Assembly: GCF_001854245.1 (NCBI RefSeq)
Contig: NZ_CP015381.1
Location: 1,957,001 to 2,021,000 of the forward strand
Direction of reading: 5' to 3'
Origin: Desulfococcus multivorans
Lineage (GTDB): Bacteria; Desulfobacterota; Desulfobacteria; Desulfobacterales; Desulfococcaceae
Length of the DNA stretch: 64,000 nt
Shown piece by piece: positions 1 to 64,000 of the stretch; position 1 is the first letter of the stretch, and every line of letters begins with the position of its first letter. The notes below the pieces were generated by a model. That model was not told the origin of the DNA and ran no database searches. It saw only the letters and a list, made by a program, of their open reading frames with translations. A program made the translations under genes and the position numbers.

Positions 1-66
1 TTTCCCCAACTCACCGTTCATACCCAGGAGCCGTTGCGATTCCAGATGGACGGGTCCTTGTCATGA
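1..66 (+). CDS. possible 3' end of an upstream gene
   Basis: Frame 1 is open from the first base to a TGA at 64-66 and would give the last 21 residues of a protein that begins before the window. Nothing in this short peptide identifies a family, and 21 open codons can occur by chance. It is recorded only because no other explanation for the first 66 bases is visible. Confidence 0.2.
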   Translation, partial: FPQLTVHTQEPLRFQMDGSLS

Positions 67-192
67 GATAACTTGCGTATTATAGTAAAAGGTAACGTTA
101 TGAGGACCCAGACATGCCGATAGAGGGCGCATTCAGGTTTTGGGTCTGGAAAGGTTCAATGGATTCCAATCTCAACAGAAAGGACGACCACC

Positions 193-462
193 ATGATCAG
201 CAAAGCCGAACTATGTGACAAAATTCGAAAAATATATCCGGATATCGGTGAGTGCGGGATTGACGTCGAGGTCGATTACGATGCCGAACAAAAAGCCTGG
301 GTCGTGGATCTCAAAAAAGGCGGCCATGAGCTCAAGACATTTCTCGAGGACAACGATGCGGAAAAATGCATGGAGGGAAAGCAGTGTGTCAGTCTGGGCA
401 TCGAAATTGCTCAACTTAGAGCGAATATCGAGAGAATGAAGGAAGCGGATGGCCGGTCGTGA
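193..462 (+). CDS. small acidic protein of unknown function
   Basis: An 89-residue protein preceded by AAAGGACGACC a few bases before the ATG. It is charged and acidic, has no signal peptide or membrane segment, and contains two cysteines in a central EKCMEGKQC stretch followed by a predicted amphipathic helix (residues about 66-85). I do not recognise a family. It stands alone: a strong terminator follows immediately and the next gene is on the other strand. The palindrome TAACGTTA lies about 93 bp upstream (93-100). That it is real rests on the ribosome binding site, the terminator placement and the protein-like composition. Confidence 0.65.
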   Translation: MISKAELCDKIRKIYPDIGECGIDVEVDYDAEQKAWVVDLKKGGHELKTFLEDNDAEKCMEGKQCVSLGIEIAQLRANIERMKEADGRS

Positions 463-473
463 AAATATTTTTC

Positions 474-522
474 GGGCATCTTGCGGGCGGCCTGTTGACG
501 GCCTCCGCAAGATGCCTTTCTT
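474..522 (+). terminator. rho-independent terminator
   Basis: A 12-13 bp stem (GGCATCTTGCGG pairing with CCGCAAGATGCC) closes a loop of about 17 bases and is followed by TTTCTTT. It sits 12 bases after the stop of the small protein gene. It also lies 3' of the minus-strand flavoprotein gene, so it may serve both. Confidence 0.85.
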
Positions 523-570
523 TGGAATGGCCCTGCGGCGGATTCGGTTTGACGGATGCCGCTGCAGAAG

Positions 571-2271
571 TTACATTCCCAGATAGTCCAGTTCGAAGGG
601 CCATGCCTCGTGGCCGCCTTCCATGAACCATACCCGATCGAATCCCGCGGCCTGAAGGATACGCTGGGCCTCATACCCCCTGAGGCTGATCTTGCAGAAC
701 GTGATGATGTCCTTGTCCCTGGGCAGCTCATTCAGGCGTTCGCGCAGTGAACCCAGGGGGATGTGGACGACCTTGTCATAAGCCATCTTGAGCATCTTGT
801 TCTCATCGGGCTCCCGGACATCCAGAAGCAGAACATCCCCTTGGTCCATCCGTTCCTTGGCGTCGTAAACACTGATGGATCGGGCGATGCCGTCCATCTT
901 GTTGCTGAGCACGTGGGCGCATACGGCGATGGGATCGATGGGTGGACCGAAGGGTGGGGCATACGCCAGATCAATATCGGCCAGATCCTCTACGGTCCCG
1001 CCGTAATAGAGGGTGCCGGCGGCCACGTCCAGGCGTTTGGCGCCGTCCCCGGCCCCGGCGACCTGAACTCCCAGTACCTTGCGGTCCCGCTTCGAGGCCA
1101 GCATTTTGATCAGGAAATAGCGGGCGTTCTTCATGTAATGCGGCCGATCGGGTCCGCCCCAGACGATGGATTCGTAAGCAATGCCCAGCTTTTTGGCCAT
1201 GGCTTCGGTCAGGCCGGTTCGACCGACGGTATAGTCAAAGACCTTGACGACGCCGGTGCCGTTGATGCCGGGAAAAGGCGTCTGCTGTCCGGCGATGTGA
1301 TTGGCGATGGTCCGTCCGTGCTTGTTGGCCGTCGACCCCAAAGGAACATACATGGGTGGGGCCACGGTTTTGTTGATGAAACGATTGAGTACGCAGTCGC
1401 CGCCGGCGTAGATATCCGGGTCGCTGGTCTGGCAATTGTTGTTGATGAGAATGCCCCGATCACAAAATAGCCCGGCTTCTCGGGCCAATTCGTCATTGGG
1501 GCGGGTACCCACGGCCACTACGACGCAGTCGGCTGAAATAGAACGTTGATCGGTTTTGACGGCCGTCACTTTGCCGTCCCCGTCGCCTTCGAGTCCCACC
1601 ACCCGTTCGCCCAGAGCCAGGTCCACATCATTGTCCTCCAGATGAAGCTGGACGTAGGCGGCCAGATCCCGATCCATCACGCCGGGCAGCACATGGTCGA
1701 ACATCTCGACCATGGTAACGTTCATATCCTTGTACATCAAGGCTTCGGCCATTTCCATGCCGATAAAACCAGCGCCCACCATTACGGCGTTTTTAAGCCC
1801 CTGGGCTGCGATTTCCTCTACGAGGGTCCGGGCGTGTTCGGGGTGGGTCATGAACCACACGTTTTTGAGATCGATGCCCGGGATGGGAGGACGAAAGGCC
1901 GAACCGCCGGCGGCGATCACCAGTTTGTCATAAGGCAGGTCCGATTCGACCCCGGTGTCGAGGGCTTTGACGGTTACGGTCTTCCGGCTCCGGTTGATCC
2001 GGATGGCCTCGGTTCGGGCAAGGACTTTGAATCCTTTGGTCTTTTCAAAAAATTCGGCGGTGCGCGGCAAGCCCACCTGAGTGTGAGTGAGGGCGTTGAT
2101 GTTCAGAAATTCGCCCTCAACGTAATAGGGAAGTCCGCAGGCACCGTAGGATATCAACCGGTCCCGTTCGATCATCGTGATATCCGCATCGGGACAGAGC
2201 CGTTTCAACCTCGAAGCGGTTTTCGGGCCGCACGCGACGCCGCCGATGATCAGGACACGCAAGTTAGACAT
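571..2271 (-). CDS. CoA-disulfide reductase-like flavoprotein with C-terminal rhodanese domain
   Basis: A 566-residue pyridine-nucleotide disulfide oxidoreductase. An N-terminal FAD-binding GGVACGPK loop is followed by SYGACGLPYY, the single redox cysteine context of CoA-disulfide reductases and NADH oxidases. An NAD-binding fold (GAGFIGMEMAEAL) and the FAD motif IYAGGDC come next. Residues about 470-566 form a rhodanese domain with LLLDVREPDE and active cysteine in FCKISLRG. Such fusions reduce CoA disulfide, persulfides or polysulfide with NAD(P)H in the cytoplasm. The ATG at 2271 is chosen because AAAGGA lies upstream and the FAD motif begins five residues in. The longer reading frame to 2331 lacks a binding site. 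It is monocistronic here. Confidence 0.9.
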   Translation of the reverse strand: MSNLRVLIIGGVACGPKTASRLKRLCPDADITMIERDRLISYGACGLPYYVEGEFLNINALTHTQVGLPRTAEFFEKTKGFKVLARTEAIRINRSRKTVTVKALDTGVESDLPYDKLVIAAGGSAFRPPIPGIDLKNVWFMTHPEHARTLVEEIAAQGLKNAVMVGAGFIGMEMAEALMYKDMNVTMVEMFDHVLPGVMDRDLAAYVQLHLEDNDVDLALGERVVGLEGDGDGKVTAVKTDQRSISADCVVVAVGTRPNDELAREAGLFCDRGILINNNCQTSDPDIYAGGDCVLNRFINKTVAPPMYVPLGSTANKHGRTIANHIAGQQTPFPGINGTGVVKVFDYTVGRTGLTEAMAKKLGIAYESIVWGGPDRPHYMKNARYFLIKMLASKRDRKVLGVQVAGAGDGAKRLDVAAGTLYYGGTVEDLADIDLAYAPPFGPPIDPIAVCAHVLSNKMDGIARSISVYDAKERMDQGDVLLLDVREPDENKMLKMAYDKVVHIPLGSLRERLNELPRDKDIITFCKISLRGYEAQRILQAAGFDRVWFMEGGHEAWPFELDYLGM

Positions 2272-2354
2272 GAGATTTTTCCTTTCGTCTGAAAAGGTCA
2301 TAATTTGAGCCGTTGCCGACAGAAACGACAAATGCGAATTATCTCTTTTATGGT

Positions 2355-2564
2355 TTATACAAAGATCCCCAGCGGTTTGTCAACGGGTTCACTTTGAATG
2401 ATTTCAAAAAAGTTTTCAAGAGGCGTTGATTCGGCCGATCTCCGAGTCGTTGCGAGTTCCGTCAGCCTGTCGACAAAATAGGTCTTCGCCTCGGCGTAAG
2501 CCTGTTGAGACGAGAAGACCGCTGCGGCTGACGTCATAAGATCAAATGCTTGGGGTGTATCCAA
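2355..2564 (-). CDS. doubtful small ORF in the gap upstream of the flavoprotein gene
   Basis: The 339-base gap between the flavoprotein and the CBS-PAS gene holds only this 69-codon frame. It begins with TTG (or an internal ATG ten codons on) and has no convincing ribosome binding site for either start. The composition is not obviously unlike protein, but no family is recognised. It may be noncoding leader DNA. Confidence 0.25.
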   Translation of the reverse strand: MDTPQAFDLMTSAAAVFSSQQAYAEAKTYFVDRLTELATTRRSAESTPLENFFEIIQSEPVDKPLGIFV

Positions 2565-2610
2565 GAATCAATCGGATTCGCGGTTCGTGAGGATCGACTG
2601 GTCCTGATCA

Positions 2611-4176
2611 TCAGTTCTCCTTGGTCGCTCTCTGGTAAATCATACCGCCGGAACCGTCCGGGACTTTTTTCAAATTCCAGTACTGTTCTCTGATCTCCGT
2701 CAATCGTTGCGTTACATCCTCAACGGCAATCATGACCTCATTGAGAAAATAATTCATCTCTGAAGCATGGGATGTGATTTCATCCAAGATTTTTTCCCAT
2801 CCTGTTGTTGCATCCCCATTGGATCCTTTCTCTGTCAGTGCTTCAATATCCGACAAAAAAGCTTTAATCATTTCAACGCCCATCATGATCACGTTCAGCG
2901 GTGATGCCAGATCATCCGCAAAACAGCCTGCAAGCTGGCTGATTGCCTCGAGCTCCTTTTGTCTGATTGCCTCCGTGATGTTGTGAGCGATTCCCTGATA
3001 AGAGACAACTTTTCCGGTGTCATCTCTTTGCGCAATGACATTCAAACCTATTTCGAATTTTTCGCCTTTGACATTCTGAAGCAACATTCTGGTCCGTGCG
3101 GCCTCTCCTTTTTCCAGAATCTCTTTGACCAGTGATGCCATTGTCGCAGGATCCACATAAAAATCCTTTATGTTTCTTTGTGTTGTTTCCTGTTTGCTGC
3201 TGAGTCCGAGAAGTTCGATGCCGGCTGGATTGATATCGAGGATTTGCCCATCTGTTTTAAGGATATATATCATATCCTTAGAGCGTTCGAAGATGCGTCG
3301 ATATTTTTCCTCACTCGCCTGGAGTTTGTCGAGTGCCTTCTTTTTTTCGGTGATGTCTTCAATAATATGATTGATTCTTCTTACCGCTCCTGTCTTCATG
3401 TATTCGACGCGACCGTAATCCAAAACCCATTTTATCTTGCCTTTCGGGGCAACAATCCGATAACTGATCTCAGAAAATCCCTTCTCAAACAAATCGGTGT
3501 AATGGGCAAGGACGTTATTCTTATCAAGGTCGTGAACGAAATCGAAAATACTTACTTTTTTGTTCAGAATATAAGATGCCGGCACTTCATAAAAAGAAAA
3601 GGCTGAGGAATTGACCTCCACAAGATGATCGTCAAAAAATGAAAAATCAGTTATGCTGTTTTTATCGACTTCTTCAATATATGAGAAAGAAAGCACCAGT
3701 TCACGCATGTGATCCAGAATGCTTCTGAGCCTTGTATTCAGTCTTTCAATTTCAAGTTTTTCTTTTTTTCTCTCGGTGATGTCCCTGATATAGTTGTCGT
3801 CCATGAATTTGCTGATATCGACGATGCCCAGGATGCGCTGTTGTTGATCCACCACCGGAAGCGCCAAAAGCTTATGGTGGGCCAGCAGGTCATAAGCCTG
3901 CGATATTGTCGCATGCTGGGGAATGGTTATCAGTTTTCGGATCATCAGCTCTGAAATGCGCTGGTCCAGGGGCGTAGTGAGCAGCCGTCGGGTCAGAATC
4001 ACACCCATCAATTGTCCGGCGTTGTCCACCACGTAGAAATAAACGATTTTTTCTCCGAAGCCATGCAATCTGATGTAGTCCAATGCTTGCTGAACAGTGT
4101 AATCCTCACGCAGCGTGATAATGTCCTGGTGCGCGATAGTCAAGGCCGGTTGATGTAAATCGATCTGTTCCTTCAT
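2611..4176 (-). CDS. CBS-PAS sensor protein with degenerate histidine-kinase dimerisation helix
   Basis: A 521-residue soluble protein. Residues about 10-130 are a tandem CBS pair. Two PAS domains follow (about 145-280 and 285-405, the second opening with ASEEKYRRIFERSKDMIYIL). The C-terminus (about 405-480) resembles a HisKA helix, ISQLAGCFADDLASPLN, but the phospho-acceptor histidine of the usual AHDF/AHEI motif is Asp here and no ATP-binding domain follows. The protein may therefore sense ligands or redox state and dimerise, but cannot act as a classical kinase. No strong ribosome binding site precedes the ATG, because repeat sequence lies directly upstream. Function is unknown beyond signalling. 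Confidence 0.8.
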   Translation of the reverse strand: MKEQIDLHQPALTIAHQDIITLREDYTVQQALDYIRLHGFGEKIVYFYVVDNAGQLMGVILTRRLLTTPLDQRISELMIRKLITIPQHATISQAYDLLAHHKLLALPVVDQQQRILGIVDISKFMDDNYIRDITERKKEKLEIERLNTRLRSILDHMRELVLSFSYIEEVDKNSITDFSFFDDHLVEVNSSAFSFYEVPASYILNKKVSIFDFVHDLDKNNVLAHYTDLFEKGFSEISYRIVAPKGKIKWVLDYGRVEYMKTGAVRRINHIIEDITEKKKALDKLQASEEKYRRIFERSKDMIYILKTDGQILDINPAGIELLGLSSKQETTQRNIKDFYVDPATMASLVKEILEKGEAARTRMLLQNVKGEKFEIGLNVIAQRDDTGKVVSYQGIAHNITEAIRQKELEAISQLAGCFADDLASPLNVIMMGVEMIKAFLSDIEALTEKGSNGDATTGWEKILDEITSHASEMNYFLNEVMIAVEDVTQRLTEIREQYWNLKKVPDGSGGMIYQRATKEN

Positions 4177-4184
4177 CTTAAAAA

Positions 4185-4233
4185 TTCAACTTTCGACGTT
4201 CATGATGGTGGCCGTATCCTCCCGGCACCGGTT
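4185..4233 (-). repeat. dispersed repeat, copy A (partial), forming a pseudogene 3' end
   Basis: Plus-strand TTCAACTTTCGACGTTCATGATGG is followed by GGCCGTATCCTCCCGGCACCGG. Both blocks recur in the large element at 51701-51942 and in copy B. The copy supplies the last 15 or so codons and the stop of the molybdenum hydroxylase pseudogene, and ends 8 bases before the CBS-PAS start codon. Confidence 0.75.
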
Positions 4234-5155
4234 CAGGGCTTCCTTGACCCGTTCCGGGGTCATGGGAAGTTGACGCAGCCTGGCTCCTGTCGCATCATAT
4301 ACCGCCGTGGCCAGGACGCCGCCCATGCAGATGATGGCGGGTTCTCCGCCGCCCTTCGGGGACAGGTTGGGGTTTTCCAGGATCACGGTCTCGAGCTCGG
4401 GCAGCCACGAAAATATTGGAATGGCATAGGTGTCCCATCCCCGGCAGCCGGATGTCCCCGGCGAATCGGGCCTTTCCCAGGACCTTCCGGATGGCGTCCC
4501 GCCGCAGGAAAGGCCTGCCGCTGGTGGTGTATGCCGATGCGGGTTTGAGCCGTGGCAGCTCCGAAAGATGCCGTTCGATGATCCGCCCTGCGGTGAGCGC
4601 TCCATAGGTCACCCGAATCGCAGGGCGTTCCCGGTCCCAGACCAGGCCGTTTTTGACCGACAGCCGATTCCTGGGGCAGGACAGCCGCTCAGCCGCCATG
4701 TCCAGGAGGACGGCTCTGGCCTCGCAGGCGGCCTCTTTGACGAAAATCCCGTAATAGCGGGTCGAAAGAGAGCCCCAGGTGCCGGCGTCCCAGGGGCAGA
4801 GATCCGTATCTCCCAGGACCATCTCCACCGATTCATAGGCCACGTCCAGCTCTTCGGCCGCCATCTGGGCGAAAGAGGTGATGACGCCCTGGCCCATTTC
4901 GATCTTTCCCACGAAGCAGGTCACCCGGTTGTCCGGATCGATGCGCAGAAAGGCATTGAAATCGCTCGGCACCCGGCTTCCGAGAAGCCCCGTTCTCAGG
5001 GCACGGGCCTCGGCAGGAAGATCTCCCAGGGTGCCGTAGATGACGAGGCCCCCGCCCAGAAGACCCATGCGCTTCAGAAACTCCCGCCGGTCCATGCCCG
5101 GGGAGGGGGCCGCCGCTTCGGTCCGATCCTGGATAAAAGGGACTTCCTTTTTCAT
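4186..5155 (-). pseudogene. molybdenum hydroxylase large subunit (IorB/aldehyde oxidoreductase family), internally deleted
   Basis: The N-terminal part (5155 to about 4440) is a normal start of the Mo-pterin subunit. It has a Tat-like RREFLKR signal, then EMGQGVITSFAQMAAEEL and LGDTDLCPWDAGTWGS. At about 4430 the homology jumps, in another frame, to the extreme C-terminus (YAIPIFSWLPELETV, then SPKGGGEPAIICMGGVLA and LPMTPERVKEAL). Family members are about 700-780 residues, so roughly 400-450 central residues, including most of the Mo site, are missing. The last codons come from a dispersed repeat. The ATG overlaps the stop of the small-subunit gene (ATGA). The Mo-pterin subunit cannot be functional. 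Confidence 0.85.
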
Positions 5156-5631
5156 GATTTGCCTCCTTTCAGCATCTCCGCCGCGGTGTGAACGGCCGCC
5201 AGGATGCGCACATGGGCCCCGCAGCGGCAGAGATGGTCGTCCAGGGCCTCGATGATCTCCTCCCGGGTGGGGCTCGGGTTGGATGCCAGCAGGCTGTGGG
5301 CCTTGAGGATCATGCCGGGGGTGCAGAACCCGCACTGGAGGGCGTCGTGGCGGACAAAGGCCTGCTGAATGGGATGGAGCTTCCCTTCCGCGCCGATCCC
5401 CTCGATGGTGGTGACGTGTCTCCCCGCCACGAACCCCACGGTGATCTGGCAGGAGGGGAGGGCTTCGCCGTCCACCAGGACCGTGCAGGCACCGCACGCC
5501 CCCTCGCCGCAGCCGTATTTGGTTCCCGTAAGGCCCAGATCGGTCCGAAGGACCCACAGGAGGGTCCGCTCCTCGTCGATGTCGAGGCTCACGGGTTTGT
5601 CGTTGAGGGTAAACCGGATTGTCTTCACCAT
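5152..5631 (-). CDS. 2Fe-2S small subunit of a molybdenum hydroxylase (IorA/CoxS family)
   Basis: A 159-residue protein with the standard two-cluster layout. A plant-type ferredoxin domain holds CGEGACGACTV plus a later single cysteine (residues about 40-75). A helical domain follows, with CGFCTPGM and CRCG (about 98-145). It would pass electrons from the Mo-pterin subunit. The start at 5631 is set by AGGGAGG just upstream; the longer frame to 5862 has no family similarity. It is translationally coupled to the large-subunit gene, which is a pseudogene, so this protein has no evident partner in the window. Confidence 0.9.
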   Translation of the reverse strand: MVKTIRFTLNDKPVSLDIDEERTLLWVLRTDLGLTGTKYGCGEGACGACTVLVDGEALPSCQITVGFVAGRHVTTIEGIGAEGKLHPIQQAFVRHDALQCGFCTPGMILKAHSLLASNPSPTREEIIEALDDHLCRCGAHVRILAAVHTAAEMLKGGKS

Positions 5632-5939
5632 CGGAAACCTCCCTTGTGTAAGGGTTTTCGGCCAGGAGGGCGATTCGTCGCAACACAAAGGGGGCAGCGA
5701 TCGGGGCAGTTCGCGGCGCAGACCCTTTCGGGGAACTTTTTCTATCTCTTGCAGATACCTGATTTGCGTCGTGATGTCCATAGGCAGGCATGGCGATCGG
5801 GAGCACTCTTTCGGATGGATTCCAGTGGGGCTCGGTTGAGTCGGCGCGGAGACGGTCCGCAAAATACATCTGAAAGGTCTCAGGCAGATTGAATTGAATG
5901 GTTTTTTAAAAAAATTGTGGTATTCTATATTTTTCGATG
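5632..5939. other. intergenic, no gene seen
   Basis: About 300 bases upstream of the small-subunit gene. Reading frames here look like shadows without family resemblance or binding sites. An AT-rich stretch (5900-5940) precedes repeat copy B. No promoter is clear. Confidence 0.5.
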
Positions 5940-6017
5940 ATTCAATTTTCGACTTTCATGATAGCGACCGGACAGCGGTGCCGGGAGGATAGGGCCTATG
6001 AAAGTCGAACGTTGAAT
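5940..6017. repeat. dispersed repeat, copy B, complete with terminal inverted repeats
   Basis: A 78-bp element bounded by ATTCAATTTTCGACTTTCAT and ATGAAAGTCGAACGTTGAAT, which are inverse complements with one or two mismatches. The centre contains GACCGGACAGCGGTGCCGGGAG. This is the clearest complete short copy in the window and shows the element's ends. Confidence 0.85.
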
Positions 6018-6094
6018 CGGTGATGGAAACGATGTTTCAGATTGAGAGATGCTGCTCCCGCGCCGGGGCGAAACCATCGGAAAAAGGAACGGAA

Positions 6095-6934
6095 ATGAAG
6101 ACCTACGAACAAGCTATCAACGATCACTACAGCCGGGACAATCTCACCGACAGCATTCAGTCGGCGCTTGACAGGAGTGGACACGTCGTCTCTTCACACG
6201 AGGATACCGCCGGGTTTGATGAATTTCACATCCGGGGACGAGAGGCCACGCGGGAGCTGGCCGATTTGGCCGGGCTGGAAAAGGGGATGACGGTTCTTGA
6301 TCTGGGGTGTGGGATCGGCGGACCTGCGCGGACCCTGGCGGCGGAGTACGGGTGCATCGTGACCGGGATCGATCTCGTGGCGGAATACTGCCGGGCCGCG
6401 GAAATGTTGACGGCAAAGGTCGGCCTCTCGGAACGGGTTCGTTTTCAGCACGGCGATATGACGGCATTGCCTTTTGATCCGGAGACTTTTGATGTCGTTT
6501 GGACATTGCACACCACCATGAACATCGAGAACAAGGCGGCGCTTTTTTCAGGGGTGGCTCGGGTGCTCAGGCCCGGAGGGCTCCTGGCCCTCTACGAGGT
6601 GTGCTCAGGGGATGTCAAGCCGCCGTATTATCCTGTTCCCTGGGCAAGCGACGGCACCATCGACTTCCTTGTCCCGTCCGATGTCCTGAAACGCCTGATT
6701 TCCGTTTCGGGGTTCACGGAAGTGGCGTGGCGGGACGTTTCTACGGCGTCCCTGGACTGGCTGAGACGGACGATAGATGCCAAAAAAACCGCAGCCGCAG
6801 CGGGCGCTCCCCGAACCGTGGGGCTGGGTGTCGTGATGGGCAAGACGGCGGCTCAGAAAAGCGGCAACATGGTTCGGAACCTCGATGAGGATCGGATTCG
6901 TATCTTCCAGGGTGTTTTCCGGCGTGCTTCCTGA
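6095..6934 (+). CDS. SAM-dependent class I methyltransferase
   Basis: A 279-residue methyltransferase of the UbiE/glycine-sarcosine type. Motif I is VLDLGCGIGGPART (about residues 65-78), the acidic GIDL end of strand 2 follows, and QHGDMTALPF and FDVVWTLHTTMNI match motifs II-III. The start at 6095 has AAGGAACGGAA upstream and gives the best N-terminus; the frame reaches back to 6020 without support. It lies just 3' of repeat copy B and converges on the FadR-type regulator 8 bases away. The substrate cannot be told from sequence. Confidence 0.85.
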   Translation: MKTYEQAINDHYSRDNLTDSIQSALDRSGHVVSSHEDTAGFDEFHIRGREATRELADLAGLEKGMTVLDLGCGIGGPARTLAAEYGCIVTGIDLVAEYCRAAEMLTAKVGLSERVRFQHGDMTALPFDPETFDVVWTLHTTMNIENKAALFSGVARVLRPGGLLALYEVCSGDVKPPYYPVPWASDGTIDFLVPSDVLKRLISVSGFTEVAWRDVSTASLDWLRRTIDAKKTAAAAGAPRTVGLGVVMGKTAAQKSGNMVRNLDEDRIRIFQGVFRRAS

Positions 6935-6942
6935 GCCGACGT

Positions 6943-7662
6943 TTACGTGTCCTCCTGGTGGAAATTCTTGAAAAAATCCATCACGAAATCGATGTGATGT
7001 TTCATGGCTGCAAAAGCGCCTTCGGCATCCCGGTTTTTGATGGCCTCGATGATGGCGACGTGCTGGTTGAAGATCTGGTCGATGTTGCTGGGGTCTTCGT
7101 ATAGATACCGGAGGTTTTCCTTGATCCCGATAAACAGGAAATCGAAGAAGATCTTCATCAGGTAGATCTGAACCGGATTTTTGGTCGCATAGGTGATGGC
7201 CATATGAAACGATACGTCCGCCTCGTTTCCCAATTCGCCGTTTCGGATCTGATCTTCCAGTTCCTTAAGGCTTTTTTCGAGAAATCCAATATCCTTCTCA
7301 TCCGCCCGTCGAGCCGCGAGGGCCGCTGCGTTGGTTTCCAGACCCATCCTTACCTCGAGCAGGTCCGTGAGCGAGGCATCCTGATTCTCCATGGCAACGG
7401 CGAGGGGGCTCTTCCGGATGGATTCGGTGCCGCGTACGAAGGTGCCTTGTCCCTGCTTCTGATCCAGAAATCCCATCACTACCAGTTTTCTGAGGGCATC
7501 CCTGACCGAGGTTCGGCTGACGCCCAGGGCGTCAGCCAACTCCCGTTCCGGCATGATTTTTTCGCCGGGTTTAAGTTCGCCTCGGAAAATGAGCTCTCTC
7601 AGCTGTTCGAAGACCTGGTCGGATATTCGCTTGGGTTTGATCGGCTTGAGTTCAATTTTCAT
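6943..7662 (-). CDS. FadR/GntR-family regulator of lactate utilisation
   Basis: A 239-residue regulator. Residues about 10-75 are a GntR winged helix (SDQVFEQLRELIFRGELKPG, ELADALGVSRTSVRDALRKL). Residues about 95-225 are an all-helical FCD ligand domain with metal-binding-type residues, as in LldR and PdhR. It is the last gene of a minus-strand operon with glcD and glcF, and its start overlaps glcF by 11 bases. The divergent intergenic region carries two TGGT-N3-ACCA palindromes, the operator form of this family. It most likely represses both lactate operons until lactate or a related acid binds. The effector is an inference. Confidence 0.88.
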   Translation of the reverse strand: MKIELKPIKPKRISDQVFEQLRELIFRGELKPGEKIMPERELADALGVSRTSVRDALRKLVVMGFLDQKQGQGTFVRGTESIRKSPLAVAMENQDASLTDLLEVRMGLETNAAALAARRADEKDIGFLEKSLKELEDQIRNGELGNEADVSFHMAITYATKNPVQIYLMKIFFDFLFIGIKENLRYLYEDPSNIDQIFNQHVAIIEAIKNRDAEGAFAAMKHHIDFVMDFFKNFHQEDT

Positions 7663-8983
7663 GTCGTTTCAATTGCTCCGCGTAAATTTCGACGGGATGC
7701 CTGACGGCAACGCGATCTCCGGATCTCGAAAGGGCGTCGGCAATCTGAAGCATGCATGCCGGGCACCCGGTCGCCACGGACGAGCATCCGGTCGCCACGA
7801 TATTGTCCCGTTTCTGGCGGCCGATAGTAGAAGAAATTCCATAATACTGCAAATTAAAACTGCCCCCCATGCCGCAACACCAGTCGGACGATGCCATCTC
7901 CTTCAACTGATAACGGGGGTTCGCCTTGATCATGGCCCTGGGCTCCACCGAGACGCCCAACGCTTTTTTCAGGTGGCAGGGATCGTGATACGTGATGACT
8001 TCGGGTGGATTTTCGGTGTCGCCGCCAACACCGCGGACCGGGGGGGCAAGCCCGATGATATTGACCATAAACGCATTGATATCCATCGTTTTTTCAGCGA
8101 TCCGCTCCACCCTTCGCAACAGCCCCATGTCGCCGTTTCCCGCAGCTTCGGCCATGGCCGGCCAAACCTCCTTGAAGGTTGAGGTGCAGGTGGCGCAGGC
8201 GGTGACGAGATAATCGAACTCACCGGGGTTGAAGCTGTTGAGATTATGCTCCAGGAGACTTCTGAAGGTTTTCATGTCTCCGGAGGAAACAGCCGGGATC
8301 CCGCAACAGGCCTGGTTCTCCGGCAGGACAATGCCGACTTCGTGATAGGTGAGCACGTCGACGACCGCCTGGGCGATGTGCGGGAAGATCTTGTCGATGA
8401 GGCACCCCACGTAAAAGGCGGCGCGAACGCCGGATTTTCCCGGACGGGTTTTCAGAACCGGCACCATCTTGTGAAAAGGGGTTTCCGCCAGATTTTTGAA
8501 ATGTCGGCGGCCAAGCAGCGGGGAAATGACCCTTGCGCAGGATGTGCCCACGACGTCGTTTACGGGCCGGGTGAAGACTTTCTGGAATCTGGCACCCCAT
8601 TCGGCCATTCGATCGAACAACTCGGGGTGGGCCAACATGCCTCTCAGCACCAGTTTTTTCGCCGGCGGAAGGTCCATGTATCCGGTGAGGATGGCCCTTG
8701 CCTTCATGAAAATTTCCAGAACATTGACACCCGAGGGACAGTTTGCGGCGCAGGACCCGCATAACAAACACTTGTTAAGCCGTTCGTAAACCCCTTCCGG
8801 ATCCTTGAACATCTCGTGCATCAAACCGTCCAGGAGCGCCAGTTTACCCCGGGCAACGTCCGCCTCACGGCCGGTCTGGTCGTAAAGGGGGCAAACCGAC
8901 TGGCACATGCCGCACCGCATGCAAACCACGAGCTGATCTTCGAGCTCCTTCATCAGATGGGCGAGCGCTTTCATATCGGACAT
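7652..8983 (-). CDS. glcF: GlcF-like Fe-S subunit of D-lactate/glycolate dehydrogenase
   Basis: A 443-residue iron-sulfur protein. The N-terminal half has two 4Fe-4S motifs (CMRCGMCQSVCPLY and CLLCGSCAANCPSG). The C-terminal half has two CCG domains (YVGCLIDK, QACCGIP; then CHLKKALG, DWCCGMGG). It accepts electrons from the partner flavoprotein and passes them to the membrane pool. The start at 8983 follows AGGAGG closely and lies 2 bases after the glcD stop. It resembles both glycolate oxidase GlcF and the lactate dehydrogenase Fe-S subunits of sulfate reducers; the lactate neighbours favour the latter. Confidence 0.88.
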   Translation of the reverse strand: MSDMKALAHLMKELEDQLVVCMRCGMCQSVCPLYDQTGREADVARGKLALLDGLMHEMFKDPEGVYERLNKCLLCGSCAANCPSGVNVLEIFMKARAILTGYMDLPPAKKLVLRGMLAHPELFDRMAEWGARFQKVFTRPVNDVVGTSCARVISPLLGRRHFKNLAETPFHKMVPVLKTRPGKSGVRAAFYVGCLIDKIFPHIAQAVVDVLTYHEVGIVLPENQACCGIPAVSSGDMKTFRSLLEHNLNSFNPGEFDYLVTACATCTSTFKEVWPAMAEAAGNGDMGLLRRVERIAEKTMDINAFMVNIIGLAPPVRGVGGDTENPPEVITYHDPCHLKKALGVSVEPRAMIKANPRYQLKEMASSDWCCGMGGSFNLQYYGISSTIGRQKRDNIVATGCSSVATGCPACMLQIADALSRSGDRVAVRHPVEIYAEQLKRHEN

Positions 8984-8985
8984 GA

Positions 8986-10371
8986 TCAGCCTCCTATTAT
9001 CTTGCCGGGATTCAAAATGTTCCTGGGGTCGAGCGCCGCCTTGACGGCGCGGGAATACTGGATGGTGGCAGGACTGGTCTCTTTTTCCAGAAAGCATGAC
9101 TTGGCAATGCCGGTGCCGTGTTCGCCCGACAGCGTACCGCCCATGGCAAGAGCCTTGTCGAAAATCGCTGCGATGGCGGCTTCAACCCGCTCCCACTCCT
9201 CGGTATTTCGCTTGTCCGTCAGAATGGTGGGGTGAAGATTTCCATCCCCGGCGTGACCGAACGTGCCGATTTCGAGACGGTATTTTGCCGCGATATCCTG
9301 CATGGCCTGAACCATCTCGGGAATCCGGCTTCGGGGGACCGTGGCATCCTCCAGCACCAGGGTGGGCTTGAGTTTGGCGAGGGCTGACAGGGCGCTGCGC
9401 CGGGCAGCCCAGACCTTGTCGCGTTCGGCATCGTCCTTGGCGACACGAATGTCGACGGCGCCCTGTTGCCGGCAGATTTCCTCCACCTTTACGGCGTCCT
9501 CCTCGACCATGGCGGGGTGGCCGTCAACCTCGATGAGAAGAAGGGCCGCGGCGTCGGTGGGAAGGCCTGCCCGGCTGTAGCTTTCCACGGCGCGGATCGT
9601 AAAATTGTCCATGAATTCGAGGGTACAGGGGATGATCCGGGCGGCAATAATGGCCGCCACCGCCTCGGATGCCTTGATGATCTGATTGAAGACGGCCATC
9701 ATGGCTTTGCGATGCGCCGGGAGGGGAATGAGTTTCAGCGTGATTTCATCGAAAACGCCAAGGGTTCCCTCGGATCCCACCAGGAGACCGGTCAGATTGT
9801 AGCCGGTGGCGCATTTGACGGTTTTTGCGCCGGTCTTGACGATCTCCCCGTTCGTATCAAAGAACTTCAACCCCATGACATAATCCGAAGTGACACCGTA
9901 TTTGAGGCCCCTGAGGCCGCCGGCGTTCTCCGCGACGTTTCCACCAAGGGTCGAAACGGCTTGGCTTCCGGGGTCCGGCGGATAGAAGAGCCCTTTGGCC
10001 TGGGCGGCCGCGGCGAACTGGGCGGTCACCACTCCGGGCTGAACCACGGCGTACATGTCCGCTTCATTGATTTCCAGGATCCGCTTCAGGCCGTTGGTCA
10101 GAATGACGACACCTTCCCGAGCCGTGGGAACGGTGCCGCCGCTCAGGTTGGTGCCCGCTCCGCGCACGGTGACGGGCAGACCGTTCTCGCCGCAGACCTT
10201 CACGCTGCGACCCAGCGCTTCACTGGTCGTGGGACGGATCACCAATGCGGGGACAACCGGCTTGACCACGGCGGCGTCGTAGGAGTAGGTGAGAAGGTCT
10301 GCGTCGTCGGTGAAGACATTCTCGGCACCCACGATGTTCTTGAATTCCTTGATGAGAGCGGGATTGAGCAT
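8986..10371 (-). CDS. glcD: FAD-linked D-lactate/glycolate dehydrogenase (GlcD family)
   Basis: A 461-residue flavoprotein of the VAO/PCMH type. FAD-binding segments include VTVRGAGTNLSGGTVP (about residues 65-80), PPDPGSQAVSTLGGNVAENAGG (in two parts, about 130-152) and the C-terminal FGHAGDGNLHP and SGEHGTGI motifs typical of D-2-hydroxyacid dehydrogenases. It oxidises D-lactate or glycolate and is coupled to the adjoining GlcF subunit. The gene heads the minus-strand operon and is divergent from lutABC, with a 431-bp control region between them. The chirality of the substrate is inferred from family and neighbours. Confidence 0.9.
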   Translation of the reverse strand: MLNPALIKEFKNIVGAENVFTDDADLLTYSYDAAVVKPVVPALVIRPTTSEALGRSVKVCGENGLPVTVRGAGTNLSGGTVPTAREGVVILTNGLKRILEINEADMYAVVQPGVVTAQFAAAAQAKGLFYPPDPGSQAVSTLGGNVAENAGGLRGLKYGVTSDYVMGLKFFDTNGEIVKTGAKTVKCATGYNLTGLLVGSEGTLGVFDEITLKLIPLPAHRKAMMAVFNQIIKASEAVAAIIAARIIPCTLEFMDNFTIRAVESYSRAGLPTDAAALLLIEVDGHPAMVEEDAVKVEEICRQQGAVDIRVAKDDAERDKVWAARRSALSALAKLKPTLVLEDATVPRSRIPEMVQAMQDIAAKYRLEIGTFGHAGDGNLHPTILTDKRNTEEWERVEAAIAAIFDKALAMGGTLSGEHGTGIAKSCFLEKETSPATIQYSRAVKAALDPRNILNPGKIIGG

Positions 10372-10457
10372 AGGGTTCGTCTCCTAAAAATTGGTTTAGC
10401 GTTCGCTTGACGCCAAGACAGGCTGATCAAGTACGCCAATCAACGGAAATCGGTTAA

Positions 10458-10468
10458 TGGTAGTACCA
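10458..10468. promoter_or_regulatory. candidate FadR-family operator, glcD side
   Basis: TGGTAGTACCA, a perfect TGGT-N3-ACCA palindrome, matches the operator core used by LldR/PdhR-type FadR regulators. It lies about 90 bp upstream of the glcD start, close to where transcription would begin from the weak candidate promoter at 10480-10508. Confidence 0.65.
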
Positions 10469-10479
10469 AAATCAAAAAA

Positions 10480-10508
10480 TACCAATGCGATGTATCGACA
10501 ACTGTCAA
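10480..10508 (-). promoter_or_regulatory. candidate glcD operon promoter
   Basis: On the minus strand TTGACA (complement of 10503-10508) is followed, 17-18 bases on, by a poor -10 (TTGGTA or TGGTAT). A perfect -35 with a weak -10 next to an operator is plausible for a regulated promoter, but this is a soft call. Confidence 0.35.
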
Positions 10509-10573
10509 TATTTGGATAACCTATTTAATCGTTTAAGTATCATTCATAATATTTTATTTCAAGTATTTTTTTC

Positions 10574-10602
10574 TTGACATCGAAAAAGGGCTCATTTATA
10601 AA
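10574..10602 (+). promoter_or_regulatory. lutABC operon promoter (sigma-70 type)
   Basis: TTGACA at 10574-10579, 17 bp, then TATAAA at 10597-10602, close to consensus. The predicted start of transcription is near 10609, leaving a leader of about 190 bases before lutA. It directly abuts the palindrome at 10605-10617, the arrangement expected for repression. Confidence 0.75.
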
Positions 10603-10604
10603 TT

Positions 10605-10617
10605 ATGGTCATACCAT
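10605..10617. promoter_or_regulatory. candidate FadR-family operator over the lutABC start site
   Basis: ATGGTCATACCAT has five-base arms around a 3-bp centre, TGGT-N3-ACCA. It begins 2 bases after the -10 box, so a bound repressor would block RNA polymerase. Together with 10458-10468 it gives one site per divergent operon. Confidence 0.7.
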
Positions 10618-10802
10618 TGATCAAAATAACCTTTTAGTGTGTTGAAAAGGCGATCGCCCGCAGCGATACGTCCATAATCTCCAACAAAAAAATCAACCGA
10701 AGCGCAGAAAAAACGATATTTGTCTTTTCCTGAGACACCGTGGGGTCGATCGAAACATTTCCCGACCACGGGAAGTAATCATTCGGAAACAGAGGAGAGG
10801 TG

Positions 10803-11552
10803 ATGCGTCAATATCCCCCAAAACCCGAAAAGGTCTACTTTTTCGGCACCTGTCTGATCGACATGGCCTATCCGGAAGCGGGTATGGCCGCTATCCATCT
10901 CATCCAACGCGAAGGCGTGGAGGTCGTCTTTCCGCACGAACAGTCCTGTTGCGGTCAGCCGGCTTACAACTCCGGATTCCCGGAGGAGGCTCGTCGGGTG
11001 GCGGAAAAACAGTTGGAGATATTCTCCAAGCCCTATCCGATAGTCGTCCCGTCAGGCTCATGCGCGGGTATGATGCGCCACCATTATCCCAGACTTTTCG
11101 CGAAAGATCCGGGTCTATCCCGGGTCAAAGCCTTTTCGGAGCGGATTTTCGAGCTGACGGAATTTCTGGTCCATGTTCTCCACATCCAGCTGGAGGACCG
11201 GGGGGAGCCGGTCACCGTGACATGGCATTCCTCCTGTCACGCCGCTCGGGAGATGGGCGTCATCGAAGACAGCAAATCTCTTATCAGGCAGCTTGGAAAC
11301 GTCAAACTGGTGACGCTTGAAAACGAGCACCAGTGCTGCGGATTCGGCGGCACTTTTGCGGTCAAGCAACCGGAGATTTCCGAGGCAATGGTGACGGACA
11401 AGATCGACGATATCCGGAAGACGGGCGCCGCGGAGGTGCTGGGCGGCGACTGCGGCTGTCTCATGAACATTACCGGCGCCATGAGCTATCGGCGGATACC
11501 GATCACCGGTCGACATATCGCCGAATTCATATGGGAGCGCATTCATGACTGA
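10803..11552 (+). CDS. lutA: lactate utilisation protein LutA
   Basis: A 249-residue protein made of two cysteine-rich CCG domains. The first has FFGTCLID, HEQSCCGQPAYNSG and SGSCAGMM; the second has WHSSCHAAREMG, EHQCCGFGGTF and GDCGCLMNI. It is one subunit of the LutABC L-lactate oxidase, which turns lactate into pyruvate through Fe-S clusters. GGAGAGGTG precedes the ATG at 10803; a GTG one codon earlier is possible. Its stop overlaps the lutB start by 8 bases. Confidence 0.93.
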   Translation: MRQYPPKPEKVYFFGTCLIDMAYPEAGMAAIHLIQREGVEVVFPHEQSCCGQPAYNSGFPEEARRVAEKQLEIFSKPYPIVVPSGSCAGMMRHHYPRLFAKDPGLSRVKAFSERIFELTEFLVHVLHIQLEDRGEPVTVTWHSSCHAAREMGVIEDSKSLIRQLGNVKLVTLENEHQCCGFGGTFAVKQPEISEAMVTDKIDDIRKTGAAEVLGGDCGCLMNITGAMSYRRIPITGRHIAEFIWERIHD

Positions 11553-12966
11553 AACCCAATTCGACTTTCAGGCCAATATCCGTAAAGCCCTGGCCAACCG
11601 ACAGCTGAGATCGAACCTCTCGTTCGCAATGGGCAGCATGACCGCCAAGAGAAAGGCGATCTTCAGCGATGCAGCGGCTTTCGAGGCGCTCAGGGCCCAG
11701 GGAAACGCCATCCGGAGGCGTGCCTTGCTCCAACTGCCGGAACTGCTTGAGCGGCTCGAAAAGAAATGCATCGAAAACGGCATGTCGGTCCACTGGGCCG
11801 AAACAACCGATGAGGCCAACCGGATCGTTCTCGGCATTCTTCGGGATCATCATGCCCGGCGGTTGGTCAAGGGCAAATCCATGGTCTCCGAGGAGATGCA
11901 TCTCAACCGGTTTCTCGCCGACCACGGTGTCGAGTCCCTTGAAACGGATCTGGGGGAATTCATCATTCAGCTCGACGGGGAGACGCCGTCCCATATCATT
12001 GTCCCGGCCATTCACAAAAACAAGCAGGAGATCGCCAGGACCTTCCACGAGAAGATTCCGAACACGCCCTACACGGAGGCCGTCGAGGAGCTCAACGCCA
12101 TCGCCCGGAAAACCCTTCGACGGAAGTTTTACGAAGGGGAGGTCGGGTTGAGCGGCGTCAACATGGCCGTTGCCGAAACCGGCACCCTCTGTCTCGTCGA
12201 AAATGAAGGCAACGGCCGAATGTGCACCACGGTTCCACCGGTTCACATCGCCGTGATGGGGCTTGAAAAGGTCGTGGAAAAGCTTTCCGACGTGCCGCCG
12301 CTGCTGCGGCTTCTCACGGGCTCGGCCACCGGACAGCTCATCACAACCTATGTCAACATGATCTCGGGGCCGAGAAAGCCCGACGAAAAGGACGGACCCC
12401 GGGAAATCCATCTGATCCTTCTGGATAACGGGCGCTCCCGGATACTGTCCGATGAACAACTGCGGCAGACGCTTCAATGCATCCGGTGCGGGACCTGCCT
12501 CAACCATTGTCCTGTCTACACCCGTATCGGCGGGCATGCCTATGGCTTCATCTATCCCGGTCCCATCGGAGAGATCCTGACCCCTCAAATGGAGGGGCTC
12601 GACAAAGCCGGCGGCATTCCCACGGCCTCGACGCTCTGCAATGCCTGCGAGGAGGTCTGTCCGGTGAAGATTCCCATACCGGATCTGATCCGACGGCTCA
12701 GGAACGAAAGTTACGACCCGAACGGATCGGTGCCGGGGCACGGATTCAAACGGACGTTTGCCGAGGCCGCCGTGTGGAAGGCATGGGCGCTGGTCAATCG
12801 CCACCGGGGCTTGAACGCCCTCGTCACGAAAATGGCGCCTGTTTTGAGTCCGATCCTGCCGCGTTTAGGCCCTCTTGAGGCATGGACCCGTGGTCGGATC
12901 CGACCGCGTTTTTCCCAAAAAAGCCTTCATGAGAGGGTCAGAGAGAAAGGGATCAAGGATGCCTGA
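11545..12966 (+). CDS. lutB: lactate utilisation Fe-S protein LutB
   Basis: A 473-residue protein. Residues about 60-300 are a LUD domain with the AVAETGTLCLVENEGNGR signature. A dicluster ferredoxin domain (CIRCGTCLNHCPVY, CNACEEVCPVKIPI; about 310-395) and a C-terminal tail follow. It is the electron-transfer core of LutABC. The start overlaps lutA and the end overlaps lutC, so the three genes are translationally coupled under the promoter at 10574. Confidence 0.93.
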   Translation: MTETQFDFQANIRKALANRQLRSNLSFAMGSMTAKRKAIFSDAAAFEALRAQGNAIRRRALLQLPELLERLEKKCIENGMSVHWAETTDEANRIVLGILRDHHARRLVKGKSMVSEEMHLNRFLADHGVESLETDLGEFIIQLDGETPSHIIVPAIHKNKQEIARTFHEKIPNTPYTEAVEELNAIARKTLRRKFYEGEVGLSGVNMAVAETGTLCLVENEGNGRMCTTVPPVHIAVMGLEKVVEKLSDVPPLLRLLTGSATGQLITTYVNMISGPRKPDEKDGPREIHLILLDNGRSRILSDEQLRQTLQCIRCGTCLNHCPVYTRIGGHAYGFIYPGPIGEILTPQMEGLDKAGGIPTASTLCNACEEVCPVKIPIPDLIRRLRNESYDPNGSVPGHGFKRTFAEAAVWKAWALVNRHRGLNALVTKMAPVLSPILPRLGPLEAWTRGRIRPRFSQKSLHERVREKGIKDA

Positions 12967-13633
12967 AAAATCACGTGAACGGATCTTGCGAAGAATAAGC
13001 AGTGCTCTGGGAGATCGACGGAACCTTCCGTCTGTTCCCGCACCGCTTCAAACGCCTCCTTTGAGCCGGGAGGAAAAGATCGAACAACTGAAAACCCGGA
13101 TGACGGCAATGCGAAGCGAGGTGCATGTGGTCCCGAAAGGGGACCGTGACGCGCTGTGGACGGATCGTCTGAAGACCATCGTCGTCGAAAAAGGGCTGAA
13201 GCAGATGCTCTACGCCCCCGGGACGCCGGTGGGAGACGCCGTGGCAGCGGCATGGGCTGCAGGGGATGCGGGACTTCCCGTACTCGAACCCTACGACGCA
13301 CCGGTGGAAACCTTCAAGGAAGCCCTTTTCTCTATGGATGCGGGCATCACCGCGACCATGGGCGGCATCGCCGACACCGGCGCTCTGATCCTCTGGCCCG
13401 ACGAAAACGAACCCCGTCTCATGTCCCTCGTCCCCGAGGTCCACATCGCCGTTCTTGACGCCGATCGCATCTATGAGAGCTTTTCCGAAGCGATGGAGAA
13501 ATGCGTGTGGGCCGACGGGATGCCCACCAACGCGCTCCTGATATCCGGACCGTCCAAAACCGCCGATATTGAACTGGTGTTGGCGTTCGGTGTTCACGGG
13601 CCCAAAGAACTGGTGGTCCTGATCTTGACCTGA
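12959..13633 (+). CDS. lutC: lactate utilisation protein LutC
   Basis: A 224-residue LUD-domain protein with the late signature ATMGGIADTGALILWPDE (residues about 134-151), where LutC proteins have an AxIAETGTLV-like motif. The C-terminal DIELVLAFGVHGPKELVV matches family ends. The frame runs back to 12875, but the ATG at 12959, inside the lutB end and near AAAGGGATCAAGG, is the fitting start. It is the last gene of the lut operon, followed by a hairpin terminator. Confidence 0.92.
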   Translation: MPEKSRERILRRISSALGDRRNLPSVPAPLQTPPLSREEKIEQLKTRMTAMRSEVHVVPKGDRDALWTDRLKTIVVEKGLKQMLYAPGTPVGDAVAAAWAAGDAGLPVLEPYDAPVETFKEALFSMDAGITATMGGIADTGALILWPDENEPRLMSLVPEVHIAVLDADRIYESFSEAMEKCVWADGMPTNALLISGPSKTADIELVLAFGVHGPKELVVLILT

Positions 13634-13647
13634 TAAAACATGGATAG

Positions 13648-13680
13648 CACCGGCCGGCCAGAGGTAGCCGGTGTTTCTGT
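13648..13680 (+). terminator. terminator after lutC
   Basis: CACCGGC (13648-13654) pairs with GCCGGTG (13667-13673) around a 12-base loop, followed by TTTCTGT. It sits 15 bases after the lutC stop. The modest stem and short T-run suggest partial read-through to the permease gene is possible. Confidence 0.6.
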
Positions 13681-13690
13681 AACTACGTGG

Positions 13691-13773
13691 CCTTCGATTT
13701 TCGTAATGTCGACCGGAAACCGGTGAAGCCTTTCCTGGAATTCACCGCCCCACGGAAGTCGAAGGTTGAATCA
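13691..13773. repeat. dispersed repeat, copy C
   Basis: It starts with CCTTCGATTTTCGTAATG and TCGACCGGAAACCGG, and ends GGAAGTCGAAGGTTGAATCAT, the inverse of the left end. The middle differs from copy B (a GGTGAAGCC...GAATTCACC palindrome replaces it). It lies between lutC and the lactate permease. Confidence 0.7.
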
Positions 13774-13814
13774 TCATAACCGTCAACAGCTTTTTATTTT
13801 TACATGGAGGACCG

Positions 13815-15524
13815 ATGAGTTTAGGATTTCAATCTTTCATGGCGGTGCTGCCCATTCTGACGGCAGCCGTTCTTCTGGTGGGATTTCGTTGGCCGGCAAA
13901 ATGGGCCATGCCCATCTGCTACGTGGTAGCCGTTCTGATTTCATTTATTTTCTGGCATGTGGATGTCGTGCGCATTGTCGCATCGACGATCCAGGGGCTT
14001 TTCATCACCGCAGACATTCTGTTTATCATTTTCGGCGCCATTCTGCTGCTCAACACTCTCAAACATTCAGGCGCCATCAGCGCCATTCGAACCGGTTTTA
14101 CCAAAATCAGTCCGGACAGGCGGGTGCAGGTCGTGTTGACGGCCTGGTTGTTCGGTGCCTTCATCGAGGGGGCCTCGGGGTTCGGCACCCCTGCAGCCAT
14201 CGCGGCGCCCTTGATGGTGGCGATCGGGTTTCCGGCATTGGGGGCCGTCATGATCGGCATGATGATCCAGAGCACCCCCGTAACCTTCGGGGCTGTGGGA
14301 ACCCCCATTCTCATCGGTGTCAAGGGGGGGCTGGAAAATCCCCAGCTGACGGCCCTGCTGGCCGAGGTAGGCATGGATTTCAGCCAGTATCTTCAGCTGA
14401 TTACAGCTGCATCCGCCATCTTCCACGCCATTGCGGGAACCTTGATTCCCACGTTTATGGTGGTGATGATGACGCGTTTCTTCGGCAGGAACAAATCGTG
14501 GACCGAAGGCCTGTCGATTTTGCCGTTCTCCATCATGGGCGGCCTTGCTTTCACCATACCGTATATGTTGACCGGTATATTTCTCGGCCCTGAATTTCCC
14601 AGCCTCATCGGCGCGCTCATCGGTATGGCCATTATGACGACCGCAGCCACCAAGGGGTTCCTGGTACCCAAGGACATCTGGGATTTCCCGCCCCGGGAAG
14701 AATGGGAACCCGGCTGGATGAGCCAGATGGAAATCAAACTGGATGCCCTGACCTCTAAAAAACCCATGAATCTCACCCTGGCATGGATTCCTTACCTGCT
14801 GGTGGCCATTATCCTCGTGCTGACGCGGTTGGGACAGCTGCCCCTGGGTACCTGGCTCAAAAGCGTCAAATTTCCCTGGTCGGACATACTCGGTACGGGC
14901 ATCAGCGCTGCTTTCGTGCCCCTCTATCTGCCCGGGGCCATCCTTTGCTTCGTCGTATTGATCACTTATTTTCTCCACAAAATGAGCTGGAACGAACTCT
15001 CGCTCGCCATCAAGGAATCCAGCAGCATTCTCCTGGGCGCCGGATTCGTGCTCATTTTCACCATTCCCATGGTTCGGGTGTACATCAACTCCGGCGTCAA
15101 TGCCGCCGGATATTCCAGCATGCCCCTGGCCATGGCTGAATGGGTGGCCGCCAATGTGGGGCAGGTCTGGCCTTTCTTCGCACCGCTCATCGGTGCACTG
15201 GGCGCCTTTATCGCGGGCAGCAACACGGTCAGCAACCTCATGTTCAGCCTGTTTCAGCACGGCGTCGCCCAGAATCTCGCCATTTCGGGTGTCGTGGTCG
15301 TGGCCCTTCAGGCCGTTGGCGCTGCTGCGGGGAACATGTTCTGCATCCACAATGTGGTGGCGGCATCCGCTACCGTCGGATTGCTGGGTCAGGAAGGCAA
15401 CACCCTCCGCCGGACCATCATTCCAACCCTCTATTATTGCATCCTCGTCGGTATTCTCGGCCTGCTGGTAATTTATGCCATGGGATACCATGATCCTCTG
15501 AATGCTTACCTGGTGAGTCGTTAG
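13815..15524 (+). CDS. lldP: L-lactate permease
   Basis: A 569-residue integral membrane protein with about 13-14 hydrophobic segments and the LctP family landmarks FIEGASGFGTPAAIAAP (residues about 115-131) and FIAGSNTVSNLMFSLFQ (about 465-481). It imports lactate with protons. GGAGG lies 6 bases before the ATG. It follows lutABC after a hairpin and a repeat copy, so it may be co-transcribed by read-through or have its own promoter. Its place completes the uptake-and-oxidation set. Confidence 0.95.
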   Translation: MSLGFQSFMAVLPILTAAVLLVGFRWPAKWAMPICYVVAVLISFIFWHVDVVRIVASTIQGLFITADILFIIFGAILLLNTLKHSGAISAIRTGFTKISPDRRVQVVLTAWLFGAFIEGASGFGTPAAIAAPLMVAIGFPALGAVMIGMMIQSTPVTFGAVGTPILIGVKGGLENPQLTALLAEVGMDFSQYLQLITAASAIFHAIAGTLIPTFMVVMMTRFFGRNKSWTEGLSILPFSIMGGLAFTIPYMLTGIFLGPEFPSLIGALIGMAIMTTAATKGFLVPKDIWDFPPREEWEPGWMSQMEIKLDALTSKKPMNLTLAWIPYLLVAIILVLTRLGQLPLGTWLKSVKFPWSDILGTGISAAFVPLYLPGAILCFVVLITYFLHKMSWNELSLAIKESSSILLGAGFVLIFTIPMVRVYINSGVNAAGYSSMPLAMAEWVAANVGQVWPFFAPLIGALGAFIAGSNTVSNLMFSLFQHGVAQNLAISGVVVVALQAVGAAAGNMFCIHNVVAASATVGLLGQEGNTLRRTIIPTLYYCILVGILGLLVIYAMGYHDPLNAYLVSR

Positions 15525-15600
15525 ACAGGGCGGCATAACGCGGATATCGGACTTTTTTGCAGAAACCGCAACATTGTCGCCCGTCGGTGATCGTCACGCT

Positions 15601-15750
15601 TTACGCCATCCTGCTCAATGTCTTACGGAAACGGCCGAGAGACAGGCTGAACAGGACGGCACCGATCACCGAGAGGGCGACAAATTGTTTCCACACGACC
15701 GCTGATCCGGCGCCGCGGTAGAGGATGGCCTGGCCCACGATCGTATCGCC
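15601..15750 (-). pseudogene. 3' remnant of an ABC-2 type transporter permease gene
   Basis: The minus-strand frame directly after the efflux-factor stop codon encodes 49 residues, including GQAILYRGAGSAVVWKQF and a hydrophobic ALSVIGAVLFSLSLGRFR, ending in TAA at 15601-15603. This is the typical last transmembrane helix and tail of YhhJ/YbhR-like ABC-2 permeases. There is no start codon and no upstream part: the homology begins at the first codon after the TGA of the preceding gene. The rest of the permease was evidently deleted. Confidence 0.6.
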
Positions 15751-17160
15751 TCAGTCGCTGCTCCCGCCCAATACCGCATACAGTCGCACCTTATTGCTCG
15801 CCTCCGCCAGGCGGGTGGTGATGAGGCCTTGTTGCGCGGCGTAAAGGGACCGCTGGGCATCCAGCACACTCAGGTAGGTGTCGATTCCCTTCTCATACCG
15901 GGAATTGGAAAGCCGGTAGGTTTCGCTGGTGGCCTCCACCAGGGATCGCTGCGCGTCCAGCTGATGCCCCACGGTTCCTTTGGTGGCGAGGGCATCCGCG
16001 ATCTCCTTGAATGCCGCCTGAATCGCCCCCTCGTATCGTGCCAGGGTCAATTCGCGTTCGGCCTTGCTCACATCGAGGGCCGACCATATGCGGGGGTCGA
16101 AGACCGGCATGGTGATGCCCGGGGAAAACATCCAGGTGCCTGAACCCGACTTGAAGAGCCCCGACAGTTCGTCGCTTGCGGTTCCTACAGCCGTCGTGAG
16201 CGATATACGGGGGAAAAGGGCGGCCCGTGCTGCGCCGATATTGGCGTTGGCCGCCTTGAGCAGGCTTTCGGCCTGGAGAATGTCCGGGCGGCGGAGGAGC
16301 ACCTCGGAGGAGATGCCGGGTGAAATGTCCGGCGGCGGTGTGACGCTGCTCAAGCCCTCGGGGAGCAGGTGGGCGGCTACCGGAGTGCCCACCAGCAGGT
16401 TCAAGGCGTTCTCGTCCTGGGCCGTGAGTTCGGTGTATCGGGCCACGTCCAACCGCGCTGCATCTACTCTCTGCCGGACCTGCCACAGATCGATCTTGGG
16501 TGCGAGCCCCACATCGAAGCGGCGCTGAATCAGATGGTGGGATTCCTCTTGCGCTTCCAGGGTGGAACGGGCCAGTTGCAGGTTTTCGCGATCCGCCGCA
16601 AGGGTCAGATAAGCGTTGGCCGTTTCGGCTATCAGTAATATCTGGGCGCTGCGACGGGCATATTCCGTGGCCAGATATTCCTCCATAGCCTGCTTTTCCA
16701 GGCTTCGAATACGGCCGAAGAAGTCGATCTCCCAGGCAGTGGTGCCGATGTCCGCTCGATACTCCTCTATGGTGCGTGAATTCCCGGTACTGGAAAGATC
16801 GGCGGGCACCCGTTCCGCATAGCCGCTGCCCACGGCATCGATTCGCGGCAACAGCTCCGCCCGCTGAATCCGGTAGAACGCCCGGGCTCGCTCCACGTTC
16901 AAGGCGGCCACCCGCAGGTCGCGATTGTTTGCCAGGGCCGTTTCAATGATCCTCGAAAGTCGTTTGCCGGTGAAGAATTGTCGCCATTGCAGATCGGCAG
17001 CCGGCGGCGCCTGTCGTCCGGACACGGTGCCGTCGTAGGCCGGACCTGTCGGCCACTGGTCGGGTACCGGCGCATCCGGACGAGAATATTCCGGGATCAT
17101 GGTGCATCCCGTCAACAGCAAGGCCGCCAGTGCCCCGAGTGAAATAATCTTTATTCTCAT
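15751..17160 (-). CDS. outer membrane efflux lipoprotein (NodT/OprM family)
   Basis: A 469-residue outer-membrane factor. A lipoprotein signal ends in LLLTGC (Cys19), then come YSRPDAPVPDQW and two tandem OEP repeats (residues about 55-245 and 265-460). The motif RPDILQAESLLKAANANIGAARA (in two parts) is typical. It forms the TolC-like exit duct for the RND pump encoded just upstream; the genes are one base apart. Cys19-containing ATG at 17160, with GGAGGGACG before it, is the start; the frame extends to 17295 without support. Its stop is immediately followed by an ABC permease remnant. Confidence 0.92.
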   Translation of the reverse strand: MRIKIISLGALAALLLTGCTMIPEYSRPDAPVPDQWPTGPAYDGTVSGRQAPPAADLQWRQFFTGKRLSRIIETALANNRDLRVAALNVERARAFYRIQRAELLPRIDAVGSGYAERVPADLSSTGNSRTIEEYRADIGTTAWEIDFFGRIRSLEKQAMEEYLATEYARRSAQILLIAETANAYLTLAADRENLQLARSTLEAQEESHHLIQRRFDVGLAPKIDLWQVRQRVDAARLDVARYTELTAQDENALNLLVGTPVAAHLLPEGLSSVTPPPDISPGISSEVLLRRPDILQAESLLKAANANIGAARAALFPRISLTTAVGTASDELSGLFKSGSGTWMFSPGITMPVFDPRIWSALDVSKAERELTLARYEGAIQAAFKEIADALATKGTVGHQLDAQRSLVEATSETYRLSNSRYEKGIDTYLSVLDAQRSLYAAQQGLITTRLAEASNKVRLYAVLGGSSD

Positions 17161-17161
17161 A

Positions 17162-20100
17162 TCAACGTCCCTCCGAGGAAACGGCGGCATCCGAAACGGC
17201 GACTTCGGACCGATCCGATGTTTTTCTGCTGAACAATTGAACCACCATAACATAGAAGAGCGGTATAAACGGCGTCGCCAGAAAGGTGGCGGCAACCATA
17301 CCCCCCAGGACGCCCATGCCGATGGCGGTTTGAGCGCCGGCGCCCGCGCCGGCGGCCACGGCCAGGGGAAGAACGCCGAAGCCGAAAGCCAGCGAGGTCA
17401 TGATGATGGGGCGAAGCCTCAGCTTCGCGCCCTCCAGGGTGGCCTCCACCAGCCCCATGCCCTCCTTCACCTTTTCCATGGCGAACTGAACGATCAGGAT
17501 GGCGTTCTTGGTGGTCAGCCCCAGAACCGTGAGGAGTCCGATCTGAAAGTAGACATCGTTGGGAAACCCTCGAAACGATGAAGCGATCACGCTGCCGATA
17601 ATGCCCAGCGGCAAGGTCAGCACGATGGAAATCGGAACGGTCCAACTTTCGTAAAGGGCTGCCAGACACAGAAAAATCACGATCATCGAAAAGGCGTAGA
17701 GCAGCGGCGCCTGGGACTTGGTCATTCGTTCCTGGTAGGATAATCCCGTCCAGTCGAAGCCGATGCCTTTAGGCAGCTTCGAAGCGATCTCTTCCATGGC
17801 CTGCATCGCCTCTCCGGAACTCTTCCCCTGGGGCGGCGCCCCCCAGATATTCATGGAAGGGAAGGCGTTGAAGCGTTCAAGCCGAGGGGATCCATAGGTC
17901 CAGCGTCCCGAAGAAAAAGAGGTGAAGGGCGTCATCGTGCCTGCTGCATTGCGCACGTAAAGCTTGTCGATGTCGTTGGGCAGCATGCGATAAGGCGCGT
18001 CGGCCTGGACATACACCCGCTTGACCCGTCCACTTTGAATGAAATCGTTGACATAGGCGCTCCCAAAGGCCGCCGAAATCGTGGTGTGGATGGCGTCGAT
18101 GGGCACTCCCAGGCTTCCGGCCCTTTCCCAGTCCACATCGATGCGGTATTGCGGCACGTCCTCCAGTCCATTGGGTCGGACACGCGTCAACCTGTCGTCT
18201 TTGGCGGCCATGCCCAGCAGCTGGTTTCTGGCTGCCATCAATGCGTCATGACCCACGCCGCCGCGGTCCTGCAATTGAAAGTCGAACCCGCCGGCCTGCC
18301 CCAGTTCGACAACCGCCGGCGGCGGGAAGGCAAACACCCTTGCGTTGCGGATCCCGGCGAACCGTTTCATGGATCGCTCCACCAGGGCGCCCACCTTCAG
18401 ATCCGGCCGGTTGCGCAGATCCCAGTCCCTGAGCATGACAAATGCCAGCCCGGCGTTCTGCCCTGCTCCCGAGAACCCCCTTCCGGCCAGCGTGAAACAG
18501 CTCTTTACGGCCTCTTTTTCATTTTCCAGAAGGTAATGGCGAACCTCGGTCATGACGCGTTCGGTCTGCTCCAAAGTCGAACCCGCCGGCAGGGTCGCCT
18601 GGATATACATGATGCCCTGGTCCTCATCCGGCAGATAGGCGGTGGGCATTCGTTGGAACAGGAATCCCAGCACCACTACGATCAGGAGATAAACCAGCAC
18701 ATAGCGAAGTTTTCTGCCGAGGATATGACCCACCATCGCCTGGTACTGATCTCTGAACCGATTGAAGGATCGTTCGAACCACCTGAAAAAAGGGCGGAAC
18801 AGAAAAAAACCGGTCTCTCCGGCGCCGTGTCCCTTTGTCACCGGCTTGAGGAGCGAAGCGCACAGCACCGGCGTCAGGATCAGGGCCACCAGCACCGACA
18901 GCAGCATGGCGGCGATAACGGTCACGGAAAACTGGCGATAGATGACTCCGGTGGAGCCCCCGAAAAAGGCCATGGGACCGAACACCGCCGAAAGAACCAG
19001 TCCGATGCCGATGAGTGCGCTGGTGATCTCATCCATCGATTTTCGGGTCGCGTCCCGGGGTGACAACCCCTCTTCGTGCATGATCCGCTCCACGTTTTCC
19101 ACCACGACGATGGCGTCGTCCACCAGAAGGCCGATGGCCAGCACCATGGCGAACATGGTCAGCATGTTGATGGAAAACCCGAAAAGTCCCAGCACGGCGA
19201 AGGTGCCCAGGAGGACCACCGGAACCGCCAGTGTCGGGATCAGCGTGGCCCGGATGTTTCCCATGAAAACATACATCACCAGGAAGACCAGGAGGATGGC
19301 CTCGAACAGCGTCTTGACCACTTCGTCGATGGCCACCTTGACGAAGGGGGTCGTGTCATAGGGGTACATGACCTTCATGCCGGGAGGAAAGTAATTGGAT
19401 AACTCCGCCATTTTGGCCTTCACCGCATCGGCGGTATCCAGGGCATTGGCGCCCGGCGCCTGCCGAACAGCCAGGGCGGCGCTGGGCTTGCCGTCGAAAA
19501 GCGCGTTCATTTCGTATCGCTCGGTCCCCAGCTCCGTTCGTCCTACATCCCGAACCCGGACGATGGAGCCGTCCGGATTGATGCGCAGGGGAATGGCACC
19601 GAACTCCTGCGGAGTCTTGAGCAGATTCTGGACGATGATGGAAGCGTTGAGCCGCTGCCCTTCCACTGCCGGGGCAGCGCCGAACTGCCCGGCGGAGATT
19701 TCGACGTTGTAAGCGCGAAGACCGGCGATGACATCTCCGATCGTGAGCTGATAATCGTTCAGTTTGATCGGGTTCAGCCAGATCCGCATGGCGTATTGCG
19801 AACCGAAGCTCTCCACCTCCCCCACGCCCGGCACCCGTGCCAACACCTTCTCGATGTTGGATTGGGCGTAGTCCCGCAGATCGTGGCCGTCCATGCTGCC
19901 GTCTTCAGAGGTCAGACCCACGATGATGAGCCAGTTTCGGGTGGATTTGCTGACTTTGACCCCCGCCCGCTGTACCACGTCCGGAAGGCTGGCCATGGCG
20001 AGCTGGAGCTTGTTCTGTACCTGGGACCAGGCGAAGTCCGGATCGGTTCCCGGCGCAAAAGTCAGCTCGATTCTGCCGGATCCCGAAGCATCGCTGGTTG

Positions 20101-20341
20101 CCGACATGTACAGAAGCTTGTCGAATCCGGTCATTTTCTGTTCGATGATCTGAACCACGCTGTTTTCAACCGTTTCCGCCGAGGCTCCGGGATAGAAGGC
20201 ATCGATGGCGATGGACGGCGGCGCAATGGGCGGATACTGGGATATGGGAAGATTGTAGATCGCCAGCCCGCCTCCCAGCATCAGAATGATGGCGATGACC
20301 CAGGCGAAGACAGGGCGGTCCAGAAAAAATTTCGATAACAT
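17162..20341 (-). CDS. RND multidrug efflux transporter (HAE1/AcrB family)
   Basis: A 1059-residue inner-membrane pump with 12 transmembrane segments and two large periplasmic loops. It starts [19 protein letters not shown] as AcrB and MexB do. Transmembrane segment 4 has the proton-relay pair in [15 protein letters not shown]. It exports hydrophobic compounds driven by protons. It sits between the membrane fusion gene (12 bases upstream) and the outer membrane factor gene (1 base downstream), a complete tripartite operon. The likely regulator is the TetR gene at the head of the cluster. Confidence 0.95.
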
Positions 20342-20353
20342 CGATGTCCTCCG

Positions 20354-21568
20354 TTATTTTTCCCCGGACGGGCGATTGGCGTGGGGGGGGTCTCCATCCA
20401 CCGTCAGGGCGTCCCGAGAAATGGCCTTGACGACGCTCCCGGGGCGAACATTCATCATGCCTTCAATGATCAACCGGTCCCCGGCGGAAAGACCCGAGGC
20501 CACAAGCCATTGGTCGCCGATGGCGCGGTTGAGGATCAAGATGCGCTGCCGGACGGTTTCCACATCGTCCACGATGAGCGCGACGGCTTCTCCCTTGGGA
20601 TTCCGGCTCACCCCCTGTTGGGGAACGAGAATGGCCGCTTCGGCGATCCCTTCCTGGACGAGGGCCCTGACGAACATGCCGGGCAGAAGCAGATGTTCCG
20701 GGTTCGGGACCACGATGCGGACGGTGTAGGATCCTGTCGCGGGATCCACCGTGACCTCCCGGAATTGGAGCTTGCCTTCCAGGGGATACGGCGAACCGTC
20801 CTCCATAACGATGCGTACGGCCTTCCCGTTTTCCCGATCGGCGCTGAGCCGGCCGGTTTCCAGGTTGCGTTTCAAACGCAAAAGCTCGGCGGAGGACTGG
20901 GTGACGTCTACGTAGATGGGATCGAGTTGCTGAATGGTTGCCAGGGCCAGGGGCTGATACGCCGTCACCAGAGCCCCGTCCGTTACGTTGGACCTGCCGA
21001 TGCGCCCGGAAATCGGGGCGTTGACCTGGGCATAACCCAGATTGATGCGGGCTGCCGCCACCTGGGTTTTCCAGTATTCGATCTCGGCTTTGGCCTGGTC
21101 CACGGCAGAGACGGCATCGTCATAGTCCTGTCGGCTTATCGCTTTGTCGACAAGTAATTCCGTGTAGCGTTCGACCCGGGATCGGATCGACGGGAGATTT
21201 GCCTGTGCCTTTCCCAGGGATGCCCTGGCAGAGTCGAGCGCCACTTGAAAGGGAGCGGGGTCGATCTGGTAAAGCAACTGTCCGGCCTTGACGTCCGAGC
21301 CTTCCCGAAATTGGCGTTTCTGGATGATGCCGTTGACCTGGGGTCGGATTTCCGCGACCCGGTAGGCGGATGTTCGCCCCGGAAGCTCGGTGGTGAGCTC
21401 AATTTTCCGCGGCGTGACGGTCACGGTGACCACCTCCGGCGGCGGGGGCGGCGCGGCCTGCTGTTCCCCGTATCCTTTTCCACAGCCCCATAACAAAAAA
21501 AGCGCTGACAGAACCGTCAACGTCCTGGTCCATGCCGATGGTTCATAACCGTTTTTATTCAATTGCAT
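20354..21568 (-). CDS. RND efflux membrane fusion lipoprotein (AcrA/MexA family)
   Basis: A 404-residue periplasmic adaptor. A lipoprotein signal ends in LLWGC (Cys29). A lipoyl half motif (PQVNGIIQKRQFREGSDVKAG, in two parts, about 65-90), a helical hairpin and a beta-barrel (DPIYVDVTQSSAELLRL) follow. It bridges the RND pump and the outer membrane duct. The ATG at 21568 follows GGAGGTTTTTTG at good spacing; the TTG one codon earlier is not needed. It is the first structural gene of the efflux operon. Confidence 0.93.
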   Translation of the reverse strand: MQLNKNGYEPSAWTRTLTVLSALFLLWGCGKGYGEQQAAPPPPPEVVTVTVTPRKIELTTELPGRTSAYRVAEIRPQVNGIIQKRQFREGSDVKAGQLLYQIDPAPFQVALDSARASLGKAQANLPSIRSRVERYTELLVDKAISRQDYDDAVSAVDQAKAEIEYWKTQVAAARINLGYAQVNAPISGRIGRSNVTDGALVTAYQPLALATIQQLDPIYVDVTQSSAELLRLKRNLETGRLSADRENGKAVRIVMEDGSPYPLEGKLQFREVTVDPATGSYTVRIVVPNPEHLLLPGMFVRALVQEGIAEAAILVPQQGVSRNPKGEAVALIVDDVETVRQRILILNRAIGDQWLVASGLSAGDRLIIEGMMNVRPGSVVKAISRDALTVDGDPPHANRPSGEK

Positions 21569-21620
21569 CAAAAAACCTCCAAAATATGGAATGCCGATCT
21601 GGATCGTTTAAAAAAAAATA

Positions 21621-22244
21621 TCATGGTGGTGTCAACCCTTTAAAAAAGATATCCAGGATGGTGTCGGGATCCTCCGGATAGGGATAACGCTCGGGTGCCT
21701 CCAGCCAGAGCAGCAAAAAAGCGTCGATGATACTGTCGAGGGCCACGGCGAGCTGATAGGGCGAGGCAATGTTCCTGAAACGCTTGTTCCGAATGCCGCT
21801 TTCGAAAACCAATGCCAGCTTTTCCAGAAAATCGCGGTATCGTTTCCGAATCGTCTCGTCAAGGCCCGCCTTGATATTGAAGGTTATCCCCTTGCTTTCG
21901 GCAAGAAACAGGCGCACGAAGGGCAGATTGTTGCGGAACTTTTCGCTTCTGCCTTGAACATAGTTCTGCAGTTTTTCAATCTCGGTTCCCGGTGCTTCGA
22001 GCACTTTCGTGAGCGCCGACTCGAAGTTGTCGCACTGTTCCAGGACCAGCGCCGTATAAAGATCCTCCTTGTTCTGAAAGAACTTGTACAGGGTACCGAT
22101 GGCGAACTCCGCTTTTTCGGCGATTTCCTGAACAGTTACATTATGGTAGCCTTTCTCCGAGAAGAGTTCGAGTGCGGCGGCAAGCATCTCCTGGCGTTGA
22201 CGCAGTTTCTCTCTTTCCCGCCGGGAGAGCTTCGTCTTTTTCAT
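21621..22244 (-). CDS. TetR-family repressor of the efflux operon
   Basis: A 207-residue regulator. The N-terminal helix-turn-helix is typical (AALELFSEKGYHNVTVQEIA, then AEFAIGTLYKFFQNKEDLY; residues about 18-65), with a variable helical ligand domain after it. It lies 52 bases upstream of, and on the same strand as, the pump genes. A near-consensus promoter overlapped by a perfect palindrome (22289-22331) lies in front. It probably represses itself and the pump genes and is released by pump substrates. Confidence 0.9.
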   Translation of the reverse strand: MKKTKLSRREREKLRQRQEMLAAALELFSEKGYHNVTVQEIAEKAEFAIGTLYKFFQNKEDLYTALVLEQCDNFESALTKVLEAPGTEIEKLQNYVQGRSEKFRNNLPFVRLFLAESKGITFNIKAGLDETIRKRYRDFLEKLALVFESGIRNKRFRNIASPYQLAVALDSIIDAFLLLWLEAPERYPYPEDPDTILDIFFKGLTPP

Positions 22245-22288
22245 GGATCGCTCCTTTTACCGTTCCGGTGAATAGTTATTGTGAAATG

Positions 22289-22302
22289 TGAATAAGTATT
22301 CA
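22289..22302. promoter_or_regulatory. candidate TetR operator
   Basis: TGAATAAGTATTCA: six-base arms TGAATA/TATTCA around 2 bases. A second TGAATAGTTATT half-like site lies exactly 20 bp away (22269). It covers the predicted start of transcription of the tetR-efflux promoter. Confidence 0.6.
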
Positions 22303-22331
22303 TAATATGTAATGCGACGTCATTGTGTCAA
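22302..22331 (-). promoter_or_regulatory. promoter of the tetR-efflux operon
   Basis: On the minus strand TTGACA (complement of 22326-22331), 18 bp, then TATTAT (complement of 22302-22307). This is nearly consensus, with the palindrome 22289-22302 immediately downstream. Confidence 0.7.
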
Positions 22332-22464
22332 GAGTGATTTCATGGATTCGATGGGAACGGGAAGAAGCACGGATCGTCAACATGGCGCCGGTGAATATTT
22401 TTTCAAGCCGCCTTTTCGGGTGACATGGACATTTCCCGGAAGACCTGTTCCGCGGTTCTGAAGG

Positions 22465-22866
22465 TCATGAGGGAAACAGCCGTGCGAAAACCGCGCCCAT
22501 CCCCATAAGAATCATGACAATGGCCGCAAAAGCGACGGCGGCCCTGAGGTTGAAGACCCTGGACAGCTTCAGGGTGTAGCTTTCGGTTTCACAATTGTAA
22601 CGCAGGTGTCTGAACAAATGAAGAAACACGGCGGCGATCAGTCCCCCGATCATCAGGTTGACGGTTGGGCCGGAAGTGGGGAAAAGGTCGAGAAGATGCG
22701 CGGGGAGGCCCGTCCAGTCGACGACAAGCCTGCTGAATCGGATGACGAGGTATCCGATGCCGATCCCCATAAAGATGCTGTAGAACATCATTATCGAGAT
22801 CAGTACCCAGTTGAGCAAAATCAATCGTATCCAGTCCTCGAGACGTTTTTCGGAATTTCGGGCCAT
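22465..22866 (-). CDS. small integral membrane protein of unknown function
   Basis: A 133-residue protein with three hydrophobic segments (about 14-45, 65-85 and 107-130), the last ending MILMGMGAVFARLF. The start at 22866 is chosen for AAGGGAG upstream; the frame extends to 22929 without one. Between the first two segments lies a loop with WTGLPAHLLDLFP. I do not recognise a family. It is alone: about 220 bases of featureless sequence separate it from each neighbour. Confidence 0.6.
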   Translation of the reverse strand: MARNSEKRLEDWIRLILLNWVLISIMMFYSIFMGIGIGYLVIRFSRLVVDWTGLPAHLLDLFPTSGPTVNLMIGGLIAAVFLHLFRHLRYNCETESYTLKLSRVFNLRAAVAFAAIVMILMGMGAVFARLFPS

Positions 22867-23089
22867 GAGAGAATCTCCCTTGATCCGATATCTGCGGTAT
22901 GCCTCGGCCTTCCGCGATACGGTGTGCATCGACTGCTCGGTACGCCTCGAGGTTCACATGTCTCGATTTCGAGATCCTTCCAACACCGTCTGAAAATCGA
23001 TTCTTGCGCATGCATCTTTCGGATCTTCGGAAAGATATGGCTTTCGAGGGGCATCGGCAACCCCTCCGGGGATTGACGGTTGTCGCAGG

Positions 23090-23434
23090 CTACACCGTTG
23101 CGGCCTTGTTCCGGGAACGGATGACCGCCCTCAGACAAGCGGTAAGGGTTTCTCTGGGCTGCAACCCGATGAACCGTCGGACCTCCCGGCCGTCAATGAA
23201 AACGACCAGAGTGGGGACACTTTGGATCCGCAGGGTTTCGGCTGTCCGGCGGTGCCGATCGAGATTCATTCGGCCGATCAGGGCCTTGCCTTTTAAGTCA
23301 TCGGCGACCCGCTCGATAATGGTCGCCTGCACCCGACAGGGAGAACACCATGACACATAATAGTCGATCAGCGTGATTCCCTGCCGAATCGTTTTGTTAT
23401 GGTGTTCGAAAGAAGCGATATCCATGGTTTTCAT
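23090..23434 (-). CDS. thioredoxin-like protein
   Basis: A 114-residue thioredoxin fold with active site YVSWCSPCR and the cis-proline segment QSVPTLVVFIDG, so it should be a working dithiol reductant. It is about the normal 105-110 length and has no signal peptide, so it is cytoplasmic. GAGGTTTTC precedes the ATG at 23434; an ATG eight codons earlier is weaker. The WCSPC centre (instead of WCGPC) suggests altered redox potential. It is transcribed alone and divergent from the sigma-54 activator. Confidence 0.88.
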   Translation of the reverse strand: MKTMDIASFEHHNKTIRQGITLIDYYVSWCSPCRVQATIIERVADDLKGKALIGRMNLDRHRRTAETLRIQSVPTLVVFIDGREVRRFIGLQPRETLTACLRAVIRSRNKAATV

Positions 23435-23593
23435 GAAAACCTCGGGGTGATGAAACACTGCTGTTGAATTTTTTCAATAATTATCAAGGAATGTGCCATG
23501 ACGGTTCGGTCGCGGGTTTTTTGGGGGGTCCCGGTATCCCGGCATGGAGACGAGACCATGTTCCGCTTCGCCGTCAAGGTTATAAAATCGGTC

Positions 23594-23654
23594 TTGACGG
23601 CAATCCTTTGCGTTACTAATAAAAGATAAACGTTACTTTAACGTTACTGTAACG
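23594..23654 (+). promoter_or_regulatory. repeat-rich control region before the sigma-54 activator gene
   Basis: CGTTACT occurs three times (23611, 23631, 23642), and the last forms the perfect palindrome CGTTAC-T-GTAACG (23642-23654). The whole block is enclosed by a 16-bp inverted repeat (GCAATC-TTTGCGTTAC, one extra C in the left arm). A possible promoter, TTGACG-17-TAATAA, begins at 23594. The layout fits binding of a dimeric regulator, possibly the activator itself. Confidence 0.5.
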
Positions 23655-23677
23655 CAAAGATTGCGGACACGAACAAC

Positions 23678-25141
23678 ATGACCATTAAAAAGAATAATCC
23701 ATATTCACGGGATTCGAGAAGGATGACCGATATCCTGACTCGGACGCCGACAGTGCCGGACCCCCGGATTGCCGGCCTCGTTCTGGAGTCCATGGCCGAC
23801 GGCGTGTTTACCCTTGACGAGGCGGGGCGCATCACACTCTGGAATCCGGCCATGGAGCGCATCTCGGGCTATCGGGCCGAGGAGGCCGTGGGACGCAGCT
23901 GCGGGCTGTTGAGCTTTACCCATTGCCTTGGGAAAAAGGAACCCACCAGCTTCAAGGAATGCGGTATTTACGAGAAAGGTTCAGTCGATGCCCAGGAGTA
24001 CGTCCTTCGTCACAAGGACGGACACGACGTTCCGGTTCTCAAGAGTGCTCGATTGGTCCGGGATGAGAACGACAGGGTGATCGGGGTCGTTGAAACCGTT
24101 ACGGACCTGACGGAGCTGCGTACCATGCAGCATCGGGTGGCAGCGGTCTCCAGGCGTCTGGGAGAACTCCATCAATTCGGCAATATCATCGGCAAAAGTC
24201 ATGTCATGCAACAAGTCTTCGAGGCCATCGAAGCCGCTGCGGCCAGCGAAGCCACCATCCTCATAGCCGGAGAAAGCGGAACCGGTAAAGAGCTGGTTGC
24301 CGGCGCCATCCATTACAACAGCATCCGCGCGGAGATGCCCATGGTCACGGTCAACTGCAGCGCATTGGCGGAGTCTCTCCTGGAAAGCGAACTTTTCGGC
24401 CATGTTCGGGGAGCGTTCACCGGAGCCGCTCGAGATCGGAAGGGGCGCTTCGAGGAGGCCGATGGTGGGACCGTCTTTTTAGACGAGATTGGTGAGATCA
24501 GCCCGCTTATTCAGGTCAAGTTGCTTCGGGTGCTGCAGGAGCGCGAGATCGAACGGGTCGGCGAATCGAAGCGACGCCGAATCGACATCCGGATTATCGC
24601 AGCGACACACCGGGACCTGTTCGATCGTGTCCGACGGGGAGAGTTTCGGGAAGATCTATACTATCGTCTCAAGGTGTTTCCCATCCATGTGCCGCCGCTG
24701 CGGCTGCGCAAGGAAGATCTGCCGCTTCTGGTGAGCCATTTCATCGGCGTCCAGAACCGGAAAACCGGCAAGGCGATCCGGGGCGTATCCGCCGAGGCCA
24801 TGCGTATCCTTATGGACTACAGCTGGCCCGGCAATGTTCGGGAACTCGAGAATGCCGTGGAGCACGCCTTCGTTCTTTGCGCCGATGCCGACATAGACGT
24901 GTTCGATCTGCCCGTTGAAATCCGGCAGTGTGAATATCGACCGTTGCCCTCCATGGAACCGTCGCAATCCATGAAATCGGAAGACCGGAGAGAACCGCCG
25001 ACGCGCGAACGGCTCATTGCGCTGCTCGATGAGTGCGCCTGGAACAAGGCCGAGGCGGCTCGACGCATCGGCGTCAGCCGGACGTCCGTTTGGAAATATA
25101 TGAAGAAATGGCATATACCCCTGCAACCCGATGATTGCTGA
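23678..25141 (+). CDS. sigma-54-dependent activator with PAS domain (ORP-type regulator)
   Basis: A 487-residue enhancer-binding protein. A PAS domain (about 28-150) carries an unusual cysteine run ([10 protein letters not shown], then KECGIYEKG). The AAA+ domain has Walker A GESGTGKE (about 197), the sigma-54 contact loop GAFTGA and [12 protein letters not shown] Fis-type helix-turn-helix ends it ([20 protein letters not shown]). A -24/-12 promoter lies 11 bases past its stop and drives the ferredoxin-ATPase/ORP-like genes. Cysteines in the PAS domain could bind a cofactor or sense redox state; that is inference. Confidence 0.92.
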
Positions 25142-25151
25142 CGCACTATGT

Positions 25152-25167
25152 CGGCACATTGTTTGCA
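25152..25167 (+). promoter_or_regulatory. sigma-54 (-24/-12) promoter
   Basis: CGGCACATTGTTTGCA has GG at 25153-25154 and GC at 25165-25166, exactly ten bases apart, and the TTGCA -12 box of the sigma-54 consensus. It lies between the activator gene and the ATPase/ORP-like genes, leaving a leader of about 80 bases. Confidence 0.8.
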
Positions 25168-25260
25168 TTAAATTGTATGTTCATCATACGGGCGGCGTTT
25201 CCCCGGTCGATAATCGTGCTGACAGGGGAGAGCCTCCGGCCATCATACAGGAGGAAAATC

Positions 25261-25647
25261 ATGGTCACCATTATGACGGTGGGAGCCGCCGTATCCTCCG
25301 GCGAGTTCAGCGACGAGATCGGCGCCAGGGATGCCGCGAAAGCGGTAAGCGTCGATTCAGGGGGTGCGGCTTTGGATATGCTTTTGGAAAAACAGGTGGA
25401 TCTCGTTATCGTCGATGAGACTTTGAAAGACATGTCCGGGCTTGACCTTGCTCGACAGGTCGCCGTCAAAAATCCGTTGGCCGCGGTTGCGCTGGTCAGC
25501 CCGCTTTCCGAAGAGGCCTTTCATGAGACCACTGAAGGGTTGGGGCTTCTCGCCCAGTTGCCGCCTCATCCCAGGCGATCGGACGCCCGGGTTCTTCTCG
25601 AAAAATTTGCGCGTGTCGTCCGGATGACCGAGCGTGTGGGAGGGTGA
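25261..25647 (+). CDS. receiver-like protein, first gene of the ORP-like operon
   Basis: A 128-residue protein resembling a response-regulator receiver. DLVIVDETLKDMSGLDLARQ aligns with the phospho-aspartate loop, and a hydrophobic strand AAVALVSPLS follows. The usual KP dipeptide after strand 5 is not seen (LLAQLPPHP), so phosphorylation may be lost. The start at 25261 follows AGGAGGAAAATC; the frame extends to 25135 across the promoter and is not used. It is 3 bases from the first ATPase gene. Its role in the locus is unknown. Confidence 0.75.
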   Translation: MVTIMTVGAAVSSGEFSDEIGARDAAKAVSVDSGGAALDMLLEKQVDLVIVDETLKDMSGLDLARQVAVKNPLAAVALVSPLSEEAFHETTEGLGLLAQLPPHPRRSDARVLLEKFARVVRMTERVGG

Positions 25648-25650
25648 GGG

Positions 25651-26502
25651 ATGATCATCAGCGTTGCCAGCGGTAAAGGCGGAACCGGAAAGACCACCAT
25701 TGCGGTCAATATGGCTGCTTCGGCACCCGAAAGCGCTCAGTTGTTGGACTGTGACGTAGAGGCGCCCAACGCCCATCTGTTCCTGAATCCATCGATTTAC
25801 GAGACCGAACCGATCTTTGTTCCGGTCCCCGAGATCGATGAAACCAAATGCACCCATTGTAAAAAATGCGCTGAGATCTGTCGTTTCAAGGCGATTGCCG
25901 TCATCGGCGAGACGGTGCTGACCTTCCCCGAGATGTGTCACAGCTGTGGCGGATGTGTTGTTGTATGCCCGGAATCCGCCGTTACGGAAACCGGCCGCCG
26001 CATCGGTGAGATTGAAAAAGGCCGGGCCGGTGAGATCGATTTCGTCCATGGACGTATGCGGGTGGGGGAAGCCATGTCGCCGCCCCTGATCCGGAAGGTT
26101 CGGGCATGTCGCGACCCCCGGAAAACCACCATAATCGACGCCCCGCCGGGAACCTCATGTCCGGCCGTGGCCGCCGTCAAGAAGACGGATTTTGTCCTCA
26201 TGGTCACCGAGCCGACACCGTTCGGCCTTCATGACCTGAAACTGGCTGTTGGAGCTGTCCGGATACTCGGTATCCCGTGCGGTCTGGTGATCAATCGGTC
26301 CGACATCGGCAACGATCGCGTCCGGGAATATGCCGCCGATGCCGACATTCCGGTGCTGATGGAGATTCCTTTCGATCGGAAAATCGCCGGCGCGTATTCA
26401 CGGGGGATTCTTATGATCGATGCATTGCCCGAATGGAAGGAGCGCTTCGAGACATTGTACAGAGACATCGCGGACTGCGTGAGGCGGGGGTGCGAACGAT
26501 GA
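25651..26502 (+). CDS. MinD/Mrp-family ATPase with inserted ferredoxin domain (first of two)
   Basis: A 283-residue P-loop ATPase. The deviant Walker A SGKGGTGKTTIA is at residues 7-18 and the ATPase carries an inserted two-cluster ferredoxin (CTHCKKCAEICRF and CHSCGGCVVVCPE, about 68-110). The switch-like DAPPGTSCP follows at about 166. In Desulfovibrio, similar proteins (DVU2103/DVU2104) belong to the orange protein complex. They may load or move metal-sulfur clusters using ATP; the exact role is not settled. It overlaps the next ATPase gene by ATGA. Confidence 0.9.
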   Translation: MIISVASGKGGTGKTTIAVNMAASAPESAQLLDCDVEAPNAHLFLNPSIYETEPIFVPVPEIDETKCTHCKKCAEICRFKAIAVIGETVLTFPEMCHSCGGCVVVCPESAVTETGRRIGEIEKGRAGEIDFVHGRMRVGEAMSPPLIRKVRACRDPRKTTIIDAPPGTSCPAVAAVKKTDFVLMVTEPTPFGLHDLKLAVGAVRILGIPCGLVINRSDIGNDRVREYAADADIPVLMEIPFDRKIAGAYSRGILMIDALPEWKERFETLYRDIADCVRRGCER

Positions 26503-27389
26503 AAGAGTTGGTGGTGATCAGCGGCAAGGGCGGCACGGGTAAGACCAGCATTACGGCGTCCCTGGCTGTGATTGCAAAAAACATGGTGGTTTGTGATGCG
26601 GACGTGGATGCTGCGGACCTTCACCTTCTTTTGCAGCCCGATATCCGAAAGGAGACCGATTTTAAAGGCGGAAACACCGCCGTCATTGCATCCGAACGAT
26701 GCACTGGATGCGGTACTTGTATGACGCTCTGTCGATTCGAGGCCGTGAGTGAGGATGTTCAGGGGAAATTCAGGATCGATTCCATCGACTGTGAGGGTTG
26801 CGGGGTCTGCGTTGATTTCTGCCCGGAAAAGGCCATTGATTTCCCGGAAAATACGTGCGGACAATGGTTCGTTTCCGATACACGGATCGGTCCCATGATT
26901 CACGCCCGTCTGGGTCTGGCCGAAGAAAATTCCGGAAAACTGGTCACCTTGATCCGCCAGGAGGCCCGGTCCTTCGCCGAAAAGCATCATCTGGGGCTGA
27001 TCATCACCGACGGCCCCCCGGGGGTAGGGTGCCCGGTCATCGCCGCCATCGGCGGTGCGGCGACTGTTCTGATCGTGACCGAGCCAACCGTTTCAGGGAT
27101 CCACGACATGGCCAGGGCAGCGGAATTGGCGATGCATTTCAAGATTCCGGCCATGATCTGCGTGAACAAGTATGATCTTAACCCGGAAAAAGCCGCCGAG
27201 ATAGAGCGTTATGCCGAGCGCAACGGTATGGGCGTGGTGGGCCGGATCCCGTTCGATCCGGCGTTCACTCATGCCATGGTGGCGGGTCGTACCATTGTTG
27301 AGTATGCCCCCGACAGCGAGGTGTCCATGATATTGAAAAAGATTTGGGAGCAGATTGCCACGTCTTCGGCAATGATGGACGATGTTTGA
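26499..27389 (+). CDS. MinD/Mrp-family ATPase with inserted ferredoxin domain (second of two)
   Basis: A 296-residue paralogue of the preceding protein. It has SGKGGTGKTSIT (8-19), ferredoxin motifs CTGCGTCMTLCRF and CEGCGVCVDFCPE (about 68-110), then TDGPPGVGCP. Start and stop overlap with the preceding gene (ATGA) points to stoichiometric synthesis, in keeping with a heterodimer. The long frame beginning at 26277 is rejected because it overlaps the first ATPase and lacks family similarity before residue 75. Confidence 0.9.
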   Translation: MKELVVISGKGGTGKTSITASLAVIAKNMVVCDADVDAADLHLLLQPDIRKETDFKGGNTAVIASERCTGCGTCMTLCRFEAVSEDVQGKFRIDSIDCEGCGVCVDFCPEKAIDFPENTCGQWFVSDTRIGPMIHARLGLAEENSGKLVTLIRQEARSFAEKHHLGLIITDGPPGVGCPVIAAIGGAATVLIVTEPTVSGIHDMARAAELAMHFKIPAMICVNKYDLNPEKAAEIERYAERNGMGVVGRIPFDPAFTHAMVAGRTIVEYAPDSEVSMILKKIWEQIATSSAMMDDV

Positions 27390-27423
27390 TAAAAAACGAA
27401 TTTCCGAAGGAGATTGACTGGTT

Positions 27424-27810
27424 ATGAGAGAAGGTAGAATTGCGATTCCGTCGCTGAACAACGGCGGGATCGACGGGAAAAGAGCGGGACATTTCGGGCA
27501 CTGTGACGTTTTCACCTTGATCGATGTGGTCGACGGCAAAATTCAATCGGTTTCGACCATCCCTAACGAAGAGCATGTCCAGGGGGGGTGTATGGTACCG
27601 GTCAATCTGCTGGCCAGGAACAAGGTCAACGCCCTCATTGTCGGCGGCATTGGCATGCGGCCCCTGATGGGATTCCGCCAAATGGGGATCGATGTCTACT
27701 ATGACGCCGAGCGTATCGATATTCAGCCGGTGGTGGCGGATCTTATCGCCGGCACCCTGCCGATGATCGATGAAACCCAGGTTTGCGGCGGCGGGGGCGG
27801 TCGTATTTGA
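27424..27810 (+). CDS. NifX/NafY-fold protein, ORP-like (first)
   Basis: A 128-residue protein of the dinitrogenase FeMo-cofactor biosynthesis family. It has IAIPSLNNGGIDGKRAGHFGHC (in two parts) at the N-terminus, then DALIVGGIGMRPL-like strands, and a C-terminal CGGGGG tail. The fold carries metal-sulfur cofactors in NifX, NafY and the orange protein. The HFGHCDVF stretch and the single cysteine in the tail are possible ligands. RBS AAGGAG precedes the ATG. It overlaps the start region of the next family member. Confidence 0.85.
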   Translation: MREGRIAIPSLNNGGIDGKRAGHFGHCDVFTLIDVVDGKIQSVSTIPNEEHVQGGCMVPVNLLARNKVNALIVGGIGMRPLMGFRQMGIDVYYDAERIDIQPVVADLIAGTLPMIDETQVCGGGGGRI

Positions 27811-27830
27811 TGGAAACGGAGAATAATATT

Positions 27831-28196
27831 ATGAAGATAGCAGTTACATCCAAGGGCACCGATATCCAATCGGCGGTGGACCCGAGGTTCGGACGCGCGG
27901 CCTACATCCTGATCGTCGATTCGGAATTGGAAAATCTTGAAGTTATCGATAACCAGAAAAACGTGGACGCTTTCAAGGGCGCCGGTATTCAGGCGGCGGC
28001 GACTCTCGGCGAAAAACAGGTTGATGTTCTCCTGACGGGCTATTGTGGCCCCAACGCCTTCAGAACCCTTCAGGCCGCCGGCATCAAGGTGGCCAACGAC
28101 GCCAATAACTGCGGTACCGTTGAAGCGGCCGTAAAGGCTTTCAACGAAGGCCGCCTTGCGTTCCTGAAAGACGCCAATGTGGACGGCCACTGGTAA
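27831..28196 (+). CDS. NifX/NafY-fold protein, ORP-like (second)
   Basis: A 121-residue family member (KIAVTSKGTDIQSAVDPRFG, then LLTGYCGPNAFRTLQAAGI and NNCGTVEAAVKAF). This is the form closest to the Desulfovibrio orange protein, which binds a Mo-Cu sulfide cluster; that identity is inferred from family and neighbours. I use the ATG at 27831, preceded by ACGGAG. An in-frame ATG at 27810, overlapping the previous stop, would add seven residues. It is the last gene of the sigma-54 operon, with a hairpin following. Confidence 0.85.
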   Translation: MKIAVTSKGTDIQSAVDPRFGRAAYILIVDSELENLEVIDNQKNVDAFKGAGIQAAATLGEKQVDVLLTGYCGPNAFRTLQAAGIKVANDANNCGTVEAAVKAFNEGRLAFLKDANVDGHW

Positions 28197-28214
28197 ACAC
28201 CAGGTTGAATAGCA

Positions 28215-28254
28215 GCCGGCGGAGGGAATCGAATCGACTCGCCCCTCCGTCGGC
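28215..28254 (+). terminator. hairpin after the ORP-like operon
   Basis: GCCGGCGGAGGG pairs with CCCTCCGTCGGC (one mismatch) around a 16-base loop. No clear T-run follows, so termination here may need Rho, or the hairpin may stabilise the 3' end of the transcript. It lies between converging genes, the ORP-like operon and larB. Confidence 0.5.
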
Positions 28255-28370
28255 CGCTTGAAGGCACACCCTATCCCGTCCCATGGTTTTTGTGTTGCGC
28301 AGGCTTGAGGTTCCTGAGACCCTAACCTGAAGCGGCTGGGCGTACCCGATGGCAAGTTGGATAACGCTCG

Positions 28371-29144
28371 TCAATCGGGAGCGCCTGACGCGGCCGCCGT
28401 CGCGAGCCTGTTGATCAGACCCGCCTGAAAGCCTGCACCGAAACCGTTGTCGATATTGACGACCGACACCCCGGCGGCACAGGTATTGAGCATGCCCAGG
28501 AGGGCGGCAATGCCGCCGAAACTCGCTCCATAGCCGACGCTCGTCGGAACGGCAATGACCGGGTATGGCACCATCCCCCCCACAACGCTGGGAAGGGCTC
28601 CCTCCATTCCGGCCGCCACCACCGCCACATTGGCCCGGAAGAGGTCCTTTCGGGCCGCCAGAAGCCGGTGGATGCCGGCTACTCCGACATCGAAGATCCG
28701 GGTCACCCGATTGCCGAGAATTTCAGCGGTGACCGCGGCCTCTTCAGCTACCGGAATATCGGACGTTCCTGCACAGACCACGGCGATATTTCCCACAGCG
28801 GCAACCGGACGGGGATGCATGACGATGATCCTCGCCGTTGGATAAAAGACGGCGTCGGGGATGGCTTTCCGAATTTCCGTGAAAACTTCGGGACGAACCC
28901 GCGTCGCCATAATATTGTCGTGACATTGGATCAGCCGGAGACCGATTCCGACGATCTGTTCCACCGTTTTCCCTTCGGCGTATATGACTTCGGGGACGCC
29001 TGTCCTGAGGCACCGGTGCGTGTCCACCTGCGCATAGCCCAGGTCTGAAAGCGGCAGTTGCTTCATGATGTCGAGAGCGCGCCCGACGCTGAGAGATCCG
29101 TTCCCGACGGCCTCCAGAACTTGCTTCAGTTCTTTCTCTTCCAT
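28371..29144 (-). CDS. larB: nickel-pincer cofactor biosynthesis protein LarB
   Basis: A 257-residue protein with a PurE-like C-terminal domain (VCAGTSDIPVAEEAAVTAE, GMEGALPSVVGG and a Gly-rich GYGASFGGIAALLGML, residues about 118-232), after a LarB-specific N-terminus (GYAQVDTHRCLRTGVPEVIYAEG, in two parts). LarB carboxylates nicotinic acid adenine dinucleotide and opens the pathway to the nickel-pincer cofactor of lactate racemase and relatives. larC and larE are not in the window. The ATG at 29144 has a weak AAGAAG site. It converges with the ORP-like operon. Confidence 0.9.
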   Translation of the reverse strand: MEEKELKQVLEAVGNGSLSVGRALDIMKQLPLSDLGYAQVDTHRCLRTGVPEVIYAEGKTVEQIVGIGLRLIQCHDNIMATRVRPEVFTEIRKAIPDAVFYPTARIIVMHPRPVAAVGNIAVVCAGTSDIPVAEEAAVTAEILGNRVTRIFDVGVAGIHRLLAARKDLFRANVAVVAAGMEGALPSVVGGMVPYPVIAVPTSVGYGASFGGIAALLGMLNTCAAGVSVVNIDNGFGAGFQAGLINRLATAAASGAPD

Positions 29145-29353
29145 TGTTTCTTCTTTCTGGTTTTCCTTTCCCGATTTTCTGCGTTGACCAGGCGCCGCCA
29201 TCATCCGGAATGGGTTACAGGCTGTAGCGTATGCGATATTTCCCCCTACCCGAAATAGAAATTCGACTGAGGCTCTTTACTGGGAAAAATTTCGGATTAG
29301 TTTATTATTTAGCATTTCAGATGAGAAATGACGTCAAAAAAGGAGGTGCCATT

Positions 29354-29545
29354 ATGGATGGTTTGAACATAAAAGTCAAAAACAACAGCTTGGCCGTGAT
29401 ATCCAAGTTGATGCACAATGCTTGTGCCAAATACGAGTGCAGCGTTATCTATAACGCTGAAACCAACACGGTTAAGTTCTCAGGGGACGACAGCCTGAGA
29501 TCCCTTGTCATTGAAGATACCATGAATCTTTTCAAAAAAAACTGA
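29354..29545 (+). CDS. small protein of unknown function
   Basis: A 63-residue soluble protein with an excellent ribosome binding site (AAGGAGGTG, 6 bases before ATG). It has two cysteines (HNACAKYECSV) and a beta-rich centre (YNAETNTVKFSGD). No family is recognised. It stands alone between larB and the ChaN-like gene. The strong binding site and protein-like composition argue that it is expressed. Confidence 0.6.
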   Translation: MDGLNIKVKNNSLAVISKLMHNACAKYECSVIYNAETNTVKFSGDDSLRSLVIEDTMNLFKKN

Positions 29546-29569
29546 TGACCCGGTGCAGAGCGGCAAGTT

Positions 29570-30415
29570 TCAAGGCGAATGGAAGAGATAATCGGCATCC
29601 GCTTCGTCATCGGCTCCGCTGATCAGACCGTCGGACACTCGCGGCAGCATCACCGCCTGCGGCAGGGTGCTTCGTTTCCGGATTTGTGCGGGGATCCCCA
29701 TCTTCCAGGCATGCCCCCTCCCGGCAATGACGATCATCAGCATGTCGGGGCGGCTGTAGAGATAGTCGAGCGCATGAATCGCCATGACTTTGTCCCATAC
29801 CAGCTGGGCTTCACAAAAATAGGTGAGATTGAGTTGACCATGACCCTGCATCCCATGAGATTTTTTAATAAAAGTCATGTAATTTTTGTCCACGTGGCAG
29901 GTGACCATCGGCAGGGCTTTCCGTTGCTTCGGATCGAGGGACTGGAAGCCGCCTTTGGCCACCTGACGTGTAATGTCTTTTGATACATTGAGTCCCACCA
30001 CCGGAATCTTTTCATCCCTGGCATAATTCAGAATATCGCTGTAAAGCGACCAGGAAAAATTCCAGTTGTCATAATAGACGGCCTTGAAATCAGCGGAGGA
30101 CGACTCACCGGCGACCCAGCGATCGAGTGCGGCTTGATCGTCCTTTCGGAACATTTCCATACCGATTGCGACCTTTGCCCCGGAACCATGAAGCGCCTTT
30201 ATAACCGCGAGCTGGACATCGTGGTGTCTCTTTTGATCGTGAATTTCTCCGATGAACAGGATGCGGTTTCGAATCAGATCGGGTACGACGTCGGAAAGCG
30301 GCATCTCCCGTTGTCTGACGAGATCGGTAAGGCGGATTTCGGAAGCGGATACGATATTGCCGAACAACAGGAGTGCAACGGAAAGGAGGCCTGTAAGAAT
30401 CCGGTTCGTTTTCAT
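29570..30415 (-). CDS. ChaN-like (haem-binding/DUF399) exported protein
   Basis: A 281-residue protein with a cleavable signal (hydrophobic residues 6-22, likely cut after VSA). The family motif ILFIGEIHDQKRHHDVQLA has the GE.HD pair, IGMEMFRKDDQ follows, and the C-terminus has IVIAGRGHA. E. coli-type ChaN relatives bind haem as a dimer at the cell surface. Here the protein is probably periplasmic, as there is no lipobox. CGGAGGG precedes the ATG. It is followed upstream by a peptidase gene on the same strand (29 bases). Confidence 0.82.
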   Translation of the reverse strand: MKTNRILTGLLSVALLLFGNIVSASEIRLTDLVRQREMPLSDVVPDLIRNRILFIGEIHDQKRHHDVQLAVIKALHGSGAKVAIGMEMFRKDDQAALDRWVAGESSSADFKAVYYDNWNFSWSLYSDILNYARDEKIPVVGLNVSKDITRQVAKGGFQSLDPKQRKALPMVTCHVDKNYMTFIKKSHGMQGHGQLNLTYFCEAQLVWDKVMAIHALDYLYSRPDMLMIVIAGRGHAWKMGIPAQIRKRSTLPQAVMLPRVSDGLISGADDEADADYLFHSP

Positions 30416-30443
30416 GGAACCCTCCGGTGCGAAAAGGGGTGAT

Positions 30444-32582
30444 CTAAAAGTGGTGAACCAGGGGGGATGCCGTCACCGGCCAGACCCCTTTGTCCCGGTT
30501 CTGGGCGGCTTTGAAAACCAGATAACCGTATTTCCCGTAGTGGGGGATCTTTCGTAATATCGCTTCGATCGTGCCCGCCGATCCGTCGTCGAACACAGTG
30601 AATAGCGCAGAGACGTGCTTTTCGGAAAAGGGATGGCGGAACACCATGAAGAAGGCGTGGCCTTTTGTCGGATAGGCGGTGCCGCCGATGCGGATGAATT
30701 TATCCTCTCGGACCACCGATGCCGGCAGGTCACGCATCAGGTCGGGATTTCGGGGCACCCCCATGAAAATGATGTCCTTTTCCCGGATGACATCGGGCGT
30801 GACCCTGGATTCTTCGATGATTTCTGCCGAATCGATGCCTAAGGCCGCAATGAGGAGACGTGCCCGGGTGTTCCCTTCAACCGACGGTTCCGGAACCACC
30901 ACCAGCGCAGCCTTCGATCCTCTGAGGCTGTTGACCGACGGGGTGAGTTCAGCCGGATGGAGCCTCCGGAAAATGTCGGCGTCCGGATCGATGGCGAGTC
31001 TTGCCGGCGTGCCGGATTCTGCGGGAACATCGATGGCGAAGCGCGCGGTTTCCCCGTCCATGTCGACGGCGGTCCGGATCTCTCCCTTGGAAGAGAAAAT
31101 CGTGACCGGCACCCGTACGCGGTAAACAGGGCCTGTTTGGCGAAGGGTTCCGCCGACGCGGTAGATGCCGTTCTCCCGGCGGGATGTCACGTCTTTCAGA
31201 ACGAGCTGCACGGCACCCGGTCGATCGATCCACTGAGTGAAGAACGGTTTAAGGGAACGGCCGTGGACCTCTTCGAAGACGGTTTCGATCTCCTGCCAGG
31301 AGACGGGTTTGAAGAGATAGTTCTGGTAAAGTGTTCTGAGTGCCTCCCAGAATGCGCCGTCTCCCACCTCTTGACGGAGCATATGGAAAACCATGGCGCC
31401 TTTGTCGTAGCCGACGACCTTGGTGGTCGGGTCGACGCGGCTTATGAACGCGCTCAGGGGGAAGTCTCGGTCGGGTCCGGCGACGGCGGCATAATTCCGG
31501 AGAAGCTGTCGTCGGTAGGCAGCCCCTTCCTCGGCCGAGGCGTGTTCATGATAGAGGTAATCGGATACGTAAGTGGTCAGTCCTTCGCACCAGTTTCCGC
31601 GGGAGGCGTCGACCCCGACGCCGTTGCCCCACCAGCAATGCGCAATCTCATGCCCCAGGCTGGTTTCTTTGATAAACGGGAGGTGAAGCACCTGGGTTCC
31701 CATCAGTGTGTAGGAAGGGAAACCGTATCCGGTTGGAAAGAAATTTTCCACCACAGCGAATTTTTCGAACGGATAAGGACCGAACAGCCCTTCGTAAAAG
31801 CGGATGAATCGAGTTATGGCCGCCAGATATCCATCTGAAAGGTGCCGGCTTTGGGGAAAGAGATAGGTGGCTGCGGTGACATCCCCGACAGCGGCCTCGC
31901 GGACTTCATAGGGTCCTGCAGAGAGGGCGATGGGCTCAACGGCTCGCTGGATCTCCCAACCGGACAGGGTCATTCCGTTTTCAGTCCGGACACCCATGGA
32001 TTTACCGGCGGTGACGGCGACCATGCCTGCCGGCCCCGAGACTTCCAGCCGTATGGATGCCGGCGCGTCCACCGTCACAGGATACCACCCGGCTCCGCCA
32101 AGCAGAAAGACGCCGTTTTGGGATATGGTGCCCGTGACACCGTACCCGGGGTTGTCGGTGTTGACGGGCAGCATCGGCGCCGGATCATCGAAAAACCCCT
32201 CATACCGGATGGTTACTGCCAGAGGATCATCAGGTGCTTCGGCTGAACGGAATTTTGAAGGAATGGGGATGATGAGCCGACCCGAAGGTCGCTTGACCGA
32301 GACCGGCGTTCCGTTGATCAGCACCGCCTCAACCCGTACTTTTTCTGAGAGCTCCAATATCAACGCATCCGATTCCATGGTGGGGATGGTGATGAGATCA
32401 GACCCGGAAAGTCGGTGTTCAGCTGGAAACAAGCGGATTTTGAGGTCGTGAAGGACCATTCGCGGGCCGTGCCGGGACGACTGCGATCCTGCATCGTCGC
32501 AGGAGAAGAATAAGAGCAGGCCCAGAGGCACGATCAGCAAGACAGTCCGGAACCCAATGAACAGCGATAATCGATTCGGCAT
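30444..32582 (-). CDS. M1-family metallopeptidase-like lipoprotein
   Basis: A 712-residue exported protein. A hydrophobic signal ends in LLLFFSC (Cys28), and Asp follows the cysteine. Beta-rich domain (about 45-225), then the zinc site HEIAHCWWGNG, with the third ligand Glu in WCEGLTTY 18 residues after the motif, as in M1 aminopeptidases. The usual substrate-binding GAMEN is not seen; FFPTGYGFPSYTL stands there. A C-terminal domain of about 200 residues follows. The start at 32582 has GAGAGGACC before it. Its substrate is unknown. Confidence 0.82.
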   Translation of the reverse strand: MPNRLSLFIGFRTVLLIVPLGLLLFFSCDDAGSQSSRHGPRMVLHDLKIRLFPAEHRLSGSDLITIPTMESDALILELSEKVRVEAVLINGTPVSVKRPSGRLIIPIPSKFRSAEAPDDPLAVTIRYEGFFDDPAPMLPVNTDNPGYGVTGTISQNGVFLLGGAGWYPVTVDAPASIRLEVSGPAGMVAVTAGKSMGVRTENGMTLSGWEIQRAVEPIALSAGPYEVREAAVGDVTAATYLFPQSRHLSDGYLAAITRFIRFYEGLFGPYPFEKFAVVENFFPTGYGFPSYTLMGTQVLHLPFIKETSLGHEIAHCWWGNGVGVDASRGNWCEGLTTYVSDYLYHEHASAEEGAAYRRQLLRNYAAVAGPDRDFPLSAFISRVDPTTKVVGYDKGAMVFHMLRQEVGDGAFWEALRTLYQNYLFKPVSWQEIETVFEEVHGRSLKPFFTQWIDRPGAVQLVLKDVTSRRENGIYRVGGTLRQTGPVYRVRVPVTIFSSKGEIRTAVDMDGETARFAIDVPAESGTPARLAIDPDADIFRRLHPAELTPSVNSLRGSKAALVVVPEPSVEGNTRARLLIAALGIDSAEIIEESRVTPDVIREKDIIFMGVPRNPDLMRDLPASVVREDKFIRIGGTAYPTKGHAFFMVFRHPFSEKHVSALFTVFDDGSAGTIEAILRKIPHYGKYGYLVFKAAQNRDKGVWPVTASPLVHHF

Positions 32583-32688
32583 CGTGACGGTCCTCTCACA
32601 GGTCGATATCAGATTCATCAGCCAATATGCCGGAAGATAATCCGAAAACCCATCCTGTCAATTTGGATCGGATACTCATGTGGTTAGG

Positions 32689-32848
32689 AAGGCTGAAGGC
32701 TGAAGGGGTGTGTTTTTGACGAACGGAGCATTCATCCCCCTTCAGTCTGTTCGGCTTTCGGTCGTCAGTCTCTATAGTCTGAAGCGGAGTGTCTGCATCG
32801 AATGGAGCGTCCATGCCCCTTCAGCCTTCAGTCTTCAGCCTTCAGCCT
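32689..32848. repeat. CTTCAG-heptamer repeat pair forming a long inverted structure
   Basis: GAAGGCT-type heptamers run at 32689-32708 (AAGGCTGAAGGCTGAAGGGG) and the complement at 32816-32848 (CCCCTTCAGCC, then TTCAGTCTTCAGCC). About 107 bases separate them. Inside, an imperfect direct repeat (GGAGC-TTCAT/CC..CCCCTTCAG) recurs 81 bp apart. A related hairpin is at 52042-52091. These lie in the gap between the peptidase and FmdB genes; no gene is seen there. Confidence 0.7.
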
Positions 32849-32903
32849 CGAAAAAGAACTTGTCAGGAGTGTTCCGATTTGGTAAAAGATACTCTTTTTC
32901 ATG

Positions 32904-32997
32904 GATGATTCAACTTTCGCCTTTTACGATATCGACCGCGAAAGCGGCTCCCTGTCGGCAGCGGTCGCTGTATGGCAAAAGTTGCGTCTCTGATTCA
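32904..32997. repeat. dispersed repeat, copy D (diverged)
   Basis: ATGATTCAACTTTCGCCTTT, then ACGATATCGACCGCGAAAGCGG, later ATGGCAAAAGTTGCG and TGATTCA. Left end and GACCG-GAAAGCGG core match copies B and G; the right end is diverged. It ends 11 bases before the FmdB start codon and so must lie within that gene's leader. Confidence 0.6.
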
Positions 32998-33008
32998 CGG
33001 GAGGAAAA

Positions 33009-33209
33009 ATGCCGTACTATGAATTCGAATGTCCGTCGTGTGGAAAACTCACCGAGGAGCTGGTGAAAGTGGGAACAGAGGAAATCCCCTGCTCCCGGTG
33101 CGGCAGGGCCGCTAAAAAAATCATGTCCCGCTGCACCTTCTCGCTGAAAGGCGGCGGGTGGTATGCTGATGGTTATGGGTCATCCAAAACAGGGGCGCCC
33201 AAGGCATAA
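33009..33209 (+). CDS. FmdB-family zinc-ribbon protein
   Basis: A 66-residue protein with the FmdB signature: MPYYEFECPSCG start and CSRCGRAAKKIMS, four cysteines that bind zinc (CxxC at 8-11 and 30-33), and a disordered Gly/Ser-rich tail. Such small proteins are common and their role is unclear; a regulatory role has been proposed. GGGAGG lies 5 bases before the ATG. It stands alone behind repeat copy D. Confidence 0.85.
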   Translation: MPYYEFECPSCGKLTEELVKVGTEEIPCSRCGRAAKKIMSRCTFSLKGGGWYADGYGSSKTGAPKA

Positions 33210-33322
33210 ATTTCATTAGAACCCGAATGGAGATGTGAGACCGATCGACCGGGTGTTTTTTTCAGTCCCGACGCATGAATGTCTCTGTTGCACACGGCAG
33301 GGGACAATGATGCGCCTGAGAA

Positions 33323-33604
33323 TCAGATGATGGCGTATCTTGGCTGCCGAATGCGTTCGCTGCGGCACAGGGGGCATCGCCCCGGTTTTTTGAAGCGGCT
33401 CCGCTCCTTGAATGTAAATCCGCATGAGATGCAGGCGGCCGGAACGATTTTCAGTCGATGTTTCCGGTGTGTCAGGGATTTCGTGATGTGAGATAAATGT
33501 TGGTAGACTGCCTTTTCCTGAATGCCGAGGCGTTGCGAAATCTCATAGACGTCATGTTCACCTTCTGACAATACATCGATCATTTGTTCACGGATGGTCG
33601 GCAT
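33323..33604 (-). CDS. HTH/zinc-ribbon transcription regulator-like protein
   Basis: A 93-residue protein. Winged helix-like N-terminus (IREQMIDVLSEGEHDVYEIS, AVYQHLSHITKSL) and a C-terminal rubredoxin-like ribbon (CISCGF and CPLCRSE, residues about 58-85). This matches predicted regulators with a helix-turn-helix fused to a Zn ribbon, best known from archaea. GGAGGGG precedes the start. It is a single gene and is convergent with fmdB; the targets are unknown. Confidence 0.75.
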   Translation of the reverse strand: MPTIREQMIDVLSEGEHDVYEISQRLGIQEKAVYQHLSHITKSLTHRKHRLKIVPAACISCGFTFKERSRFKKPGRCPLCRSERIRQPRYAII

Positions 33605-33858
33605 ATCCCCTCCTGTGACGGTTTCAGGGTGGCGGGGGGCGGTATTGCCATGGATGAAGCCGGGACGGACAAACGGCCCGATGCGTTCATGGCAACGCCG
33701 CCCCCTGTGGATCGATGTGGATCCGATTTAATATCTGGATAACAAAATCCGCTTCCTGCCGCAACTTCTCTTTACAACCCATAGAAATTTGAGTATAAAA
33801 TAACGTTACGGTATCCTGATGAGAGCGATACCCGAACGCTGCACTGTTTTCCGGGATC

Positions 33859-34710
33859 ATGTTGATGGGGGATATTTCCAGCTTGTCGCTTTTTACACCT
33901 TCAAAATCCTTTGTCGTGGACAATTTGACGGAAGCCTCTGCGGCTTGGTTTCTTTTCCGACAGGACAATATTCTGGTGGATGAACGAAACGGCCGCGTGA
34001 CCGTTCCGCGGGCCGTCACACCGGCGGCGCTGAATATCAACGCCCATCAGCTGCGATGCCTCGGGACGTTATCGCAAACGGCGTGCTATACAGGTGAACT
34101 TGTCGATGCCGATCCCGTTCCGGACGGCATGGCCTGTGTGGCCCTCCGGGGTCTTTTCGGCCGGCTCGACGACAGGGTTTACGGCCTTGCCGGAACAGCG
34201 CTTCAGCTCGTCAACTGGGATCGAGGACACCGGTATTGCGGTCGGTGCGGGACCGAAACCCTTCTGATGACGAGCGAACGCGCCAGAATTTGTCCGGCGT
34301 GCGAGCTGATCAACCACCCCAGAATCTCTCCTGCGGTAATCGTAGCGGTGATCCGTTCGGGTAAGATTCTGCTCGGGCGTTCCGGCCGTTTTCCAAAACC
34401 GAATTTTTTCAGCGTTCTGGCCGGATATGTCGAGGTGGGAGAGACGCTGGAGGCTTGCGTTCATCGCGAGGTCATGGAGGAGGTTGGCATCCGAATCCGG
34501 AATCTGAGGTATTTCGGCAGCCAGCCGTGGCCTTATTCAGGGGCGCTCATGGCGGCGTTTACCGCTGAATGGGCATCGGGGGAGATCTCCGTCGACGGTG
34601 AAGAGATTCTCGAGGCGGGATGGTATGGTCCCCGGGAACTTCCGATGACACCCGGTTTGGGTAGTGTCGCCGCCCGGTTGATCGATTGGTTCAAACACAC
34701 ATACGGATAA
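33859..34710 (+). CDS. nudC: NAD(+) diphosphatase (NudC)
   Basis: A 283-residue Nudix hydrolase. An N-terminal domain, a zinc ribbon (CGRCG and CPACE, about 129-152) and the Nudix box GYVEVGETLEACVHREVMEEVGI (in two parts, about 193-215) are followed by the NADH-specific SQPWPYSGALM. It cleaves NAD(H), and also NAD-capped RNA in E. coli. The ribosome binding site (CGGGA) is weak. The TAACGTTA palindrome is 50 bases upstream (33802-33809), a motif also seen before two other genes here. Confidence 0.9.
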   Translation: MLMGDISSLSLFTPSKSFVVDNLTEASAAWFLFRQDNILVDERNGRVTVPRAVTPAALNINAHQLRCLGTLSQTACYTGELVDADPVPDGMACVALRGLFGRLDDRVYGLAGTALQLVNWDRGHRYCGRCGTETLLMTSERARICPACELINHPRISPAVIVAVIRSGKILLGRSGRFPKPNFFSVLAGYVEVGETLEACVHREVMEEVGIRIRNLRYFGSQPWPYSGALMAAFTAEWASGEISVDGEEILEAGWYGPRELPMTPGLGSVAARLIDWFKHTYG

Positions 34711-34763
34711 TCAAGCCGCGACACATGGGAGCCGTTATCAATAGGAGGAGGAATCAGGAGAGA

Positions 34764-35051
34764 ATGACGCTAACCAAGGCATCCATCATTGAGGAAATTC
34801 AGAACCAATTGCGGTTCTCCAAAAAGGAGACGACGGAACTCGTCGAAACGCTTTTGGAAATTATGAAGCGAACCCTGGCCGACGGTGAAGACCTTCTCAT
34901 CAGCGGTTTCGGTAAATTTTGCGTGAAGGAAAAAAAGCAGCGGCGAGGGCGAAATCCCGCTACGGGTGACGATATGCTGCTCTCGCCGAGACAGGTGGTC
35001 ACCTTTAAATGTTCAGGCAAGCTGAGAGAAAAAATTAACAACGGAACGTGA
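34764..35051 (+). CDS. ihfA: integration host factor alpha-type subunit
   Basis: A 95-residue HU/IHF family DNA-bending protein. KASIIEEIQNQLRFSKKET at the start, DLLISGFGKFCVKEKKQRRGRNP (in two parts) including the beta-arm RNPATGD tip. The alpha-type tail is short. The start at 34764 follows AGGAGA. Its stop overlaps the start of the next gene (TGATG), so the two are probably coupled. Alpha versus HU-type assignment is by resemblance to IhfA (FGxFxVxxKxxRxGRNP). Confidence 0.88.
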   Translation: MTLTKASIIEEIQNQLRFSKKETTELVETLLEIMKRTLADGEDLLISGFGKFCVKEKKQRRGRNPATGDDMLLSPRQVVTFKCSGKLREKINNGT

Positions 35052-35770
35052 TGGAAACGACTGGACCGATGATTTCACCTGAAGATACGCAATCCTCTAC
35101 CACCCGAATGGTGGTGGCCGCTCTCATGACCGGCGTGGCCCTGAAGGCGCGGGATGTCGCGGCTTCGATTTCCCGATCCACGGGCAGGGATGTGACCCCG
35201 GCCGGAATTTCGGGTATTCTCTCCCGAATCAGCGATCCGTCCCGAAGTGATCTGGGAAATTTCATTCAAAAGCACAAGGCCGGCAACGCCTGGGTCTATA
35301 CACTGTCTCCGGCCGCAAAGCCGCTTTCCGAAGCCCAGGCCTACGATCTGACCCAGAAAACCGGAGCCGACCGATACACTCTGGCACAGGCACTCCGGGA
35401 CTATCCGGCGCTTCGACGGAAGATCGCGGGGGAGGTCCGACCCGAGGTGCCAAAGGCGGCCTTTCGTATGGTTCGGAAGTTGGCGGATTCCGTGCGTCCC
35501 GGGCGGCGCATCGACTTCACGGCTCGAAAGGCGCCCAGACCATCCGATCACACGGTTGAGCTCTCCATTCAGTATTCCAGCCGGTACGTCCTCAGCATGG
35601 CCGCGTCACTGAGGACGTTCATCCTGCTCTGTCTTGCGGCGGTTCTTGCCGTCGGCGCCGCCTGCCTGTTTGTTTACGTCTTCCTTTTTCCAGCCCTGGT
35701 GCTGGTATCCGTTGCCGTGATCGCATGGCTCGGTCGGCAATATTTTCGCCGTTCAAGAGAGATTCGATAG
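35051..35770 (+). CDS. membrane-anchored helix-turn-helix protein of unknown function
   Basis: A 239-residue protein. The N-terminal third looks like a winged-helix domain ([40 protein letters not shown]; residues about 20-95). A basic linker and two hydrophobic segments (about 185-206 and 208-230) end the protein, with a basic tail. It is translationally coupled to the IHF gene. A membrane-tethered DNA- or protein-binding domain is plausible. No named family is recognised. Confidence 0.6.
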
Positions 35771-35822
35771 CGGGCTTGCGGAAGACCCGGAAAATCTATC
35801 ACTCTGCCTTAAGGAGGTTGTC

Positions 35823-37223
35823 ATGGAGTGGAGGACCGAAAGGGATTCCATGGGGTCCGTTCAGGTGCCGTCGGATCGGTATTGGGGGGCTCAGACCCAG
35901 CGGTCCCTGGAAAATTTTCCCATTGGCGACGAACGCATGCCTCGTGAGGTGATCCGTGCCATGGGGGTTTTGAAAAAGGCTTGTGCCCAGGCCAATATGG
36001 ATCTGGGGGTGCTGGATCCTGAAATCGGGCGACTCATCGTTCAGGCGGCGGACGAGGTCGCCGGGGGGAATCTGGACGATCACTTTCCCCTGGTGGTGTG
36101 GCAGACCGGCAGCGGCACCCAGTCCAACATGAATGCCAACGAGGTCATTGCCAACCGAGCCAATGAAACGGCCGGAGGACGACGAGGGGACAAACACCCG
36201 GTTCACCCCAACGACCACGTGAACAGGTCCCAGTCTTCCAACGATACCTTTCCCGCCGTCATGCATATCGCGGCCGTCGAGGCCATCACCCGCCGCCTCA
36301 TTCCGGCCTTGTCCCATCTCCACCAAGCCCTGGATGAGAAAGTACGGGCGTTCCGCGATATCATCAAGATCGGCAGGACCCATCTCCAGGATGCAACGCC
36401 CCTCACCCTGGGTCAGGAATTCTCCGGTTATGCCCGTCAGATCGAACTGGGCATCCATCGTGCCCGGGGATGCATCGATCGTCTTTATCCCCTTGCCGTC
36501 GGGGGTACCGCCGTGGGCACGGGACTGAATGCGCCGCCCGGTTTCGATCTCGCCGCGGCCGGGCATATCGCGGCAATCACCGGCCTGCCGTTTTCCGCCG
36601 CCGAAAACAAATTCGAGGGCATGGCAGCCCATGACGCCGTGGTGGAGGCCAGCGGGGTCACGAGGATCCTGGCCGGTAGTCTCATGAAGATCGCCAACGA
36701 CATCCGTTGGCTGGCCAGCGGCCCCCGGTGCGGTATCGGCGAGATCTTCATTCCCGCCAACGAACCGGGAAGTTCCATCATGCCGGGCAAGATCAATCCA
36801 ACCCAATGCGAGGCCCTCACCATGACGGCGGTCCGGGTTATGGGAAACGATGTCACCGTCGGATTTGCCGGTTCCCAGGGGAACTTCGAACTGAATGTCT
36901 TCAAGCCGGTCATGATCTACAGTCTGCTTCAGTCCATCCGTCTCATTTCGGATGCGGTGATGAGCTTCACGGATCGCCTGGTCCAGGGCATCCGCCCCAA
37001 CAAAGCGCGCATCGACATGCTGATGCAACGGTCCCTGATGCTGGTAACGGCCTTGAGCCCCCATATCGGATACGATCGGGCTGCGGCGGTGGCCCACGAG
37101 GCTCATCGTTCCGGAAAGACCTTGAAAGAGACGGCGGTGGCCATGGGTGTGGTGACGGCGGAAGAATTTGACCGGTGGGTGGTACCGGAGGCGATGGTGG
37201 GAGGGTTGAAGCCTGGAGATTGA
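35823..37223 (+). CDS. fumC: class II fumarate hydratase
   Basis: A 466-residue lyase. The family signature [17 protein letters not shown] is at about 318-334, the substrate contacts [14 protein letters not shown] at about 97-110, the SSNDTFP motif at about 139, and [16 protein letters not shown] at about 185. It interconverts fumarate and malate in the cytoplasm. AAGGAGG lies 5 bases before the ATG. It is a single gene, convergent with the ABC transporter operon (15 bases between stops) and with no clear terminator. Confidence 0.95.
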
Positions 37224-37238
37224 AGGAAAAGAGCCGCG

Positions 37239-38036
37239 TTATGGTCTACGGAGGCGTTCGTAGAGCCGTCGGCAGAAGTGGTGAAAATCGCTGTCCTCGC
37301 GTCGCCGGGGGCGGGACAGGTTGACCCGGATCTCCGCCTGGATGCAGCCCGGGGTTTTGCCCATGACGAGGATCCGGTCGGCCAGGGTGACGGCCTCACT
37401 CACGTCGTGGGTGACAAAGAGAATGGTGTGGGAAAAGGTTTTCCAGAGATCCAGCAGCAGGCGCTGCATCTCCTCGCGGGCCTGGGCGTCAAGAGCGGCA
37501 AAGGGTTCGTCCATTAAAAGCACCTTGGGTTTCAGGATGAGAACCCGCGCCAGGGCGACCCGCTGTTTCATGCCGCCGGATATGGCGGATGGGCGGTAGT
37601 CCCGAAACGGTGCGAGCCCTACCAGTTCAAGGAAACGGTCCACCTCTTCCCGGGCGCGCTTTCTTCCCCGGAACCCTCCCTTCAGCCCGAAAGCGATGTT
37701 TTCCGCCACGGTCAACCAGGGGAAAAGCGCCTCCTCCTGAAACACCACGCATCGGTCGGGTCCGGGTTTCGTGACGGGCTTCCCGTTCAGAATCACCGAA
37801 CCGGCGTCGGGTGGAAGAAAGCCCGACAGGATCTTGAGCAGGGTCGATTTGCCGCATCCGCTGGGGCCCAGTATGCAGATCATCTCCCCGGCGGCCGCCG
37901 TAAAGCTGATGTCCTTCAAGACGGTCAATACCTTGTCGTTGACGGAGAAAGACTTTTCCAGCCGGAGAATTTTCAGGGCCGCAGGTGGCGGCGATTCGGA
38001 CGACGGGCCCGGGATGAGCCTGAGCGAGGCTTTCAT
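37239..38036 (-). CDS. ABC transporter ATP-binding protein (nitrate/sulfonate/thiamine-precursor type)
   Basis: A 265-residue ATPase. Walker A GPSGCGKST (about residues 56-64), Q-loop FQEEALFPWLTV, signature ISGGMKQRVALARVL, Walker B VLLMDEPFAALD and H-loop VTHD. The SsuB/TauB/ThiZ group. The ATG at 38036 overlaps the permease stop (ATGA). It is the last gene of an operon of a radical SAM protein, a binding protein, a permease and this ATPase. Confidence 0.9.
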   Translation of the reverse strand: MKASLRLIPGPSSESPPPAALKILRLEKSFSVNDKVLTVLKDISFTAAAGEMICILGPSGCGKSTLLKILSGFLPPDAGSVILNGKPVTKPGPDRCVVFQEEALFPWLTVAENIAFGLKGGFRGRKRAREEVDRFLELVGLAPFRDYRPSAISGGMKQRVALARVLILKPKVLLMDEPFAALDAQAREEMQRLLLDLWKTFSHTILFVTHDVSEAVTLADRILVMGKTPGCIQAEIRVNLSRPRRREDSDFHHFCRRLYERLRRP

Positions 38037-38827
38037 CCTGACCGCCGGGCGCTTTTGAATGAGAGCTTCAGCAGACAATCGAGCATCCTGTCGCTGGCCT
38101 GGCCCATCACGGCGATGACGATAATGCCGACGATGACGATATCGATACGGCCCAGCATCCGCGCGTCCATGATGACGGCTCCCAGGCCGTAAGGCACCCC
38201 CGTCAACTCCCCCAGAACCAGATACGCCCAGGAGACGCCCAACCCCAGCCGGAGACCGGTGACGATGTGGGGCATGGCGGCTGGAATCAGAATGGCGAAG
38301 ACGCCCCGGATCCGGCCTGTGCCCATCATGGCGCCGGCCTGGAGAAGCAGGATGTCGACCTGGCGAGCGCCCGTCGCGGCGTTGAGGTAGATGGGGAAAA
38401 ACGCGGCGAGCGCCACCAGGAATATCGTGGTTTTCATCCCGATGCCGAACCAGACGAGCGCCAGGGGCAGCCAGCTGATGCCGGGGACCGCCCGGACGGC
38501 GTTGACGGACCCGCTGAGCAGCTGTCGGAAGACGGCCACTCTGCCCGAGAGGATGCCCAGAGGCACTCCCGCCAGAGCGGCGATGAGAAACCCCAGGGCG
38601 ACCCGCCCGAGGCTGGCCGCCGTGTCGGTCAGGAAGCGTCCGGCATAGGGGGTGCTGCCGGCTGTGCCCAGAATGTAAGCGTATGCGGATCGGGCAATGT
38701 CCTTCGGATGGGGAAGGAGGTAGGCGGGGATCCTGTCGGTTTCGCTGATGAAAAACCATCCGGTGATGCAGGCGGCGGGAATGATCCATGGGATCAGCCG
38801 CCGTCCTCCGGCGTTGGATTTTTCCAT
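38033..38827 (-). CDS. ABC transporter permease (SsuC/TauC family)
   Basis: A 264-residue inner membrane protein with six transmembrane segments, the first at about 11-28. The EAA-like region is GAMMGTGRIRGVFAILIPAAMPHIVTGLRLGLG (in parts, about 165-195). GGAG is 8 bases upstream of the ATG at 38827, which follows the binding protein stop by 2 bases. The long frame to 39046 is not used. It is the membrane channel of the importer. Confidence 0.9.
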   Translation of the reverse strand: MEKSNAGGRRLIPWIIPAACITGWFFISETDRIPAYLLPHPKDIARSAYAYILGTAGSTPYAGRFLTDTAASLGRVALGFLIAALAGVPLGILSGRVAVFRQLLSGSVNAVRAVPGISWLPLALVWFGIGMKTTIFLVALAAFFPIYLNAATGARQVDILLLQAGAMMGTGRIRGVFAILIPAAMPHIVTGLRLGLGVSWAYLVLGELTGVPYGLGAVIMDARMLGRIDIVIVGIIVIAVMGQASDRMLDCLLKLSFKSARRSG

Positions 38828-38829
38828 GC

Positions 38830-39780
38830 CTATGGCTCCGTCCGGACCCGTCCGACAAAGGTGAGATCGATGAGACGATCGTAATCCGGCTCCTGCTCGA
38901 TGATGCCCAGCGCCTTCATCCGCCGGCCCAGGGCCTTGACCCTTGCGACAAAGGCCTTGTCCATGTCCCAGGTCAACGCCATATTGTCGGCCGCCGCCCT
39001 CAAGGTGTCGATGTCGGTGCCAAACGTCGCGGCCTTTGCAAGCCATGCCTCGCGATTCCCCGTCAGGTAGCGAGTGGCACGGGCGTGGGTTTTGACGAGC
39101 CGGTATACGGTATCCGGTTTCTGCCGGATCATCTCCCGGGTCACCAGCATGCCTGCGTTGATGGTGCCGATGGATTCCCCGTAATACGGATAGGCGAGAA
39201 TCCGGCCGTAACCTTTCCGGACGGCCAATGTCGGGAAGGGTTCACCGGAAAGGAAGGCGTCGATGTCGCCCCGGGCCAGGGCTGTTCCCATGTCGAAAAA
39301 GTCGATCCGGAGCAGGGTCACATCCTTTTCCGGCGAGAGCCGGTGCCGGGTCAGCGTTTCCCGCAGAAGGATCTCATGCATGGTTCCGGGCACGTAGCCG
39401 ATTCTTTGTCCCCTGAGATCCTGAACCGATTGGACGGCGCCGTGTTTTTTCACCACTAAAGCCGAACTTTTGTTGCAGAGGGCCGCCACGAGGACCACGG
39501 GCTGACCCAGGGTCGAGGCGTGGATGGCGTGGACGATGGTGGTGCCGCACATGTCGAGGCTGCCGGCCAGCAGCGCCGTCTTCTGGTCGGCCGGATTGGT
39601 GAAGGGGAAGACCGCCACCTTGTCGCCCCCCTCCATGAATTCCGCGTAAAAAAACGGCTGAATGGTCTGGGCGGTTTTCCATGTCCCGACCCGGAGCGTC
39701 CGGGCCGACGTCGCAGCGGGGAGAAGCCCTGTGAGGATGAGCAGGGCGGCCAGGGAGCGGCGAAATCGAATTCTTTTCAT
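38830..39780 (-). CDS. ABC transporter substrate-binding protein (NMT1/SsuA family)
   Basis: A 316-residue periplasmic protein with signal peptide (residues about 1-27, cut after TSA). LRVGTWKTAQTIQPFF and ALLAGSLDMCGTTIVHAIHA follow, and the C-terminus is LIDLTFVGR. It belongs to the family whose members bind sulfonates, nitrate or thiamine precursors, and the ligand cannot be told from sequence. The start at 39780 has AAAGGCG upstream; the frame runs on to 39861. It sits between a radical SAM gene and the permease gene. Confidence 0.88.
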   Translation of the reverse strand: MKRIRFRRSLAALLILTGLLPAATSARTLRVGTWKTAQTIQPFFYAEFMEGGDKVAVFPFTNPADQKTALLAGSLDMCGTTIVHAIHASTLGQPVVLVAALCNKSSALVVKKHGAVQSVQDLRGQRIGYVPGTMHEILLRETLTRHRLSPEKDVTLLRIDFFDMGTALARGDIDAFLSGEPFPTLAVRKGYGRILAYPYYGESIGTINAGMLVTREMIRQKPDTVYRLVKTHARATRYLTGNREAWLAKAATFGTDIDTLRAAADNMALTWDMDKAFVARVKALGRRMKALGIIEQEPDYDRLIDLTFVGRVRTEP

Positions 39781-39857
39781 GAAGGATACGCCTTTTTTCG
39801 GGGTGAAGGCCAACGGGGGGCGGCTCGTCCCAGCCTTCGGTCTCTGTCCTTTTCTTC

Positions 39858-40862
39858 TCAACCGCCGAAACAGTTGGAGGCCAGGTCAGGGTTCCAGCCC
39901 ATTTCCACCTGCATCTTTCGGCAGTCCGCGATGTCCCGCCCTCTGCCCTTTCCGGTGTCGGCCTTGGCGTCTCTGGGGCTCGATCCCACCTCGGGGAAGA
40001 AAAGATTGGCCCCGGCCGCAAGTGATGCCGTGTGGGGTTCATGGGTGCAGTGGGCCCGGGGGACGTTTGCCATGACAAGTCGGCTTACCGCCACCATCCG
40101 CGCCATCTCCTGTTCAGTGATCATGCCGTGTTCCGTCATGGGCGATCCCGGGAAATTGATCCGGCGCATGATGCCGCTGTATACGGCCCCGTAATCCCGG
40201 GCCAGGAACATCAGGTCGACGATTTCCTCAGGGTTGTGCTCGGGGCCGACCGGCTCCACGCAGTTCATCCACTTGAGGCCGACATCCTTGAAAACGCTGA
40301 TGGTGCGGATCCGCTTTTCCGGCGAAAAGGGGGTGTCGCGTCCCTCACCCAGACGCACGGCGTGATAGGCTCCCTCGAACCCTGCCGCGAGAAGGGCCTC
40401 GGCTTCCCGGTGGTTGACGTCCCGGGTGTTGGCCACAAGGGGCGTGGCGACGACCTTTTTGATCAGTCGTCCAATGTCCAGAAGTCGATCGAAGGAAAAT
40501 GTGCCGGTGGTCATGACGTTGAGGGCGTCGGCCCCCTGGGTCTCGGCATCCCTGGCCCAGGTCAGGATTTCCGTTTCGCTGAACGTGACGGTATGGGTGA
40601 AGATGCCCGCCCGGCGTGTGAGGGAACAGAATTGGCAGTCAAAGGGACAGGGTTCGATGTTGACGCCGATGTGAAGATGGTTTTCTCCCTTGCCGTTGAA
40701 CCGTTTCCGGGACATCTCGTCGGCGGTCTGCATCAGTGCATAGGTTTCACGGGTGTGAAGGCCCAGGTTCATCAGTACCAGGGCCTCTTCTCGTCGAATC
40801 CCGATGAAGTCGGCCCCTTTTTTCAAAATATCGGCGACATGTGGTGAGATTTTCCAGCTCAT
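39858..40862 (-). CDS. BioB/HydE-like radical SAM enzyme
   Basis: A 334-residue protein with a radical SAM cluster CPFDCQFC (Cys72, Cys76, Cys79), a TIM-barrel and a C-terminal BATS domain (about 240-310), which biotin synthase, HydE and ThiH share. Order differs from BioB in that no second-cluster cysteines of biotin synthase are evident. It overlaps or nearly overlaps the binding protein of an ABC importer (78 bases, same strand), suggesting that the imported compound is its substrate or that they share a pathway. Its reaction is unknown. Confidence 0.8.
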   Translation of the reverse strand: MSWKISPHVADILKKGADFIGIRREEALVLMNLGLHTRETYALMQTADEMSRKRFNGKGENHLHIGVNIEPCPFDCQFCSLTRRAGIFTHTVTFSETEILTWARDAETQGADALNVMTTGTFSFDRLLDIGRLIKKVVATPLVANTRDVNHREAEALLAAGFEGAYHAVRLGEGRDTPFSPEKRIRTISVFKDVGLKWMNCVEPVGPEHNPEEIVDLMFLARDYGAVYSGIMRRINFPGSPMTEHGMITEQEMARMVAVSRLVMANVPRAHCTHEPHTASLAAGANLFFPEVGSSPRDAKADTGKGRGRDIADCRKMQVEMGWNPDLASNCFGG

Positions 40863-41355
40863 GATTTTCCCGGGTTCTGTTGAAGTGATCCGAAGGTGCC
40901 GGCGACGGTCATCCCTGGCGGGGGAGAGTCACCGGTGCGGTTCTGCAAGGCCGTGGTGCTTTGCCCTGCGGCCTTTCAGGCGCCGATGACAGCCATCGGG
41001 CCGGTCTTGACAAGGGTGTGTGCTGCCGGCTGTGCGACGGAACAGCCTTGAAAGGGTTGCAGCCGTTGTTTCGTCCGTCAAAAATATCTACCCTCAACTT
41101 TCGACTTTCACAGGCCGTATCTTTTCGGTCATCGTCATGAAAGTCGAAAATTGAAATCTACCCTTAAATTGACCGCCTGTCAATCGTGTCCATGGATATG
41201 GGTCAAGGAGGCGGCACCGGCTCATGAATACCGAAAGTCGAATAATGATCCTCTGGTTCCGGCATCGCCATATTTCCCATTGATGATCCGGGGCGAGTCG
41301 TGTACATCGGTGTCTCGACCACGCTCAAACCTGAACAGTCATGAAAGGATGCCAT
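40863..41355. other. 493-base gap: repeat copy E, otherwise no feature
   Basis: Between divergent genes (radical SAM operon and YqeY). Several GC-rich hairpins are seen (GCCTGAAAGGCC at about 40970, GCCGGCGACGG near 40900). I looked for TPP, cobalamin, glycine and ZTP riboswitch cores on both strands and saw none convincing. Repeat copy E lies at 41092-41157. Confidence 0.5.
41092..41157. repeat. dispersed repeat, copy E, compact and complete
   Basis: CTCAACTTTCGACTTTCAC at the left and CATGAAAGTCGAAAATTGAA at the right form terminal inverted repeats; the centre (GGCCGTATCTTTTCGGTCATCG) is short. At 66 bp it is the shortest apparently complete copy. Confidence 0.8.
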
Positions 41356-41754
41356 ATGCTGCTGCAAGAACAGATCAAGAAGGATTTGATGACGGCGATG
41401 AAGGAGAAGGACGATGAAAAAAAGGCGGCTCTCCGCGTCGTGATCGGTGAATTCGGACGGTCGGACAAAAAAATACTCTCCGATGATGATGTGGTGAAGA
41501 TTTTGAAGCATCTGGTAAAATCCGAGTCGGAAACGTTGACGATGGCGGGCGGCGCTATGGATTCCGCTTTCATCCGGGTCATCGAGGCGTATCTTCCCGC
41601 CACGGCTTCCGAAACCGAGATCCGGGATTGGATTTTGGTGAATATCGATTTCTCGAAATACGGGAACAAGATGCAGGCGATGCGCGATATCATGGGGCAT
41701 TTTGGAGGGAATGCCGACGGCAATCTGGTTCGAAGGATTATAGAATCCCTTTGA
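41356..41754 (+). CDS. GatB/YqeY-domain protein
   Basis: A 132-residue helical protein of the YqeY family (QIKKDLMTAMKEKDDEKKAA, then IEAYLPATASETEIRDWI and GNLVRRIIESL). The family resembles the tail of GatB, the amidotransferase; its role is not known. It lacks the usual tRNA-binding partner. I start at the second ATG, 41356, which has AAAGGATG at good distance; 41341 would add five residues. It is monocistronic. Confidence 0.83.
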   Translation: MLLQEQIKKDLMTAMKEKDDEKKAALRVVIGEFGRSDKKILSDDDVVKILKHLVKSESETLTMAGGAMDSAFIRVIEAYLPATASETEIRDWILVNIDFSKYGNKMQAMRDIMGHFGGNADGNLVRRIIESL

Positions 41755-41914
41755 GGCGCGGCATCGAAACGGCCGTCCGTTCATGATGGGGGTCGCCGCC
41801 GGTCCTGAGACAGACGGCGGTGAGGCTTCCCCGTGCCAGCGCGGCAATCAGCCGTTGTCGTTCCGGTATGGCAGGATCTGAGCGGCGGGCTGTCATCCGA
41901 ATGGACCGCTAAGG

Positions 41915-44116
41915 TTAACCGCCGGAAGCATCCGTTCGGTTCAGGTCCAGAAATTCGCGATAACGGGCCATTTTGGCAAAGGCTTTGACGGCCTTTTCCG
42001 GTGTCGGATAGACCACGCTTTTGTAAGGTTGACCCGCCACCGGATAGACGGTCCGTTCTTCCTGGTCAAAAGCGAAGCTTACGCCAAAGACCGGCTTTCT
42101 GTATACGCCCATGAGTTCGGCGATGCTGTTGATGTACGTTTTCTCGAAGTTGACGATGTTCTGCTCCAGACTGTCGAGAACCGCCCGATCATAGGCGGGA
42201 TCCGATTTCTTGACCGACTGGACGATCCGGCTGAAAAGGATTTTCCGGCCGATGAGGCCTAGATTGATGACGGCGTCGCAGCCGTCCCACTTCATCAATT
42301 CCGTCAGGACCGTCATGGCCACGTTCGGGTCGTACTCTCCCACGATATCGACGGGGTTGGATCGGCTCCAGTAATCGGGGAGAATGTCGTCGAATTTACC
42401 AATGATTTCATCCGACAGAAACGGCACCTCGAGATCGAATTCCGCACATAGATCCGATGTCACAACCCCCCATCCGCCGCCGAAGGTCATGATCGCCGCA
42501 CGGCGTCCCCGGGGCAGGGGCAGGGAGGAAAAGGCCGCGGCAAGGTCCAGTAGGTCCATGGGGAAATCCGCCGTGACGATCCCTGTCTGTCTGCAGACCG
42601 CCTCGAAGATGCGGTTGTCCGACGACAGTGCCCCCGTATGGCTTGCGGCGGCACGGCCGCCCACCTCCGTTCGGCCGCCTTTCATCAGGATAATCGGCTT
42701 TTTAAGCCCGATTCGACGGGTGCTCTCGAAGAAGCGCCGGCCGTTCTTGACGCTTTCGATATAGAGCATGATGTTTCGGGTGGCCGTATCGATTTCAAAG
42801 GCATCCAGATAGTCCTCGACGGTGACCATGGCTTCGTTGCCGGAGCCCGAAAAACAGCGGATGCCGATGCCCTGGTTTTCGGCAAAGGCCAGAAGCTGGG
42901 TTCCCATGTTTCCGGACTGGGCAACGACCGCCGTATCCCCGGCATCGGGCCACACGTGACTTCCCGTACAGTAGAGGCGGATATGGGGATTGGAGATACC
43001 CATGGTGTTGGGGCCGATGACGAGAATGCCGGCCGCCCGGGCCGCGGCTGTAACGGCTTCCTCGAGGCGCCGTCCGTCCTCGCCCATCTCTGAAAAACCC
43101 GAGGTGATGAGCAGCATGTTGGGGATCCCCTTCTCCTGGAGCTGAGGGATGAGGGACATGACTGCCGCCGCCGGAATCGTGACAACGGCCAGGTCGACGG
43201 GGCCGGGGATGTCCAGGACCGACGGATAGACCTCGCGTCCCGCGATTCGCCCTCCCCGGGGATTGACAAAATAGATGTCCCCCCCGTACCCGTTGGCGAT
43301 GGTGGTGCTGGGCAGATTGTGGCCCCATTTGCCGAAACGGGCGGAAGCGCCGACAAAAGCGATGGAACGGGGATGAAAGTATCTGCCCAGAAGCATCGGA
43401 TCGACCGACGGCTTTGCCTTCGAAGCGGCGGCCCTCGGGCCGAACGCCACGAGCGCGTCGACGGCGCGAATCTCCCCGGTGTCCGTGACGATAAGCGGGT
43501 TGATGTCGATCTCCGAAATATTGGGGTGGTCCAGAGCGATTCGGGAAAGCCCCAGGAGCGTTCGGGCCAGTTGTCGCCGGTTGATCGCTTTTTCTCCCCG
43601 GAAGCTTCCAAGAATCTTCCGGGCCCGAATCTCGCCGATCATTTGATCGATGTCGGTTTCGGTCAACGGCGCGAGGCGGAAAGTGATATCCCTGAAGGCT
43701 TCGGCAAAAACGCCGCCGATGCCGAACATGATGACGGGGCCGAAAAGTTCGTCTCTGAACAGGCCGGCGACCAACTCGCGACGGCCCTGCATCTGGGGCT
43801 GTACCAGAAAGCCTTCCAGCGCCGCTCCCGCTTCTGCTGCGATCGCCCGAGCCGCGGCAGCAACCGTCTCCGGCGTGTTGAGGTTCAGATGGACGAGATG
43901 TTTCTCCGTTTTATGCAGGAGGGTCTGGCCGAGCCCCTTGAGAACCACCGGAAACCCGGTTTTTCGGGCGGCGTCGACCGCTTCCGCAACATCGGCGGCG
44001 GCGACTTCGTCAACGACCGGAACCCCGTAAGCCTTGAGAAGCAGTTTCGACTGATACTCGTTCAATGCCCCTGATTCGGACCGCTCAATCGCATCCGGCA
44101 GCTTCGCCATATCCAT
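41915..44116 (-). CDS. ADP-forming acyl-CoA synthetase (acetate-CoA ligase, fused subunits)
   Basis: A 733-residue protein. The beta part (ATP-grasp, about 12-225; ALNEYQSKLLLKAYGVPVV, VVLKGLGQ) comes first, then the alpha part: CoA-binding fold (SIAFVGASARFGKWGH, about 250) and ligase with the phosphohistidine motif AAASHTGALSSDNRIFEA (about 495). It makes ATP from acetyl- or acyl-CoA, giving the acid, or runs in reverse. The ATG at 44116 follows GAGAGGAG; the frame extends to 44179. This order (ATP-grasp first) is one of the two known. It is divergent from a thioredoxin gene. Confidence 0.9.
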   Translation of the reverse strand: MDMAKLPDAIERSESGALNEYQSKLLLKAYGVPVVDEVAAADVAEAVDAARKTGFPVVLKGLGQTLLHKTEKHLVHLNLNTPETVAAAARAIAAEAGAALEGFLVQPQMQGRRELVAGLFRDELFGPVIMFGIGGVFAEAFRDITFRLAPLTETDIDQMIGEIRARKILGSFRGEKAINRRQLARTLLGLSRIALDHPNISEIDINPLIVTDTGEIRAVDALVAFGPRAAASKAKPSVDPMLLGRYFHPRSIAFVGASARFGKWGHNLPSTTIANGYGGDIYFVNPRGGRIAGREVYPSVLDIPGPVDLAVVTIPAAAVMSLIPQLQEKGIPNMLLITSGFSEMGEDGRRLEEAVTAAARAAGILVIGPNTMGISNPHIRLYCTGSHVWPDAGDTAVVAQSGNMGTQLLAFAENQGIGIRCFSGSGNEAMVTVEDYLDAFEIDTATRNIMLYIESVKNGRRFFESTRRIGLKKPIILMKGGRTEVGGRAAASHTGALSSDNRIFEAVCRQTGIVTADFPMDLLDLAAAFSSLPLPRGRRAAIMTFGGGWGVVTSDLCAEFDLEVPFLSDEIIGKFDDILPDYWSRSNPVDIVGEYDPNVAMTVLTELMKWDGCDAVINLGLIGRKILFSRIVQSVKKSDPAYDRAVLDSLEQNIVNFEKTYINSIAELMGVYRKPVFGVSFAFDQEERTVYPVAGQPYKSVVYPTPEKAVKAFAKMARYREFLDLNRTDASGG

Positions 44117-44384
44117 CTTTTTTCTCCTCTCCATCCATTCCCGTTGATCGAAATCCACAACTGTCGTACGATGCGCCAACCCTGATTGATGCCTGGAGCG
44201 ACATGCAGAAACGAAGAATAGCGCTATCGGCGGACGGGGGTCAAGCCTTTAAGTGCATTTGTGATTTTAGGATTGATTTTGATGATCCGCATCGCTATGT
44301 TCCCTGAAAATGGCTATTTGATCAATCCTCACTGTCGCGAGACTTTGTCGACTGCGGGAAAAACCACAAGGAAAAGAGGCGAAC

Positions 44385-44843
44385 ATGCCCCAGCAATCCT
44401 ATATCATTCGGTGTGGATCGTGCGGAACCCGGAACCGGATTCCCGGAAACCGCGTGGGAGAAACGGCCAGGTGCGGCCGGTGCGGTGCTGCCGTCAACAC
44501 CCGGGTATTGACCATAGGACACCCTGTCGTCGTGACGGACGCGAATTTTCACGATCGGGTCATCCTGTCCCCGCTCCCGGTTCTGCTGGACTGTTGGGCG
44601 CCGTGGTGCGGCCCCTGTCAAATGATGGAACCTTTCATGAACGAGCTGGCTGCGGAATGGAAAGGGCGGATACGGGTGTGCAAGATGAATGTGGATGAGA
44701 ACCCGAGAACATCCAACCGGTTTCACATCCAGAGTATCCCGACGCTTCTGGTGTTCGACGGCGGACAGCTCAGGAACACCCTTGCCGGAGCGCTTCCCAA
44801 ACACGGCATCGTGCAGGCCATGTCGCCTTATTTGAGATCGTGA
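44385..44843 (+). CDS. thioredoxin-2-like protein with zinc ribbon
   Basis: A 152-residue protein with N-terminal zinc-binding CGSCGTRNR and CGRCG (10-35) and thioredoxin fold with CWAPWCGPCQ active site and QSIPTLLVF. This matches TrxC, an oxidative-stress thioredoxin. The gene is followed by an unrelated coding sequence after 4 bases, so a two-gene operon is likely. The start follows AAGAGGCG. Confidence 0.88.
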   Translation: MPQQSYIIRCGSCGTRNRIPGNRVGETARCGRCGAAVNTRVLTIGHPVVVTDANFHDRVILSPLPVLLDCWAPWCGPCQMMEPFMNELAAEWKGRIRVCKMNVDENPRTSNRFHIQSIPTLLVFDGGQLRNTLAGALPKHGIVQAMSPYLRS

Positions 44844-44847
44844 GACC

Positions 44848-45771
44848 ATGATGAACCCATGTGACCGATCCGGTTTTCCGGAACAAAAGTTGGCCGAAAG
44901 CGTCAGAAGACTTTTTCGGGAGGGCATTCGGCTCAACGGAGCGGCTTGGCATTTCATCAACTCCACGTTTTGCCATCCGTCGATGAAGGCGCTCGAAAAC
45001 CTGTTGTCCGACGAAAACAATCCCGAACGGGAACCCCTGTTCGAACTCATCTTCTTTCCCGACATCACGCAGCAGGCTGCATTGGAGGACGAGATTTCGG
45101 AGGGCGGTTTTGCCGACGGAGACGAGGCGCGTGTTTTGTCACAACTGACCCGACCCCCCTTGGAAGCCCGTCTCATTGTTCCCGGAGAGCCTGATTTTCT
45201 GGCGATACGGGTCCCGGAATGGGCAACAGCAGCTTTTCTGGCGCGGCTCCACATCGGCAAACCTGTCGATGCCCGATTGGCGGAAGCCATAGACCGTTTC
45301 GTTCCGGATACCTTGCGGCTCGGGATCCGTGTCGGGCTGAGAAACGCACGGTTCGCCCAGACCGACAAAAACGTCCGGTTTTTATGTCATTTTTTCAAGG
45401 AAAGTGCAGGTCTGTGGGATGATTTTTTGGCTGTGGTTGACTATTTGACGGCGTTTCTGGATGAAATCGAGGATGGGATGAATATTTACAAAGCCTTGTC
45501 CCATCGCAAAAGAATGCTTTTCCGGCGCCTGGAGGAAGCGCGGCGGTTTGAAAAGCAGCTTGAGCGGCATAATATCGAAACGCTCATGCTTCAGGGCGCG
45601 CGTCCACCCCACATCGACAAGGACCAGGTGCGCTGGAAAATGGCCGCCATCGACAGGATCTCCCAAACCGTTTTCGGCAGGATTGAACCGCTCGGTGACG
45701 ATCCGGTGGAACTGGTACGAATTTCCGACGATTCCTTTGATATCGAAGACATGATCCGGTCGCTGTCGTAA
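44848..45771 (+). CDS. conserved-looking protein of unknown function
   Basis: A 307-residue soluble, mostly helical protein with no signal peptide or membrane segments. It begins right after the thioredoxin gene (4 bases) with ATGATG, weak ribosome binding site and probable coupling. Landmarks are NIYKALSHRKRMLFRRLEEA and LERHNIETLMLQGARPP near residues 210-255. The dense charge pattern, good codon usage and coupling argue strongly that it is a gene; I do not recognise a family. Confidence 0.7.
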   Translation: MMNPCDRSGFPEQKLAESVRRLFREGIRLNGAAWHFINSTFCHPSMKALENLLSDENNPEREPLFELIFFPDITQQAALEDEISEGGFADGDEARVLSQLTRPPLEARLIVPGEPDFLAIRVPEWATAAFLARLHIGKPVDARLAEAIDRFVPDTLRLGIRVGLRNARFAQTDKNVRFLCHFFKESAGLWDDFLAVVDYLTAFLDEIEDGMNIYKALSHRKRMLFRRLEEARRFEKQLERHNIETLMLQGARPPHIDKDQVRWKMAAIDRISQTVFGRIEPLGDDPVELVRISDDSFDIEDMIRSLS

Positions 45772-45873
45772 CCTCCCAACACCCGGGAAGCGGTTCCGGA
45801 AAACCCTGGACGGCACCCGGGAGAAGATCCGGATGCCGCGTTTTTAAAGCCCCTCAGAAGGTATGGAGAAATC

Positions 45874-46557
45874 ATGATGATATTTCGATGGATATTTCTG
45901 GCCGTTGTGTTGTCGGGGATACCCGGTGGAGATGCGCTCTGGGCCGCGTCGACATCCAATCCGACTGCTGCGTCCCCGGGCGTGGACCGGATTATGTCCG
46001 GCGTCGAGAAAAAATATGCCGGCGACGGATTCGAGGCGCGATTTCATCAGACCTCGACGCTGAAAGCCATGGATATCACGGACACCGCCGAAGGCCGACT
46101 GCTCATCAAACGCCCGGACAAAATGCGGTGGGAATATGAAACCCCGGAAAGACAGTTGGTTATCACGAATGACGATACGTTGTGGATCTACAGGCCCGAC
46201 GATCTTCAGGTCATGCTCGGCAGTGCTCCGGAGTTTTTCAGGGGCGGGAAAGGCGCCGGTTTCCTATCGGACATCCGACGGATCCGAAAGCATTTCGACG
46301 TGTTTCTGGAGGACGTTAAGGAAGGGGACCGCTATACCCTCAAACTCGTACCCAAGGATGGGAAACTGGATGTCGTCTCCATTCTCATGACCATATCCGC
46401 AACGTCCTTTGAGGTGACGGATGTGACGACCACCAACAGTTACGGCGATCAGACCTATATCCGGTTCGATCGATACCGGTTCAATCTGACGCCGGCGGAT
46501 GACGATTTTGTGTTCGACATTCCCGAGGGGGCGGATGTGATCCGGTTGGAAGAATAA
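45874..46557 (+). CDS. lolA: outer-membrane lipoprotein carrier protein LolA
   Basis: A 227-residue periplasmic protein: signal peptide (1-24, cut near ALWA), then the LolA fold with FEARFHQTS, GRLLIKRPDKMRWEYETPE (about 70-88) and LVITNDDTLWIYRPDDLQVM (in two parts). It carries lipoproteins from the inner to the outer membrane. GGAGAAATC precedes the ATG. A hairpin follows, shared with the convergent yebC cluster. LolB is not seen. Confidence 0.9.
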   Translation: MMIFRWIFLAVVLSGIPGGDALWAASTSNPTAASPGVDRIMSGVEKKYAGDGFEARFHQTSTLKAMDITDTAEGRLLIKRPDKMRWEYETPERQLVITNDDTLWIYRPDDLQVMLGSAPEFFRGGKGAGFLSDIRRIRKHFDVFLEDVKEGDRYTLKLVPKDGKLDVVSILMTISATSFEVTDVTTTNSYGDQTYIRFDRYRFNLTPADDDFVFDIPEGADVIRLEE

Positions 46558-46577
46558 GAACGCTGCAGCCGGAACCA

Positions 46578-46629
46578 GGGGCTGAAAATGACGATCGGAG
46601 AACCTCGGGACCGCGTCGTCTTCAGCCCC
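46578..46629. terminator. bidirectional hairpin between lolA and yebC
   Basis: GGGGCTGAA (46578-46586) pairs with TTCAGCCCC (46621-46629), and the stem continues with partly paired TGACGA/TCGTC. No T-run is visible. It sits between convergent genes. Confidence 0.5.
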
Positions 46630-46681
46630 GGTATGCCGTCGATGCGACCACACATCCACCCGAAGGCTTTTGCGGAGTGAT

Positions 46682-47419
46682 TCACCCCACCATATCGTCG
46701 GGGATGTCCGCGTTGGTGTAGACCTTCTGCACATCGTCGCAGTCGTCGAGGGCCTCCATCATGAGGATCATTTGTTCGGCTTCCTTGCCCTGAAGCGTTG
46801 CGGTGGTCTGGGGCAGCATGGTCACCTCGGCTTCCAGGTAGGGGATCTCAGCGTTTTCAATGGCCGCTTTTACCGCTTCAAAGTCCTCAGGGGCCGTAAT
46901 AATCTCGAAACAGTCCCCATCTTCGCGAACATCCTCGGCACCGGCATCCAGAGCGACCTCCATCAGGGTTTCCTCGTCGGTGACCGCCTTTTCAATGTTG
47001 ATGTATCCCTTCTTGTCGAACATCCATGCGACGCATCCGTTTTCACCCAGGTTCCCGCCGCGTTTGGCGAAGATGTGCCGTATATCGGCTACGGCCCGAT
47101 TTTTGTTGTCCGTGAGAGATTCCACAAGCACCGCCGCACCGCCGGGACCATACCCTTCGTATATCGTCTCTTCGTAGCTGACGCCTTCCAGCTCGCCGGT
47201 GCCTTTCTTGATGGCCCGCTCCATGTTGTCTTTGGGCATGTTTTCGGCTTTGGCCGCCGCTATGGCCGTTCGCAATCTGGGATTGGCGTTGATATCGCCT
47301 CCCCCCATCCTTGCCGCGACGGTGATTTCCTTGATCAGCTTGGTGAAAAGTTTTCCACGCTTGGCGTCGGCAGCCCCTTTTTTATGTTTTATCGTAGACC
47401 ATTTGCTGTGTCCTGACAT
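46682..47419 (-). CDS. yebC: YebC/PmpR-family protein
   Basis: A 245-residue protein of the YebC family, with start [20 protein letters not shown] and [21 protein letters not shown] (in two parts, about 91-111). Members are implicated in translation of proline-rich stretches and in transcription regulation. It is the first-read neighbour of rlmE (11 bases) and radA on the same strand, so the three form an operon in the order radA-rlmE-yebC. Confidence 0.95.
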
Positions 47420-47430
47420 GATCGAACCTC

Positions 47431-48039
47431 CTATGTTTTCCCCAGACCGATGACAAAGATTTCTTTGCTCGCTTTCCGGCTGCTTTTGGGTTTGAAAATC
47501 CTGACGGTGTCAAATTCTCTCCTGACGTTTTCGACAAATGGGTCAAAATCCGATCCCTGAAAGATCTTGCAGGCGAACATTCCCCCTTTTACCAGGTGCT
47601 TGCAGGCGATGGAAAGGGCGGACTCGGCCAGACCGGCGGACCGGATCGCGTCGAGAGTCTTGTTGCCGGTCGTGTCGGGCGCCATATCGCTTAACACCAC
47701 GTCGAACGGGGCGCCAGGCATGTCGTGCAAGGTCTCCGACAGGTTCATCAGGTCGCCGATGTGGGCTGAAGCATTGGATGGGAGCTTCGTCGTGACCGGC
47801 TTGAGGTCGATCCCCACCGCCTGACCGCTTTCCCCGATCAACCGGGCCGCATAGATCAACCATGAACCCGGAGCGCATCCCAGGTCCAACACCCGGTTTC
47901 CCTTTCGGATCAACCGGGTTTTCTGCTGAATCTCCTGAAGTTTGTAAACCGACCGGGCTGGATAGTTTTCTTTTCTGGCTTTTTGAGTGTAGTGATCGGC
48001 CCAGCGATTTTTATCGGATGTCGAAACCCGCCGTTTCAT
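47431..48039 (-). CDS. rlmE: 23S rRNA (uridine-2'-O-) methyltransferase RlmE (FtsJ)
   Basis: A 202-residue SAM methyltransferase. Motif I is [15 protein letters not shown] (about 50-64), the catalytic K-D-K-E set has matches in [33 protein letters not shown] and [12 protein letters not shown]. It methylates U2552 of 23S rRNA in E. coli. It follows radA by about 36 bases on the minus strand. Confidence 0.93.
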
Positions 48040-48075
48040 ATACCTTACCTTGTCTCAAGTCAAGAATATCCTTGA

Positions 48076-49443
48076 TTAAAATAATGCCTCGACGGCCTGT
48101 GTCACCGTCTGGATGCCGACCAGATCGATGCCGGTGACGGCCGTCATGCGGCGAAGGTTGCTTTCAGGCACCAGACAGCGTGAGAACCCCATTTTCCGGA
48201 TTTCAGACACCCGGGTCTCCACCTGGCTGATGGCCCGAACCTCGCCGGTCAGTCCAACCTCTCCCATGACGATATGACCCTCCGGAACAGGGCGATCCAG
48301 AAAACTGGAAGCAATGGCTGCGATGATGCCCATGTCGACGGCCGGCTCGTCGACCCTGACGCCGCCGGCCACGTTCATGAAAATGTCATGCCCCATGAGA
48401 TGCATCCCCAGTTTTTTTTCCATGACCGCCACCAGCAGGGCAACACGGTTCTGGTCGAGGCCCAGTATGGTCCGCCGGGGCGTCCCGAAACTGGTGCTGC
48501 TGGCCAGGGCCTGGAGTTCAACCAGAATGGGGCGCGTTCCTTCCATACAGGCCGTAACCACCGACCCCGGGGCCTGCTCGGGGCGCTCGGAAAGGAAGAC
48601 TGCCGAAGGGTTGGCGACCTCTTCGAGCCCCTGCTCCTTCATTTCGAACACGCCGATCTCATTGGTTGATCCGAATCGATTCTTCACGGCCCGCAACACC
48701 CGGAAGACATGGCTCCGATCCCCTTCAAAGTAGAGAACCGTATCGACCATATGTTCCAGAAGCCGGGGGCCGGCGATGGCACCTTCTTTCGTCACATGGC
48801 CCACGATGAATGTCGGAATGCCGCTCTTTTTGGCCATGATCATGATGCGCATGGCCGATTCCCGGACCTGGGCGACGCTTCCCGGCGCTGAGGGGAGGTC
48901 GCTGTTGAACATGGTCTGGATGGAATCGATGACCAGAACATCGGGCTTTTCGCTCGAGACCATCTGCAGGATGGTATCGAGGTCGACCTCGGAGACGACG
49001 AACAGCCGGTTCGATATCGTCTTCAGACGTTTGCTTCTCAATCGGATCTGTTTGACGGACTCTTCTCCGGAGACATAGAGGACCTTGGCATCCTGTCGGG
49101 CCAGACCGTAGAGCGCCTGGAGCATCAGGGTCGATTTTCCGATGCCGGGATCGCCGCCGATCAAGACGAGAGATCCGGGCACCAGGCCGCCGCCCAACAC
49201 CCTGTCGAACTCCCCGATACCGGTTTGGATGCGACATTCGTCCTCCAGAATTACCGCATCGATGGATACCGGCCCGGTGTCGCCCGGGATTGCCCGGCGC
49301 TTAGTCCCGGCAGAAGCGGCATTGTATTGAACCTCCTCCGCAAGGGTATCCCAATTGCCGCAGTCCGGACATTTTCCGAGCCATTTGGGGCTCTGAAAGC
49401 CGCAGGTTCGGCAGACAAAGACCAGCTTTCCCCGTTTTTTCAT
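48076..49443 (-). CDS. radA: DNA repair protein RadA
   Basis: A 455-residue protein. N-terminal zinc motif CRTCGFQSPKWLGKCPDC (10-27), RecA-like ATPase with Walker A GGDPGIGKSTL (about 98), the RadA-specific KNRFGSTNEIGVFEM (about 255), and the C-terminal Lon-like domain (VNVAGGVRVDEPAVD-type region, here MNVAGGVRVDEP). It helps branch migration in recombination. It is the first gene of the minus-strand cluster with rlmE and yebC. Confidence 0.95.
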   Translation of the reverse strand: MKKRGKLVFVCRTCGFQSPKWLGKCPDCGNWDTLAEEVQYNAASAGTKRRAIPGDTGPVSIDAVILEDECRIQTGIGEFDRVLGGGLVPGSLVLIGGDPGIGKSTLMLQALYGLARQDAKVLYVSGEESVKQIRLRSKRLKTISNRLFVVSEVDLDTILQMVSSEKPDVLVIDSIQTMFNSDLPSAPGSVAQVRESAMRIMIMAKKSGIPTFIVGHVTKEGAIAGPRLLEHMVDTVLYFEGDRSHVFRVLRAVKNRFGSTNEIGVFEMKEQGLEEVANPSAVFLSERPEQAPGSVVTACMEGTRPILVELQALASSTSFGTPRRTILGLDQNRVALLVAVMEKKLGMHLMGHDIFMNVAGGVRVDEPAVDMGIIAAIASSFLDRPVPEGHIVMGEVGLTGEVRAISQVETRVSEIRKMGFSRCLVPESNLRRMTAVTGIDLVGIQTVTQAVEALF

Positions 49444-49723
49444 GATTCAGTTCCATTCCTGTGATCGCAAGGGTTTTGCAAGGCCTTCGACCGGTGTAAC
49501 GCGATAAGGGAAAACAGTTGTGGTTGCAGCGGCTCAGGCGGCATCCGGTTTCACATTCTCCAAAGAATCGGCCCGTCGACATTGGGTTGACAGGATAAAG
49601 CATAACATGCCATTTAACCCCTATCAAGAAGCGTCCGCGGGATTTCAACCCGTGCGTCCCGGGTTCGGGGGGACCGGCGTACTTTGGAAAGGCGGTCATA
49701 CATAAACCATAAGGAGCGGTCAT
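49444..49723. other. 280-base gap between radA and the transglycosylase
   Basis: A divergent region. Short frames in it look like shadows. No clear promoter or repeat copy is visible. Confidence 0.45.
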
Positions 49724-50602
49724 TTGAAGCGATACGGCCTTCATGGGCGACGAACGATGGCGTTCGGGGTTTTTCTGGTGGTGTTGTTGGGATGTCTGGA
49801 GACGAACGGCTTCGGGGCATCCATTGATTATTTCGGTTCTGTGCGGCAGCGACTGGTGACGGACGGCTTTGACGCGGCTCGTGTCAATGCCCTTTACCGT
49901 GATCCCAAGGCGGCGTTCGAGGTTCGGGGCATATCCATGTACTTTGTCCACAGCGAAGGCCGGCTCAACTATGATCAGTTTCTCGATCCGGCGATGATTC
50001 GGAAAGCCAGACGCTACATGACGCTCCACCGGGAAACTCTGGAGACGGCGGAGCGGGACTTCGGGGTCGACCCAGGCGTCATCACGGCCATCCTGCTGGT
50101 GGAGACCCGGTTGGGGACCTATGTGGGGAACCGGCGCGTCATCAACACCTTTTCCACCATGGCGGCGCTGTCGGACAGCGCCGTAAGAGACGCGCTCTGG
50201 AATGCCATATCCGGAAATACCGCGCTTTCCAGGGACGCCTTCGAAGCCAAGGCCCTTCGGAAATCATCATGGGCCTATGACGAATTGAAGTCATTTCTAC
50301 GCTACACACGGCGGTACAACATCGATCCGCTCAGCGTCAAGGGCTCTTATGCCGGTGCCTTGGGTTACTGCCAGTTTTTACCGAGCAATATTCTCAAGCT
50401 GGGGCGGGACGGCAACCGTGACGGCCACCTGGACCTGTTTGACCATGCCGACGCAATCGCCAGCGTCGCCAGTTACCTGAAACACCACGGCTGGCGGCCG
50501 GGTCTTTCGGATCAAAAAGCCGCCGATGTCGTCTACACTTACAATCACAGTCGGTATTATGTCAACACCGTGTTGAAAATTACCAAAAAACTCGAAGGAT
50601 AA
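49724..50602 (+). CDS. MltB-family lytic transglycosylase, lipoprotein
   Basis: A 292-residue protein beginning at TTG with a strong AAGGAGCGG before it; the alternative ATG at 49757 has none. The signal ends VVLLGC (Cys24), a lipobox. The catalytic glutamate is in ILLVETRLGTYVGNRRV (about residues 125-140), and GYCQFLPSNILKLGRDGN (in two parts) is typical of MltB/SLT_2 proteins. It cuts peptidoglycan glycan strands with 1,6-anhydro formation. It is followed by a small membrane protein gene after 2 bases. Confidence 0.88.
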   Translation: MKRYGLHGRRTMAFGVFLVVLLGCLETNGFGASIDYFGSVRQRLVTDGFDAARVNALYRDPKAAFEVRGISMYFVHSEGRLNYDQFLDPAMIRKARRYMTLHRETLETAERDFGVDPGVITAILLVETRLGTYVGNRRVINTFSTMAALSDSAVRDALWNAISGNTALSRDAFEAKALRKSSWAYDELKSFLRYTRRYNIDPLSVKGSYAGALGYCQFLPSNILKLGRDGNRDGHLDLFDHADAIASVASYLKHHGWRPGLSDQKAADVVYTYNHSRYYVNTVLKITKKLEG

Positions 50603-50604
50603 CA

Positions 50605-50841
50605 ATGGATACCGTAACCTTTGTCGTCGTTGTCGGCGTTCTTTTCTACATGCTGACCTGCTGGGCCATCATCGATATCGCTCTGAAGGATTTTTCGTCG
50701 TTGCCCGTAAAGGCCGCCTGGGGATTTACAGCCTTTATTCCGTTTATCGGGTGGCTGATCTATTTTGCCTTCGGGGCTAAAAAGGGAATGCGGCGGAAAA
50801 AGTCGTCAAAAAAAAACGATCCAGTGGAAAATAATGTTTGA
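50605..50841 (+). CDS. small membrane protein of the PLDc_N type
   Basis: A 78-residue protein with two transmembrane segments (about 4-24 and 36-57) and a basic tail (KKGMRRKKSSKK). WAIIDI and GFTAFIPFIGWLIYF match the small PLD nuclease N-terminal domain family, of unknown function. AAGGATAACA precedes the ATG, and the gene is coupled to the transglycosylase. Its last codons overlap the tRNA promoter. Confidence 0.75.
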   Translation: MDTVTFVVVVGVLFYMLTCWAIIDIALKDFSSLPVKAAWGFTAFIPFIGWLIYFAFGAKKGMRRKKSSKKNDPVENNV

Positions 50842-50866
50842 CAAACTATCGCCGATTCGCTACAAG
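50838..50866 (+). promoter_or_regulatory. tRNA-Glu promoter
   Basis: TTGACA (50838-50843), 17 bp, TACAAG (50861-50866). The -35 box overlaps the stop codon of the preceding gene. The tRNA begins about 40 bases past the predicted start. Confidence 0.6.
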
Positions 50867-50911
50867 GCCAAGGTCTTTGAGAGCGATTTGTCGATGCGCT
50901 CAATCAATGAC

Positions 50912-50987
50912 GGCCCCATCGTCTAGCGGTCTAGGACGCTGGCCTCTCACGCCAGAAACACGGGTTCGAGTCCCGTTGGGGTCACCA
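50912..50987 (+). tRNA. tRNA-Glu (anticodon CUC)
   Basis: A complete 76-nt cloverleaf. The acceptor stem GGCCCCA/TGGGGTC has one G-U pair. The anticodon stem is CTGGC/GCCAG with loop CTCTCAC, anticodon CTC (Glu, codon GAG). GTTCGAGTC forms the T-loop, and CCA is encoded (50985-50987). A hairpin terminator follows. It is not in a cluster with other tRNAs. Confidence 0.97.
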
Positions 50988-50998
50988 GAACAAAATCA

Positions 50999-51034
50999 AT
51001 GGCCTTGCTGATTTTCAGCAAGGCCATTTTTATC
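50999..51034 (+). terminator. terminator after tRNA-Glu
   Basis: A perfect stem ATGGCCTTGCTG pairs with CAGCAAGGCCAT around ATTTT, with TTTTTAT next. It is the strongest intrinsic terminator in the window. Confidence 0.92.
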
Positions 51035-51047
51035 GGGTGAGAGCCTA

Positions 51048-51084
51048 TATCGACTTTCGTGATGTTGAGCGGAAGGCGCTGAAG
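51048..51084. repeat. dispersed repeat, copy J (single-ended fragment)
   Basis: TATCGACTTTCGTGATGTTGAGCGGAAGGCGCTGAAG, best written as two pieces: ATCGACTTTCGTGATGTTGA and GCGGAAGGCGCTGAAG. It matches the left half of copies I and L. Confidence 0.55.
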
Positions 51085-51182
51085 ATGAATAGGTTTTTCA
51101 ACCGGAAAATTCCGGTGTTTCCGACGCAATGGATTCAAACAACAGCACCGGGGTCAGGGCATGGGGTTGTGTCGGATGAATA

Positions 51183-51677
51183 TCAGACGGCTGTGTATAA
51201 TCCTTCACCGACGGCCTTGATCTTTCCGGATTTTTTGAGGCGGTAGACGATGTTGTAGAGTTTTTCCCTCTGGAAGCCGGTATCCTTTTGAAGATCGTCG
51301 AGAGAGACGACGTCTCCGACGGCCTGCATATGCAAATAGACCGTTTGGGTGGCCGACTGTTGTCTGGTTTTCGGTTGACCGGGTTTCGACGGTTTGGATT
51401 TTCGGGGCTGCCTTCTCGCCTCCTTTTGGAGGTCGCCTCCCGGTACAACAGCCTCACTCGGCGCTTCAGCCGTTTTCGACGCCTCGGCCTCATCTTTCGT
51501 CGGTTCACTTTGAGCCGCCGTCTTTTGCCTGCCGGCGGTCGATTTTTCATTTTCTTTATCCGACGTGTATTGCCTGCGCACATGTTCTTCCAACTGATCC
51601 GCAGCAGCCTCGATGACCTTGGCCAGCGCCTTCATGCTCAGGGAGACAGCCTTGGTGAATTCCTCAAATTCTTTCAT
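51183..51677 (-). CDS. helical protein with low-complexity linker and winged-helix C-terminus
   Basis: A 164-residue protein. Residues 1-40 form a predicted helix (EEFTKAVSLSMKALAKVIEA) resembling a phasin-like helix. About 40-105 is a disordered charged linker, rich in Lys/Glu/Pro. The last 55 residues look like a winged helix (VSLDDLQKDTGFQREKLYNI, YRLKKSGKIKAVGEGLYTAV). The start follows AAAGGATATTC. The function is unknown; a DNA-bound scaffold is one possibility. Confidence 0.6.
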   Translation of the reverse strand: MKEFEEFTKAVSLSMKALAKVIEAAADQLEEHVRRQYTSDKENEKSTAGRQKTAAQSEPTKDEAEASKTAEAPSEAVVPGGDLQKEARRQPRKSKPSKPGQPKTRQQSATQTVYLHMQAVGDVVSLDDLQKDTGFQREKLYNIVYRLKKSGKIKAVGEGLYTAV

Positions 51678-51700
51678 TGAATATCCTTTTTCAATCCATT

Positions 51701-51942
51701 AACTCAACTTTCGACTCTCATAGGCCGGTGCCGGGAGGATACGGCCCGCGCCCCACGCGATTTCGTTCAAGTGCCGCTAAAGCTTGCTCCGGGCGGCCCG
51801 GAAACTCGCTTGCGCTCAAACAGTCCGGACCGCTGATCCGCCGCGGCGCTTAAGCGGCACTAAAACTCACCGCTGAAGGCGCCCGGACCGTATCCTCCCG
51901 GCACCGCTTTCCGGTCACGTCATGAAAGTCGAAAGTTGAGTC
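51701..51942. repeat. dispersed repeat, copy F, long MITE-like form
   Basis: A 242-bp element with three nested inverted blocks: ACTCAACTTTCGACTCTCAT with ATGAAAGTCGAAAGTTGAGT at the ends, GGTGCCGGGAGGATACGGCC with CCGTATCCTCCCGGCACC next, and AGTGCCGCTAAAGC with GCTTAAGCGGCACT inside. The centre has AAACTCGCTTGCGCTCAAAC. The whole can fold into one long hairpin. Shorter copies share the ends. Confidence 0.9.
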
Positions 51943-52041
51943 CATTAAAATATCAGGTTCAGTTTCCTCTCATTTGAAATCTCATATATCAGATAATCCG
52001 GCAAAACAAGCCTATTTTCGTGTTGGGAACGCATCTGAAAT

Positions 52042-52091
52042 GTCCCTTCGGTCTTCGGTCTTCAGTCTCGAAAGGCTGGAGGCCGAAGGGG
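52042..52091. repeat. CTTCAG-family hairpin
   Basis: GTCCCTTCGGTCTTCGG and TCTTCAGTCTCG pair partly with AGGCTGGAGGCCGAAGGGG to give a hairpin. It is related to the heptamer repeats at 32689-32848, and lies about 90 bases past the stop of a coiled-coil gene. Confidence 0.55.
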
Positions 52092-52178
52092 TGCCCATGC
52101 CGAACCGGGCCCCTGGGGGGCCCTTCATCAAAGGTTGCGTCGGGCGGATATGAAAAACTGAGGGGTTGTGGCGGACAT

Positions 52179-52835
52179 TCAGGCGGGCGACTTTCGAAGA
52201 TCCGTGATGTGGGATTTCAGTTCGGCAATCTCCTTTTCCATCTGCGCTGATGTTTGTTCGTGCTTCTTGAGTTCCTCTTCCTTGAGGGAGAAGGCGGTGC
52301 GGCACTCCTCGAGCGCTTTGACGGTTTCCGAGAGGGTCTTGTCCCGGGCGGCGAGGCGGTTACGGCTCTCCTCGAGCGCTTTTGTCGCTTCCGTTATCTT
52401 CTTTTTCTGATCTGCAATACATGCCGTCCTTTCCGCGAGTGTACGGCTCAGCGCCGCAATCCGGTCTTTGTCGGCATCGTTCAGCTGTTTAAGGCCGTCG
52501 AGACGCACCGACTGCTCGGCGACGGTTTTCCGATGCTCCTCGGAAATGCATCTTTGTGAGGAGACCTCGGCAGTCAAGGCCTCGATCCGTTGTGCCAGGT
52601 TCGAGGCCTCTTTTTGGAGAGCGCGGTGGTCCGAATGGGGGACCATGCCCAACGTCGCCATCAAGGATCGTATCGGATCTTTTCCATCATCGCATGGATG
52701 GACGGTATCCGTCAGCCAAGGGGCCAATCGGATAACGGCCTGAAACTGCTTTTCAACATAATCCATCAAGGTTTTTCCAGTGTTATACCACGCCGCCGTT
52801 TCCTCGATAGCCAGGTCTGTTATCTTTGCGAACAT
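52179..52835 (-). CDS. coiled-coil protein of unknown function
   Basis: A 218-residue protein. The first 70 residues are globular (AAWYNTGKTLMDYVEKQFQA, RLAPWLTDTV). Residues about 75-215 are a long coiled coil (ALQKEASNLAQRIEALTAEV onwards). I start at the second of two ATGs (52835), which has AGGAG at proper distance; the first adds one Met. No family recognised. Its helical rod could serve a structural or storage-granule role, which is only a guess. Confidence 0.6.
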   Translation of the reverse strand: MFAKITDLAIEETAAWYNTGKTLMDYVEKQFQAVIRLAPWLTDTVHPCDDGKDPIRSLMATLGMVPHSDHRALQKEASNLAQRIEALTAEVSSQRCISEEHRKTVAEQSVRLDGLKQLNDADKDRIAALSRTLAERTACIADQKKKITEATKALEESRNRLAARDKTLSETVKALEECRTAFSLKEEELKKHEQTSAQMEKEIAELKSHITDLRKSPA

Positions 52836-52882
52836 CATATTCTCCTGTTTTCTTCAAAATCCACAATATTTCGGGCCGCGTG

Positions 52883-52940
52883 TTTCAATTTGCGAACGCA
52901 GCTCGTGATGTCGACCGGGAAGCGGCCGAAGGTTGAGTCG
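52883..52940. repeat. dispersed repeat, copy G (diverged, compact)
   Basis: GTTTCAATTTGCGAACG, then GTGATGTCGACCGGGAAGCGG and CCGAAGGTTGAGTCG. The right end and the GTCGACCGG core are well kept; the left end is altered. It lies upstream of the coiled-coil gene. Confidence 0.55.
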
Positions 52941-53117
52941 CTGAAGTATGACACAGCTTCCATCGCCAAACAAGGAAAATATTGCAACGCACAAAACAGA
53001 CAACGGCTTGATAAATACAAAACAAATGTCGTTATTTATTTCGGATATGGTTGCATTGCATCAAAAATGATTCGATATCGGACGTGCCGACTTTGCCGGA
53101 GGCGAAGCCTGGCGTGT

Positions 53118-53987
53118 TTATGGATTCAGGCGTTGTCCTGCGGACGCGGCTTCCGCAATAAAGGCATCTGCGAGGCGAATGAGCTCTTCCTCGTCTACGA
53201 TTTCCACATTATCCGCGGAGCGAACCTCGCCGTTGAGGATCAGAACGGTGCGTGGGTATCCGTGGCCGCCGAAATATTCGGTCATTTTTTCGTGTTCAGT
53301 CGAGATGAACCGCATTTTTTCCTGCTGCACCGTCATTTGAAAGAGCGGCATGCGTTCCGTAGCAAGCCGCCGGATAAAGGCCGGCAGGCGCGGTCGCTGT
53401 CGTTCCGTGCAGTCGGAGCACCATGCGGCGACAATGTTCAGAACGAAGGTCTCGCCCATAGAGAGCCGTTGGCTGACATTTTCGGGTGTAAGCTCCGGAA
53501 TGAATACCGGATCGACATCTGGCCGTTTCATGATTTTAAAAATGGATGAGAACGCCAGGACCGGCTGTTTTTCGTCGTCAATAACGAGGGCTTCTCCCCG
53601 GAATTTTCGGCCGTCTATCTGATGAATCTCCGCTTTTGCCGTGACGGTGCCCTTTTCAACCGGGCGAAGAAATTTTGTTTCAAGGGATGCGGTCACAAAA
53701 GGTGTTTCCGGCGGGACGATACTCTTCAAGGCCATGACCACTGCCGTGTCCGCAAGGCTCACCAGGGCGCCGCCGTGCATGAATCCTCCGCCCTGGGCGA
53801 GATCGAAGCCGAAAGGCATGGACAGAATCGCTTTCCCCCAGGCGGCGCTGGTGATGTTCATGTTCAGGAATCTCTCGAAGGGCGCGCACGAGATCCATTG
53901 GTTCAGTCTGATCTCATGAGGGCCGGTCGATCGGATCGGTTCAAACCGATTTTTTTGAGGACATAGTTCCTGATTCGAATCGCTCAT
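53118..53987 (-). CDS. PaaI-type thioesterase fused to a thioredoxin-like domain
   Basis: A 289-residue fusion. Residues about 40-150 are a hotdog thioesterase with the catalytic region GGGFMHGGALVSLADTA. Residues about 165-280 form a thioredoxin-like fold with AAWCSDCTERQ and the cis-proline GYPRTVLILNGE. GAGGAG is close to the ATG. The gene follows a ferredoxin gene by 6 bases. Activity on an acyl-CoA combined with a dithiol site on one chain is unusual. The physiological substrate is unknown. Confidence 0.85.
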   Translation of the reverse strand: MSDSNQELCPQKNRFEPIRSTGPHEIRLNQWISCAPFERFLNMNITSAAWGKAILSMPFGFDLAQGGGFMHGGALVSLADTAVVMALKSIVPPETPFVTASLETKFLRPVEKGTVTAKAEIHQIDGRKFRGEALVIDDEKQPVLAFSSIFKIMKRPDVDPVFIPELTPENVSQRLSMGETFVLNIVAAWCSDCTERQRPRLPAFIRRLATERMPLFQMTVQQEKMRFISTEHEKMTEYFGGHGYPRTVLILNGEVRSADNVEIVDEEELIRLADAFIAEAASAGQRLNP

Positions 53988-53993
53988 AACTCC

Positions 53994-54209
53994 TCAATTG
54001 CAGACGCTGTGAACGATGGCGTTTTCGGGGCAGACCTCAACGCACGTACAGCATCCAATACAGTTATCGATGTCGGCTGGAAGACTCTTGCCGTCCTTCA
54101 GTTCATAAACGTCCGAAGGGCAGGATTCCATACATTGTCCGTCGCCTTTGCACGCGTCGTAGTCCACATGAATGGTGACGTCCGAACCCTGCCATGTAAA
54201 TGTCGTCAT
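53994..54209 (-). CDS. ferredoxin with two cluster sites, one lacking a cysteine
   Basis: A 71-residue protein. The second motif is standard (CIGCCTCVEVCPE). The first, CKGDGQCMESCPS, has Asp where the second cysteine should be. In Pyrococcus and Desulfovibrio-type ferredoxins this Asp pattern binds a [3Fe-4S] or an Asp-ligated [4Fe-4S] cluster. AAGGAG precedes the start. It is the first gene of an operon with the thioesterase-thioredoxin fusion. Confidence 0.88.
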   Translation of the reverse strand: MTTFTWQGSDVTIHVDYDACKGDGQCMESCPSDVYELKDGKSLPADIDNCIGCCTCVEVCPENAIVHSVCN

Positions 54210-54281
54210 CTGTTATGATCTCCTTTCACTGCTCTTTGCGACGCACCGGCAGCCGGAACGGCAGGCCGTCCGCCGGGACGC

Positions 54282-55022
54282 CTATTTTTTTCGACGGTCC
54301 CTGATGTAAACAGCGGTGGCGTGTCCGTTGCCGACATCCCGCTCTTCGATCTGGAAAAGTCTTGTTGCGGCAACGAGCTCACCCAGTTTTTTGTATCCGT
54401 AGTTTCGGGGATCGAACTCGGAGGCTTGTTTTGCAATATTACTCCCGACAGCGGCCAGATGAGCCCATCCGTTTTCGTCCGAAGACGCCTCCACCGCGTT
54501 TCTCAGCAGCGTGACAAGCTTGGTGTCCTGCTTGAGTTCGCCGGTGGTCTTGCGCTGGATGGTTTCGGCATCGTCGTCCTTGGCTCTGAGCACTTCCGTG
54601 AAAATGAACTTGTCGCATGCCGCTACAAAAGCTTCGGGGGTTTTTTTTTCACCGAACCCGAAGACGATCAATCCGGCCTCCCGGATCCGCGAGGCCAGCT
54701 TTGTGAAATCGCTGTCGCTCGACACGATGCAGAATCCGTCGAAGCGGCTGGTATACAACAGGTCCATGGCATCGATGATCATGGCGCTGTCAGTGGCGTT
54801 TTTCCCGGAAGTATATCGGAACTGCTGGATCGGCTGAATGGAATATCTCAGCAGTACTTCTTTCCATCCTTTGAGATCCGGGCTCGTCCAGTCGCCGTAG
54901 ATCCTTTTGACGTTCGCGGTGCCGTATTTGGCGATTTCGATGAGAAGTTCTTCAATGATGGCGGGCTGGGCATTCTCCGCGTCGATCAGGACAGCCAGTT
55001 TTTCGGTTTTGTCGTCGGTCAT
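54282..55022 (-). CDS. NYN-domain nuclease-like protein with LOTUS/OST-HTH domain
   Basis: A 246-residue protein. Residues 1-140 are a NYN (PIN-like) domain with acidic clusters LIDAEN, GDWTSPD and IVSSDSDFTKL, features of the metal-dependent nuclease fold. The C-terminus (about 165-245) resembles an OST-HTH domain (SSDENGWAHLAAVGSNIAKQ, FDPRNYGYKKLGELV), an RNA-binding fold. AAGGAGC precedes the ATG at 55022; the frame extends to 55106. It acts perhaps on RNA. It is not adjacent to known defence genes. Confidence 0.85.
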   Translation of the reverse strand: MTDDKTEKLAVLIDAENAQPAIIEELLIEIAKYGTANVKRIYGDWTSPDLKGWKEVLLRYSIQPIQQFRYTSGKNATDSAMIIDAMDLLYTSRFDGFCIVSSDSDFTKLASRIREAGLIVFGFGEKKTPEAFVAACDKFIFTEVLRAKDDDAETIQRKTTGELKQDTKLVTLLRNAVEASSDENGWAHLAAVGSNIAKQASEFDPRNYGYKKLGELVAATRLFQIEERDVGNGHATAVYIRDRRKK

Positions 55023-55044
55023 GATGCTCCTTGAGGTGTTGGGT

Positions 55045-55254
55045 TCAGGTCTGCGACAAGGCAAACATCCGTCGAAATCCCCATCTTGAGAGGGTGGATA
55101 CGGCATGATACGGCATTCGATTGACGGGCATGACCATCTGGATTACGATCAGCTTGGCATGAAATGTCCGTGCCGGGGTATCGGCGGCTTCAACGGCCTT
55201 CATGGAAAACTCGCTGAAATCGATGGGACAAAGCATCTTTTTGGATGAAAACAT
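55045..55254 (-). pseudogene. truncated universal stress protein gene
   Basis: The frame gives KKMLCPIDFSEFSMKAVEAA, then ARTFHAKLIVIQMVMP, the first strand-helix-strand of UspA. The homology ends after about 45 residues and the frame runs into unrelated sequence. UspA proteins have about 140-150 residues with a nucleotide motif GxxGxxS near the end, which is absent. Repeat copy H directly adjoins the start. A truncation at an element boundary is likely. Confidence 0.65.
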
Positions 55255-55255
55255 G

Positions 55256-55289
55256 GCGGTCACCATAATGAAAGCCGAAAGTTGATGCA
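55256..55289. repeat. dispersed repeat, copy H (half)
   Basis: GGCGGTCACCATAATGAAAGCCGAAAGTTGATGC, i.e. CACCATAATGAAAGCCGAAAG then TTGATGC: a right end with one transition relative to copy E. It immediately precedes the truncated stress-protein frame. Confidence 0.6.
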
Positions 55290-55755
55290 TATATTTACGT
55301 AGAGCCATAAGTGAAAATATGCAAATATGAACATCGCGTCTTTTTTGCATGCGCTCCGGTGAAGGGATGTGATATGTTTATCGTCAACGCTTCGATACCG
55401 TGGCGATCATGTCCAATCTACATGGGAAAATGCAAAAAAGCAAATTGCGGACGACGAAATTTTCCGGGGTATCCGGTAAAAGAGCCGTCGTCCGGTTGAC
55501 GGTCGATAGAACGCTTCCGATACCGGAGCGAGTCGGGTCGAAGGTGCCGAAGGGCATCAAACCAGACCCTAAAGCGTGATGCATGTGTAACCATTAATTG
55601 TTGGACGGTTTCGCAAAGCAGTGGCGATCAGGGCTTGCGAGCGGGGATGCCGGGTATCCAATCCACATCCGGCTTTCACGATGTTGATTGGAAGGCGATG
55701 AATGCGCTGAACCCAGAGATCGGGCTTTTGTGGAACCGCCGAGATTGGAGGGTTT
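55290..55755. other. 466-base gap, no gene confirmed, contains repeat copy I
   Basis: A short plus-strand frame at 55311-55499 (cysteine-rich CPIYMGKCKKANCGRR stretch) has no start site support and may be a remnant. Copy I of the repeat (CGGCTTTCACGATGTTGATT, then GGAAGGCG) is at 55671-55698. Confidence 0.45.
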
Positions 55756-55974
55756 ATGGATACCACCCATTTTTACGAAATTATCGCCACCAATGCCAGA
55801 ATTGGAGACTGCTACGAAATCGTCTTCAAAGGGAACCCTACAAAATTCAAAGGGATTCCAATTCCTTCCCGTGAGACGGATGACAAATTCGTGTTTCAGG
55901 TACAGGAGCCGCCGGCCCGAAAAGGCATGATGGAGGCCGAGTTCAATGACATCGAATCCATGAAAAAATGTTAG
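55756..55974 (+). CDS. small hypothetical protein
   Basis: A 72-residue acidic protein with GGAGGGTTT before the ATG. Contents include a beta-rich centre (CYEIVFKGNPTKFKGIPIP) and a Glu/Met-rich end with one Cys at the C-terminus (ESMKKC). No family recognised. It precedes the rhodanese gene by about 80 bases and could share its transcript. Confidence 0.6.
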   Translation: MDTTHFYEIIATNARIGDCYEIVFKGNPTKFKGIPIPSRETDDKFVFQVQEPPARKGMMEAEFNDIESMKKC

Positions 55975-56053
55975 ACGACAGGCCGTTCGAAAGCAACCCT
56001 TTCATGTGCCGGTAGTTCTTTTCGGGAGACCCCAAAAATAAGAGGATACAGGA

Positions 56054-57166
56054 ATGAACCGTAAAAACAGCGCAAGGCATATCATCATCCCGATCATTCT
56101 TCTGTCGGCTTTGGTCTGGTCATTGTCTCAGGCCTTGGGGAGCGGGTCGGGAGGGGCATATCCGAACGCCCGGTTCATCGTTTCGGCCGACTGGCTGAAA
56201 CAGCACCTGGCGGATGAGGGGCTCGTGATCGTGGACGTTCGGGGAGACAAATATTTCGACGGCACCGTGATTCCCGGTGCCGTTCGGCTTCCCTGGTCGG
56301 AATTCCGCTACGACGACATCGATGAAAATCTGGGTGAAAAATTTGCAGGCCCGGACAAAGCCCAACAGGTTCTGGGAAAATACGGCATCACGCGGTCAGA
56401 CACGGTCCTCCTTTATGATTCGGTCGAACGGGACGGGGGTGCCACCGCCTCCTACATCTTCTGGGTTCTGGATCTGTTGGGGCACGAACGGATGATGCTC
56501 CTGGACGGCGGTATCGACGGGTGGCGGGCAGCCGGTTTCGAAACGGCCAAGGCGCCGATTCGACGGGATCCCGTGCTTTACCAGGCGCCGTCGGGTGAGA
56601 TGAAGCCGTGGGTCCTGGCCGACGGCGAGTTCGTATATCGGCGGCTCGGGGACCCCATGTACCAGATCATCGATGTCCGTTCCCGGGAGGAGTACATTGG
56701 AGAAAAGGGATCCCTGGATCTCAGGGGAGAACCGCTCAAGCTCGGCCACATTCCCACCGCGGTCAACGTGGACTACCGTTTAAACTGGGTGGATGAAGAG
56801 CACAAAAAGCTGAAGCCGTATGCCGACCTCCGGAAGCTTTACCGAGGTCTCGATTCGAATCGTGCCGTCATTGTTTATTGCGATTCGGGTCGCCGAGGCT
56901 CGTTCGGTTATTTTGTCATGCGGGTTATGGGTATTCAGCCGGTGATGTCCTATGAAGCCTCATGGAAGGAATGGGGGGTCCCGGACCGCTTCTATCCGGT
57001 GGAACTGGTCGAACGTCGGTTTGGGAGCGATACGCTTCCCGGCGCCTCGGAAACGGCCGTGGGTGAAGGACGCCGAGTCCGTTCGGAGGCCGGATCCGGG
57101 GATGCCGATTCCCGTCTTCCCGCTTCCGGCTCGCCCAAGGGCGGTTATGTTTCCTGCGGAGGATGA
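56054..57166 (+). CDS. exported two-domain rhodanese (sulfurtransferase)
   Basis: A 370-residue protein. A signal anchor or peptide (about 9-28) is followed by two rhodanese domains (about 40-165 and 185-320). In the first the catalytic cysteine is replaced (LLYDSVERDGG). In the second it is present (IVYCDSGRRGS). The C-terminal tail ends in GGYVSCGG. It likely moves sulfane sulfur in the periplasm and hands it to the YedE-like transporters encoded just downstream. The ATG has ACAGG before it. It overlaps closely with the next gene (4 bases). Confidence 0.88.
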   Translation: MNRKNSARHIIIPIILLSALVWSLSQALGSGSGGAYPNARFIVSADWLKQHLADEGLVIVDVRGDKYFDGTVIPGAVRLPWSEFRYDDIDENLGEKFAGPDKAQQVLGKYGITRSDTVLLYDSVERDGGATASYIFWVLDLLGHERMMLLDGGIDGWRAAGFETAKAPIRRDPVLYQAPSGEMKPWVLADGEFVYRRLGDPMYQIIDVRSREEYIGEKGSLDLRGEPLKLGHIPTAVNVDYRLNWVDEEHKKLKPYADLRKLYRGLDSNRAVIVYCDSGRRGSFGYFVMRVMGIQPVMSYEASWKEWGVPDRFYPVELVERRFGSDTLPGASETAVGEGRRVRSEAGSGDADSRLPASGSPKGGYVSCGG

Positions 57167-57170
57167 GGAT

Positions 57171-57698
57171 ATGGAAAAGCACGATAAAACGGATTACTGG
57201 AATTGGCTGCCGGCCTCCTTCGCGCTTGCCGGTATCATCGTTTTCATTTTCGCCACGTTTGGTCCGCCGGCCTCCTCCAGTGGCTTCGTCAGCCTGCTCA
57301 AGGGGATTCTGCAATCGGTCGCTCCGGGATATGTCGGGACCAAGGCCCACTATCAAATGTTGCCGGGCCCCGACTCCTGGGTATTCGCCTTCGTTCTGGG
57401 CATGGCGATCGGCGGTTTCATTGCCGGCCGAACCCTGGACATTCCCGTCCGGGATGTACCCGAGATCTGGGAACGGCGTTTCGGCCCCAGCCGGATCAAG
57501 CGCTACGCCGCAACGTTTATCGGCGGATTCCTGATTCTTTTCGCTTCCCGCATGGCCGGCGGCTGTACATTGGGGCTCTTTATCTCGGGGTCTACGCAGC
57601 TTGCCGTCAGCGGACTCTACTTTGGCGTGCTGATCTTTGCCGTTGCCATGCTCACCGCGCGTCTTGTTTACGGAAATACGGGAAAGGAGGGCACGTAA
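57171..57698 (+). CDS. YeeE/YedE-family sulfur transporter half (first)
   Basis: A 175-residue membrane protein with about four or five segments. The family cysteine is in ASRMAGGCTLGLFISG (about residues 125-140), the GGC motif that passes sulfur through the channel. The start at 57171 follows GGAGGATGAGG. It is about half the length of full TsuA/YeeE, so it probably pairs with the next gene. It may import thiosulfate or another sulfur compound. Overlap of the stop and next start (TAATG) points to coupling. Confidence 0.88.
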   Translation: MEKHDKTDYWNWLPASFALAGIIVFIFATFGPPASSSGFVSLLKGILQSVAPGYVGTKAHYQMLPGPDSWVFAFVLGMAIGGFIAGRTLDIPVRDVPEIWERRFGPSRIKRYAATFIGGFLILFASRMAGGCTLGLFISGSTQLAVSGLYFGVLIFAVAMLTARLVYGNTGKEGT

Positions 57699-58240
57699 TG
57701 ACCAAGATTCTGCTGGGGCTGTTTTCAGGAATCGCTTTTGGTTTCGTAATCCAGCGGGTCGGTGCCACCAGTGCGGACAAGATGGCCAGGGCACACCTGA
57801 TGATGGAATCCGACATCCCGAAATTCATGCTGACAGCGGTCATTATTTCCGCTGTCGGATTGTATGGTCTCCAAACGGCGGGTGTCGGAAGAACCCTCAT
57901 CCTGCCCACCAGTCTCGTGGCCACCGGGCTTGCAGCCGTGATATTCGGTATCGGCTGGGGCCTGTGCGGGTACTGCCCCGGAACGGCCTGGGCCGCGGTG
58001 GGCGAAGGCCGGATCGATGCCGTGTTCGCCTTCCTGGGAGGACTTGCCGGTGCCGCGGTCTTTGCACACTTTCACGAATACCTCGTGCCGGTGCTTTATG
58101 ATCCCACCAACTTCGGCCGTATCACCCTGGTGGACGGCATACCGGTGAGGCCGGTTGCCGTCTTCCTTCTCGTGGCGGTGTTTACCGGCGCCGTCTGGGC
58201 CGTCGATCGGTTGTGGGGGCGTCGCGATGCCGTTCGGTAA
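57698..58240 (+). CDS. YeeE/YedE-family sulfur transporter half (second)
   Basis: A 180-residue membrane protein, with start MTKILLGLFSGIAFGFVIQR, and the two-cysteine motif GLCGYCPGTAWAAVGEG (about 87-103), matching the DUF6691/YedE type. With the preceding protein it rebuilds a full-length duplicated channel. GGAAAGGAGGG lies upstream. The start of the next gene (58227) overlaps its end by 14 bases. Confidence 0.88.
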   Translation: MTKILLGLFSGIAFGFVIQRVGATSADKMARAHLMMESDIPKFMLTAVIISAVGLYGLQTAGVGRTLILPTSLVATGLAAVIFGIGWGLCGYCPGTAWAAVGEGRIDAVFAFLGGLAGAAVFAHFHEYLVPVLYDPTNFGRITLVDGIPVRPVAVFLLVAVFTGAVWAVDRLWGRRDAVR

Positions 58241-58844
58241 AGGGTCGGCTTTCAGGGGTTGGGTTCTGATTGTTGCCCTCGCAACCCTGGGGTGCGATGC
58301 CGATGGACCCTCCCCGGGCAACCGTCTCAGGGTTCCCCGGGGATATGTCGACCGCCTTGAGATTCGGCTGGACGGAAGGGTGGTGACATTCGGACCGTTT
58401 GTCGGATACTATTTCGCTCCCGACGACCCGCAGGACCTCAGCCGCCTGCGGTTCGTCTGCTTCAACGAAAGGCGTTTCTATACCCGGGATCTGGTGGAAA
58501 ATGCGTTGCTCTTCACCGGCGAGGCCCGCCTGACCACGTTGCCCGATACAGGGGGCGACATCCCTTCCACGGGCCGGATATCGCCGATATTTTTCCCGGA
58601 GGCGCCCAAGGCCTGGCTGGATACCCGGCCTGAACCCGCCGAGGAATGGGTCCATTTCCATTCCGGTTACGATGCCCGGGGTGCGGTGCTCACGGGATAT
58701 TGGCTTCGGCACGTCGGCGCGGCCGAATTCACCTATGACATGGGGGGACGGGTCGGCGCCGGGAGCCCCCTCTACCATCGGGTTTCCAGAGGCCCGGATC
58801 TCGGGTTCGGCCGGATTGTGGAATTCGACCGCGGCCCTTCCTAA
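58227..58844 (+). CDS. predicted lipoprotein of unknown function
   Basis: A 205-residue protein with signal and lipobox VALATLGC (Cys23), Asp at +2, which in enteric bacteria retains lipoproteins in the inner membrane. It is rich in beta-strand and aromatic residues (FGPFVGYYFAPDDP, EEWVHFHSGYDARG). No family recognised. Its start overlaps the transporter gene and places it in the rhodanese/YedE operon, so a role in sulfur handling is possible. Confidence 0.7.
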   Translation: MPFGKGSAFRGWVLIVALATLGCDADGPSPGNRLRVPRGYVDRLEIRLDGRVVTFGPFVGYYFAPDDPQDLSRLRFVCFNERRFYTRDLVENALLFTGEARLTTLPDTGGDIPSTGRISPIFFPEAPKAWLDTRPEPAEEWVHFHSGYDARGAVLTGYWLRHVGAAEFTYDMGGRVGAGSPLYHRVSRGPDLGFGRIVEFDRGPS

Positions 58845-58872
58845 AACAACAATCAACGATGGAGGTTTCTAC

Positions 58873-59196
58873 ATGCTCGAGGATATCAAGAAGGGATTGA
58901 TGACGGGGCTGGGTGCGGTTCTGTTGACCAAGGAAAAAATAGAGGAGAGCGTCGACAAACTGGTCAAAGAGTCCAAAATCAAGGAAGAGGATGCCCGGAA
59001 GCTGATCGAGGAACTGGCGGGGACCGGCCAGAAGCAGGCTAAAAAAGTGGAAACGGATGTCAGCGATTTCTTCAAAAAGACATTGAGCGGCATGAACGTC
59101 GCACGAAAGGACGAGATCGTCGACCTCAAGCGCCGGATCGATGCGCTCGAGGTTCGTCTTTCGGTTCTGGAAGGCCGGGAGGGTGAAGGCGCGTAA
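58873..59196 (+). CDS. phasin-like polyhydroxyalkanoate granule-associated protein
   Basis: A 107-residue helical protein resembling the PhaI/PhaF phasin domain (GLMTGLGAVLLTKEKIEESV, KLVKESKIKEEDARKLI), ending in a coiled coil (VDLKRRIDALEVRLSVLE). GGAGGTTTCTAC precedes the ATG. Phasins coat storage granules, but many such proteins occur without PHA synthesis. No pha gene is seen in the window. It follows the lipoprotein gene by 28 bases. Confidence 0.8.
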   Translation: MLEDIKKGLMTGLGAVLLTKEKIEESVDKLVKESKIKEEDARKLIEELAGTGQKQAKKVETDVSDFFKKTLSGMNVARKDEIVDLKRRIDALEVRLSVLEGREGEGA

Positions 59197-59230
59197 ATTC
59201 CCCTGGGATAGCCGGTGCGATCGGAGAGAA

Positions 59231-61291
59231 TCAGCCTGTTTCCCGATCGTCGGTGGTCGGCGCCAGGACCAGCGCTGTCCGGGACGGCAGGTAGAGGCTG
59301 AGAAAATGCCGGTGAATCCGGTCGGTCAACGTATAGTGGATCATGCCGGGATCCTGGCGCGCAAGACCGCCGTAACCTTCGCGGTCGGTGTCGAGGGCGA
59401 CCCGATAGGCGCCCGGCGCCGCCGGTATCCAGTAGTCGGTGTGGGAGCGGGTGGGATGAAAATTGAATGCAAACACCTTTCCCGCTCTCAGAAAAGCAAG
59501 CACCCGGCTGCCTTCATCCAGGTGAAGGAGGAAGATTTCCTGGCCGAACGGTATCTGATATTCGGTCGAGAATGCCGTCAAGTCCCTGTCAAAGGTCGCG
59601 AGATGATGATAGCGCAGCAGGGGATCGTCCATCAGATGCCATTGACGTCGGGCGTATCGATATGACCATTGATTGCCCTCGCGGGGAAAATCGATCCATT
59701 CGGGGTGACCGAATTCGTTTCCCATGAAATTGAGGTAACCATGTCCCGCGGTGGCCAGGGTCGCCAGGCGAATCAGCTTGTGGAGGGCAATCCCCCTTGC
59801 CACAACGATATCCTCGGTCAGTACGGACATATGACTGTAGATGCGGCTTCCCATGAGGCGAAAGATAAGCGTCTGGTCCCCCACCAGGGCCTGATCGTGC
59901 GATTCGGCATAGCTGATGGTTTGTTCGTCGGCGCGTCGATTGGTCAACTCGTGCCAGAGGTGCCCCATGGACCAGAATTCATCGGGAGTGTCCTTGGTCA
60001 ATCGGATCCAGTAGTCGGGGATGCCCATGGCGAAGCGGTAATCGAACCCCACGCCCCCGTCTTCGAGAGGGGCCGCCAGCCCCGGCATGCCGGAAACATC
60101 CTCGGCGATGGTGACGGCGGTATCCGAAAGCGTGTGCACGACGCGGTTGGCCAGGGTCAGGTAGGTCAACGCCGCCTCATCCACCGATTCGTCGAAATAA
60201 TCGTCATAGACGGTAAAAGCCTTGCCCAGTCCGTGGTGGGTATAGATCATGCTGGTGACGCCGTCGAAACGAAACCCGTCGAACCGGTATTCGTCCATCC
60301 AGAAACGACAGTTTGACAACAGGAAATGAAGGATGTGGACGTTGTCGTAATCGAAGCAGCGGGAATCCCACGCCGGATGATCGCCCCGGTCGCCCTCGTG
60401 GAAATACTGGAAGGGTGTTCCGTCGAATCGGGAAAGCCCTTCGACCTCGTTTTTCACCGCATGGGAATGAACGAGATCCATGAGCACCAGAAATCCCATG
60501 CCGTGTGCTTCGTCCACCAATGCCTTTAAATCCTCCGGCGTTCCGAACCTTGAAGAGCACGCGAAAAAATTGGATACCTGGTAGCCGAAAGAGGCATAAT
60601 ACGGATGCTCGGCGACCGCCATGATCTGGAGGGTGTTGTAGCCTGCCCGGCGGATGCGTGGGAGGACGTTTCTACGGAACTCGGCGTAAGAGCCGATTTT
60701 TTCGGCGTCCTGGGCCATGCCGATGTGGGTTTCATACACGAGGAGGGGGCCGCGCTGCTTCCGGGGTCTTGGATGTCGCCACTGATGGGGAGCGTCCGGA
60801 CGCCAGATCTGAGCGTTGAAACTGCCGTTGTCGGGGTTTTGAACCACGCGACGGATCCAGGCGGGAATCCGGTCGCCGCGTCCGCCCGGCCATCGCATCT
60901 CGAGGCGATAGAGATCCCCGTGGGCGAGATCCCCGGCATCCAGCGTGATTTCCCAGACACCCGTGTCGCTTATACGCGTAAGTGCGAAGCGATCCATGAC
61001 CTTCCAGTCCGAAAAAGAGCCTTTCAAATAAATTTCCCGGGCATTCGGGGCCCATTCCCGGAACACCCACCGGCCGTCTTTGAAGTGCATACCGAAATAT
61101 TCGTGGCCCGAGGCAAAATCGGCGAGCGTTATTTTTCCCGAGGTCAATCGTAGCTCCATTTCATCGGTCCGCACGATGCGTCGGCGAATGACGTCCCGGT
61201 ATGGGGTCAGAAGCGGGTCTGCCGAAAGTCGGCGGCGGAGCATCCCGTCGATGATCTCCGGGTGCGAATGATCGATATCGTTTTTCGTCAT
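59231..61291 (-). CDS. glgB: 1,4-alpha-glucan branching enzyme (eukaryotic-type GH13)
   Basis: A 686-residue enzyme: CBM48 domain (about 60-160; FREWAPNAREIYLKGSFSDW), GH13 barrel (LVYETHIGMAQ, VLMDLVHSHA, nucleophile Asp in FRFDGVTSMIY, acid Glu in TIAEDVSGMP), and a C-terminal beta domain. SYAESHDQALVGDQTL and GNEFGHPEW resemble eukaryotic branching enzymes more than E. coli GlgB. It introduces alpha-1,6 branches in glycogen. GGAG precedes the start. No other glg gene is in view. Confidence 0.92.
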   Translation of the reverse strand: MTKNDIDHSHPEIIDGMLRRRLSADPLLTPYRDVIRRRIVRTDEMELRLTSGKITLADFASGHEYFGMHFKDGRWVFREWAPNAREIYLKGSFSDWKVMDRFALTRISDTGVWEITLDAGDLAHGDLYRLEMRWPGGRGDRIPAWIRRVVQNPDNGSFNAQIWRPDAPHQWRHPRPRKQRGPLLVYETHIGMAQDAEKIGSYAEFRRNVLPRIRRAGYNTLQIMAVAEHPYYASFGYQVSNFFACSSRFGTPEDLKALVDEAHGMGFLVLMDLVHSHAVKNEVEGLSRFDGTPFQYFHEGDRGDHPAWDSRCFDYDNVHILHFLLSNCRFWMDEYRFDGFRFDGVTSMIYTHHGLGKAFTVYDDYFDESVDEAALTYLTLANRVVHTLSDTAVTIAEDVSGMPGLAAPLEDGGVGFDYRFAMGIPDYWIRLTKDTPDEFWSMGHLWHELTNRRADEQTISYAESHDQALVGDQTLIFRLMGSRIYSHMSVLTEDIVVARGIALHKLIRLATLATAGHGYLNFMGNEFGHPEWIDFPREGNQWSYRYARRQWHLMDDPLLRYHHLATFDRDLTAFSTEYQIPFGQEIFLLHLDEGSRVLAFLRAGKVFAFNFHPTRSHTDYWIPAAPGAYRVALDTDREGYGGLARQDPGMIHYTLTDRIHRHFLSLYLPSRTALVLAPTTDDRETG

Positions 61292-61312
61292 GTTTTCTCC
61301 AATCCGGTCATA

Positions 61313-61402
61313 CTTCGATTTTCACGAACCGTTTCGGGGCGCTTGTCCCCCTTTCAGACGTCAGTCTCTTCCCGGTCAACATCACGATGGCCGAAGGCTG
61401 AG
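61313..61402. repeat. dispersed repeat, copy K (diverged)
   Basis: CTTCGATTTTCACGAACCG at the left and CAACATCACGATGGCCGAAGG then CTGAG at the right are imperfect inverted ends. The middle carries GTCAGTCTCTTCCCGG. Confidence 0.55.
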
Positions 61403-61580
61403 AACGCAATGCCATATCTTACAGGCTCAAGTCCGTCTCATCAACCGGGAAAACCCTCCTGTCTCGAAAAAGTCACATATCCCGGCAGGGACGACATCCC
61501 GTTCAAATACAGTATCGACGTACTCTGGATACCGGTATCGCTGTATAGCGTCCGACAGGATCCAGAATATAATATAGTAC

Positions 61581-61623
61581 CTCAACCGTCGACTTTCGTG
61601 ATATCGATGTAAAGGGCCTGAAG
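61581..61623. repeat. dispersed repeat, copy L (left end)
   Basis: CTCAACCGTCGACTTTCGTG, then ATATCGATGTAAAGGGCCTGAAG. It matches the left half of copies J and I. It lies about 110 bases before the protease start codon. Confidence 0.6.
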
Positions 61624-61730
61624 ACAGGAGGGGGATGGGAACGCCGCTTTTCATGTGCATACCGACGGGCCGGTCGCCTCTATTCTGAACCTCTGATTGA
61701 AACCCGTTTGAGCGGAGAAAGGGAGATGTA

Positions 61731-64000
61731 ATGAGCATAGAACCCGTTGCGTTGGAAAAACTCTACCATCGCTGTGATCCCGAACAATTTGCTTTCAAAA
61801 CGACGGACGAACTGGAGAACCTCAGCGAGTTCATTGGCCAGTCACGAGCCGTTGACGCTATCCATTTCGGCGTCGATATTCGACATGACGGCTACAACGT
61901 TTTCGCCCTGGGCGATCCGGCAACCGGAAAATTATCCCTTATCCGCGAATTGCTGCGGCTTCGGGCTTCTAAAGAGGATGTGCCTCCGGACATCTGTTAT
62001 GTCTACAATTTTGATGAAGCCCACAAGCCCAGACACCTGGTCATTCCGCCGGGAAAAGGCAAGAGCCTTGCCCGGGACATGGAGCAGCTGGTGGAGGAGG
62101 TTCGAAACGCCCTTCGCGCCGCCTTTGAAAGCGAAGAGTATCAGAACCGTCAGCAGAGCATCAGTCAGGAGCTTCAGGAACAACAGGAGAAGGCTTTCGG
62201 TGAGCTGCAGAAAAAAGGTGAAGCTTACAATCTCGCCCCGCTGAGAACCCCTGCGGGTCTTGTCTTCGCTCCGGTTCGCGACGGAGAAGTGATGCCGCCG
62301 GACGAGTTCAAGAAGTTACCCGATGCCGAGCGGAAAAAGATCGAGGAAAAGGCCGAGGAACTTCAGCAGGAGGCCATGAAGATCTTTCAGAAGATCCCTC
62401 AGTGGGAGCGGAAGATGCGGGAAAAACGGCGCAACCTCAACCGGGAGATCACGGGGTTCACCGTCGGGCCGGTCATCGACGAACTTCGTCGGAAATACGA
62501 GGATATCGCGGATGTTCTGAGTTATCTGGATGCTGTTGAAAAGGACATCATTCGAAACGTGCGGAACTTTTTTCAGCCCGATGCGGGACAGCAGAAGGAG
62601 GAGGCATCGATGCCGGTGCCGTCGTCCGGCACGGTCGGCCCGGACGGACGGGGAGAAAACCCGGCGCTGAGGCGTTACAAATTGAACATTCTGGTGGAAA
62701 ACAGCGGATCGGAGGGTGCCCCCGTCGTTTTCGAGCAGAACCCGTCCTATCAGAATCTCGTGGGACGCGTGGAGCACATGGCCCACATGGGTGCGCTGGT
62801 GACCGATTTCAATATGATCCGACCCGGGGCGCTGCACAAAGCCAGCGGCGGCTATCTGATTCTCGACGGCTTGAAGCTGCTTCAGCAGCCCTTTGCATGG
62901 GAAGGGCTCAAACAAGCCTTGAAAACCCGTCAAATCCGAATCGAATCCCTCGGTCAGATGTACGGATTTATTTCCACCGTATCCCTCGAGCCCCAACCCC
63001 TGCCGCTGAATGTCAAGGTGGTCCTTCTGGGCAGCCCCATGCTCTATTACCTGATACGCCATTATGATCCGGAATTCGGAGAACTCTTCAAGGTGGCCGC
63101 CGATTTCGATTATCGTATGGATCGGACGCCTGAAAACGAGCAAGCCTACACACGCCTGATCGCCACCATGGCCCGAAAGCACAGGCTGCGCCCCTTCGAT
63201 CGGACCGGCGTGGCCCGGATCATCGAGCAGGGATCTCGAATGGTGGAGGACGGTCGGAAGCTTTCCGTTCTGATGCGCGTGATCTGCGATCTGTTGAAAG
63301 AGGCGGATTATTGGGCCGGCAAGAACGGCAGCGGGACGGTCGGCGCCGCCGAAGTCCAGAAGGCCGTCGATACGGCCATCCATCGTTCGGACCGCCTCCG
63401 GGAGATGGTGCATGAGCAGATCCTGCGGGATATCGTTCTCATCGACAGCACGGGAGACAAGGTGGGGCAAGTCAACGGACTGTCGGTGATCCAACTGGGG
63501 GATTTCGCTTTTGGACGGCCCAGCCGGATCACCGCCCGGATACACCTGGGCAAGGGCGACGTCGTGGATATCGAAAGGGAAGTGGCTATGGGCGGTCCCA
63601 TCCATTCCAAGGGGGTCCTGATTCTGGCGGGTTTTCTCAACGGTCGCTTCGCCGTGGATCACCCCCTTTCCCTTTCCGCAAGCCTCGTTTTTGAACAGTC
63701 CTACAGTGGTGTGGAAGGGGACAGCGCGTCGTCGGCGGAGTTGTATGCGCTCCTGTCGGCCATCGCCGACGTGCCCATCAAGCAATCCCTGGCGGTGACG
63801 GGCTCCGTGAATCAGCACGGGGTCATTCAACCCATCGGGGGCGTCAACGAGAAGATCGAAGGCTTTTTCGACGTCTGCCGATCGAGGGGGCTCACGGGAG
63901 ACCAGGGTGTTCTGATCCCGTCATCCAACGTGGATCACCTCATGCTGCGGCGGGATGTGATCGATGCTGCGGCGGATGGGAAATTCCGGATCTATGCCGT
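61731..64000 (+). CDS. Lon-family ATP-dependent protease (AAA_32/LonB-like), cut by the window end
   Basis: 756 codons are present and the frame is still open. The ATG follows AAAGGGAGATG. Walker A (residues 61-69) is GDPATGKLS, with Leu where Ser/Thr is normal. A long helical insert (about 110-230) follows, and a Walker B-like GGYLILDGLKLL. The protease domain has the Ser-Lys dyad: Ser665 in GDSASSAE and Lys708 in GVNEKIEG, 43 residues apart as in Lon. It degrades proteins in the cytoplasm. A plus-strand frame of 2.2 kb plus clear catalytic residues make the call secure; the C-terminus is outside the window. Confidence 0.93.
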   Translation, partial: MSIEPVALEKLYHRCDPEQFAFKTTDELENLSEFIGQSRAVDAIHFGVDIRHDGYNVFALGDPATGKLSLIRELLRLRASKEDVPPDICYVYNFDEAHKPRHLVIPPGKGKSLARDMEQLVEEVRNALRAAFESEEYQNRQQSISQELQEQQEKAFGELQKKGEAYNLAPLRTPAGLVFAPVRDGEVMPPDEFKKLPDAERKKIEEKAEELQQEAMKIFQKIPQWERKMREKRRNLNREITGFTVGPVIDELRRKYEDIADVLSYLDAVEKDIIRNVRNFFQPDAGQQKEEASMPVPSSGTVGPDGRGENPALRRYKLNILVENSGSEGAPVVFEQNPSYQNLVGRVEHMAHMGALVTDFNMIRPGALHKASGGYLILDGLKLLQQPFAWEGLKQALKTRQIRIESLGQMYGFISTVSLEPQPLPLNVKVVLLGSPMLYYLIRHYDPEFGELFKVAADFDYRMDRTPENEQAYTRLIATMARKHRLRPFDRTGVARIIEQGSRMVEDGRKLSVLMRVICDLLKEADYWAGKNGSGTVGAAEVQKAVDTAIHRSDRLREMVHEQILRDIVLIDSTGDKVGQVNGLSVIQLGDFAFGRPSRITARIHLGKGDVVDIEREVAMGGPIHSKGVLILAGFLNGRFAVDHPLSLSASLVFEQSYSGVEGDSASSAELYALLSAIADVPIKQSLAVTGSVNQHGVIQPIGGVNEKIEGFFDVCRSRGLTGDQGVLIPSSNVDHLMLRRDVIDAAADGKFRIYA

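Follow-up and report, generated by a model that had tools for sequence, protein, structure and literature searches.

A probable deletion pseudogene of a molybdenum hydroxylase large subunit, with a MITE fragment at its 3' end, in Desulfococcus multivorans

The window analysed here, a stretch of 64,000 nucleotides, corresponds to bases 1957001-2021000 of the single 4,455,399-bp contig of Desulfococcus multivorans. It contains an intact gene for the small subunit of a molybdenum hydroxylase, two remnants of the adjoining large-subunit gene, and copies of a short repeat, arranged as follows (in window coordinates, with loci fetched from this and other genomes given L numbers, and genomes G numbers).

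5940..6017, no strand assigned: complete short copy of the MITE, between the small-subunit gene and a methyltransferase gene; both arms matched, no exact target-site duplication.
5152..5631, minus strand: intact [2Fe-2S] small-subunit gene, 159 aa (Pfam Fer2_2 1.6e-30, Fer2 6.2e-11).
4436..5155, minus strand: N-terminal large-subunit remnant of 240 codons, which reaches through the first part of MoCoBD_2 (2.8e-25) into the beginning of the hammerhead region; residues 1-242 of L036 are matched at 69% identity.
4434..4436, minus strand: deletion junction, placed where the N- and C-terminal homologies end; the frame changes and about 1238 nt present in intact orthologues are absent.
4295..4435, minus strand: out-of-frame stretch of 46 codons plus the stop TGA (4297-4295), the end of the product as now translated from the ATG.
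4232..4434, minus strand: C-terminal remnant in the ancestral frame, from DTYAIP to VKEAL, retaining the GGGEP motif; 77% identity to L036 residues 653-722.
4184..4231, minus strand: MITE fragment (copy A), comprising the inner segment and one terminal arm, with the gene-side arm absent.

The small-subunit gene is full length with both the Fer2 and Fer2_2 domains, shares 65-71% identity with the small subunits of loci L004, L005, L036, L037, and L038, and has eight cysteines in what we take to be the expected CxxxxCxxC...C, CxxC, and CxC groups. Its TGA (5154-5152) overlaps the large-subunit ATG (5155-5153), so that the earlier note was right in calling it intact and coupled to the remnant. 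The same note described the enzyme as decaying, which fits the large subunit with its deletion and frameshift, but the small subunit shows no sign of decay. Directly downstream of the large-subunit remnant, at 2611-4176 on the minus strand, is a gene for a CBS-CBS-PAS-PAS protein in which Pfam finds no kinase domain; its C-terminus presumably resembles a histidine-kinase dimerisation helix with aspartate in place of the expected histidine. A scan for promoters and terminators gave no signals above the chance level.

Comparison of the large-subunit remnant with its orthologue L036 (724 aa, counted from the start used) gives two collinear blocks on the minus strand, covering residues 1-242 and 653-722, and there is no match at the window locus to L036 between residues 242 and 653. 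The last N-terminal homologous codon is the ATG at 4438-4436 and the first C-terminal one is the GAC at 4434-4432, in a different frame, with base 4435 assignable to neither side with certainty. The claim of the earlier note that homology runs from the N-terminus to the extreme C-terminus across one junction with a frame change is thus borne out. The product read from the ATG at 5155 is 286 aa long; its stop, at 4297-4295, comes 63 nt ahead of the repeat, and there is no single open frame from the N-terminus to the GGGEP region, which we take to hold the catalytic glutamate in the xanthine-oxidase family. Translation from the ATG never enters the ancestral frame, and the TGA carried by the repeat (4188-4186) closes only that frame. 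The proposal that the gene takes its stop from a repeat copy is accordingly half right, applying to the gene as it stood before the deletion, or to its fossil end, but not to the present product, and the related proposal that its last 15 codons are repeat-derived holds for the ancestral frame, to which copy A (4184-4231) gives the last 14 sense codons plus the TGA, but not for the translated product.

The domain content of the two pieces agrees with this layout. The N-terminal remnant begins with what we presume to be a twin-arginine-like leader and matches MoCoBD_2 only partially, over profile positions 49-183 of 283, and neither hammerhead nor MoCoBD_1 is found by Pfam in the window pieces. 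The C-terminal remnant alone has no Pfam match at 0.01, and gives weak NCBIfam matches to the C-termini of molybdenum hydroxylase large subunits, the best at 3.2e-6. Intact L036 has a MoCoBD_1 match of 2.7e-38, while its hammerhead match falls below the Pfam cut-off (25.4 vs 31.3 bits). Among solved structures, L036 has its best E-value with the alpha subunit of 4-hydroxybenzoyl-CoA reductase (1rm6_A, 3.9e-50 over four stretches), and next comes 8gy3_C, an aldehyde dehydrogenase large subunit (2.4e-49), whose best stretch, L036 residues 19-470, starts near the N-terminus of both proteins, with the first part of MoCoBD_2 preceding the hammerhead region. The window gene differs from these molybdenum hydroxylases in that about 1238 nt are absent and the frame is broken.

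The NCBIfam equivalog cut-offs are not reached, the scores being far below them, and the substrate is therefore left unassigned; the names IorB and isoquinoline come from the earlier note, and none of the searches here returned the name IorB. No cytochrome or FAD subunit was recognised by Pfam among nine neighbouring frames of the orthologues, nor anything else related that might indicate a substrate. When six orthologue neighbourhoods, a few kb on each side, were compared with the window frames at 1-12000, only the large-subunit frame matched; the small subunit does not figure in that comparison because the frame picker chose longer frames overlapping it. The main text of the genome paper (PMC5109826) describes four aldehyde dehydrogenases, with three aldehyde:ferredoxin oxidoreductases and one NAD-dependent enzyme, and contains no words beginning 'pseudogene' or 'molybd'. 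Literature searches for isoquinoline 1-oxidoreductase in sulfate reducers returned a single match, concerning SAR324, and those for deletion pseudogenes of molybdenum hydroxylase large subunits returned only matches on other subjects.

To determine the size of the loss, the spacing between the two junction codons (ATG and GAC) was sought in 18 orthologue loci and could be measured in 16; the other two, L071 and L078, were missed by the spacing pattern, although both match nearly the whole length of L036. The spacing is 1239 nt in ten rows, representing seven distinct genes because the same or near-identical genes were fetched twice (L036/L070, L037/L074, and L038/L073), and 1242 nt in five further distinct orthologues, as against 1 nt in the window. 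Of the relatives compared, those that resemble the window most (L004, L005, L036, L037, and L038) all have the 1239-nt form. This puts the net loss at 1238 nt (1241 had the ancestor been of the 1242 form), neither a multiple of three, and both values lie within the 1.2-1.35 kb that had been estimated from the sequence of this stretch by itself. The comparison with relatives and full-length proteins that the earlier note proposed thus supports its reading with twelve distinct intact orthologues. It had also said that an intact homologue reading in frame across the junction would refute that reading; such homologues do exist in other species, but they show the ancestral state and not an intact copy here.

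When carriers were sought among 388 other genomes of the order (E up to 1e-40), 17 were found to have the large-subunit gene, which is open over 721 aa or more in 15 of them, and nine of these order-wide loci were inspected further together with L004 and L005. The same-genus genome G001 has the large-subunit gene intact. In locus L077 the matched part of the small subunit comprises residues 97-157 only. Locus L081, in genome G058 of another family, has a putative in-frame large-subunit loss of about 108 codons (a 915-nt spacing vs 1239/1242, and a 630-aa frame) and the subunit order large-small rather than small-large, and may include an assembly fault. Repeated truncation, which might have signalled selection, was considered and rejected: the apparent truncation at L080 (G070) coincides with a run of 100 N, and the in-frame loss at L081 is an independent event, in a genome whose completeness is rated at 79%. 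Nor has the missing middle moved elsewhere in the D. multivorans genome, where a search with the middle of L036 returned paralogues alone (31-34% identity). Large-subunit genes do remain elsewhere in the genome, open over 871, 777, and 775 aa, as does one maturation gene of the XdhC/CoxI type.

We conclude that this is very probably an ordinary pseudogene, in which the large-subunit gene has suffered an internal deletion of about 1238 bp with a frameshift and carries a MITE fragment at its old 3' end. The ancestral state would have been a two-gene operon for a xanthine-oxidase-family molybdenum hydroxylase, with the small [2Fe-2S] subunit followed by the large subunit. A deletion of this size would have removed about 57% of the large-subunit gene, including most of the hammerhead region, MoCoBD_1, and part of MoCoBD_2, and by shifting the frame would have left a 286-aa fragment with 46 foreign residues that is presumably unable to form the molybdopterin site. 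The loss, the change of frame and the joining to the MITE can be read from the sequence itself, and the loss of function, the mechanism and order of events, and their recent date are inferred. At the breakpoint, the letters of the orthologues, none of them a close intact sister, suggest at most about one shared base of microhomology.

Plasmid libraries can lose toxic inserts. The living strain could accordingly have a full-length gene and the deletion be an artefact of assembly or cloning, which would be in keeping with how little the surviving pieces have decayed. There is no repeat of at least 25 bp in window positions 1-15000 (12-base seeds) that would favour a misassembly. According to the published account of the genome (PMC5109826), which we take to describe the assembly containing the window, it was sequenced by the Sanger method to 15-fold coverage from plasmid and fosmid libraries, with the fosmids used for finishing and for confirming the assembly at 84-fold physical coverage, and with a stated error below 1 in 100,000. 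This coverage makes an artefact most unlikely.

The state of the surviving pieces bears both on the age of the loss and on whether they might still function. Outside the deletion neither piece contains a stop or a frameshift. At positions invariant in eight orthologues the window is changed at 3/56 in the N-terminal part, 1/16 in the C-terminal part, and 1/57 in the small subunit; leave-one-out counts for the N-terminal part of the orthologues themselves are 0/56 (L004), 1/57 (L005), 1/57 (L036), 0/56 (L037), 7/63 (L038), 1/57 (L039), 13/69 (L040), and 12/68 (L041). In each comparison, differences are most frequent at third codon positions. The N-terminal part is 70, 68, and 70% identical to L004, L005, and L036, which are 74-77% identical among themselves, and this lower identity hints weakly at relaxed constraint. 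Accelerated evolution of the remnant is not seen in tree distances to the outgroup L041, which lie within the range of the intact genes both for the N-terminal part (1.45 for the window, 1.28-1.77 for the others) and for the small subunit (1.05 vs 0.78-1.36). With little or no excess change in the remnants, the loss of the large-subunit middle looks recent relative to the divergence of the compared genomes. Such good preservation counts somewhat against the pseudogene reading; it suits a recent loss but is no proof of non-function.

The same preservation could be expected if the remnant were still functional in concert with the small subunit, either as a small exported Fe-S partner or as a half subunit like the medium subunit of nicotinate dehydrogenase (3hrd_B), which is the best match of the N-terminal remnant among solved structures (4.4e-15); both pieces are open and little changed. 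The out-of-frame deletion, however, adds 46 unrelated residues and the C-terminal half of MoCoBD_2 is not co-translated, and no comparable form occurs among the 17 other carriers in the order, where the two exceptions are one scaffold gap and one in-frame loss. We regard such a working pair as barely credible. That the 286-aa exported fragment and the intact small subunit form a molybdenum-free Fe-S pair in a new role, with the gutted gene maintained, is just as implausible, and would, if true, explain the little or no excess change in both pieces. The deletion pseudogene thus remains the preferred reading.

The repeat at the end of the gene belongs to a family that is a MITE, having terminal inverted repeats, short length, many copies, and target-site duplications. 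Arms of about 18-20 bp match 11 times in the window against 0.04 expected, so the repeat is not a product of chance, and genome-wide there are 276 arm matches with at most two mismatches and none for a reversed control pattern. A stricter arm pattern occurs 174 times in the D. multivorans genome, once in the same-genus genome, and not at all in 54 other relatives. Complete copies were sampled from 42 genome stretches (41 fetched loci and the window), giving 33 of 57-237 bp, of which 12 are 57-61 bp and nine are 235-237 bp. Exact target-site duplications of at least 5 bp flank 20 of the 33, compared with 1.12 on average, and never more than 5, in 1000 sets of shuffled flanks; 19 of these 20 are 7-9 bp (nine bp being the longest sought), and the remaining 13 copies, including that at 5940-6017, have none of at least 5 bp. 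Further copies lie in the window at 51704-51939 and 41092-41156. The consensus arm has stops in two frames when read outward and none when read inward. The genome holds one Y1-transposase-like frame, and a literature search for MITEs in Desulfococcus returned only a match concerning an acidobacterium.

Copy A, which the earlier note had called simply a repeat, is a truncated member of this family, lacking the gene-side arm. Among 29 places in the fetched loci that carry the inner segment of the MITE, the segment is followed directly by one arm in 15 and by the other-side arm in 12 (degenerate in L011), and in L027 by a degenerate first arm; copy A is the sole place without any arm there, gene sequence standing in its stead. 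A '..VK.AL' motif is followed by a last four or five residues in the proteins of four of the five closest orthologues (that of L038 is longer), and in the window this motif runs straight into the element. Together these observations point to a small rearrangement, separate from the deletion, that joined the end of the gene to the MITE interior. The MITE could also be supposed to be responsible for the missing middle, through a deletion adjoining an insertion, for instance, since its fragment sits at the 3' end of the gene concerned, roughly 200 bp away from the junction. Against this, there is no MITE sequence at the junction, and about 200 bp of conserved coding sequence separate it from the fragment, so we consider such a role for the element very unlikely and favour two separate events.

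Elsewhere in the genome, open frames at L032 (457-1542), L053, and L059 run into MITE copies and end there, and are candidate genes; that of L032 has no Pfam match. Frames of this kind were not accepted as further instances of genes ending inside MITE copies: of six that were scanned, five lack any Pfam match, and the other, a phospholipase A1 (L031), stops just short of its element. A precedent is provided by QMITE2 of Coxiella burnetii, which according to the published description (PMC5896051) was fused to enhC by an indel and extends that gene by 33 residues. It too is a short MITE, with direct repeats of 7-11 nt, and the element linked to the gene supplies its C-terminus. The repeat family and the host differ, as does the position of the stop, which in enhC lies immediately downstream of the element; in D. 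multivorans the stop is inside copy A and the gene is additionally gutted by a separate deletion.

Neither the correction to the annotation nor the MITE family alters the general view. For annotation, it is best to merge the two open frames at 5155-4186 into a single pseudogene and not to credit this strain of Desulfococcus multivorans with this molybdenum enzyme. The MITE family, with many copies here and almost none in the relatives searched, can fuse to the end of a gene, as in Coxiella.
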